Source of the DNA: Alphaproteobacteria bacterium
Lineage (GTDB): Bacteria; Pseudomonadota; Alphaproteobacteria; ATCC43930; CGMCC-115725
DNA: 34,527 bases
Direction of reading: 5' to 3'
NCBI GenBank assembly: GCA_030041335.1
Contig: JASHOB010000106.1
Span: forward strand, 1-34,527
In this document: piece after piece, positions 1-34,527 of the stretch
How positions within the stretch are numbered: position 1 is the stretch's first letter
Layout of the letters: each line of letters begins with the position of its first letter
The notes under the pieces: generated by a model
Database searches by the model: none
What the model was told of the DNA's origin: nothing
Seen by the model: the letters and a program-made list of their open reading frames with translations, nothing else
Made by a program: the position numbers and the translations under genes

Positions 1-387
1 GCGCTGAACGGGCCGCAGGACTGCATCGCCGAGATCCGCGAGCGCTATCGCGCCCGCCGCGACGTGCTGATCGATGGACTGCATCAGGCGGGTTGGGATA
101 TTCCGGCGCCGCGCGCGACCATGTTTGCGTGGGCGCCGGTCCCGGAGCGTTTCCGCGGCATGGGCTCGCTCAAATTTTCCAAGCTGCTGCTCGAAGACGC
201 CAATGTCGCTGTCTCGCCTGGCATCGGCTTTGGCGAACACGGCGAGAATTACGTCCGTATCGCGTTGGTCGAAAACCGGCATCGCCTTCGCCAGGCGACG
301 CGCAACATCAAGCAGTTCCTGAGCGGGCGCAATGCCGGTGGCGGCAGGCTCAGGGAACGTGTGGTCGCATCGCCTAACCGCAATTGA
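1..387 (+). CDS. Class I/II aminotransferase, C-terminal part (5' end outside window)
   Basis: Frame 1 is open from the first base and ends with TGA at 385-387, so this is the last 128 residues of a longer protein. It begins [20 protein letters not shown] and contains [16 protein letters not shown] and [19 protein letters not shown], the C-terminal small domain of PLP-dependent fold-type I aminotransferases. The last stretch holds the conserved arginine (in YVRIAL) that binds the substrate alpha-carboxylate. The wording is closest to the AlaC / LL-diaminopimelate aminotransferase-like group, which makes alanine or related amino acids from 2-oxo acids. The PLP lysine lies upstream of the window. 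The last 20 or so residues (after FLSGRN) are low complexity and probably a disordered tail. The family is clear; the exact substrate is not. Confidence 0.85.
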
Positions 388-440
388 CTTCGGGGGCTTG
401 GGCCCCTATGTTCCGCCCCTCGCTTCCCGGACCCCCTGTC

Positions 441-566
441 ATGAAGATTGCCAACTCGCTTAAATCGCTGAAAAAGCGCGACAAAAACTGCCGCATCGTG
501 CGTCGCAAGGGGCGGGTCTATATCATCAACAAGACCAATCCGCGCTACAAAGCCCGCCAGGGCTGA
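441..566 (+). CDS. rpmJ: 50S ribosomal protein bL36 (zinc-less form)
   Basis: A 41-residue basic protein starting [20 protein letters not shown] and ending NPRYKARQG, a nearly full match to the alphaproteobacterial bL36 pattern. It binds 23S rRNA in the large subunit. Only one cysteine is present (C17), so the C-x2-C...C-x4-H zinc site of the classic form is missing. This 'C-minus' form is normal in this class and not a defect. An in-frame ATG-less extension upstream is possible, but the family always begins at this methionine, which fixes the start. There is no good Shine-Dalgarno sequence in front of it. It stands alone, 54 bases after the aminotransferase, as rpmJ usually does outside the ribosomal operons. 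Confidence 0.95.
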
Positions 567-733
567 TCCCGCTTCCGTCCGTTTCCTGGTCGCACGGCCG
601 CGGCGAGCCGGCCGCTGGGCACTGCCCGCACCCCCGACGTGCGCGCCGCGTGGCGCCGTTCCAGTCTGCGTCCGGGCGAAAATATAGTTGTTCCCTTGCG
701 GCACCGCTCCCAAGATGGAGACGGAGGACAGCG

Positions 734-2221
734 ATGCTGATGCCGGCGCCCGACCAAGCGACCATTGCCCGTCGCCGTGACATCGCCACGGATCTGCGCC
801 GCATCGTGCCGTCGGAAGCCGTCATCGAAGGGGAGACCGGGCGCCGCGTCTATGAAAGCGATGGCCTCACCGCTTATCGGCAACCGCCCTTGCTCGCCGT
901 TCTGCCCGAGACCACGGACCAGGTGGCGGCCATCCTGCGCTATTGCTTCAGGCATCGCATCAAAGTGGTGCCGCGCGGCGCCGGTACCTCGTTGTCCGGC
1001 GGCGCCTTGCCGCTCGCGGACGGCGTCCTCCTCGGCATGGCCAAGTTCAACCATATTAGGGAAATCGACCTCGCCAATCGCTGCGTCGTGGCCGAGCCTG
1101 GCGTCACCAATCTGAGCATTTCCAATGCCGTGAGCGATGCCGGCTTCTTCTATGCGCCCGATCCGTCGAGCCAAATTGCCTGCACGATCGGCGGCAACGT
1201 CGCCGAGAACTCAGGCGGCGTCCATTGCCTCAAATACGGCCTCACCACCAACAACGTGCTGGGCATCGAGCTCGTTACCATCGAGGGCGACATCGTGCGC
1301 CTCGGGGCCAAAGGGCTTGATTCCGGCGGCTACGATCTGCTCGGCGTCGTCACCGGTTCGGAGGGTTTGCTCGGCGTCGTGACCGAGGTGACGGTCCGCA
1401 TCTTGCCGAAGCCGGCGGCGGCGCGGGCAATGCTCGTCGGCTTTCCCGCAAGCGAGCATGCAGGAAGTTGCGTCGCCGCGATTATCGCTGCCGGCATCAT
1501 CCCCGGGGGCATGGAGATGATGGACAAGGCGGCCATCAACGCCGCCGAGGACTTCGTTGCCGCCGGCTATCCGCGCGACGCCGGCGCCTTGTTGATCATA
1601 GAGCTCGATGGTCCGCCAGCCGAGATCGCCCATCTTCTTGAGCGGGTCGAGAGCATTGCCCGCGCCAACGGCGCCGACTCCGTGCGCGTCAGCAGCAACG
1701 AGGCGGAGCGTTTGCTGTTCTGGGCCGGACGCAAGGCCGCCTTCCCCGCTGTTGGTCGCATTTCCCCCGACTATTACTGTGTCGACGGCACCATCCCCCG
1801 CAAAAAGCTCTCCCTGGTCCTGACGCGGATGAACGAATTGTCGGCGACGATCGGATTGCGCGTCGCCAATGTCTTCCATGCCGGCGATGGCAACCTTCAT
1901 CCGCTGATTCTCTATGATGCCAACAAGCCGGGCGAACTCGAACGTGCGGAACAGCTCGGTGCTGAGATTCTGCGTCTTTGCGTCGCCGTCGGCGGTGTGC
2001 TCACCGGCGAGCATGGGGTCGGCGTGGAGAAGCGCGACCTGATGACCACGATGTTTAGCGACGCTGATCTCAACCAGCAGATGCGGCTCAAGTGTGCGTT
2101 CGATGCCGAGGGCCTGCTTAATCCCGGCAAGGTATTTCCGCAGCTGCGCCGCTGCGCCGAGCTCGGCCGGCTTCATGTTCATCACGGCGAGACACCTTTT
2201 CCGGAGTTGGAGCGCTTTTGA
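734..2221 (+). CDS. glcD: Glycolate oxidase FAD-linked subunit GlcD
   Basis: This is the flavin subunit of membrane-associated glycolate oxidase, which oxidises glycolate (also D-lactate) to glyoxylate and passes electrons to the respiratory chain. The 495 residues compare with 499 in E. coli. The PCMH FAD-binding domain covers roughly residues 35-215, with VPRGAGTSLSGG near 79 and CTIGGNVAENSGG near 150. The C-terminal FAD-linked oxidase domain shows VFHAGDGNLHPL near 380 and TGEHGVGVEKRDLM near 425, which carry the metal and substrate histidines. The start at 734 is chosen because GGAGACGGAGGA lies just upstream and the family starts here; the frame is open further upstream, but that part (650-733) is low complexity. 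It leads the glcDEF set, 1 base before glcE. The related FAD-linked D-lactate dehydrogenases are the main alternative, made unlikely by glcE and glcF. Confidence 0.95.
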   Translation: MLMPAPDQATIARRRDIATDLRRIVPSEAVIEGETGRRVYESDGLTAYRQPPLLAVLPETTDQVAAILRYCFRHRIKVVPRGAGTSLSGGALPLADGVLLGMAKFNHIREIDLANRCVVAEPGVTNLSISNAVSDAGFFYAPDPSSQIACTIGGNVAENSGGVHCLKYGLTTNNVLGIELVTIEGDIVRLGAKGLDSGGYDLLGVVTGSEGLLGVVTEVTVRILPKPAAARAMLVGFPASEHAGSCVAAIIAAGIIPGGMEMMDKAAINAAEDFVAAGYPRDAGALLIIELDGPPAEIAHLLERVESIARANGADSVRVSSNEAERLLFWAGRKAAFPAVGRISPDYYCVDGTIPRKKLSLVLTRMNELSATIGLRVANVFHAGDGNLHPLILYDANKPGELERAEQLGAEILRLCVAVGGVLTGEHGVGVEKRDLMTTMFSDADLNQQMRLKCAFDAEGLLNPGKVFPQLRRCAELGRLHVHHGETPFPELERF

Positions 2222-2222
2222 G

Positions 2223-3395
2223 GTGAGCCAGCTCCGGCCCGCGGATCCGCTGCAGTTGAGCGAGGCCATCGCCCAATGCGCGCTGCGCCGGGAAACCGTC
2301 GAGCTTGTCGCGGGAGGCAGCAAGCGCGGCTATGGCCGCCCGGTCAACGCCGCGCATCGGCTCGACCTTTCCGCTTTCGCCGGCATTCGCCTCTACGAGC
2401 CGGAGGAGCTGGTGCTGACTGCCGGCGCCGCAACCGAGCTCGGCAAGATCGAAACCGAGCTCGCGGGGGCGCGACAGCATCTCGCGTTCGAGCCGCCCGA
2501 TTGGCGGCATCTGTGGCGCAGCAAGGCCGCACCGACACTGGGTGGTGCGATCGCATGCAATCTCTCGGGACCGCGGCGGCTGCGCGACGGCGCCGCGCGC
2601 GACCACCATCTCGGTTTTCAGGCCGTCAGCGGCCGCGGCGAAAGCTTCAAATCTGGCGGGCGCGTGGTGAAGAACGTTACCGGCTACGACCTTTCGAAGC
2701 TGATCGCCGGCTCTTTCGGCACGCTGGCGGCGGTGACGGAGATTACGGTAAAGACCGTGCCCGCGCCCGAAGAGACGGCGACGTTGCTGCTGAAGGGCCT
2801 CGGCGATTCGGCGGCCCAGGCAGCGATGACGGCGGCGCTCGCCGGGCCTTATGAAGTAAGCGGCGCTGCGCATTTGCCAGGCGAGCGGCTGACCCTGTTA
2901 CGGCTCGAGGGTCACGCGCCATCGGTCACTGCGCGTCGCGACGCCCTCGTCGCCCTTCTTGCAGGATTCGGCGCCATCGAGTCTGTCGACAACGACACCT
3001 CGCTCGTGCATTGGCGACAGGTGCGCGACGCGATGCCATTCGCCAATTTGCCCGAACATGCAATCTGGCGCGTCTCGGTAGCCCCGAGCGCCGGACCGCC
3101 GTTGGTCGCGGCCTTGTCACCCGAACTTGACTTCCAGCATTTCTACGATTGGGCCGGCGGGCTTGTCTGGCTCGCGGTTGCCGGCAGCGACGATGGCGGC
3201 GCCGCGGCGATCCGCGCGGCGCTGCCCGAGAATAGCGGCCATGCCACGCTGCTGCGCGCCGGCGAAGCGCTGCGCGAAAGGGTGGCGGTGTTCCAGCCTT
3301 TGCCGGGCGCTCTCGCGACTCTGAGTGCCCGGGTAAAAGCCACCTTTGATCCGGCCGGCATCCTCAACCCCGGGCGGATGTATAAAGATGTGTGA
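2223..3395 (+). CDS. glcE: Glycolate oxidase FAD-binding subunit GlcE
   Basis: The second flavin-domain subunit of glycolate oxidase (390 residues; about 350 in E. coli). It is a half-size PCMH protein: LVAGGSKRGYGRPV near residue 25 for the FAD pyrophosphate, TLGGAIACNLSGPRRLRDGA near 105, and GRVVKNVTGYDLSKLIAGSF near 147-166. It ends with KATFDPAGILNPGRMY, the usual tail of this family. The start is GTG at 2223, one base after the glcD stop, with GGAG about 18 bases upstream, so translation is probably coupled to glcD. Coding could be extended upstream inside glcD, but that would not match the family. GlcE is required with GlcD and GlcF for activity in E. coli. Confidence 0.92.
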   Translation: MSQLRPADPLQLSEAIAQCALRRETVELVAGGSKRGYGRPVNAAHRLDLSAFAGIRLYEPEELVLTAGAATELGKIETELAGARQHLAFEPPDWRHLWRSKAAPTLGGAIACNLSGPRRLRDGAARDHHLGFQAVSGRGESFKSGGRVVKNVTGYDLSKLIAGSFGTLAAVTEITVKTVPAPEETATLLLKGLGDSAAQAAMTAALAGPYEVSGAAHLPGERLTLLRLEGHAPSVTARRDALVALLAGFGAIESVDNDTSLVHWRQVRDAMPFANLPEHAIWRVSVAPSAGPPLVAALSPELDFQHFYDWAGGLVWLAVAGSDDGGAAAIRAALPENSGHATLLRAGEALRERVAVFQPLPGALATLSARVKATFDPAGILNPGRMYKDV

Positions 3396-3594
3396 CCGTG
3401 GCTTCTCCCGCCACTGGCGGAGACTGGGCGGCGCCCGCGCCCTTACAGCATCGGCCGGCACCGCCAAGAGGCGTCAGCCATTGACGTCCGGCCCTTGCCG
3501 CCGGAGTGACCTTGGTCCCTCGGCGTCTCGGCCTTGTGCCCGTGGAGAATTCTTCCCCGCCCCTTGCCATGAGCGGGAGGGACAAACACGATAG
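3396..3594 (+). other. 199-base glcE-glcF spacer
   Basis: The spacer between glcE and glcF is much longer than the one base between glcD and glcE. I see no convincing gene, terminator hairpin with a T tract, or known motif in it. The GGGAGGGA at 3575-3582 serves as the ribosome binding site of glcF, about 12 bases before its ATG. Confidence 0.5.
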
Positions 3595-4875
3595 ATGCAA
3601 ACCTCGTTCACGCTCGCGCAATTGGCCGATCCCGAAATCGCCGCTGCGGACCCGATCTTGCGCGCGTGCGTGCATTGCGGGTTCTGCACCGCAACTTGTC
3701 CGACCTACGTTTTGCTGGGCGACGAGCTCGATGGGCCACGCGGCCGGATCTATTTGATTAAGCACAATCTCGAATCCGGTGCGCCGCCCGACCCTGATTT
3801 CGTTCTTCATATCGACCGCTGTCTGTCCTGTTATGCCTGCATGACCACCTGCCCCTCGGGCGTCAACTATATGCACCTCGTCGATCCGGCGCGGCGCCGC
3901 ATCCAGCAGCAATTTCACCGGCGGCCGCTCGACCGCGCGCTGCGCGCCCTCCTCAATTGGACGCTGCCGCACCCGACGCGGTTTCGCTGGGCGGTGCATG
4001 CAGCACGCCTCGCCAAGCTGCTGGGGCTCAGCCTGCCTGGGCGGCTCGGCGCAATGCTCCGCCTGGTACCCGCGCATCCGCCGGCACCGACGACGCTCGA
4101 ACGCCCACAGTTTTTTCCGGCCGCGGGCGAGCGTCATCTGAGGGTGGCGCTGCTCGCCGGCTGCCTGCAGCAGGCAATCGCCCCCGAAATCAATGCGGCG
4201 ACCATCCGTTTGCTGACCCGGCATGGTTGTGATGTCGCGATTGTCGACGGCACTGCTTGCTGCGGTTCCTTGTCGCATCATCTGGGTTACGATGCGCTCA
4301 ATTATGCGCGTGCCAATATCGACGCCTGGATGCGGGCGATCGAGGGCGAAGGACTCGATGCCATCGTCATGAACGCCGCCGGCTGCGGCACGACGGTAAA
4401 GGATTACGGCTTCATGCTGCGCAACGATTCCGCCTATGCACAAAAGGCGAGAATTATCTCATCGCTGGCAAAGGACGTAACCGAGGTGATCGCCATGATC
4501 GGCCTGAAACAGCCGCATGCAACCGGTCAACGTGTCGCTTATCACTCGGCCTGCTCGCTGCAGCATGGCCAGCGACTTCACCTGCAGCCGATCGCCCTAT
4601 TGCGCGCTGCAGGGTTCGATGTGAGCGACATACCGGAAGGGCATTTGTGTTGCGGCTCGGCCGGAACGTACAACATGTTGCAGCATGACATCGCCGACCA
4701 ATTGCGCCAGCGCAAACTCAGCAACATCGATGCGACTGGCGCAACCGTCGTCGCCACCGGTAATATCGGTTGCATGATGCAATTACAGACCGAAGCGCGG
4801 CCGGTATTGCACACTGCGCAGCTGCTCGATTGGGCGACGGGCGGCCCGAAGCCAGCGGAATTTCAAAGCGCATGA
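3595..4875 (+). CDS. glcF: Glycolate oxidase iron-sulfur subunit GlcF
   Basis: The electron-transfer subunit of glycolate oxidase, 426 residues (407 in E. coli). Two 4Fe-4S motifs lie at the N-terminus: C25, C28, C31, C35-P and C76, C79, C82, C86-P. Two cysteine-rich CCG domains follow, with ACCGS near residue 221 and LCCGSAGTYNM near 353, and CSLQHGQRL in between; these bind further Fe-S or heterodisulfide-like centres in the family. It takes electrons from the GlcD/GlcE flavins to the quinone pool at the membrane. The start ATG follows GGGAGGGA. The stop overlaps the ATG of the next gene (ATGA, 4872-4875). Confidence 0.94.
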   Translation: MQTSFTLAQLADPEIAAADPILRACVHCGFCTATCPTYVLLGDELDGPRGRIYLIKHNLESGAPPDPDFVLHIDRCLSCYACMTTCPSGVNYMHLVDPARRRIQQQFHRRPLDRALRALLNWTLPHPTRFRWAVHAARLAKLLGLSLPGRLGAMLRLVPAHPPAPTTLERPQFFPAAGERHLRVALLAGCLQQAIAPEINAATIRLLTRHGCDVAIVDGTACCGSLSHHLGYDALNYARANIDAWMRAIEGEGLDAIVMNAAGCGTTVKDYGFMLRNDSAYAQKARIISSLAKDVTEVIAMIGLKQPHATGQRVAYHSACSLQHGQRLHLQPIALLRAAGFDVSDIPEGHLCCGSAGTYNMLQHDIADQLRQRKLSNIDATGATVVATGNIGCMMQLQTEARPVLHTAQLLDWATGGPKPAEFQSA

Positions 4876-5276
4876 TCGGCAAACTCAACCACGTCGCGAT
4901 CGCGGTGCCCGATGTGCGGGCGGCGGCCGCACTCTATCGCTCGCGGCTCGGCGCCGCCGTGTCGGACCCGGTGCCCCTGCCCGACCACGGCGTCACGACC
5001 GTGTTCGTGACACTCGATAACACCAAGATCGAACTGCTCGAACCGCTCGGCGACAATTCGCCAATCGCCGCCTTCCTCGAGCGCAATCCGCAAGGCGGCA
5101 TGCATCATCTTTGTTACGAGGTCGGCGATATCGTCGCCGTGCGCGACCATCTGCGGGCCGAGGGCGCCCGGATTCTCGGAAACGGCGAGCCGAAGATCGG
5201 CGCGCACGGCAAGCCGGTGCTGTTCGTCCACCCGAAGGACATGCTCGGAACGTTGATTGAAATCGAACAAGCGTGA
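4872..5276 (+). CDS. mce: Methylmalonyl-CoA epimerase-like VOC protein
   Basis: A 134-residue vicinal-oxygen-chelate (glyoxalase-fold) protein beginning MIGKLNHVAIAVPD, the typical start of methylmalonyl-CoA epimerase. That enzyme interconverts (2S)- and (2R)-methylmalonyl-CoA so that propionyl-CoA carbon can reach succinyl-CoA. Candidate metal ligands are H7, E54 (KIELLEP), H78 or H79 (MHHLCYEV) and E130 (GTLIEI), matching the H-E/Q-H-E pattern. Two beta-alpha-beta-beta-beta modules are visible. The start is fixed by the ATGA overlap with glcF, which implies coupled translation. Linkage to glycolate oxidase is not the usual context (mutase genes are absent here), so a different VOC isomerase or lyase cannot be excluded. 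Confidence 0.82.
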   Translation: MIGKLNHVAIAVPDVRAAAALYRSRLGAAVSDPVPLPDHGVTTVFVTLDNTKIELLEPLGDNSPIAAFLERNPQGGMHHLCYEVGDIVAVRDHLRAEGARILGNGEPKIGAHGKPVLFVHPKDMLGTLIEIEQA

Positions 5277-5447
5277 GATCGGGGCCGAATAGCGGACGCA
5301 CCATCAGAGCCCGTCGAAGCGCATTGCGGGCATGCCAATCTCGCCCATGAGCTCTGCGCGGCGGCGGGTTCACCCCGGCGCCATTCGCATTGATGGGCCG
5401 CCGTCGGATCGGCTAGGTTCACCGTGCGACAAAAGGGAGGAGACGCT

Positions 5448-5870
5448 GTGACCGCCGAATCGTTCAAAGACGGGCTCAAAATCCAGAAGGAGATCATGGG
5501 CGAAGAGTTCCCCCAGCGCGCGATGGATAACACCACGCCGCTGACGCGGCCTTATCACGAGCTCTTGGTCTCGTTTACCTTCGGCGAGGTCTGGAAACGC
5601 GACGTGTTGTCCCGCGCTGAGCGCAGCCTGGTGACCTGCGCGATGTTGATCGCCCTCAACCGGCCGGACCAGCTCCGCACCCACATCCGCGGCGCGCTCA
5701 ATAACGGGGTGCCGATGGAAAAGATTTTCGAACTCGCCATCCATGCCCTCGCCTATTGCGGCGCGCCGCTCGCCGGCACCGCGCGCAACGCCATCGTCGA
5801 GGAATTCCAAAAGCTCGGTCTCGAACCCGCGGCGTCGGCACCAGTCGCCCCACCGCAGGTGAAGAAATGA
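5448..5870 (+). CDS. Carboxymuconolactone decarboxylase (PcaC-like) family protein
   Basis: A 140-residue protein of the carboxymuconolactone decarboxylase family. The core SLVTCAMLIALNRPDQLRTH and IRGALNNGVPMEKIFELAIH match PcaC, including the conserved histidine H79 in THIRGALNNG, and length is close to PcaC (about 134). The AhpD peroxidase CxxC site is absent, so this belongs to the decarboxylase/isomerase-like side. PcaC removes CO2 from 4-carboxymuconolactone in the protocatechuate ortho pathway, but many relatives in aromatic clusters have other, unproven roles. The start is GTG at 5448 with GGGAGGAG ahead of it. It opens a three-gene unit; its stop overlaps the next ATG (ATGA, 5867-5870). 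The alanine/proline-rich tail is probably disordered. Confidence 0.83.
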   Translation: MTAESFKDGLKIQKEIMGEEFPQRAMDNTTPLTRPYHELLVSFTFGEVWKRDVLSRAERSLVTCAMLIALNRPDQLRTHIRGALNNGVPMEKIFELAIHALAYCGAPLAGTARNAIVEEFQKLGLEPAASAPVAPPQVKK

Positions 5871-6787
5871 GCGACGTCAAACCGCGGATCGGCTTCGTCG
5901 GCCTTGGCAACATGGGCGGGCCGATGAGCAACAACCTGGTCCAGGGCGGCTACAGCGTTGCCGGCTTCGACATCAACCGCCCATTGCTGCTGCAGCGCGC
6001 CCAGGCGATCGGGCTTCACGCCGCCGACAGCGGCGCGGATGCGGCGGCGCGCTCCGACATCGTCATCACCATGCTGCCGAACGGCCAGAATGTGCGGGAA
6101 GCTGTGCTGGGCGGCAACGGCATCGCCGAGGGCATCGCGAAGGGTCGCCTGATTATCGATATGAGCTCGGCAAGCGCCACCGGCACCGCACGGCTCGGCA
6201 GCGAGCTGGCGGCGCGCGGCATCGCGCTGATCGACGCGCCGGTCTCGGGCGGCGTCGCGGGCGCCGTTGCCGGCACGCTCGCCATCATGATCGGCGGCAA
6301 CGATGACGCCGCGATCGAGCGCGCATGGCCGGTCCTGGAGACGATGGGCAAGAAGTTGTTCCGCGCCGGCCCCCTTGGCTCCGGACATGCCGCCAAATCG
6401 ATCAACAATTACCTCGGCGCCACCAGTTTGATCGCGATTGCCGAAGGTCTGATCGCGGGCGCCAGGTTCGGCCTCGATCCGGCCACCCTACTCGCCATCA
6501 TCAATGCCTCGACCGGCGCCAGTGGCACGTCGCAGGGGCTTTATCCCGGTCAAGTGCTGAACCGCAAGTTTCAAGCCGGCTTCGCGCTCGCCCTGATGGC
6601 GAAGGATGTCGGCCTCGCTGCCGATCTCGCCCGTGATGTCGGCATGAACGCCGAGGTGATGCAGCACACCGCCGCTGTCTGGGCCAAGGCGCGCGACACA
6701 ATCAAGGGCAATCCCGATTTCACCGAAATTGTCAAAATGTACGAAGCCGAGTATGGCGTCGAAGTGGCGCCACGCGCCAAACCGTAA
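5867..6787 (+). CDS. 3-hydroxyisobutyrate dehydrogenase / tartronate semialdehyde reductase family
   Basis: A beta-hydroxyacid dehydrogenase of 306 residues. The N-terminal Rossmann motif GFVGLGNMGGPM (9-20) binds NAD(P)H. The substrate-binding signature DAPVSGGVAGAVAGTLAIM lies at 123-141. The catalytic lysine is K177 in GHAAKSINN, and a second conserved lysine sits in LMAKDVGLA. Members reduce tartronate or succinic semialdehydes or oxidise 3-hydroxyisobutyrate. A link to glcDEF would favour tartronate semialdehyde reduction, since glyoxylate is its precursor, but no glyoxylate carboligase is in the window. Coupling to the PcaC-like and Rieske genes points instead to an aromatic side chain or ring-cleavage product. 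The substrate is open. Confidence 0.88.
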   Translation: MSDVKPRIGFVGLGNMGGPMSNNLVQGGYSVAGFDINRPLLLQRAQAIGLHAADSGADAAARSDIVITMLPNGQNVREAVLGGNGIAEGIAKGRLIIDMSSASATGTARLGSELAARGIALIDAPVSGGVAGAVAGTLAIMIGGNDDAAIERAWPVLETMGKKLFRAGPLGSGHAAKSINNYLGATSLIAIAEGLIAGARFGLDPATLLAIINASTGASGTSQGLYPGQVLNRKFQAGFALALMAKDVGLAADLARDVGMNAEVMQHTAAVWAKARDTIKGNPDFTEIVKMYEAEYGVEVAPRAKP

Positions 6788-6799
6788 GAGGAAAGGCAC

Positions 6800-8065
6800 A
6801 TGCTCTCGAAGGAAGACAATCAACTTCTGAGCCAGGTCGGTTCCGGCACGCCGATGGGCGATTTTATGCGCCGCTTCTGGGTGCCGGCGATGCGTATTGA
6901 GGCGCTCGACCCGGGTGGCAATCCGGTCAAGTTGCGCCTGCTCGGCCACGACATGGTCGCATTTCGCGCTCATGACGGCCGCATCGGCGTGCTCGACGAG
7001 GGCTGCCCCCATCGCGGGGTTTCCTTGACGCTGGCGCACAACAGCGATTGCGCCCTCACCTGCATCTTTCACGGCTGGAAGATCGATGTCGACGGCAATG
7101 TCGTCGACGTTCCGGCCGAGCCGCCCGAACGCCGCGCTGCGTTCCAGGGCCGGATCAAGGCCAAACACTATCCTTCGGTGGAGAAGGCTGGCGTGGTCTG
7201 GGTGTGGCTCGGCGGCGGTGTACCTGCGCCCTTGCCAAACTTTCCGTGGATGAATCTACCACCGGAGAATGTCGGCTCGCGCATCGGCATTATTCACGCC
7301 AGCTGGCTCAACGGCCTCGAAGGCCAACTCGACAGTGCCCATGTCGGCATCCTGCATCAGGATTGGGTCAAGGTCCTGCCCGGGCAGGTCGCCGATCTCG
7401 AACGCGCCGCCTTCGATCTCTCGCCGCGCTTCGAGTTCGAGGAAAAACCCTGCGGCTACCGGGAGGCGGCAGTACGCAATTCCCAAGAAGGCGGCCTCTA
7501 CGTCCGCATCCGCGAATTCGTGGCACCGTGGTATTCATTCATCCCGTCGATGGGCGGGCTCGACAGCGGCCATCTCTGTACCATGTCGATCCCGATGGAC
7601 GATGAACATTCGATTCAATGGGACTTGTTCTACAATCCCGTCAGCCCTCTGGTGCGGCGCAACTCGCCGGACGATGGCCGGGATCAGAACGATCTTGCGG
7701 CCGGCATGGGCGACGTCACGAATCGGTGGGGCCAGAGCCGCGAGCGCATGAGGAGCAACGCCAGTTTCTCAGGCTATCCGATCCTGCGCCACGAGGATTA
7801 CGCGGTCGCCATGGCGCAAGGCGTCTGGGCCGACCGCACCAAGGAGCAGCTCTCCTCGAGCGACATTCCGATCGTGCGTGGCCGCCGCTTTCTAGTGAAC
7901 GCCGCCCGCGACCAGGCCGTCGGCGACAAAGTTGCGGCGTCCATGGGGACCGAGCTGGGTCAGGTCCGCGCTTTCAGCGACCTCATTGCCAAGAACACGG
8001 ATTGGCGCACCCTGCCGCTCTACGGGCCCGAGCACTATGCCGGTTTCAAGGAGGCGGCGGAGTGA
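6800..8065 (+). CDS. Rieske non-heme iron oxygenase, phthalate 4,5-dioxygenase type
   Basis: The terminal oxygenase subunit of a Rieske system, 421 residues. The [2Fe-2S] site is C69-P-H71 and C88-x2-H91 (HGWK follows). The mononuclear iron site is in the segment NGLEGQLDSAHVGILHQDW, with H181 and H186 as ligands and D178 as the probable bridging aspartate; the third ligand, an aspartate near the C-terminus, was not pinpointed. Layout matches the alpha-only phthalate dioxygenase / OhpA / LigX-like group, which hydroxylate or O-demethylate aromatic acids. GAGGAAAG precedes the ATG, 12 bases after the previous stop. No reductase or ferredoxin gene is in the window, so electrons must come from an unlinked partner. 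It abuts the convergent gene with no spacer (stops at 8063-8065 and 8066-8068). Confidence 0.92.
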   Translation: MLSKEDNQLLSQVGSGTPMGDFMRRFWVPAMRIEALDPGGNPVKLRLLGHDMVAFRAHDGRIGVLDEGCPHRGVSLTLAHNSDCALTCIFHGWKIDVDGNVVDVPAEPPERRAAFQGRIKAKHYPSVEKAGVVWVWLGGGVPAPLPNFPWMNLPPENVGSRIGIIHASWLNGLEGQLDSAHVGILHQDWVKVLPGQVADLERAAFDLSPRFEFEEKPCGYREAAVRNSQEGGLYVRIREFVAPWYSFIPSMGGLDSGHLCTMSIPMDDEHSIQWDLFYNPVSPLVRRNSPDDGRDQNDLAAGMGDVTNRWGQSRERMRSNASFSGYPILRHEDYAVAMAQGVWADRTKEQLSSSDIPIVRGRRFLVNAARDQAVGDKVAASMGTELGQVRAFSDLIAKNTDWRTLPLYGPEHYAGFKEAAE

Positions 8066-8791
8066 TCAGAGCGCAGCACGCAGCTGCGCGTCGAAATGAT
8101 CGGCGAGAGCGTTGAGCAAAGCGGCCGCGTCACCGCTATAGACCGGCCCGTGCATCAGCGCGAGGCGCTGCGGATTTAAGTGGGCGAGCTTGCGGATCAT
8201 GTTGCCGGTATCGGGGGTGAGACTGGTGGCGTGCGCTTGTCCTTCGAACGCGATCGCCGGCGAGAGAATATCGCCGTCGGAGAACAGTGCGGCATCGCCC
8301 GACTGCGCCAATAGATCGCTGCAAAACAGCGTGCCGGTCGTCTCCTCGTAGATTAGTCCCGCATCCCAGCAATGCGGCAAATGCGGCGTCGCCATATAGC
8401 GCACGCGCTTGCCGCCAATGTCGAGCGCATCGCCATCGCGCAATGCGCGCGGCTCACGAATTGCGGTGTCATTGAGCCAGATATTGCAGCCGATGCGGCC
8501 CTGAAAGGCGGTTGCCTGCGGCGCGGCGGCGAGCCAGTCGTTGACGGCGCCGGCCTCGTCGGCTTCGGCATGCGAATAGCCGATCCATCGCAACCGGTCG
8601 ACCGGCATCACCCGCGCCAAAGCCGCCGATCCCAATTGAAAACGCTGGTGATGGCCGCAATGGAACAACAGGGCTTCGTCGGCATCGATGACATACTCAC
8701 AAAAGGTGATGCCATTAGGGCCCCCGGCCGACGACACGAAAGTCGACATGCGATAGATATGATCGGCAATCTCATCGATGTGGGTTTCCAT
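8066..8791 (-). CDS. Stand-alone MBL-fold protein with flavodiiron-type diiron ligands
   Basis: A 241-residue metallo-beta-lactamase-fold protein. The usual HxHxDH motif is replaced by H74-x-E76-x-D78 (SHAEADEAG), followed by H140 (TPHLPHCWD), D159 (LFCSDLL) and H214 (LMHGPVYSG). The order and spacings (H to H 66, H to D 19, D to H 55) resemble the diiron centre of flavodiiron proteins and oxygen-sensing ODP domains. The second histidine after D78 is replaced by E79, and no flavodoxin domain follows. Such domains reduce or bind O2 or NO, so it may sense or scavenge oxygen species rather than hydrolyse a substrate. GAGGTGG lies ahead of the ATG. It is the last gene of the minus-strand aromatic unit. 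Hydrolase function remains possible. Confidence 0.8.
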   Translation of the reverse strand: METHIDEIADHIYRMSTFVSSAGGPNGITFCEYVIDADEALLFHCGHHQRFQLGSAALARVMPVDRLRWIGYSHAEADEAGAVNDWLAAAPQATAFQGRIGCNIWLNDTAIREPRALRDGDALDIGGKRVRYMATPHLPHCWDAGLIYEETTGTLFCSDLLAQSGDAALFSDGDILSPAIAFEGQAHATSLTPDTGNMIRKLAHLNPQRLALMHGPVYSGDAAALLNALADHFDAQLRAAL

Positions 8792-8940
8792 CGTACCACC
8801 TCAAAAACTAAGGGCTCGTGCGACCAGGCCGCCACGGCGTTCGCTCCGCACCGGTCGCGCTTCAAGTGTCCGCACAGCCGATCCCGACCCGGTCACGCTT
8901 GCGGTCAGGCCATGGCCTTGCCTCCAAATTGGCAGGCCTC
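8792..8940. other. 149-base spacer between MBL-fold and LigB-like genes
   Basis: The spacer on the minus strand between the LigB-like stop and the MBL-fold start. I find no gene, hairpin terminator or clear operator. It is long enough to hold a separate promoter for the MBL-fold gene, but no convincing -35/-10 pair was found. Confidence 0.4.
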
Positions 8941-9771
8941 TCAAGTCAGGTTCCATGTTGCAAAGCCGCAGCCAACATAAACCTCCGGCACCGGCAGATA
9001 TTCCAGCAATTCGAAGCCGCGGCTCCCGGCAGCGGCGTGAGCGATGAACCAGCTGCGCACTTCATGCCCGCCATTCCCGGCGGTCGGCAGTTTCGCCTCG
9101 AAATAATCGATAAGCGGCGCCTCGTCACCAGCGGCGAAGAGGCGGATCGAATCCGCATCGAATTCCGCATCGATCTCGCCCATGGTCGGCTCGCCGATCG
9201 AGTGACTGAGGCCGCCACTCGCCAAGATCACGACGCGAAGTGCTTCGTCATAGGAACGGGTCGCCGCTGCGAGCAACCGGCCCCACGCCAGGCAACGTCG
9301 TACGCTCAGCATTGGCGGCTCGATCTCGTTGACCAGTATCGGGACGATCGGCGGCGGTGGATCGAGCCCCGCACGCCATAGCGGAATACAAACACCGTGA
9401 TCGAGCGTCAGGCGATGCGACAATGCCGGCTCGAAGTCTTGTGCCAGAGCGGTCCGCGCCAGATGCTGGCCCAATCCGGCATCCCCAGTCAGCGTCGCGT
9501 GGGGATAGACGCGGCGCATGAACGGCTCCGGCGGGCCGTCATGTTCGGATCCAACGCCGATGCACACACTCGGCAAATTATCGAGGAAGAAATTAACCCA
9601 ATGATCGGTCGCAATTTCGAGAATGACGTCGGGACGCGCGGCCGCAATGCGTGTCCCGACTTTGTCGTAGGCGGCGGCCAAACTCGCCCGCAAGGTCGGC
9701 GTGAAAGAGTCCCAATCCCGCGCCACCAGCGGGGCATGGCTCGCTGCGAAAATGCCGACGATTTCAGCCAT
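8941..9771 (-). CDS. Class III extradiol ring-cleavage dioxygenase, LigB-like catalytic subunit
   Basis: The catalytic (beta) part of a protocatechuate-4,5-dioxygenase-type enzyme, which opens catechols next to the hydroxyl pair using Fe(II) and O2. In this 276-residue protein the LigB active-site residues are all present by position: H12 (ASHAPL), H57 (TDHW), H125 (TLDHGVC, matching LigB H127), H190 (GGLSHSIG, matching H195, the general acid/base) and E237 (matching E242). The start is the second in-frame methionine (9771), which gives the family's normal N-terminus; the longer version would run into the LigA-like gene. It overlaps the LigA-like gene by 8 bases. The ring substrate (protocatechuate, gallate or a dimer-derived catechol) cannot be told from sequence. 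Confidence 0.9.
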   Translation of the reverse strand: MAEIVGIFAASHAPLVARDWDSFTPTLRASLAAAYDKVGTRIAAARPDVILEIATDHWVNFFLDNLPSVCIGVGSEHDGPPEPFMRRVYPHATLTGDAGLGQHLARTALAQDFEPALSHRLTLDHGVCIPLWRAGLDPPPPIVPILVNEIEPPMLSVRRCLAWGRLLAAATRSYDEALRVVILASGGLSHSIGEPTMGEIDAEFDADSIRLFAAGDEAPLIDYFEAKLPTAGNGGHEVRSWFIAHAAAGSRGFELLEYLPVPEVYVGCGFATWNLT

Positions 9772-10033
9772 CGATCTTGTCCGCCGCCAGGCCGCGCAAG
9801 TCGGCAATAAAGTCCGCGTCCTTGACGCCGCTATATTGGTAATAGAAGCGCAGCAGATAGGCGTTCACCCGGGGCGCCAACACCGCGATGTCGCAGGTCT
9901 CGAGCGCGCGCAGCACCGCCGGTTCGAGCTTGTAGTTCGCCAGCACCGAGGCGCGGTCCGCGCGGTAGGCCTCACGCAGTTTCGGGTCCTGCAAATCGAA
10001 CATCAACTTCGAAAGCCAGTAGTCGGTCGCCAT
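9764..10033 (-). CDS. Extradiol dioxygenase small subunit, LigA-like
   Basis: An 89-residue all-alpha protein starting MATDYWLSKLMFDLQDPKLR, with LETCDIAVLAPRVNAYLLRFY in the middle. It matches the LigA alpha subunit of protocatechuate 4,5-dioxygenase, which caps the LigB active site. The start at 10033 is chosen because it forms a TGATG overlap with the upstream tannase-family stop; translation could begin 18 bases earlier. The 8-base overlap with the LigB-like start is a typical ligAB arrangement and supports a heteromeric enzyme. Confidence 0.88.
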   Translation of the reverse strand: MATDYWLSKLMFDLQDPKLREAYRADRASVLANYKLEPAVLRALETCDIAVLAPRVNAYLLRFYYQYSGVKDADFIADLRGLAADKIDG

Positions 10034-11631
10034 CACATCTCCGCGCCACAAGTGAAGTTTGCCGCGTCATCGGTGTTGCCGGTGCCATTGTAATTTGCCA
10101 CCTGCGGATAAGGACAGAGCGGCCGGCTGCGCGTCACCTTGCCCGCGACGATTCGGCGCGCCTCGATACGGTCCGGCGCTTTGCCGGTCTCGACCCAGTC
10201 GATCAAGTTGGTGATCGTATCGAAATGGTCGGTGCCGACGCCGCCGCGGCAATGAAACATCCCGGGTACCATGAAGAGCCGGTAGAAATCGCCGGCGTTC
10301 GCGCCCGACGCCGCCTTCGCTTTCTGATAATAGTCGATCGACATGAGCGGCGTCAGCGCCGGATCGGCCCAGCCGTGAAAATGCAGCAGCTTGCCGCCAT
10401 GTTTGCGATAGGCAACAAGGTCGGGATCGGTTGCGTTTATCAAGGCGCGGATTTTGACGCCTTGCGACGGACCCTTGTTGAAATCGTAATTTCGATAGCT
10501 AAGACCGGGGGCGGGATGGTCGGCGACAAGCTGCGGCAAGGCAAAAGCGACCTGCAACGGCTTGCCGGCAAACGGTCCGTGGTTGATCGGGATCATCCAA
10601 CCGTTCCAGCCGCTCGTCGGCGGCATGTTCGGCACGCCCTGTCCCACCGCCTCGGGTCCCTTGATGTAGCCGAAGAAATACGGTTTGCCGTTGCTGACGA
10701 CGCCACCATAGATTTTGTGTAGTGCGTCGGTCTCGTTGGGCGTCAGGCATTCGGCGTCGCTATGCGCGGCCGTGCACTGCTTGACGTCGCGCGCCGGATC
10801 GAAATTGCACTTCCGGGGATCGTCGATCACGCCGTCGACGGTGCCGTCGAGCGCGTCGCATTTCTTGTAGAGTGCATCGGCGACCGTCTTGATCTTGGCC
10901 AGCGTGAACTTGCCTTCATCGAGCGCGCGTCCAAGCCACATACCGAGAATCTGGGTGTCGACCACGTTCAGCAACGGCGCCACGATGACAATGCCGTCGA
11001 AGTCGGCGGGGAAACGCTGCGCCTCGATCAGCCCCTGGCGCCCGCCGGTGGAGCATCCGTCCCAATAGGCGTGCGCCGGTCGATGGTCGTAATAGATGCG
11101 GGCAATGCGCTTTGCCTCCAGCACGGTGAGATGCACGGCGCGATAGGCATAATCGGTCAGTTTCTGCGGGTCGATGACGAAGCTCGTGAGCTCACGCCTG
11201 TCGTCGTGTCCGGCATTGGTCTGGGCGACGACGAAATTGTGGCGCAGCGCGTCGTTGCGCACGACCACGCGCGGCGGCTCGTCCGGCCGTTCGCCGGCGA
11301 GCCCGCCGTTGCCGAACATGTAAAATCGCGCGTTCCACATCGCCGGCAAGTCGACCTCGAAGCCGATTTCGGGCGCGATCACGCCGCGCACCCGACAATG
11401 CTGCGGGACACCGTTCGCCGCGGCGACGGTGGCGGCGGAGGTAATGGCGACGTCGCGCGCACCGGCGCCGGTCTGGAGCGCCGCACAAGCACGTTTCGGC
11501 ATGACCGACGGCGTGCTGTAATCGATCGTCGATTGCGCGGCGTCGGAGAAACTGTAGGTGAACTGGGCATCGGCGGAAAAACTCCAGGACAGGACCGCCA
11601 TGGCCAACACCGCGACGGCAAATCTGTTCAA
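10033..11631 (-). CDS. Secreted tannase / feruloyl esterase family hydrolase
   Basis: A serine esterase of the tannase family (532 residues), which splits esters of gallic, ferulic or related aromatic acids; MHETase is in the same family. A signal peptide (NRFAVAVLAMAVLSWSFSADA) points to export. The catalytic residues are S194 in DGCSTGGRQG, D423 in HGWADPALTP and H460 in MFHCRGG, with the adjacent C193 and C461 placed to form the family's triad-linking disulfide. The loop DALDGTVDGVIDDPRKC near 259-275 matches the lid-domain calcium site. The start is uncertain: TTG at 11631 has a better distance to GGGAGGA than GTG at 11634. It is coupled to the LigA-like gene, so ester hydrolysis and ring cleavage may follow each other. 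Confidence 0.9.
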   Translation of the reverse strand: MNRFAVAVLAMAVLSWSFSADAQFTYSFSDAAQSTIDYSTPSVMPKRACAALQTGAGARDVAITSAATVAAANGVPQHCRVRGVIAPEIGFEVDLPAMWNARFYMFGNGGLAGERPDEPPRVVVRNDALRHNFVVAQTNAGHDDRRELTSFVIDPQKLTDYAYRAVHLTVLEAKRIARIYYDHRPAHAYWDGCSTGGRQGLIEAQRFPADFDGIVIVAPLLNVVDTQILGMWLGRALDEGKFTLAKIKTVADALYKKCDALDGTVDGVIDDPRKCNFDPARDVKQCTAAHSDAECLTPNETDALHKIYGGVVSNGKPYFFGYIKGPEAVGQGVPNMPPTSGWNGWMIPINHGPFAGKPLQVAFALPQLVADHPAPGLSYRNYDFNKGPSQGVKIRALINATDPDLVAYRKHGGKLLHFHGWADPALTPLMSIDYYQKAKAASGANAGDFYRLFMVPGMFHCRGGVGTDHFDTITNLIDWVETGKAPDRIEARRIVAGKVTRSRPLCPYPQVANYNGTGNTDDAANFTCGAEM

Positions 11632-11698
11632 CACGTTCCTCCCTCGGCGACGGGAAAGACGCTGGAAGCGCGGACTGGGCTCGTCCAGGCGCGACGCG

Positions 11699-12541
11699 CT
11701 ATTTGCGCTGCGATGCGGCGGCCGATGCCAGGGCCGGCCAGGCGGCGGGCGCGCGCAACCTCGCCGCCGCCTCGCGTGACGGCAGGCTGGTATCCCAATC
11801 GCGTGCAATGAAGCGGAAACCGCTGACGCCGTCCGATTGCGGCGATGCCAGCCAACGAATCGGCGGCCCCATGAGTGTCGGCCTTAAGAGACCGTCCCGC
11901 GGGAACTCCGGCGGAAAAAACGCGGTGTCGGTCGGTCCGCCCGGCACCAGCACGTTGGCCGTGACGCCAGTGCCGTCGAGCTCTTTGGCCCAGATCGCGG
12001 TATTGGCTTCGAGCGACGCTTTGGCACTGCCATAGGCGCTGAGGCCTGGCGCCATCATCGTGTCGTAGCTGGTGGTGACATTGACGATGCGACCCCATTT
12101 GCGCTCGATCAGGTGGGGTGCAGCGACGTGCGCCATCAAATAGGCGCCCGTCGCGTTAATCGCGATGATACGCAACCAGCCTTCGGGCACCGTCTCCCAG
12201 AAGCGCACGCGTCCGGTCGCGTTACGCGGCTGCGCCGGTGCCATGCTGACGCCGGCATTGTTCACCAAAATGTCGACGCCGCCAAATTCCGCTACCGTTC
12301 GGGCAACGACGGCACGACAATCGTCGAGCGAGCTGACATCACCCGAGATGCCGACGAATCTCCGCTCGTTGTGCCGGTCACGCCATTCCGCGTCGAGACG
12401 GGCGAGACGGGCGCCGTCGATATCGACGCCGGCAACCCGCGCACCGGCATCGGCGAGCGCAGCCGCCATCACCGCGCCCATCCCGCTCGCGGCGCCGGTG
12501 ACAATCGCCGTCTTGCCGGACAAGTCGATGCCGTCGCTCAT
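11699..12541 (-). CDS. Short-chain dehydrogenase/reductase (classical SDR)
   Basis: A 280-residue classical SDR. It has the nucleotide-binding TGAASGMG (15-22), the NNAG motif at 94-97, catalytic S158 in TTSYD, and Y170-x3-K174 in AYGSAK. GVD at 38-40 ends beta-2 with an aspartate, which favours NAD(H) over NADP(H). The start at 12541 is set by GGGAGGGG directly upstream and the family N-terminus; an in-frame extension to 12754 overlaps gdh and looks random. It is the first gene of the minus-strand unit that continues with the tannase-family enzyme 64 bases later. The alcohol or ketone substrate is unknown. The alanine-rich C-terminus after the Rossmann fold is probably disordered. Confidence 0.88.
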   Translation of the reverse strand: MSDGIDLSGKTAIVTGAASGMGAVMAAALADAGARVAGVDIDGARLARLDAEWRDRHNERRFVGISGDVSSLDDCRAVVARTVAEFGGVDILVNNAGVSMAPAQPRNATGRVRFWETVPEGWLRIIAINATGAYLMAHVAAPHLIERKWGRIVNVTTSYDTMMAPGLSAYGSAKASLEANTAIWAKELDGTGVTANVLVPGGPTDTAFFPPEFPRDGLLRPTLMGPPIRWLASPQSDGVSGFRFIARDWDTSLPSREAAARLRAPAAWPALASAAASQRK

Positions 12542-12607
12542 TCGCCCCTCCCTGATTGGAACCGGATCATTTAAGCTCACCTTAACGCACCAATTGGGGT
12601 TCGCACC
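12542..12607. promoter_or_regulatory. Short divergent start region between SDR and gdh
   Basis: Only 66 bases separate the two divergent starts, so promoters for the minus-strand aromatic unit and for gdh must lie here or inside the genes. Candidate elements such as TTGGAA near 12556 are weak, and I could not define a convincing pair. The minus-strand GGGAGGGG and the plus-strand TTGGGGTT act as ribosome binding sites. Confidence 0.4.
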
Positions 12608-15600
12608 ATGCCGCCAAGCGTCGACGATTTGAGACCAGAGGCCGTCGCCGGCGGGGACGACAATTTCGGCCGTTTCGCCGCTCAGCTCTATGCCCACGTG
12701 GCGCCCGCCGAACTCGCGCAACGTTCGCCTGAGGCGCTCCTGAGTGCGGCGCAATCGTTATGGCGCTTGGCAGCAATCCGCCTGCCGCGCCGGGTCAACT
12801 TGCGTATCGGCGAGGGGTCGGCACCGGCGCGCACCATCGTCGAGATCGTAAACGACGATATGCCGTTCTTGCTCGACTCGCTGACCGTGGCCGTAGCCGG
12901 CAAAGGGCTGGCACTCAATTTTGCCATCCATCCAATCGTGGCCGTGCGCCGCGACGCGGCCGGGAGGCTTCTCGAGATTTATCCGGGGGGCAATGCGCCC
13001 AAAGAGGCGATGCAGGAATCGATCATGCGGCTCGAGATCGAGCAGGCAAACGACGACACCGAGCGCGCGGCACTCGAACAGAATTTGCGTGAGGTACTCG
13101 CCGAAGTCCGCAGCGCGGTTGAGGATTGGCGCGACATGTGCGACGCCGTGGCCGCGGCCCGGGCGGCCCTTGCCGCACGGCCGCCGCGCGCCGCCCCGGA
13201 ATTACTCCCGGAAGCGCGGGATTTTCTCAGCTGGCTGCTCGACGATTATTTCGTGTTTCTCGGCAGCCGGCAGTACCGGTTCGCCATGGAGGCCGGCGAT
13301 ATCGTCATCGGCAGCGGCCGCGGCATTCTGCGCGACGATTCCCGCTCGGTCTTCGAAGGGCTGCGCCGCTTCATCGATCTGCCCGCCTACACCCGCGCCT
13401 TCCTGATGGCGCCCCGCATTGTCGAAGTGTCGCGCTCGAGCGAGCGCTCGCGCGTGTTGCGCGCGGCACCGATGGACGCGATCGCCGTCAAGTTGTTCGA
13501 TGGCGATGGCAAGCCGTGCGGACTGCAACTGTTCGTCGGCCTCTTCACCTGGCACGCCCATCGTGTCAACCCACAGTCGGTGCCGCTTCTCGCGGGCAAG
13601 GTCGAAAATGTGCTGCGCCGCTCCGGCGCACCCGTCGGCTCCCACGACTGGCGCGCGCTGGTGCACATCATCGAGAGCCTGCCACGCGACGAACTGTTTC
13701 AGATCGATGAAGATCAGCTCCTGGAGATGGCGCTTGGCATCCGCGATCTGGAGCAGCGCCCGCGCGTCGGCCTGTTTATTCGGCCCGATCCGTTCGGACG
13801 ATTCTATTCCTGCTTGGTCTTCGTGCCGCGCGATCGCTACCGGACTGACTTGCGCCAGCGATTTGTCGCGATCCTGGCCTCGGCGCTCGATGCCCGGCTC
13901 GAAACCTTCCATGTGCTGCTCGATGATTCGGCATTGGCGCGCGTTATGTTTTTCTTGCGCTCCGAACCGAAACGGAGGGCCGAGATCGACGTCGCCGAGA
14001 TCGAGGGGCGGCTCGTCGAAGCCGCTCGCAACTGGTCTGACGGGCTGCGCGAGGCGCTGATTGCGGCGCGGGGTGAGGACGCGGCGGCGGCCCAGTTTGC
14101 CCGTTATCGTCATGCCTTCCCCGCCGGTTACCGTGCGCGCTTTTCGGCACGGACGGCGCTCGAAGACATCGCGCTCGCTGAAAGGGTCGGTGCCGGCGCG
14201 CCCTTCGCCCTTGCCTTCACGCCGCCCGAAGACGGCTCGCCGCGGCACGTTACCTTCAAGCTGTTCGGCCGCGACTCGCCGATGGCACTGTCCGATATTC
14301 TGCCGCTCCTCGAGCATTTGGGCTTCCGCGTCACCGATGAGAATCCCTACACAATCGTGCTGCCGCAGGGGCTCGTCCTTTATCAGAATTTTTCTGCAGA
14401 AAGTGTAGCCGGTCCCGTCGACAGCGGCGATGACCGTGTCCGCCTTGAGAAGGCCTTCGCCGCGATTCTTGGCGGCACCGCCGAGGCCGACGGCTTTAAC
14501 CGCCTCCTCGTCGCCGCCCGCCTCGACGAACGCGAGGTGTCCATCCTCAGGCTCTACGCACGGTTTCTGCGTCAGGCTGGCAGCAGCTTCAGTCTCGCTT
14601 ACATCCAGGAGACATTGGCACGTCACGGCGACATCGCGGCGAAGCTCGTGGCGTTGTTCCGTCACCGTTTCGATCCCGCACGCCGCGATGGCGCGCTCGA
14701 GACCGAGCGCATCGCGGCGGAAATCGAGAGCGATCTCGACCAGGTAACCAGCCTCGACGACGATCGCATCCTGCGCGCCTTCCTCACCCTGGCGCGCCAT
14801 TCACTGCGCACCAACTTTTTCCAGAATCAGCCCTATCTTGCGGTGAAGTTCGACAGCGCCGCACTCGATCTCCTGCCGCTGCCGCGACCGTTTGTCGAGA
14901 TCTTCGTTTCCGCACCGTGGATGGAAGGCGTGCATATGCGTGCGGGTCAGGTGGCGCGCGGCGGCATTCGCTGGTCCGACCGGCGTATCGATTTCCGCAC
15001 CGAAATCCTGGGGCTGATGAAGGCCCAAGTGATGAAGAATTCGGTCATCGTGCCGACCGGAGCCAAAGGCGGCTTCGTCATCAAGCAGCCGCCCGCCGAA
15101 CGCGCCGCGTTGCAGGCGGAAGCAATCCGCTGTTACCGCACACTGCTCGACGGCATGCTCGATATCACCGACAACGTCGCCGGCGACAAGGTCGTACCGC
15201 CGGCCGATGTGGTGCGTTATGACGGCGACGACCCTTATCTCGTCGTCGCCGCCGACAAGGGAACCGCCACCTTCTCTGACATCGCCAACGGCATCGCGCT
15301 CGAACGCGGCTTTTGGCTCGGCGATGCCTTCGCCTCGGGCGGCTCCGAGGGGTATGACCACAAGGCGATGGGCATTACCGCGCGCGGCGCCTGGGAGTTG
15401 GTGAAGCGTCACTTCCGCGAGCGCGGCATCGATATCCAGACTACCAATTTCACCGTGGTCGGTGTCGGCGACATGTCGGGTGATGTCTTCGGCAATGGCA
15501 TGCTGCAATCGCGTCACATCAAGCTGGTCGCCGCGTTCGATCATCGGAACATCTTCCTTGATCCCGATCCCGACCCGGAAGCGAGCTACCGCGAGCGCGA

Positions 15601-17317
15601 GCGCCTGTTCGAGTTGCCGCGTTCCAGCTGGGCCGACTACGACCCGAACTTGCTTTCGCCCGGCGGCGGGGTCTTCCCGCGCACGCTCAAATCGGTTTCG
15701 CTCTCCCTCCCCGTGCGCGAACTTCTTGGCGTGAGCGCGGGAGCGCTCGATCCTGCCGCACTGATTCGCGCCATCCTCGCCGCTCCCGTGGACCTCCTAT
15801 GGTTCGGCGGCATCGGCACCTACGTCAAAGCCGCGAGCGAGCGGCATATCGAGGTTGGTGATCGCAGCAACGATGCCTGTCGCATCGACGGCCGCGACAT
15901 CCGCGCGCCGGTTGTCGGCGAAGGTGCCAATCTCGGCGTGACGCAATTGGGCCGCATCGAGTACGCGCTCAAGGGCGGTCGGATCGACACGGATTCGATC
16001 GACAATTCCGCCGGCGTCGATACCTCCGACCGCGAGGTCAATATCAAGATCGCGCTCGACACGCTGGTGCGCGCCGGCGGGCTCGACGCCGCGGGGCGTC
16101 ATGCGGCGCTGCACGGTTTTACCGACGAAGTGGCGGCACTGGTCCTCGCCGACAATGATGCCCAAGGTCAGGCGCTTACTCTGGCCGAAACCGCGAAGCG
16201 CGAGCGCTTCGAGGCCGATGTGCGGCTGATGCGCGATCTCGAGCGCCGCAAGCAATTGGATCGCGCGGTCGAATTCTTGCCCGATGACGAAACGGTGGCG
16301 GCGCGTGCCAAGTCCGGCTCCTATCTCACGCGGCCGGAACTGTGCGTTTTGCTGTCGCTCGCCAAGAACGGGCTGGTGGATGCGCTGATGGCGACGGACT
16401 ACCCGGACGGACCGTCCGTCGAGCGCGAGCTGTTCGCGGCTTTCCCACCAAGCCTGGTACGCAATTACCGCGCCGGTGTCGAGGCCCATCGCCTGCGGCG
16501 CGAGATCGTCGCCACGGTCGCCGCCAACGAACTGGTCAATCGTGGCGGCATCGCCTTCACCAACGAGCAAATGGCTGAAAGCGGGCGCGACGCGGGCGAC
16601 GTCGCGCGGGCTTTTGCCGTCGCCCGCGGCGTCTTCGAACTCGATGCGATCTGGGACGCGGTCCGCGGGCTTGATAACAGGATCCCTGCGGCGACACAGA
16701 CCGAAATGTTGCACGATTGGCGGCGTCTCTTGCGCGTCGCGACCGGGTGGCTCTTGCGGCGTCCGGGCAGGCTCGACGTCGCGGCCGACACCGCCTTGTA
16801 CCGCCCCGGCGTCGCCGTCCTGACGGCGCATCTTGGCGAGATTGTCGACCTCGCCCAATTCGCCAAGGCGCGCGACCACTTCTGCGCCGAGGGCGTGCCG
16901 GAGCCGCTGGCGGCAAGCGTCGCACGGCTCGATCTGCTCGATCCCGCCCTGGCAATCGTGGAGCTGGGGCCGGATCCCGTCGTCACCGGCCGGCAGTTCT
17001 TTGCCGCCGGCGCCGCGCTCAGGCTCGACCGCATGGTGGCGAAATTGCGCCAGCTGGTCGGCTCGGGTCTTTGGCAGCAACGGGCCGCAGAAGGTTTGAT
17101 CGAAGACTTGTATCGCGGCCAGGCCGCGATCACGCGGCTTTCGGGCGGCGCCCTTGATGCCTGGCTCGCAGGGCACCGCCGCGCCGCCGACCATTTCCTC
17201 GCCATCGCCGAGGAGATCGATGGCGCGGCGGCACCCGATCTCGCCCGCCTTTTGCTGGCCTCCCAAGCCCTGACCGCGCTCACGGCGGAAGCGGCACGCG
17301 ACACCACAACCCGGTGA
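12608..17317 (+). CDS. gdhB: NAD-specific glutamate dehydrogenase, large (about 180 kDa) type
   Basis: A 1,569-residue enzyme that oxidatively deaminates glutamate to 2-oxoglutarate and ammonia with NAD+, mainly for glutamate catabolism. Length is normal for the L180 class (about 1,600). The N-terminal half carries ACT-like regulatory modules, for example NDDMPFLLDSLTVAV near 85 and FRVTDENPYTIVLPQ near 575. The catalytic domain follows: RGGIRWSDRRIDFRTEILGL near 783, then VPTGAKGGFVIK near 820 with the substrate lysines, DKGTATFSDIAN near 890 and LWFGGIGTYVKA near 1065 in the NAD part. The long helical C-terminal region is typical. It runs divergently from the SDR gene and is probably monocistronic. 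Regulators in the family include allosteric amino acids. Confidence 0.95.
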   Translation: MPPSVDDLRPEAVAGGDDNFGRFAAQLYAHVAPAELAQRSPEALLSAAQSLWRLAAIRLPRRVNLRIGEGSAPARTIVEIVNDDMPFLLDSLTVAVAGKGLALNFAIHPIVAVRRDAAGRLLEIYPGGNAPKEAMQESIMRLEIEQANDDTERAALEQNLREVLAEVRSAVEDWRDMCDAVAAARAALAARPPRAAPELLPEARDFLSWLLDDYFVFLGSRQYRFAMEAGDIVIGSGRGILRDDSRSVFEGLRRFIDLPAYTRAFLMAPRIVEVSRSSERSRVLRAAPMDAIAVKLFDGDGKPCGLQLFVGLFTWHAHRVNPQSVPLLAGKVENVLRRSGAPVGSHDWRALVHIIESLPRDELFQIDEDQLLEMALGIRDLEQRPRVGLFIRPDPFGRFYSCLVFVPRDRYRTDLRQRFVAILASALDARLETFHVLLDDSALARVMFFLRSEPKRRAEIDVAEIEGRLVEAARNWSDGLREALIAARGEDAAAAQFARYRHAFPAGYRARFSARTALEDIALAERVGAGAPFALAFTPPEDGSPRHVTFKLFGRDSPMALSDILPLLEHLGFRVTDENPYTIVLPQGLVLYQNFSAESVAGPVDSGDDRVRLEKAFAAILGGTAEADGFNRLLVAARLDEREVSILRLYARFLRQAGSSFSLAYIQETLARHGDIAAKLVALFRHRFDPARRDGALETERIAAEIESDLDQVTSLDDDRILRAFLTLARHSLRTNFFQNQPYLAVKFDSAALDLLPLPRPFVEIFVSAPWMEGVHMRAGQVARGGIRWSDRRIDFRTEILGLMKAQVMKNSVIVPTGAKGGFVIKQPPAERAALQAEAIRCYRTLLDGMLDITDNVAGDKVVPPADVVRYDGDDPYLVVAADKGTATFSDIANGIALERGFWLGDAFASGGSEGYDHKAMGITARGAWELVKRHFRERGIDIQTTNFTVVGVGDMSGDVFGNGMLQSRHIKLVAAFDHRNIFLDPDPDPEASYRERERLFELPRSSWADYDPNLLSPGGGVFPRTLKSVSLSLPVRELLGVSAGALDPAALIRAILAAPVDLLWFGGIGTYVKAASERHIEVGDRSNDACRIDGRDIRAPVVGEGANLGVTQLGRIEYALKGGRIDTDSIDNSAGVDTSDREVNIKIALDTLVRAGGLDAAGRHAALHGFTDEVAALVLADNDAQGQALTLAETAKRERFEADVRLMRDLERRKQLDRAVEFLPDDETVAARAKSGSYLTRPELCVLLSLAKNGLVDALMATDYPDGPSVERELFAAFPPSLVRNYRAGVEAHRLRREIVATVAANELVNRGGIAFTNEQMAESGRDAGDVARAFAVARGVFELDAIWDAVRGLDNRIPAATQTEMLHDWRRLLRVATGWLLRRPGRLDVAADTALYRPGVAVLTAHLGEIVDLAQFAKARDHFCAEGVPEPLAASVARLDLLDPALAIVELGPDPVVTGRQFFAAGAALRLDRMVAKLRQLVGSGLWQQRAAEGLIEDLYRGQAAITRLSGGALDAWLAGHRRAADHFLAIAEEIDGAAAPDLARLLLASQALTALTAEAARDTTTR

Positions 17318-17454
17318 TCTCGACCGGTGCGATCTGCTTTGGTTCGGAAGCGGTGAGGCAAATGAACCATGACCTGCCGACAAATCGCCAAGGCGTGCCG
17401 AACGGCGGTAATCGCCTCCCCTGCTCCGGTCCGATAAGGCTCTGTTCCGGCGCA

Positions 17455-17470
17455 GGTTTCCCCGGAAACC
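17455..17470. other. Perfect short inverted repeat downstream of gdh
   Basis: GGTTTC-CCCG-GAAACC is a perfect 6-bp stem with a 4-base loop (7 bp with a 2-base loop) inside the 272-base gap between gdh and the thioredoxin gene. There is no T tract after it, so it is not a classic intrinsic terminator; it could be an RNA 3'-end stabiliser or an operator. The rest of the gap (17318-17589) holds no gene I can support. Confidence 0.4.
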
Positions 17471-17589
17471 CGTCTGTGCCCCGGGTGTCAGGTTGGCAAC
17501 CCGTCGCCGGCCTCCGTTCCGATTGCCCTCTCAGCCGCTTGCAACTCGGGCCGGATGCCGCCATTTTCTAGGCGTAAAGGGGATGCTTG

Positions 17590-18507
17590 ATGGTTGAAGC
17601 GATTTTTGGCAACGGCGGCGGTCCCGGGACCGGCGAGTTAATCAAGAACGGAAATACCGCGTCCTTCATGGCCGATGTCATCGACGGGTCAAAGGACCAG
17701 GCGGTCATTGTCGATTTCTGGGCGCCATGGTGCGGACCCTGCAAGCAGTTGGGGCCGGCTCTCGAGAAGGCGGTGAAGGACGCTCGCGGTGCGGTCAAGC
17801 TCGTCAAAATCAATGTTGACGAGAATCAGGAGCTGGCCGCTCAGATGCGGATCCAATCGATCCCGGCCGTTTATGCCTTCAAGGGTGGCCGCCCTGTGGA
17901 CGGTTTCGTCGGCGCGCTGCCCGACAGTCAGGTCAAGGAATTCGTCAGTCGGCTAGCGGGTGGCGCCGCTGGGCCATCGCCTATTGAAGAGGCCCTGGCG
18001 ATGGCCAAGGAAGCGATTGCCGCGGGCGATCAGGAACAAGCCGACGACATCTACGAGCAGATCCTGGAGCACGAACCCGACACGGCGGAAGCCATCGCCG
18101 GCCTGGCCCGAAGTGCGATTGCGCGCAAGGATTTGGCGGCGGCAAAACGGCGTCTCGCCAGTGTGCCGCCCGCTGCCGCGGGTCATGCCGAGGTTCAGGC
18201 GGCACGGGCAGCACTAGAGCTGGCGGAGGCAGGACAGAAAAACCAGGGTGCCACCGCCGAACTCGAAGCGCGCATCAAGGCCGATCCGCAGGACCATCAG
18301 GCCCGACTCGATCTCGCGGGTGCGCTGTTCGCCGCTGGCGATCGTGCGCGGGCCATCGACGAACTGCTCGACCTGGTGAAGCGCGCCCGAGATTGGAATG
18401 AGCAGGCGGCGCGCAAGCAGTTGGTCAAATTCTTCGAAGCGATGGGCCATGGCGATCCGCTGACCGTGGACGCGAGAAAGCGCCTGTCTTCGATCCTGTT
18501 CTCATGA
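17590..18507 (+). CDS. cnoX: CnoX-type thioredoxin with TPR-like tail
   Basis: A 305-residue 'chaperedoxin'. The N-terminal thioredoxin domain (about 20-125) has the active site WAPWCGPCK with C48 and C51 and the cis-proline in SIPAVYAF. The helical C-terminal part (about 130-305) contains repeated EEALAMAKEAIAAGDQEQAD and LAGALFAAGDRARAIDELL units, as in the TPR-like tail of CnoX/YbbN. CnoX protects proteins from oxidative unfolding and hands them to chaperonin. Unlike the E. coli protein (SxxC), the two cysteines are intact, as in Caulobacter, so disulfide exchange is expected. The start is ATG at 17590, seven bases after AAAGGGGA; TTG at 17587 is less likely. It leads a compact set with LON-domain and Trm112 genes, a common alphaproteobacterial order. 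Confidence 0.9.
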   Translation: MVEAIFGNGGGPGTGELIKNGNTASFMADVIDGSKDQAVIVDFWAPWCGPCKQLGPALEKAVKDARGAVKLVKINVDENQELAAQMRIQSIPAVYAFKGGRPVDGFVGALPDSQVKEFVSRLAGGAAGPSPIEEALAMAKEAIAAGDQEQADDIYEQILEHEPDTAEAIAGLARSAIARKDLAAAKRRLASVPPAAAGHAEVQAARAALELAEAGQKNQGATAELEARIKADPQDHQARLDLAGALFAAGDRARAIDELLDLVKRARDWNEQAARKQLVKFFEAMGHGDPLTVDARKRLSSILFS

Positions 18508-18514
18508 CCGAACG

Positions 18515-19189
18515 ATGAGCAAGGCGCCGTTCGAGCCGCATGCGGAAGAATTGCCCGAACGGTTGCCGGTGTTTCCGCTGGGTGGCGTTCTGCTGCTGCC
18601 GCGCGGGCGTCTGCCGCTTAATATTTTCGAGCCGCGCTATCTCGCCATGGTCCGCGACGCGCTGGCAGCGCCGTTGCGGCTCGTCGGCATGGTACAGCCC
18701 AAGGACCGCAGCTATGGCGCCGGCGTGATTCCCGGCGAACCCGAGTTGTGCCGGGTCGGCTGCGCCGGCCGCATCATCTCCTTCGCCGAGACCGGCGACG
18801 GGCGCTATTTGATCGAGTTGAAGGGTGTCGCGCGGTTCGCGATAACTCGAGAGGCGCGCGAGAACCAGCCTTATCGCGTCGCGGTCGTCGACTGGTCTCA
18901 CTATCGCGGTGATATCGACGAGACGCCGCAATTCGTCGACCGCGAGAAACTGATCACGGCGCTCAAGGCCTACTTCCAGCAGCTCAACCTCAACCCTGAT
19001 TGGCGCGCACTTGAGACGCTGATGGATGACCGGCTCGTCACCACCGTGGCGATGCTGGCTCCTTTCGCACCGCATGAAAAGCAGGCGCTGCTTGAGGCGG
19101 CGGACACCAAGCTTCGCGCCGAGTTGCTGATCGGTCTGATCGAAATGGCGGTCAAGGCCAATGCCGGCCCGCCGACGCAGCTCAATTAG
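18515..19189 (+). CDS. LON substrate-binding domain protein
   Basis: A 224-residue stand-alone LON N-terminal (substrate-binding) domain with no ATPase or protease part. Recognisable blocks are LPVFPLGGVLLLPRGRLPL, IFEPRYLAMVRDAL, and later GCAGRIISFAETGDGRYLI and KGVARFAI. Such proteins are often annotated as 'peptidase S16', but no catalytic serine-lysine dyad exists. The start is 7 bases after cnoX. The family's location between CnoX and Trm112 suggests a role in protein quality control, but its function is unproven. Confidence 0.9.
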   Translation: MSKAPFEPHAEELPERLPVFPLGGVLLLPRGRLPLNIFEPRYLAMVRDALAAPLRLVGMVQPKDRSYGAGVIPGEPELCRVGCAGRIISFAETGDGRYLIELKGVARFAITREARENQPYRVAVVDWSHYRGDIDETPQFVDREKLITALKAYFQQLNLNPDWRALETLMDDRLVTTVAMLAPFAPHEKQALLEAADTKLRAELLIGLIEMAVKANAGPPTQLN

Positions 19190-19198
19190 GAATCGGCG

Positions 19199-19411
19199 AT
19201 GGCCGACATCGATCCGAAGCTGCTGGAGATCCTGGTCTGCCCCCTGACCAAGGCGCCATTGCGCTACGATCGCGACAAACAAGAATTGATCAGCATCGAG
19301 GCCGGCCTCGCCTACCCGATACGCGACGGCATTCCGATCATGCTGGTCGACGAGGCGCGGCGCCTCGACGACGCTGAAGAGGCCCGCCTCGGGGCCAAGC
19401 CCGCGCCGTGA
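19199..19411 (+). CDS. Trm112 family (UPF0434/YcaR-like) protein
   Basis: A 70-residue protein starting [20 protein letters not shown], a full match to the bacterial Trm112 family (E. coli YcaR about 60 residues). Only one cysteine, C14, remains, so the zinc knuckle of other Trm112 proteins is not formed. The eukaryotic relatives activate methyltransferases; the bacterial role is not established. It is 9 bases after the LON-domain gene and overlaps the following GTG by 4 bases (GTGA, 19408-19411). Confidence 0.9.
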
Positions 19412-19755
19412 GACCGACGGAAATTCGCCTGAAGCGCGCGGAGCGGAGTCTCGAAATTCAGTTCGATGACGGCCGGACGTTTCGCCTGCCGGCCGAGCTC
19501 TTGCGCGTCGAAAGCCCGTCCGCCGAGGTGCAAGGCCATTCGCCCGACCAGCGCCAGCTCGTCGCGGGGGCGGCCGGCGTCGGTATTTTGCGAATCGAGC
19601 CGGTCGGCAATTATGCCATTCGCATCGTCTTCGACGATGGTCATGACACCGGGCTCTACACCTGGAGCTATTTGCACGAGCTCGGCCGCGACCAGGACGC
19701 GCGTTGGCACCGCTACTTGGCAGCGATGAAAAAAGCGGGGTTATCGCGCGAATGA
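19408..19755 (+). CDS. DUF971 protein (gamma-butyrobetaine hydroxylase-like N-terminal domain)
   Basis: A 115-residue protein of the DUF971 family, with the pattern [20 protein letters not shown] and [20 protein letters not shown]. In eukaryotic gamma-butyrobetaine hydroxylases this domain binds zinc at the N-terminus; the stand-alone bacterial form is often near Fe-S or respiratory assembly genes, and its function is unknown. The GTG start overlaps the Trm112 stop, so it belongs to the same transcript and is the last gene of it, ending 23 bases from the convergent UbiH-family gene. Confidence 0.88.
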
Positions 19756-19778
19756 TTCAAGGCCTGACCGGAAGCCGT

Positions 19779-20990
19779 TCATAACGCTTCTCCCCGCACC
19801 AGTCGCGGCAAGTCGCCGATCATGCCCATCGCGTGGCGCATGAAAAGGCGCTTCAGTGGCGGAATGTGAGCGACGGCGGCGAGTCCGAGGTCGCGGGCGA
19901 CTTTGATTGGCGGAACCGTATTGGAAAAAAGCCGGTTGAGGCCGTCGGTCACGCCGGCCAGCATCACGTTGTCGAAGCGGCGCCAACGCTGATAGCGCGC
20001 CAACAGCGTCGCGTCGGCTAGATCGAGACCGAGGCGACGGCCATCGACGAGGCATTCAGCCAAGGCCGCGGTGTCGCGAATCCCCAGGTTGAGGCCCTGA
20101 CCGGCAATCGGGTGAATCACGTGAGCGGCCTCGCCGACCAGCGCAAGGCGCGGCGCGATATAGCTGGTCGCGTGGAGAAAGCTGAGCGGGTAAGACCAGC
20201 GCGGACCTTCGACCGAAATCTCACCGAGGAAATCGCCGAAGCGGCGCTGGAGCTCGCGATGGAAAGCCCCGTCGTCAAGCGCCAGCAGCGCTGGCGCCAA
20301 TCCCGCGTCTTCGGTCCAGACAATCGATGAGCGGCTATCGGTCATCGGCAGGATGGCGAACGGACCGGCCGGCAGGAAATGCTCGACGGCGACGCCACGA
20401 TGAGGTTTCGGGTGGCGCACCGTCGTGACAATGCCGATCTGCGGGTAGGACCAAGTTACGGTGCGAATGCGAGCCGCCTCGCGCAGCGGCGAGTTCTTGC
20501 CGTCAGCGGCGGCAATGAGTTCAGCTTGCAGTTTGCCGCCATCGGCCAGGGTGAGGGTCGCGGCCGCGCCATAATCGGCCTGCTCGACTGCCATCGGCGC
20601 AATCAATTCCAGGTTCGGCAACTGGCCCGCGCGGTCGTGGAGCGCGCGGCGCAAATGACGGTTCTCGACGATCCAACCCAGCGGCTCATCACCGATCTCG
20701 CGGTGGTCATAATGGAGGAACAACGGCGCCGAATTGTCGACGACACGGATCTCAAGGATCGCCTCAGCCTGGTCGGCAACCAACGGCCACACCCCGATAC
20801 CGGCGAGCACTCGCATCGAGCCATAAGCGATCGCGCTGGTGCGGCCGTCGAAACGCTCGCTCAGTATGGTCGCGGGATCCTCGCGATCGAGTACCGCCAC
20901 GCGCAGACCTGCCGAGGCGCAGGCGATGCCGAGTGTCATGCCGTTGAGGCCGCCCCCGACAACCGCAAGTTCTACCCGTGCCGTCGCCAT
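19779..20990 (-). CDS. UbiH/UbiF/COQ6-family FAD monooxygenase (ubiquinone hydroxylase)
   Basis: A 403-residue class A flavin hydroxylase. The dinucleotide motif is VGGGLNGMTLGIA (11-23), the family's ERFDGRTSAIAYGS region is at 45-58, and the FAD motif GEAAHVIHPIAGQGLNLGIRD (286-306) is near perfect. A DG pair lies at 163-164 (AADGKNSPLR). These enzymes add hydroxyls to the ubiquinone ring. The alphaproteobacterial UbiL type is a good candidate, but UbiH, UbiF and UbiL cannot be separated safely here, so no symbol is given. The ATG at 20990 is not preceded by a clear Shine-Dalgarno. It is convergent with DUF971 and divergent from the CmcJ-like gene. Confidence 0.88.
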   Translation of the reverse strand: MATARVELAVVGGGLNGMTLGIACASAGLRVAVLDREDPATILSERFDGRTSAIAYGSMRVLAGIGVWPLVADQAEAILEIRVVDNSAPLFLHYDHREIGDEPLGWIVENRHLRRALHDRAGQLPNLELIAPMAVEQADYGAAATLTLADGGKLQAELIAAADGKNSPLREAARIRTVTWSYPQIGIVTTVRHPKPHRGVAVEHFLPAGPFAILPMTDSRSSIVWTEDAGLAPALLALDDGAFHRELQRRFGDFLGEISVEGPRWSYPLSFLHATSYIAPRLALVGEAAHVIHPIAGQGLNLGIRDTAALAECLVDGRRLGLDLADATLLARYQRWRRFDNVMLAGVTDGLNRLFSNTVPPIKVARDLGLAAVAHIPPLKRLFMRHAMGMIGDLPRLVRGEAL

Positions 20991-21216
20991 GACCCTAGCA
21001 TGGTGACATCGCCGCGCGCTGTCCAGATTGCCGGCAGGCTCGCTTCCCGGAGATCTGCCACTTGTCGTCAGCGAAACTCAGGACGCGGTGCGCTTGTGGC
21101 CCATGGCCGGGCTTGACAGGACGGGCGCATTGGGTGCCGATGCGGCTGTTCGCCATGTCGGCCCGCAGCGACGCGCTTGTCGGTGGCGCGGCCGATCGGC
21201 CGAGGCGAGGGAGGAA
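20991..21216. other. 226-base divergent spacer upstream of the CmcJ-like gene
   Basis: The region between divergent starts must hold the promoters for the UbiH-family gene and for the plus-strand cluster. The reading frame of the CmcJ-like gene is open through part of it, but the sequence there is low complexity and lies before the strong GAGGGAGGA at 21207-21215. I see no clear operator. Confidence 0.4.
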
Positions 21217-22056
21217 ATGGTGGCAGGATTTGCCGAGTCAGCGTCGGTGCTGCCGACGATAGAGACCATTGTCAATTATGTCGACCCTAAAGCCCCGATC
21301 GGCGCGATCAACGATGCCGAACGTCACAAATCGACGCTGGTGCTGTTGCCCTACAAGGTCGCGATCAGGGACATGCGGCCGATCGCCGGTTCGCTGGCGC
21401 TCGACACCACCGGATTCGTGCTGGTTGAGCGGCCCTCGCAGGTGACCGACTTCTTTGATCCGGAGCAGGTCGAAGACATCTATCGCCTCGAGATCGAAAC
21501 CTTGATTCACGAATTGACCGGCGCCGATCGCGTTGTGATTTTCGGCACGCTGCTACGCCACAACGGCGCCAACGCGCCACCGGGTGCGCATAAATCGGTG
21601 CACAATGCGCATATCGATTACGACCTGCCGACGACGCGCGCGGTGATGGAGCGGGTGCTGCCGGCCGCCGAGGCGGCACACTATGCCAACGGCCGCGTGA
21701 TGCAGATCAATGTGTGGCGCCCAATCGTCACGGTTGAGAGTGCGCCGCTGGCGCTCTGCGATGCCGCAAGCGTTCAAAAGCAGGATCTGATCTACGGCCC
21801 GATCGGCGGCAAGAGCCAATCAGGGGTCGCCGACGCCGCGGGATGGAATCTTGCTTATAACCCGGCGCACCGCTGGTACTACGCGCCCGCCATGCGGCCC
21901 AGCGAGGCGTTGGTGTTTCGGCTGTGCGATTCCGATCCGAACGCCCCGCAATGGGCGGCGCACACCTCGTTTACGGACCCAACCAGCAGGCCCGATGCCG
22001 CCCCGCGACAGAGCATCGAGGTGCGCACCTTGGCGCTCTTCGCCCGTGTGACATAG
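21217..22056 (+). CDS. CmcJ/NvfI (AsaB-like) Fe(II)/2-oxoglutarate-type oxygenase
   Basis: A 279-residue member of the CmcJ/NvfI family, named after the cephamycin methoxylation subunit and a fungal oxygenase. The HxD...H facial triad is visible: H132 and D134 in NAHIDYD, H249 in AAHTSF, then R264 or R270 for 2-oxoglutarate. The family-defining NVWRPIVTVESAPLALCD is at 166-182 (the usual form is NVWRP-PLA-CD). Proteins of this family are nearly all uncharacterised in bacteria. The start at 21217 follows GAGGGAGGA exactly; the upstream in-frame extension is low complexity. It opens the plus-strand cluster with MetE-like enzymes, 93 bases upstream. A hydroxylation or demethylation role is inference. 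Confidence 0.83.
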   Translation: MVAGFAESASVLPTIETIVNYVDPKAPIGAINDAERHKSTLVLLPYKVAIRDMRPIAGSLALDTTGFVLVERPSQVTDFFDPEQVEDIYRLEIETLIHELTGADRVVIFGTLLRHNGANAPPGAHKSVHNAHIDYDLPTTRAVMERVLPAAEAAHYANGRVMQINVWRPIVTVESAPLALCDAASVQKQDLIYGPIGGKSQSGVADAAGWNLAYNPAHRWYYAPAMRPSEALVFRLCDSDPNAPQWAAHTSFTDPTSRPDAAPRQSIEVRTLALFARVT

Positions 22057-22149
22057 CGCCCGTTCGGCCAAGAGCTGGGATCGACCAGGAAGCGGCAGGC
22101 GGCGAGTCCTTCTTGGTGTCTTGGTTTCTCGTCGTCAGGGAGGCGTTTC

Positions 22150-23304
22150 TTGAAGCTCAGCACCGACCGCATTCTCACCACCCATGTCGGCAGCTTGCCG
22201 CGCTCGGTTGGCTTGTCCCAATTATTGCTCCAGAAGGACCATGGCGACGCCTATGACCGGGCGGCCCTCGATCGCGCCGCACGCGAGGAGACCGCGGCCA
22301 TCGTCAAGCGTCAGGTGGCGATCGGCATCGACATCGTCAGCGACGGCGAGACCGGCAAGGTCGGTTATGCGACCTATATCCACGACCGCCTTTCCGGCTT
22401 TTCCGGCAGCAATGTCGCCAAGCCCAATCTTGACGTAGCACCCTATCCCGAGTTCCGCCGCCGCATGGCCCTGATGACGGGAACGCCGGCCTTCACCCGC
22501 ATGTTTTGCACCAGCCCCGTTACGGTGAAAGACCATGCCGCCGTCAAGAACGATGTCGCCAATTTCGTTGCGGCGATCGAGGCGGCGAAGCCGGTCGATG
22601 CTTTCATGACGGCGGCGTCGCCAGGCGTGATCTCCTCTTTTCAGCCCAACCGATTTTATCCCTCGCATCGCGCCTATATCGAGGCGGTGGGCGCAGCCAT
22701 GCAGGAAGAATACGAAACCATTGCCCAAGCTGGCATCGTCTTGCAACTCGACAGCCCTGACCTCGCAATGTCACGCCATACCGGCTTCCAGGACTTGACC
22801 GAGGCCGAGTTCCTGGGCCGTGCCGAGGAGCAGATCGAGGTGCTCAACCACACGGTGCGCAACATTCCCGCCGAGCAGATGCGGATTCACCTGTGCTGGG
22901 GTAACTACGAAGGGCCGCACGACCACGACATCGCTATCGGCAAGGTCCTCCCGATCGTGCTGAAGGCCAAGCCGCAGGCGATTTCCTTCGAGGCCTCGAA
23001 TCCGCGTCATGGCCACGAGTGGGCGGTATGGAGCGAGGCGAAATCGCGCATTCCCGGCGACAAGGTCCTGATTCCGGGCGTGATCGATTCCTGCACCAAC
23101 TATGTCGAGCACCCGGAACTGGTGGCGCAGCGCATTGGCCAGTTCGCCGATATCGTCGGCCGCGAGCGGGTGCTTGCCGGCGTCGACTGCGGTTTCGGCA
23201 CCTTCGCGGGCATCAGCAAGATCGATCCGGAGATCGCCTTCAAGAAGCTCGGGGCGCTCGTCGAAGGTGCGGCCCTGGCGTCGAAACGGCTCTGGCCGCG
23301 ATGA
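22150..23304 (+). CDS. MetE C-terminal-domain-like zinc methyltransferase (cobalamin-independent synthase II family), copy 1
   Basis: A 384-residue TIM barrel resembling only the C-terminal, catalytic half of MetE, starting MKLSTDRILTTHVGSLPRS. All four zinc ligands are kept: H247 and C249 in RIHLCWGNYEG, E281 in SFEASNPRH and C347 in AGVDCGFGTF. The N-terminal folate half of MetE is absent. Relatives move methyl or alkyl groups to thiols; epoxyalkane:coenzyme M transferase is one. True methionine synthesis is not implied. The start is TTG at 22150, with GGGAGG six bases before it. Its stop overlaps the ATG of a 69-residue gene. Substrate and acceptor are unknown. Confidence 0.88.
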   Translation: MKLSTDRILTTHVGSLPRSVGLSQLLLQKDHGDAYDRAALDRAAREETAAIVKRQVAIGIDIVSDGETGKVGYATYIHDRLSGFSGSNVAKPNLDVAPYPEFRRRMALMTGTPAFTRMFCTSPVTVKDHAAVKNDVANFVAAIEAAKPVDAFMTAASPGVISSFQPNRFYPSHRAYIEAVGAAMQEEYETIAQAGIVLQLDSPDLAMSRHTGFQDLTEAEFLGRAEEQIEVLNHTVRNIPAEQMRIHLCWGNYEGPHDHDIAIGKVLPIVLKAKPQAISFEASNPRHGHEWAVWSEAKSRIPGDKVLIPGVIDSCTNYVEHPELVAQRIGQFADIVGRERVLAGVDCGFGTFAGISKIDPEIAFKKLGALVEGAALASKRLWPR

Positions 23305-23510
23305 AGTTTCTCACCCGCGAACAGACCGAGCTGATCGATATCAGCGCACTCGAACGAGACGGCAACGTCCTGGTAATCAAGGGCCGGATCTACGGCACCA
23401 TGCCCATGACCGCGTGCCTCAAGCCCGAGGAGGCGCGCCGCGCTTTCCGGTTGGTGAACTGGCGGCTGTTTCTGTTCCTGCTGACGTTTCTGTTTCGGCG
23501 ATCGGGGTAA
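23301..23510 (+). CDS. 69-residue hypothetical protein with C-terminal hydrophobic helix
   Basis: Not recognised. The ATG at 23301 overlaps the stop of the MetE-like gene (ATGA), which is the main reason to accept it. It begins MKFLTREQTELIDISALERD, contains IKGRIYGTMPMTACLKPEEA, and ends with NWRLFLFLLTFLF, a hydrophobic stretch of about 13-14 residues followed by RR. That stretch could anchor the protein to the membrane or pack on a partner. Codon use (mostly G or C in third positions) is coding-like. A role as a small partner of the zinc enzyme is only inferred from coupling. Confidence 0.7.
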   Translation: MKFLTREQTELIDISALERDGNVLVIKGRIYGTMPMTACLKPEEARRAFRLVNWRLFLFLLTFLFRRSG

Positions 23511-23617
23511 TTTCCGAACCGCGCCCGGCTTTCTGGGTCGGGGTGCGCAGTTCACCGTTGTCAGCGGGCCTTTCCGTTGATAACTGACAACCGCAAACGA
23601 ATGTTGGGGAGTGCGCC

Positions 23618-24382
23618 GTGGATCTTCAGCTTGAAGGCAAGAAGGCAATCGTCACCGGCTCGACCCGCGGCATCGGCCGTGCCATCGTCGACGCTCTGGC
23701 CGACGAAGGTTGCCATGTCGCGATTTGCGCTCGTAACCGAGAGCAGGTCGAGCGAGCGGTGAAAGACTTGTCGGCGAAAGGCGTCAAGGCCTGGGGCCGG
23801 ACATTCGATGTCGCCGACACCGCGGCGCTGGTCAAATTCGTCGACGACGCCGCAGCGGCGCTCGGCGGGCTCGACATCTACGTTTCAAACGTCAGCGCCT
23901 TTGGCCGCGCGGCCGACGAGGCGGCGTGGCGAAACAGCTTCGAAACCGACATTCTCGGCACCGTGATGGGAGTGCAAACGGCGCTGCCTCATCTCGAAAA
24001 GGCGGGCGGTGGTGCCATCCTTGCCATCGGCAGCGTCGGCGCCGTCGAGCCGGCGCCCAGCCATCCCCGCCCCTACCCGTCGATGAAGGCGATGTTGCTG
24101 CCCTTCATAAAGTCGCTCGCGGTGCATTACGCGCCGAAGCAGATTCGCGCCAATGTCGTATCACCCGGCACGATCTATATCGAGGACGGCGTCCATGGCC
24201 GCACGCGGCGCGAAAATCCCGCGGCATATCAGGCTGCGCTCGCCCGCAATCCGATGGGACGCATGGGTCGGCCTGAGGAAGTCGCCAACGTCGTCGCTTT
24301 CCTGGTCAGCCCACGCGCCAGCTTTGTCACCGGCAGCAATGTCATGGTCGATGGCGGCGGGACCCAGCGGGTCCAGTACTGA
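23618..24382 (+). CDS. Short-chain dehydrogenase/reductase with altered NNAG motif
   Basis: A 254-residue SDR of the FabG-like fold. It has TGSTRGIG (13-20), an ICARN end to beta-2 that favours NADP(H), and the catalytic S139, Y153 and K157 (GSVGAVE, YPSMK). The usual NNAG at 90-93 reads SNVS instead, an unusual change seen in some SDR subgroups. The C-terminus ends [19 protein letters not shown], as in fatty acid and hydroxy-acid dehydrogenases. GTG at 23618 follows GGGGAG. Its stop overlaps the next ATG (TGATG at 24380-24384). Position between two MetE-like genes is reminiscent of the SDRs that follow epoxyalkane:coenzyme M transferase, but no such substrate is proven. Confidence 0.88.
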
Positions 24383-25554
24383 TGCCGTCGGATCTGGGGA
24401 CGCTACGCGTCGACCAGGTCGGCGGGCTCGCCGCACCCAAGGCCTACTGGCATGCCTTCACCCAATTCCGCGATGGCGCGATCGACGGGGCGACATGGGC
24501 GACACTTCAGGACGAAGCCGTGCGCAAGGTGCTCCGCTCTCAGGAAGCGATCGGCTTTCCGATCCTGACCGATGGCGAATTGCGCCGCTCCAACTTCCAG
24601 GAGAGTTTCGCCAATGCGGTCAGCGGCTTCGATGTTCCCGACGGCGCACTATACAATTACCAGCGCGGCGCCCATGCCGGTCTTGGCAATGTTCGCGCCG
24701 AGCAGGACTTCTCGGCGCCGGGCCCCGCGATTTTTACCCGCCGTCCGGTCGTGGCCCGGCTCCGGCTGGTGCGCAACGTGGTGCTTGAGGAATATCGCTT
24801 TGCCGTCGCCAACGCCGCGACGCCGGTGAAGGTGACGCTGCTTGGACCCGACCGTATTGTCCAGCGCTTCGACTGGGAAAAATCGCGCGCCATCTATCGC
24901 GACATGGACGAATTCCTCGCCGACGTTGTCGCCATCGAGCGCGTGATGATCGCAGAGCTGGTTGCCGCCGGCTGCCGCTACATTCAGATCGACGCCCCCG
25001 GCTACACGGCCTATGTCGATCGGCTTTCGCGCGAGCGGATGACGGCGCGCGGCGAGGATCCCTCCGCCAACCTCGCCCGCTCCATCGCCGCAGACAATGC
25101 GGTGATCGCGGGGTTCGACGACGTCTTGTTCGGACTGCACATCTGCCGCGGCAATCCGCGCACCGTCGATCCCAGGACCGGCAAGATCGTCGGCCAATGG
25201 CATCGCGAAGGGCACTACGACGCGATTGCCGAGCAGCTCTTTAGCGGGCTTCGTCACCATCGTCTCCTCCTCGAATACGACACCGAGCGCGCAGGCGACT
25301 TTTCGCCGCTTCGCTTCGTTCCCAAGGGGAAGATCGCGGTGCTCGGTCTGGTCACGACCAAGGACGCTGCAACCGAGGACAAGGACGCGCTGAAACGACG
25401 GATCGACGCGGCGGCGCGCCACCTGCCGCTCGACCAGCTCGCGCTCAGCCCGCAATGCGGCTTCGGTGGCCTCAGCCCCAATGTCATCGACCCTGAAGAG
25501 CAATGGAAGAAGCTGACGCGGATCGTCGAGACCGCCGCCGAAATCTGGCGCTGA
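24382..25554 (+). CDS. MetE C-terminal-domain-like zinc methyltransferase, copy 2
   Basis: A second, clearly diverged MetE-type barrel of 390 residues. The zinc ligands are again complete: H253 and C255 in LHICRGN, E298 in LLEYDTE and C359 in SPQCGFGG. It starts [19 protein letters not shown], and ILTDGELRRSNFQESFA near 61-77 matches the substrate-pocket segment of this family. It is coupled to the SDR by a 1-base overlap. Sequence is too different from copy 1 to be a recent duplicate, so the two probably act on different substrates. No folate-binding half is present. Function beyond thiol-directed alkyl transfer or lyase chemistry cannot be given. Confidence 0.87.
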   Translation: MPSDLGTLRVDQVGGLAAPKAYWHAFTQFRDGAIDGATWATLQDEAVRKVLRSQEAIGFPILTDGELRRSNFQESFANAVSGFDVPDGALYNYQRGAHAGLGNVRAEQDFSAPGPAIFTRRPVVARLRLVRNVVLEEYRFAVANAATPVKVTLLGPDRIVQRFDWEKSRAIYRDMDEFLADVVAIERVMIAELVAAGCRYIQIDAPGYTAYVDRLSRERMTARGEDPSANLARSIAADNAVIAGFDDVLFGLHICRGNPRTVDPRTGKIVGQWHREGHYDAIAEQLFSGLRHHRLLLEYDTERAGDFSPLRFVPKGKIAVLGLVTTKDAATEDKDALKRRIDAAARHLPLDQLALSPQCGFGGLSPNVIDPEEQWKKLTRIVETAAEIWR

Positions 25555-25652
25555 AAACAGCCGCAATCCGCCCCAAGACCAGGGGGTGCGGCGATGCGGC
25601 GCGCGGCGACAGAATATGCTAGACACCCAGTGACCCGAAGCGGAGAGCAACC

Positions 25653-27137
25653 ATGGCCGAACCGATCCGTTTTCCCGATGTGCCGGTCTACGCGGGCTGG
25701 GGCGCACCGGTGCGGCTCGAATCCGAGCTGCGCGATCTCGAGGTCGTTGCAGGCCGGGTACCGGAAGATCTGAACGGAACGCTCTATCGCTGCGGGCCCG
25801 ATCCGCAGTATCCGCCGATGCTCGGCGACAGCGTGTTCATCGACGGCGAAGGCATCGCATCGATGTTCCGCTTCGACCATGGCCACGTCGATTTCCGTAC
25901 CCGCTATATCCGCAACGAGCGTTTCACCTTGCAGGAACAGGCGCGGCGCTCGCTGTTTGGGCGCTACCGCAACCGCTACACCGACGATGACAGCGTCAAG
26001 GGTAAGAATCGCGGCACCGCCAACACCAACGCCATCTGGCATGGCGGCAAACTGCTGATCCTCAAGGAGGATTCGCTGCCCTGGGAGATCGATCCCGACA
26101 CTCTCGAGACCATTCGCGAATGGAATTATGACGGGGCGGTCAAGGCGGTGAGCATGACCGCGCATCCGAAGCTCGATCTGCAAACCGGCGAGTTGCTGAC
26201 CTTTTCATACCAGGCGAAGGGCGATGCCACGACCGACGTGGTGTTCTACGTCATCGACAAGCACGGCAAGGTCGTCCACGAAATGTGGTTCAACGCGCCC
26301 TGGGCGCCGATGGTCCACGATTTCGCCGTCACCGACACGCACGTCGTGATTCCATTCTTCCCGTTCGAGACCGATTTCGACGTCATCAAGGCGGGCGGTC
26401 CCTTCTATCAATGGCATCCCGACCGCCATACCGCCGTAGCGGTGTTCCCGCGCCGGGGCCGCGACCACGAAATTCGGTGGTTCCGTGGTCCGCCTACGAG
26501 CGCCGGACATATGATGAATGCCACGATGGAGGGTTTAAAACTCCATCTCGATCTCTGCCTCTATCAGGGAAATTGCTTTCCGTTTTTCCCGACACCCGAC
26601 GGCAAGGAGACCGAGCCGGTGCCGCCGTTCTTGACACGCATGACCTTCGATCTCGCGGGCAACAGCGACGGTTTCGAGACCAAGCAGCTCTCCCGGATGC
26701 CGAGCGAAATGCCGCGCACCGACGACCGCTACCAGGGTCGCCCCTATCGCCATGGCTATATGATCTGCTTCGGGCCCGACCGCGCCGGCGGCAGCATGGT
26801 CGGCCATCTCGATCACGCCACCGGCCAACTGAAGCTGTGGAATCCAGGCGAGGCATCGGGCGTGCAGGAGCCGTGCTTCGCCCCCCGTCGCCCGGACGCG
26901 GATGAAGGCGACGGCTACCTCCTCGTGCTGATCAATCGCCTCAAGGAAATGCGCAGCGATCTCGCCGTTCTTGACGCGCGCAAGATAGAAGCGGGACCCT
27001 TGGCGCTGATACGGCTGCCGACGCGGCTGCGCATGACCTTTCACGGCATGTGGGTGCCGGCGAAGGCACTCGAGACCGGCATCTACCCCGCCACCGCGAT
27101 GCACGAGGCCGCGATCCGCGCTGGAGTGCATGCATGA
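25653..27137 (+). CDS. Carotenoid oxygenase family, lignostilbene dioxygenase type
   Basis: A 494-residue seven-bladed propeller protein with the four iron histidines H171 (MTAHPKLD), H222 (MVHDFA), H286 (SAGHMMNA) and H464 (FHGMWVP). Y105 (GRYRNRY) and K138 (LILKED) fit the tyrosine and lysine (Y101 and K134 in NOV1, by memory, at a constant offset of 4) that hold the phenol hydroxyl in stilbene-cleaving members. This points to cleavage of the central double bond of a 4-hydroxystilbene, giving two hydroxybenzaldehydes, rather than carotenoid cleavage. ATG follows GGAGAG. The stop overlaps the ATG of the SnoaL-like gene, so both are made together. No signal peptide is seen; the enzyme is cytoplasmic. 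Confidence 0.9.
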   Translation: MAEPIRFPDVPVYAGWGAPVRLESELRDLEVVAGRVPEDLNGTLYRCGPDPQYPPMLGDSVFIDGEGIASMFRFDHGHVDFRTRYIRNERFTLQEQARRSLFGRYRNRYTDDDSVKGKNRGTANTNAIWHGGKLLILKEDSLPWEIDPDTLETIREWNYDGAVKAVSMTAHPKLDLQTGELLTFSYQAKGDATTDVVFYVIDKHGKVVHEMWFNAPWAPMVHDFAVTDTHVVIPFFPFETDFDVIKAGGPFYQWHPDRHTAVAVFPRRGRDHEIRWFRGPPTSAGHMMNATMEGLKLHLDLCLYQGNCFPFFPTPDGKETEPVPPFLTRMTFDLAGNSDGFETKQLSRMPSEMPRTDDRYQGRPYRHGYMICFGPDRAGGSMVGHLDHATGQLKLWNPGEASGVQEPCFAPRRPDADEGDGYLLVLINRLKEMRSDLAVLDARKIEAGPLALIRLPTRLRMTFHGMWVPAKALETGIYPATAMHEAAIRAGVHA

Positions 27138-27661
27138 GCGCGGTGCCGCGCAAACTCTCCGTCGAGGATCGGCTCGATATCCAGGAACTATTTGCAAAAT
27201 ACTCCTGGGGAATTGATCTCGCCGACGCCGAACTGGCTTTGTCGTGCTTCGCCGACGATGCCTGGTTCGACCATCTATGGCAGGGTCGCGTGCAAGGCCA
27301 TGCGGCGATCCGCAAGAACCTCGAGGAACTGTGGTACGACCGCCAACACTGGTGGTACGGCCGGCAGCATCTCTTCAGTCATTTTCTCATGGATCCGCTC
27401 ACGACCGACGAGGGCGAGGAAGGCGCGCGCGTCCGCAGCTTTTTCCAGATCCTGCAGTTCAATGTCGAGTATCGTACCAATTTCGTGTTCGGCATCGGCA
27501 CGCGCGACGACATCTGCGTCAAGCGCGGTGGCGTGTGGCTGTTCAAAATGCTCAAGGTCAACGCCTGGTCGACGCGCGAGGCGGTGCCGTGGCAGGGCGA
27601 GGTGAAGCTTGTGCCCGCGCCGGGGGCGCGGCCAGCGGCCAAGCCGCAAGCGGCGGAGTAG
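27134..27661 (+). CDS. SnoaL/NTF2-like protein, possible diarylpropane-lyase-type partner
   Basis: A 175-residue SnoaL_4/NTF2-like cone fold: helical N-terminus LSVEDRLDIQELFAKYSWGI, then DAELALSCFADDAWFDHLW, the typical SnoaL-like start, and a curved sheet ending NAWSTREAVPW. Members are isomerases, dehydratases, lyases or the small subunits of ring hydroxylases. H47 and the cluster HWWYGRQHLFSH (72-83) line the usual pocket. The ATG overlaps the dioxygenase stop, so it is co-translated with a stilbene-cleaving-type enzyme. In sphingomonads an NTF2-fold, cofactor-free lyase (LdpA) removes formaldehyde from a diarylpropane diol to make lignostilbene, the substrate of such a dioxygenase. That role is inferred here from pairing and fold, not from a proven motif. 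Confidence 0.85.
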   Translation: MSAVPRKLSVEDRLDIQELFAKYSWGIDLADAELALSCFADDAWFDHLWQGRVQGHAAIRKNLEELWYDRQHWWYGRQHLFSHFLMDPLTTDEGEEGARVRSFFQILQFNVEYRTNFVFGIGTRDDICVKRGGVWLFKMLKVNAWSTREAVPWQGEVKLVPAPGARPAAKPQAAE

Positions 27662-27691
27662 GGTCTGCACCGCATCGCCATTCTCGCCGCC

Positions 27692-28444
27692 ATGTTGTTG
27701 TTTGTCGCCCATGCCCGGGCGGCTCCCCTCGTGGCCTATTATGATGCGACCTGGGCGTCGCTGCCGGCGGGCCATTTGGCGGCAAGCTTCGACGATGACA
27801 ACCGGGCCTACCGCGATACCTTGCAGATGGACACGGTCGGCCTGCCGCAGCTGTTGCTGCATTTTCACGCTCGCGTCGAATCCGCCGGAACGTTCGCCGC
27901 CGATGGCGGGGCGCGGCCGGAACACTACGCCGTCGATTATGATTTGCGTAAATACCGCAACCAACGCGTCAGCGTCGCCTATGTCGCCGGCGACGGCGGC
28001 CTCGTGGCCGAACGCACCCCACAGGACACTAATCGCAAGCCCCCGCTGCCGGAGAGTTATCGACGCAACGTGATCGATCCGCTCGCGGCGTTCGCGGCGC
28101 TGCGTCAGCATCTGCTGCGTCATGACGCCAAGGCCGGCGACCACTTCATCATGTCAGTCTTCGACGACGTGCGACGATTCAATGTCGCCGTAACGATTAG
28201 ATCTACCGGCGGCACCAGCAAGCTGGTCCGGGTACATCTCGATCTGATGGCGGTGGCGGGCTTTCGAAGAAAGGATGATCGCTATGCTCCCGAGGAAGCG
28301 CCGCGGCCTATCGATGTGACTTTCCGCGACGACGGCATGATGACGCCGATACAGCTCGACGTCGTGGTCGCGTGGCTGCCGCTTGTCGTCCGCTTCGATC
28401 ATCCCTGCCCCGATCTGGCGCATTGCACAGCACAAGGGAAATGA
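27692..28444 (+). CDS. DUF3108-like exported protein (start uncertain)
   Basis: A protein of 250 residues from ATG 27692. The part YYDATWASLPAGHLAASF and the later HYAVDYDLRKYRNQRVSVAY resemble DUF3108 proteins, outer-envelope-type beta-rich proteins of unknown function. It has a short hydrophobic start ending HARAAPLV that looks like the end of a signal peptide. The frame is open from the previous stop TAG (27659-27661) and reads LHRIAILAAM before the ATG; using a rare CTG at 27665 would give a better signal peptide. No clear Shine-Dalgarno precedes either. It is in the same frame as the SnoaL-like gene. Two late cysteines (CPDLAHC) may pair. It ends the plus-strand cluster. Confidence 0.72.
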   Translation: MLLFVAHARAAPLVAYYDATWASLPAGHLAASFDDDNRAYRDTLQMDTVGLPQLLLHFHARVESAGTFAADGGARPEHYAVDYDLRKYRNQRVSVAYVAGDGGLVAERTPQDTNRKPPLPESYRRNVIDPLAAFAALRQHLLRHDAKAGDHFIMSVFDDVRRFNVAVTIRSTGGTSKLVRVHLDLMAVAGFRRKDDRYAPEEAPRPIDVTFRDDGMMTPIQLDVVVAWLPLVVRFDHPCPDLAHCTAQGK

Positions 28445-28736
28445 TAGAGGGGCGTAAATCATGGGCGGTGCCGAACTCCGCATCGGTCGCATCGGGGCCG
28501 CCGCTGAGGCAGCGGGGAGATCGGGTCGGTCTCGACGATGCTAGGCCGGCATCCGAAATCGACGCGCGCGAAGAGGCCGGAAGGATCGGAAAGTCCCGCT
28601 CAGAGCTGGCCCCCGCGTGGCGGGGTATGCGAGACTCGTCGCCTTGCCGGTTCGCCGCATCCCAATCAAAGCTTATTTTAATTGTTTAGAAATATACACT
28701 ATAATGCTGATATTAAACATTTTTTCTCAATGGGCA
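28445..28736. other. 292-base convergent spacer with an AT-rich island
   Basis: The convergent end of the DUF3108 gene and the aldehyde dehydrogenase gene. The first part is GC-rich and holds no gene I can support. Bases 28670-28735 are clearly AT-rich, in strong contrast to the rest of the window, with a perfect TATAAT at 28700-28705, an imperfect AATAT/ATATT inverted repeat around it and a T6 run near 28720. It could be a bidirectional terminator or a promoter-like element; neither is proven. Confidence 0.5.
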
Positions 28737-30101
28737 TCAGGCGATGAAAATCGTCTTTATATTGACGAATTCGCGGATGCCGAACTGCGATAGCTCGCGG
28801 CCAAAGCCCGAATCCTTGATGCCGCCGAACGGCAGACGTGGATCGGAGCGCACCGCATCGTTCACAAACACCGTACCGCTTTCGATGCGCTCGACCGCCA
28901 ACTTCTCGGCGCGCGCCAGGTCGCGGGCAATGAGGGCGCCGCCCAGGCCGAAGACACTGTCGTTGGCGGTGGCGATCGCCTGCTCCTCGTCGTGCACTGG
29001 AATGATCGCAGCCACCGGCCCGAACAGTTCCTCGTCATAGGCCGGCATCCCCGGCTTCACGTCGGTCAGCACCGTTGGCGGATAGAACGCGCCTTTGTGG
29101 TTGGGGATGGCGCCGCCGAGGAGGCACCGGGCGCCCTTGGCAATACTGACCTCGACCTGGCGGTGGAGCTCGTCGCGCAGATCATGCCGCGCCTGGGGCC
29201 CGATCTCGACGGTCTCGTCGAGAGGATTTCCCATTCGCACCGCTGACATGCGCTGAACGAAAGCGGCTTCGAAGCGGCTTTTCAGATTGCCGGTGACGAT
29301 GAAACGCTTGGCCGCGATGCAACTCTGGCCGGAATTGACGAGGCGGCCCTTGGTCGAGATCTGCGCAGCCTGGTCGATATCGGCATCGTCGAGCACGACA
29401 TAGGCGTCACTGCCGCCGAGCTCCAGCACGGTCTTTTTCAACATCTGTCCAGCCTTGGCGGCGACGGCACGACCCGCCGCCGTCGAGCCGGTCAGCGTCA
29501 CGCCGCGCACCAGCGGGTGGTCGATGACGGCGTCGACCGCCCTGCTGCCGATCAGCAAGGTGCGAAACAGGCCCTCGGGGAACCCCGCCTCGACGAAGAT
29601 CTTCTCGAGTGCCAGGGCGCAGCCCGGTACGTTCGAGGCATGCTTCAGCACCATGCCGTTCCCTGCCATCAGGGCCGGCGCCGCAGCACGAAACACCTGC
29701 CAGAACGGAAAATTCCACGGCATCACCGCGACAACGACGCCGAGCGGCCGGAACGCCACGAAGCTTTTCCTCGCGTCGGTCGCCACCGGCTCCGGCGCCA
29801 GAAATTTTTCGGCGTTTTCGGCATAGTAGTCGCAACCGAGCGCCGACTTGTTGGCCTCGGCGATGCCCTCGCGGAGCGGCTTGCCCATCTCCGCGGCCAT
29901 CAGCCGCGCGTACTCCGTTGCGCGCGCGCGCAAAATCTGTCCCGCCTTGCGCATACGCTCGGCACGATGAGGAAAGCCGGTGGTGCGCCATTTGAGATAT
30001 TGCTCATGGGCGGCGACGATCGCCTCAGTCACGGTCGCCGATGACATTTCCTCGTAGCTGGCGATGCGGCTGCCGTCGAACGGATTGATGGCTTCGATCA
30101 T
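28737..30101 (-). CDS. Aldehyde dehydrogenase, succinate-semialdehyde-dehydrogenase-like
   Basis: A 454-residue NAD(P)-dependent aldehyde dehydrogenase. Catalytic residues are N130 (MPWNFPF), K153, E227 (LELGGSD) and C261 (NSGQSCIAAKRF). The C-terminal DPRLPFGGIKDSGFGREL is typical of the succinate-semialdehyde group (Sad/GabD). Length (454) is like E. coli Sad. A perfect AAGGAGGT (30108-30115 on the plus strand as ACCTCCTT) lies before the ATG inside the MFS gene, and the ATG overlaps the MFS stop (ATGA). Because it sits next to a stilbene-cleaving enzyme, it may oxidise an aromatic aldehyde such as vanillin, but succinate semialdehyde remains the family default. Confidence 0.92.
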   Translation of the reverse strand: MIEAINPFDGSRIASYEEMSSATVTEAIVAAHEQYLKWRTTGFPHRAERMRKAGQILRARATEYARLMAAEMGKPLREGIAEANKSALGCDYYAENAEKFLAPEPVATDARKSFVAFRPLGVVVAVMPWNFPFWQVFRAAAPALMAGNGMVLKHASNVPGCALALEKIFVEAGFPEGLFRTLLIGSRAVDAVIDHPLVRGVTLTGSTAAGRAVAAKAGQMLKKTVLELGGSDAYVVLDDADIDQAAQISTKGRLVNSGQSCIAAKRFIVTGNLKSRFEAAFVQRMSAVRMGNPLDETVEIGPQARHDLRDELHRQVEVSIAKGARCLLGGAIPNHKGAFYPPTVLTDVKPGMPAYDEELFGPVAAIIPVHDEEQAIATANDSVFGLGGALIARDLARAEKLAVERIESGTVFVNDAVRSDPRLPFGGIKDSGFGRELSQFGIREFVNIKTIFIA

Positions 30102-31333
30102 GAAAGCACCTCCTTCGCTACGGCGGCTTCGCCGAATGTGGTTCCTTTTGCTTCAACGCCGAGACCGGCAAGTAGTGCGATGGCGATCGCCACGATGCCG
30201 CAGACCCAGGCCATAGCGAGGGCGAAATTGCCGCCGTGGCTGGCGGCGATACCCGCTTGAATCGTCGCGTTCGCCGAAGCCAGCAGGTTGCCGAGTTGAT
30301 AGACGAAACCCGGGAACGTACCGCGTACGGCGTCGGGCGAGAGCTCGTTCAAATGCGCCGGAATGATGCCCCAAGCGCCCTGTACCATGAACTGCATCAG
30401 GAACGCGCCAACGGCCAGCATGGCAGCCGTGGTCGAGAATGCCCAGAGTGGCAGCACCGGAAGGGCAAGCAGCGCGGCAATGACAATCATACGGCGGCGG
30501 CCGAAGCGTTCCGACAGCGTCCCGAAGAGGAAGCCGCCAATGATGGCGCCGATATTGTAGATCACGGCGATCGTGCCAACGGTCCGCGGCGTGAAATGAT
30601 GTTGTTCCCGCAAAAAGGTGGGATAGAGGTCTTGGGTGCCGTGGCTGAAGAAATTAAATGCCGTCATCAAGACGATGGCGTAAAGCGCCAGTGTCCAGTG
30701 GCGCTTAAGGATCGGGATGATGCTGCCTTCCGCACCGACGTGCGGCCGCCAGCTCGGGGATTCTTTGACATTGCGGCGGATAAACAGCACCAGAAGCGCC
30801 GGCACCACGCCGACCATGAACATCCCGCGCCAGCCGATCCAGGGATAAAGCAGGCCAAAAACCACGGACGCTAAGAGATAGCCGGTCGGGTAGCCGGCCT
30901 GGAGGATGCCCGATACGGCGCCGCGGGCCTTCGCCGGGATCGTCTCCATTGTGAGCGACGCGCCGATGCCCCATTCGCCGCCCATCGCCACGCCAAAGAG
31001 AGCGCGCAACACAAGCAGCGACGTCAAGCTCCAGGCAAAACCCGACGCGAATTCCAACACGGAATAGAGAACGATGTTGACCATCAGCATCGGCTGGCGG
31101 CCGAACCGATCGGCAAGCCGGCCAAAGACGAATGCGCCGACGGGGCGCATTGCCAGGGTGAGGAAGATGGCAACCGTGACCTCGGTCAGCGGTACTCCGA
31201 ACTCGGCGGCGACATCCTCTAAAATGAACACCATCAAAAAGAAATCGAACGCATCGAGCGTCCAGCCGAGATAGCAGGCCCAGACAGCGTTGCGCTGGTC
31301 ACGAGTCCAGCCAGAAAAGACGGCCGTCAGCAT
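30098..31333 (-). CDS. MFS transporter, organic-acid / sialate-type
   Basis: A 411-residue 12-helix major facilitator. The first helix contains LGWTLDAFDFFLM, which resembles the DxFDxx helix of aromatic-acid and sialate/lactate symporters; GRLADRFGRQP (loop 2-3) and GTLSERFGRRR (loop 8-9) are the two MFS signature loops. These carriers couple proton entry to uptake of carboxylates, so an aromatic or short-chain acid is expected. It is translationally coupled to the aldehyde dehydrogenase, which could act on the imported or derived compound. GGAG lies eight bases before the ATG. The substrate cannot be stated. Confidence 0.88.
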   Translation of the reverse strand: MLTAVFSGWTRDQRNAVWACYLGWTLDAFDFFLMVFILEDVAAEFGVPLTEVTVAIFLTLAMRPVGAFVFGRLADRFGRQPMLMVNIVLYSVLEFASGFAWSLTSLLVLRALFGVAMGGEWGIGASLTMETIPAKARGAVSGILQAGYPTGYLLASVVFGLLYPWIGWRGMFMVGVVPALLVLFIRRNVKESPSWRPHVGAEGSIIPILKRHWTLALYAIVLMTAFNFFSHGTQDLYPTFLREQHHFTPRTVGTIAVIYNIGAIIGGFLFGTLSERFGRRRMIVIAALLALPVLPLWAFSTTAAMLAVGAFLMQFMVQGAWGIIPAHLNELSPDAVRGTFPGFVYQLGNLLASANATIQAGIAASHGGNFALAMAWVCGIVAIAIALLAGLGVEAKGTTFGEAAVAKEVLS

Positions 31334-31434
31334 CCGCCACTCCGACGATTGGTTATTGGGAACGGCAAATTCACTGGTCTCAACGGTAGCGGATGGCAGC
31401 AGCGTCTGTCACCATCGCCCCTTTCAATCAACGC

Positions 31435-31463
31435 TTGCGAATGAATCCCGACTTATTTATGAC
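31435..31463 (+). promoter_or_regulatory. Candidate sigma-70-type promoter of the cupredoxin gene
   Basis: TTGCGA (31435-31440) and TATGAC (31458-31463) are 17 bases apart, each matching four of six positions of the -35 and -10 consensus. They lie 36 bases upstream of the cupredoxin ATG. This is a pattern match only. Confidence 0.4.
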
Positions 31464-31486
31464 ATGCGAATGATTGTTAATTGCAT
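31464..31486 (+). promoter_or_regulatory. Possible Fur-type palindrome at the cupredoxin promoter
   Basis: ATGCGAATGA-TTG-TTAATTGCAT is an imperfect 10-3-10 inverted repeat directly after the candidate -10 box, ending 12 bases before the ATG. ATGCGAATGATT resembles the half-site used by alphaproteobacterial Fur/Mur regulators, as I recall it. Binding here would block transcription under iron-replete conditions. The iron-linked gene type downstream supports the reading. Confidence 0.45.
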
Positions 31487-31498
31487 TAGTGGGAACCG

Positions 31499-31855
31499 AT
31501 GAAGCTTCGCCCTCCTATCATGACGCCGCTCCGCGCGATTGTCGTCCTTGTCCTCTTTGGCGCGGCGATGGCGCGGCAGGCCGCCGGCGACGACGCGGTC
31601 AACATTGCCATTGCCATCAGGGATCACCAGTTCGTGCCATCGGAGGTGACGGCCCCCGCCGGGCGGAAGCTCAAGATTACGGTGCGGAACGAGGACAGTG
31701 CGACGTCAGAGTTTGAAAGCTCTGATTTCCACCGCGAGAAAGTTGTTCTCGCCGGCGGCGAGATCACGGTTTATGTCGGACCGCTCGATGCCGGTAGATA
31801 CGAATTCTTCGACGATTTCCATCCGCAGACACGGGGACACCTGGTCGTCAAATAA
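31499..31855 (+). CDS. Cupredoxin-domain periplasmic protein, FtrA-like
   Basis: A small exported protein (118 residues) with a hydrophobic signal segment PLRAIVVLVLFGAAMARQAAG and a single cupredoxin_1 domain: IRDHQFVPSEVTAPAGRKLKI, SEFESSDFHREKVVLAGGE, and YVGPLDAGRYEFFDDFHPQ. It has no cysteine, so a blue-copper site is not possible; conserved H43, E71, H78 and H108 are the candidate metal ligands. This matches the copper protein that works with P19-type periplasmic proteins and an FTR1 permease in ferrous iron uptake. None of those partners is next to it here. ATG at 31499; a start at M8 is possible. Confidence 0.85.
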   Translation: MKLRPPIMTPLRAIVVLVLFGAAMARQAAGDDAVNIAIAIRDHQFVPSEVTAPAGRKLKITVRNEDSATSEFESSDFHREKVVLAGGEITVYVGPLDAGRYEFFDDFHPQTRGHLVVK

Positions 31856-31856
31856 A

Positions 31857-31879
31857 CCCGCATGCGGGCGGGAATTTTT
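31857..31879 (+). terminator. Weak terminator-like hairpin after the cupredoxin gene
   Basis: CCCG-CATG-CGGG forms a 4-bp stem directly after the cupredoxin stop (TAA at 31853-31855), followed by CGGGAA and five T. The stem is short, so termination would be inefficient. Confidence 0.35.
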
Positions 31880-32130
31880 GCTGTCGCAAGCGCCGCGTCG
31901 GTGTCGCTCGCGAGCGCAACCGCGGCTCAGATTTCAAGGGTTGGACGCCCGACCTCGACCGGCGCGAGCTGGCGCTCGAAAATGTCGACAACTTGGCTTC
32001 GACCGCGATCCCGACAAGAATGGAATGGCGGTATCCTGATTTCGGGATGACCAGGGCGGTGCCGATCGTGACGCCGGCCGGCAGCTCGAATACAAAATTC
32101 ACTATTAGCGCTGGCGCCGACGCCAGATAA
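31862..32130 (+). pseudogene. Possible frameshifted remnant of a small exported protein
   Basis: One frame starts MRAGIFAVASAASVSLASAT, a good signal peptide, at 31862. Another frame, one step off, is open with coding-like codons from about 31925 to TAA at 32128-32130 and includes DFKGWTPDLDRRELALENVD and MEWRYPDFGMTRAVPIV. Joining them needs a shift near 31925-31932, after which the protein would have about 90 residues. No family is recognised. It could also be an error in the assembled sequence or chance. The stretch from 31856 to 32164 holds no intact gene. Confidence 0.35.
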
Positions 32131-32164
32131 GCTAGCTGCAACACCATAGGGGAGGCGCGGGATC

Positions 32165-33784
32165 ATGCAGGAATACGACTATATCATTGTCGGCGCCGGT
32201 TCTGCCGGATGCGTGCTGGCCAATCGCATCACCGCCGATCCGGGCCTCAAGGTATTGGTGCTCGAGGCCGGGGGGCGCGACCTTCATCCATACGTTCACA
32301 TGCCACTGACCTGGCGCACCATTTGGCAGGGCCCGCTTTATAACTGGATGTACAAGACCGAGCCCGAACCTTATCTCGACGGGCGCACGGTCGCGCTGCC
32401 GCGCGGCAAGGTGCTGGGCGGTTCCTCGACCATCAACGGGCTGCTCTATATTCGCGGCAACCCGCGCGACTACGATACCTGGCGGCAACTTGGCAATTAC
32501 GGCTGGAGCTACGATCAGGTTCTGCCTTATTTCAAGCGCTCGGAAAACAATTGGCGTGGCGAAAACCAGGTGCATGGCGGGGACGGGCCTCTGCAAGTCA
32601 CGCCGGTCGACGTTACGCAGTATAGCTACGAGCCAATGATGCAGGCCGCCGTCAATGCCGGCATCCCGCTGACCCATGATTTTGCCGCCGATCCCGAGGG
32701 CTTCAACCGGCTCGACGTGACCGTCGGCAACGGCCGGCGCTCGAGCACCGCTCGCGCCTATCTCTATCCCGCGATGACGCGGAAAAATCTCTTCGTCATG
32801 ATCAACGCGCTGAGCCACCGGGTCATCGTCGAAAAGGGCCGCGCCGTCGGCGTTGAGTACGCGCATCGCGGCAACATCTTCAGGGCCTGGGCCCGCCGCG
32901 AGGTGATTCTCTCAGGCGGCTCCTATAATTCGCCGCAGCTCCTCATGCTGTCGGGAATCGGCGACCCCGACGACATCACGCGCCACGGCATCAAACCAGC
33001 GCACGAACTCAAGGGTGTCGGCAAGAATCTCTCGGAGCACCCCATTGTCGGCATGCAGTTCGAAACCAACACGACCGATACCTTTGTTCAGCAGCTTCGT
33101 TTCGACCGGCTCGTCGTGCAGGGAATCCGATATGCCATAACCCGCGCCGGGCCGTTCGGGAACCAGGTGATTACTGCCAATGCCTTTGTCCGCACGCGGC
33201 CGGAACTCGAAACGCCCAACATGCAGCTGTTCTTCGCCCCGGTCAGCTTCACGACCAAAGTTTGGATGCCGGGGATCCGCCCGCCGGAAAAGGTCGGCAT
33301 CGGCGGCTCGGTCTGCTTGTTGCGTCCGGAGAGCCGCGGCAGCGTGACGCTGCGCTCGGCAAATCCCACCGACCCTCCCAAGGTCACGCTCAATTTCATG
33401 AAGGAGCAGGTCGATCGTGAGGCGACGCGCGACGGACTGCGCATGTTGCGCAAGGTCTACAACACCAAACCGCTGTCCGAGATGATCGCGCGTGAAATCA
33501 TGCCGGGACCCGATGTCAACACGGACGACGAACTCGATGCCTATATCCGCAAGATGGCGGAGGTATGCCACCATCCGGTCGGCACCTGCAGCATGGGCGT
33601 CAACGGCCAGTCCGTCGTCGATCCCGAGTTGCGCGTGCACGGGCTTGAAGGCCTGCGCGTCGTCGATGCTTCGGTGATGCCCCTGGTGCCGAGCGGCAAC
33701 ACCAACGCACCGACCATCATGATCGCGGAAAAAGCGGCGGACATGATCCTCGGCAAGCCACCCCTGCCCGCGGCCGAGCCCTGA
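32165..33784 (+). CDS. GMC-family FAD oxidoreductase (choline/alcohol dehydrogenase type)
   Basis: A 539-residue glucose-methanol-choline oxidoreductase. The FAD motif VGAGSAGC is at 9-16, signature 1 [17 protein letters not shown] spans 79-95, signature 2 [17 protein letters not shown] lies near 250, and the catalytic pair H470 (HHPVGTC) and N514 (GNTNAPT) matches choline oxidase H466/N510 with a fixed offset. It oxidises a primary alcohol to the aldehyde, with electrons to a quinone or O2. AGGGGAGG lies upstream of ATG. The family includes BetA, but also enzymes that oxidise the side-chain alcohol of lignin dimers (PhcC/PhcD), so an aromatic alcohol is a fair alternative. Nothing beyond sequence separates these. 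Confidence 0.92.
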
Positions 33785-33939
33785 GCTCGTGGACCGGGAT
33801 CGACATGCCGGGCCTGAAGATGCGGCATGCCGACTTACGACCGCTTCGCCCTAGGCGGGAAGGTGCAGCCGGCCGAAGCGCCAATCGATAGGTTGGCCGG
33901 ACGGGGACCGGCGGACGACCCGGTCCACCGCCCGAGAGC

Positions 33940-34419
33940 TTACCTCGCGGCCCGCAACGTCATCTGGCCGATGCCGGCGGCGACGTTGAGACCTGTATTG
34001 CCTTCAATACTGAGAGGCTGAAGGGTGATGGTGTTATGACTACCGCCGATCAGGGCGTGTGCCGCGATACCAACACCGACGGTGGCACCGGCGGTCGCGC
34101 CGGCGTAATGGCCAGCGAGGGTGCCGGGGGCGAGCCTGGCGGTCGGCGCGAACACCGTCCATACAATCACGGCAGCCCTGGTGAAGCCGATATCGACGCC
34201 GAATCTGTTGATATGGCCGACATAGCGCTCGCCGGTGGTCGAGAAGACGCAGTTCAGCTCACGCGATGATCCGAAGATAAAGCCGAAGCCGCTGCTGACG
34301 TTGCAGGTGAGGATACCGGCGGCGACGCCCCCTTGGGCTTGAGCCGACGGTCCAAACCCCGCCGCGCTCGCCAAAAGCGTTCCCGCCGCCACCAGCGCCA
34401 AACCAAGTTTCCTGACCAT
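33940..34419 (-). CDS. DUF992 exported protein
   Basis: A 159-residue secreted protein of the alphaproteobacterial DUF992 family. It has a signal peptide (VRKLGLALVAAGTLLASAAG, cleavage probably after AQA at 28), the start of the mature part QGGVAAGILTCNVSSGFGF, then ELNCVF, with C39 and C57 likely paired. The remainder is a glycine/alanine-rich beta repeat region (VAAGIGQMTL). The start at 34419 follows GGAGGATCAAGGA; a longer reading from 34491 would lack a signal peptide at its N-terminus. Function is unknown. It is convergent with the GMC gene. Confidence 0.88.
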   Translation of the reverse strand: MVRKLGLALVAAGTLLASAAGFGPSAQAQGGVAAGILTCNVSSGFGFIFGSSRELNCVFSTTGERYVGHINRFGVDIGFTRAAVIVWTVFAPTARLAPGTLAGHYAGATAGATVGVGIAAHALIGGSHNTITLQPLSIEGNTGLNVAAGIGQMTLRAAR

Positions 34420-34527
34420 TCCTTGATCCTCCGTTTTTGCGGATTGGGACGCGGCCGGATTCGGCCACATCGGATTGCGCGGCGCTATCAATAGGCGAAA
34501 GGAGCGTCCCCGCCAAGCCTTGAGGCG

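Follow-up and report, generated by a model that had tools for sequence, protein, structure and literature searches.

Lignin dimers are a bottleneck in lignin use, and six bacterial routes that take such dimers apart via a stilbene are reported (PMC12997858). There is precedent in lignin-dimer routes for a lyase followed by a lignostilbene-dioxygenase-type carotenoid oxygenase (LSD) (PMC11323797, PMC12997858). In the beta-1 route of Sphingobium sp. SYK-6 and N. aromaticivorans, the NTF2-fold SnoaL_4 protein LdpA feeds LsdA/LSD6. In the beta-5 route of N. aromaticivorans another NTF2 protein, the gamma-formaldehyde lyase PcfL, reported as 44% identical to LdpA, precedes LsdD/LSD4 (PMC11323797), and both LdpA and PcfL are described as forming stilbenes with loss of formaldehyde (PMC12997858, PMC11323797). 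The beta-5 route of SYK-6 likewise places stilbene-forming enzymes, PhcF and PhcG, ahead of an LSD (PMC12997858); unlike the protein discussed below, these are decarboxylases of another protein family. The same source credits SYK-6 with 62 NTF2-superfamily homologs and speaks of further pathways awaiting characterisation (PMC12997858), while the physiological roles of the SYK-6 LSDs are left open in PMC8191317.

The locus described here resembles these known routes in its strategy, and the family of its NTF2 partner is the new part. It lies in a 34,527-nucleotide alphaproteobacterial contig (JASHOB010000106.1), referred to as the window.

An overlapping LSD-NTF2 gene pair

The pair comprises an LSD gene (25653..27137, + strand, 494 aa) and a gene for an NTF2-like SnoaL_4 protein of an LSD-linked family (27134..27661, + strand, 175 aa). 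The open reading frame coordinates bear out the ATGA overlap noted in the first-pass annotation: the LSD stop TGA occupies 27135-27137 and the ATG of the NTF2 gene 27134-27136, joining the two at 27134..27137 on the + strand. In two other genomes the LSD stop falls in ATGA (G035) or GTGA (G033). Among 14 loci in which an LSD is followed on the same strand, within at most 300 bases, by the NTF2 gene, the stop lies inside ATGA in 10 and inside GTGA in two (L141, L147), with neither in the remaining two (L125, L172). This recurrence, together with conservation of the pairing itself, confirms that the arrangement exceeds chance, and the two genes are probably carried on a single transcript.

An aldehyde dehydrogenase (ALDH), an MFS carrier and a GMC oxidoreductase had been counted with the pair. 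All three are present: ALDH at 28737..30101 on the − strand (the top-scoring model, under its cut-off, is that of NADP-dependent succinic semialdehyde dehydrogenase), the carrier at 30098..31333 on the − strand (profile matches) and the GMC gene, identified by Pfam, at 32165..33784 on the + strand. Because ALDH and MFS run in the other direction and 4.5 kb separate the pair from the start of the downstream GMC gene, however, demonstrable coupling is limited to LSD and NTF2. Window ALDH and MFS, at 31% and 27% identity to their counterparts near the SYK-6 pair, were ruled out as orthologues of those neighbours. The window GMC protein is closer, with 51% and 48% identity to the two GMC proteins of the SYK-6 neighbourhood, but this family is a broad one. 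Immediately downstream of the pair, a DUF3108 gene (27692..28444, + strand, Pfam) recurs in G035 (63%), whereas the remaining loci searched gave no match at E 1e-12; it probably does not belong to the pair. No relative of the ADH or hydrolase that accompany the SYK-6 pair was detected in the window at E 1e-5.

The neighbourhood search proposed in the first-pass annotation found the pair widely in other taxa, with an LSD in the fetched stretch of 68 of the 75 named loci that carry a relative of the NTF2 gene. Four of the seven exceptions are truncated by a contig end, and in three (L145, L153, L163) no LSD occurs to a distance of about 10 kb. Restricted to close NTF2 relatives, an LSD accompanies the gene at 35/35 loci (the window counted, and the genomes partly overlapping the set of 75), at a distance of more than 6 kb in one (L081 of G755). 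The reciprocal count gives the same picture: 249 genomes of the SYK-6 family contain 14 LSDs of the window's type, each with such an NTF2 gene no more than 2.2 kb away. As controls, whole-genome searches of the window's own genome returned five RPE65 and 11 SnoaL_4 genes that share a contig only in the window, some of these stretches ending at contig ends (for the second SnoaL_4 gene of C208, a single flank of about 2 kb was covered). A SnoaL_4 subfamily of 40% identity is accompanied by an LSD in 0/4 stretches. On the other side, a sister LSD in the window's own genome (C157, 56%) is without such an NTF2 gene. The pairing is real, old and largely reciprocal, if not absolute.

It is not special to non-sphingomonads, as had been supposed. 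The host itself is indeed no sphingomonad, since its genome is related to SYK-6 only at the level of 'same class', but most of the 75 named loci belong, judging by record title, to sphingomonads or erythrobacters, and SYK-6 carries the pair. Genes like the cluster ADH, hydrolase and ALDH occur at 53, 58 and 56 of these 75 loci, the ALDH matches being unspecific at about 30% identity. At L125 no ADH or hydrolase relative was found, and at L131 the ADH start overlaps the NTF2 stop as well. Arrangement counts use longest open reading frame starts, and the sole 'convergent' case (L170) probably arises from the choice of start site; gene calling by codon position misses genes, the window NTF2 gene among them.

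An LSD7-type dioxygenase and a separate SnoaL_4 family

The window LSD matches Pfam RPE65 at E 1.8e-126 and scores 524 and 449 bits against the NCBIfam lignostilbene dioxygenase models, below the cut-offs of both (equivalog 800, and 650). A further LSD of this clade, from L071, likewise stays under both (490 and 430 bits), and these models may have been drawn for other isozymes. Mapping on SYK-6 LSD4, with the numbering given in PMC8191317, places the iron ligands His167/218/284/476 at H171/H222/H286/H464 and the second-shell Glu135/353/418 at E139/E352/E406, and retains the phenol-binding pair Tyr101 and Lys134 as Y105 and K138. The four histidines, Y105 and K138 had been read correctly from the sequence. 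The proposed stilbene pocket thus stands in its Tyr and Lys, but a third residue had been overlooked: the ring-stacking Phe59 of LSD4, reported as a key residue (PMC8191317), is Ile63 in the window (codon 25839..25841, + strand, by arithmetic from 25653), whereas LSD4 of the PcfL route keeps the Phe. Ser283 is also replaced, by G285. The Phe59 position holds Ile in the linked LSD7-type sequences (Val in L159) and Leu or Ile in a second branch of NTF2-linked LSDs, here LSDb, in which Arg replaces the phenol-binding Lys. In the SYK-6 enzymes taken as LSD7 and LSD6 it is Ile and Leu, and because lysates of both are reported to cleave lignostilbene (PMC8191317), we do not treat Phe59 as defining an LSD.

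Phylogenetically the window LSD groups with the SYK-6 enzyme taken as LSD7 (LsdB, SLG_09440) in a clade of 40 sequences with support 100/97, outside which falls the LSD taken as LSD6. The fork uniting the LSD7-type and LSDb branches has support of 43/82, which does not allow us to claim that the partner changed independently. LSD and NTF2 protein are 59% and 61% identical to those of the SYK-6 cluster, which shares the Ile at the Phe59 place and the LSD-NTF2 linkage; its gene order is ALDH-NTF2-ADH-hydrolase-LSD, whereas the two window genes overlap and the search there turned up no relative of the ADH or the hydrolase. The SYK-6 cluster LSD is almost certainly LSD7/LsdB, a name assigned by position and not by locus tag. 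A literature search gave no mention of SLG_09400, 09410, 09420 or 09430 among the matches listed. The SYK-6 pair lies near genes resembling phc genes; one of two tandem genes beside it matches DUF3237, the family to which we take PhcF and PhcG to belong, fitting them to these two genes. As described in PMC8191317, lsd7 is the lsd gene nearest the SYK-6 beta-5 genes, yet the enzyme it encodes acts poorly on the beta-5 stilbene. We count this combination against our preferred explanation.

The NTF2-like protein matches Pfam SnoaL_4 above its cut-off (E 2e-15), as do LdpA and a PcfL-like protein, and its AF2 model (pLDDT 88.9) confidently predicts an NTF2 fold. Among solved structures of similar fold whose reaction is known are enzymes that catalyse eliminations, namely scytalone dehydratase, bile-acid 7-alpha-dehydratase, LinA and LdpA. 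In the structural comparison LdpA is among the Foldseek neighbours (rank 8, E 3.2e-8) but is not singled out, and it is not among the 50 matches listed by VIA-align, which is not evidence of differing folds. Tyr23, Asp28, His79 and Arg124 are invariant in relatives of the protein and probably line its pocket, while His83 is His in 40/48 relatives and Thr in that of SYK-6.

Orthology with LdpA, which the first-pass annotation had entertained, did not hold. A two-sequence test gives 24.7% identity across 162 aa at E 0.17, and the profile comparison gives 88% (E 3e-6), a weak link by sequence and a moderate one by profile, and the C-terminal extension of LdpA (about 241 aa) is absent. The two do share a Tyr-x4-Asp motif. 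In NaLdpA a catalytic role for His97 is suggested by the PDB title of 8abu (H97Q with substrate); this residue pairs with His83 in the profile alignment or with Pro88 in another, the invariant His79 being nearby. PcfL-like proteins (40-45% identical to LdpA) align with LdpA and not with the window protein. We assign the window protein to a SnoaL_4 family of its own, alongside LdpA and PcfL. SYK-6 LdpA, located by position, matches 8abv/8abw with 100% identity. Near NOV2-type LSDs there is a further NTF2 family (30% identical); it was rejected as LdpA because a member fails to match the PDB LdpA structures, and a small NTF2-like open reading frame adjoining a NOV2-type LSD was also rejected.

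A proposed two-step module and its alternatives

We hypothesize, at roughly even odds (a probability of about 0.5), that the two genes form a two-step module which breaks down a lignin-type dimer, that substrate class itself being inferred, in which the NTF2 protein makes a 4-hydroxystilbene and the LSD cuts it. The NTF2-fold protein would act ahead of the LSD, removing the benzylic hydroxyl of a diaryl substrate with a para-phenol (or opening the equivalent ether) in a pocket whose putative catalytic residues are Tyr23, Asp28, His79 and Arg124. The resulting quinone methide would collapse to the 4-hydroxystilbene, most likely releasing the gamma carbon as formaldehyde, as LdpA and PcfL do. 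The LSD7/LsdB-type iron dioxygenase would then use O2 to split the C=C bond into two aromatic aldehydes, to be oxidised by dehydrogenases. Of the beta-1-type module first proposed, this keeps the stilbene-type dioxygenase tied to an NTF2-fold protein, now placed in the LSD7 clade, and gives up LdpA orthology and restriction to non-sphingomonads. In its favour we count the conserved linkage, the retained iron ligands and phenol-binding residues, the published cases of a lyase followed by an LSD, the eliminating enzymes among the fold neighbours, the SnoaL_4 match in common with LdpA and a PcfL-like protein, and the Tyr-x4-Asp motif in common with LdpA. Ile63 in place of the ring-stacking Phe, and the Arg of LSDb in place of the phenol-binding Lys, count against it, as do the weak sequence link to LdpA, the divergent alignments at His97 and the exceptions to the pairing.

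An unlikely but serious alternative casts the NTF2 protein as an ordinary dehydratase or isomerase like scytalone dehydratase and BaiE, which would form the stilbene by eliminating water only, keeping every carbon, before the LSD cuts it. VIA-align gives Z 17.0 each for scytalone dehydratase (1idp), bile-acid 7-alpha-dehydratase (4leh) and LinA (3s5c), with LdpA not among the matches listed, and BaiE itself is reported as assigned to SnoaL_4 (PMC10382948). A common fold proves no function, the Z differences are small, and both lignin-dimer NTF2 enzymes described in PMC12997858 and PMC11323797 are deformylases.

The path may also include more than two steps, because ADH, hydrolase and ALDH-like genes accompany so many of the 75 loci, and for this reason, and because of the ADH start overlap at L131, the NTF2 protein could act elsewhere in it. 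That it works downstream of the LSD or alongside it, on a product of the cleavage or in a different branch of the cluster, for instance with the sphingomonad ADH, hydrolase and ALDH, seems to us improbable: the window (at E 1e-5) and L125 keep LSD and NTF2 together without ADH or hydrolase.

Slightly more doubtful still is a true LdpA equivalent that converts erythro-diguaiacylpropanediol to lignostilbene in the beta-1 route proper. The preference of LSD7 for lignostilbene (PMC8191317), the common Tyr-x4-Asp motif and the lack of an LdpA relative in the window's own genome at E 0.01 would fit such a role, but about 25% identity and the missing extension do not, and because, of 30 genomes in which an LdpA relative was found, 21 (SYK-6 included) also contain a close relative of the window NTF2 protein, the two are probably not redundant.

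An apocarotenoid oxygenase with an NTF2 partner unrelated to lignin can be set aside as very improbable, since shared superfamily membership, 210 bits against the 8'-apo-carotenoid cleaving model (cut-off 675) and the reported in vivo cleavage of lycopene by the related PbLSD (PMC6097328) are set against the higher scores with the lignostilbene models, the retained Tyr105 and Lys138, 59% identity to the SYK-6 LSD and the reported in vitro preference of PbLSD for resveratrol (PMC6097328).

Implications for lignin-dimer catabolism

The conserved, largely reciprocal pairing with the LSD7 clade singles out one NTF2 gene in the model strain SYK-6 and makes the question of the role of LSD7 directly testable. 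Beyond the LdpA and PcfL literature, no title among the matches listed in one literature collection concerned an NTF2/SnoaL-LSD pair. We suggest, tentatively and with somewhat less assurance than for the module itself, that these proteins may constitute a third NTF2 lyase class beside LdpA and PcfL, linked both with the LSD7/LsdB clade and with a second branch of LSDs, and present in several alphaproteobacterial orders as well as in some gammaproteobacterial genomes; such a class would open a type of lignin dimer as yet unassigned to a pathway, and would supply LSD7 with its missing physiological substrate.

Linkage of the two genes

The lignostilbene-dioxygenase-type (LSD) gene (25653-27137) and the NTF2-like gene (27134-27661) of the window both lie on the forward strand, and their open reading frame coordinates bear out the ATGA, shared by the end of the one and the start of the other, that the first-pass annotation had described. 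The window spans its contig (G000:C130) entirely, in a genome of 5.17 Mb and 262 contigs. In the same genus the two genes occur in G035 with the identical overlap, and G033 has GTGA at the junction on a contig that starts within the LSD gene. The pair had been proposed as a unit worth seeking in other taxa, and an LSD was indeed present in 68 of 75 loci holding an NTF2 relative, in stretches reaching up to 10 kb per side. Four of the others (L127, L149, L193, L196) are interrupted by a contig end; in the complete stretches of L145, L153 and L163, likewise up to 10 kb per side, no LSD was found. Among the 68, LSD precedes NTF2 on one strand within 300 bases in 14 loci and within 3 kb in 4, NTF2 precedes LSD within these distances in 2 and 19, and the genes diverge in 26 and 1, plus one at 7 kb (L173, with an LSD of a different type). 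A single locus was scored convergent, which is probably an artefact of the start site. Where NTF2 follows LSD within 300 bases (14 loci), the stop of the LSD gene falls within ATGA (10), GTGA (2) or neither (2). A second, partly overlapping set had an LSD in 35/35 loci, the window included, the nearest lying more than 6 kb off in L081.

In the reverse direction, of 249 genomes from the SYK-6 family, 14 hold a window-type LSD (E 1e-165), always at most 2.2 kb from the NTF2 gene. Reciprocal linkage is not absolute outside that family, as an LSD on contig C157 of the window's own genome has no NTF2 neighbour. As a control, this genome encodes 5 RPE65 and 11 SnoaL_4 genes (one under the curated cut-off), and by whole-genome searches the two kinds meet solely on the window contig; no LSD was found in stretches around the other SnoaL_4 genes, nor any relative of the NTF2 queries in those fetched around the four other LSDs. 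None of the 4 stretches from a SnoaL_4 subfamily of 40% identity contained an LSD, one of these stretches being cut at 3 kb on one flank. Among five relatives of 30% identity that were fetched alone, three have an LSD 5-7 kb off and two have none; nearness to LSDs is therefore not unique to this NTF2 family, and it is the tightness of the linkage that is. We put the probability that both proteins serve one pathway at about 0.95; this figure, like the likelihoods that we attach below to cleavage and stilbene formation, is a judgement.

Several neighbours recur. MetE-like (PF01717) genes, a recurring neighbour near LSD or NTF2 genes in the window's genus, lie upstream of the window LSD (22150-23304 and 24382-25554), directly upstream of the C157 LSD (L222, 7349-8557) and next to the NTF2 gene of G033 (L008, 1133-2278). 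At 6800-11808 the window encodes a Rieske oxygenase with a LigXa_C domain, a LigB-type ring-opening dioxygenase and a tannase/feruloyl esterase, genes that give the contig the look of a region for aromatic catabolism. In erythrobacter-type loci (L136-L195) the divergent pair of NTF2 with LSDb, the second branch of linked LSDs, often comes with a TonB receptor (matched in 21/75 loci) and an apparently secreted SnoaL_2 protein (19/75). Another SnoaL_4 family, of about 30% identity (L060, L064, L066, L068, L073, L078, L092, L093), occurs in clusters that hold varying combinations of NOV2-type LSDs, an NmrA-like reductase, an FAD-linked oxidase and a PQQ dehydrogenase, and is possibly tied to lignan catabolism. 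Elsewhere in the window's genome (L224, 5294-7362, contig C18) another LSD overlaps a DUF3237 gene by 4 bases or abuts it, depending on start choice; its DUF3237 protein is 44% identical to one from a sphingomonad NTF2-LSD locus, and the gene may represent a second LSD-coupled gene for stilbene formation in this genome.

The dioxygenase and its counterpart in SYK-6

The window LSD belongs to the RPE65/carotenoid oxygenase family and matches lignostilbene models strongly, yet under their cut-offs. Its closest solved structure is 5v2d, an LSD of Pseudomonas brassicacearum, followed by those of TMY1009 and SYK-6. Mapping on LSD4 confirmed the four iron histidines and the phenol-binding tyrosine and lysine noted earlier (Tyr101 and Lys134 in LSD4), and three second-shell glutamates are also kept. 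Two LSD4 residues differ: Ser283 is Gly285, a position that is also glycine in CAO1, the P. brassicacearum LSD, LSD1 and LSD7 (PMC8191317), and Phe59 is Ile63.

A tree of 83 LSD rows places the window LSD in a 40-row clade (support 100/97) that includes the LSD of the SYK-6 NTF2 cluster; the C157 LSD, 56% identical, branches beside it. The SYK-6 locus (L185; NC_015976.1, 991143-1011628) runs ALDH, NTF2, zinc ADH, alpha/beta hydrolase, LSD; identity between its pair and that of the window is 59% for the LSD and 61% for the NTF2 protein. Two GMC oxidoreductase genes begin 3.5 kb from this LSD on one side, and about 6 kb off on the opposite side are two tandem genes of a single family, the one tested being DUF3237. 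According to the literature, phcCD and phcFGH are found no more than about 5 kb from lsd7, PhcC and PhcD being GMC oxidoreductases (PMC8191317). These neighbours fit that position, and we therefore take the SYK-6 gene, by position and not by locus tag, as LSD7 (SLG_09440), named lsdB in PMC12997858. Genome G563 encodes an LSD 100% identical to LSD4.

The Phe59 position is isoleucine in LSD7 and the linked LSD7-type rows (valine in L159), leucine or isoleucine in linked LSDb rows, leucine in the SYK-6 LSD taken as LSD6, and still phenylalanine in six further LSDs elsewhere in the same loci. As LSD6 and LSD7 both cleave lignostilbene in lysates (PMC8191317), Ile63 is no argument against stilbene cleavage. 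LSD7 lysates preferred lignostilbene, the beta-5 stilbene DCA-S being a poor substrate; lsd7 is upregulated on DCA in work cited there, and that paper leaves physiological roles open (PMC8191317). In LSDb rows the phenol-binding lysine is replaced by arginine, which speaks against one uniform reading. For the window LSD we consider cleavage of a 4-hydroxystilbene quite probable.

The NTF2-like protein and its probable role in stilbene formation

The first-pass annotation had likened the NTF2-like protein to LdpA in raising a possible version of the lignin beta-1 dimer route. SYK-6 LdpA, found by position, is identical to PDB 8abv/8abw, and that of N. aromaticivorans is 8abt/8abu; the window protein shares 24.7% identity with LdpA over 162 aa (E 0.17; profile comparison 88%, E 3e-6). 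It matches SnoaL_4, as do LdpA and a PcfL-like protein, and shares an N-terminal Tyr-x4-Asp motif with LdpA and the PcfL-like proteins, both of which have a C-terminal extension that it lacks. By sequence, the window protein and LdpA belong to one superfamily but separate subfamilies, and the family described here is neither LdpA nor PcfL. No publication on it was found in a literature search mostly without subscription journals. No LdpA relative was found in the window's genome at E 0.01; in the SYK-6 family the same LdpA query matched in 30 of the 199 genomes searched, and 21 of these 30 also hold a close NTF2 relative.

Conservation points to Tyr23, Asp28, His79 and Arg124, invariant in 48/48 relatives, as candidate acting residues. 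His97 of NaLdpA, which by its PDB title was replaced by Gln in a structure with substrate, aligns to His83 by one method and to Pro88 by another; position 83 is His in 40/48. An AF2 model from the 48 rows (pLDDT 88.9, pTM 0.83) predicts a clear NTF2 fold. Structural comparison did place LdpA among the Foldseek matches (rank 8, E 3.2e-8), but 2rgq (function unknown), Rv3472, a putative scytalone dehydratase and ActVI-ORFA come ahead of it. VIA-align puts 2rgq on top (Z 19.4), with Caci_6494, named a ring-hydroxylating dioxygenase beta subunit, at Z 18.3 and polyketide-type and dehydratase folds at Z 17-18. The fold therefore gives no basis for choosing among lyase, dehydratase and other roles.

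All routes together, formation of the stilbene by the NTF2 protein is fairly likely, a likelihood shared among LdpA-like deformylation of an undefined dimer, the beta-1 route proper and simple loss of water. A quinone methide formed by dehydration is the chemistry proposed for LdpA (PMC12997858).

Carriers of the NTF2 gene

The NTF2 gene was found in 3 of 43 genomes of the window's order, each from its genus, and matched in 2/385 genomes drawn evenly from the class, the window's own and G284. In the family of G284, SYK-6 included, 34/397 genomes matched at E 1e-10; 32 of these hold a relative of 58-68% identity, and in G530 and G689 the sole match is remote (about 30%). The 75 loci, several sharing one genome, came from scanning a genome collection with an 11-row NTF2 alignment, window included, by two peptide patterns, a scan that reaches short of remote relatives. 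By title they are chiefly Sphingomonadales and erythrobacters, joined by Niveispirillum/Azospirillum, Caulobacterales, Hyphomonadaceae, Parvularcula/Marinicaulis and gammaproteobacterial MAGs (Nevskiaceae, Steroidobacteraceae). One locus labelled Microbacterium sp. 18062 (L133) has an LSDb-NTF2 pair whose LSD groups with an alphaproteobacterial one; the label may reflect a mislabelled contig or contamination, or transfer. The LSD-NTF2 pair is common and old, and no curiosity confined to the genome of the window.
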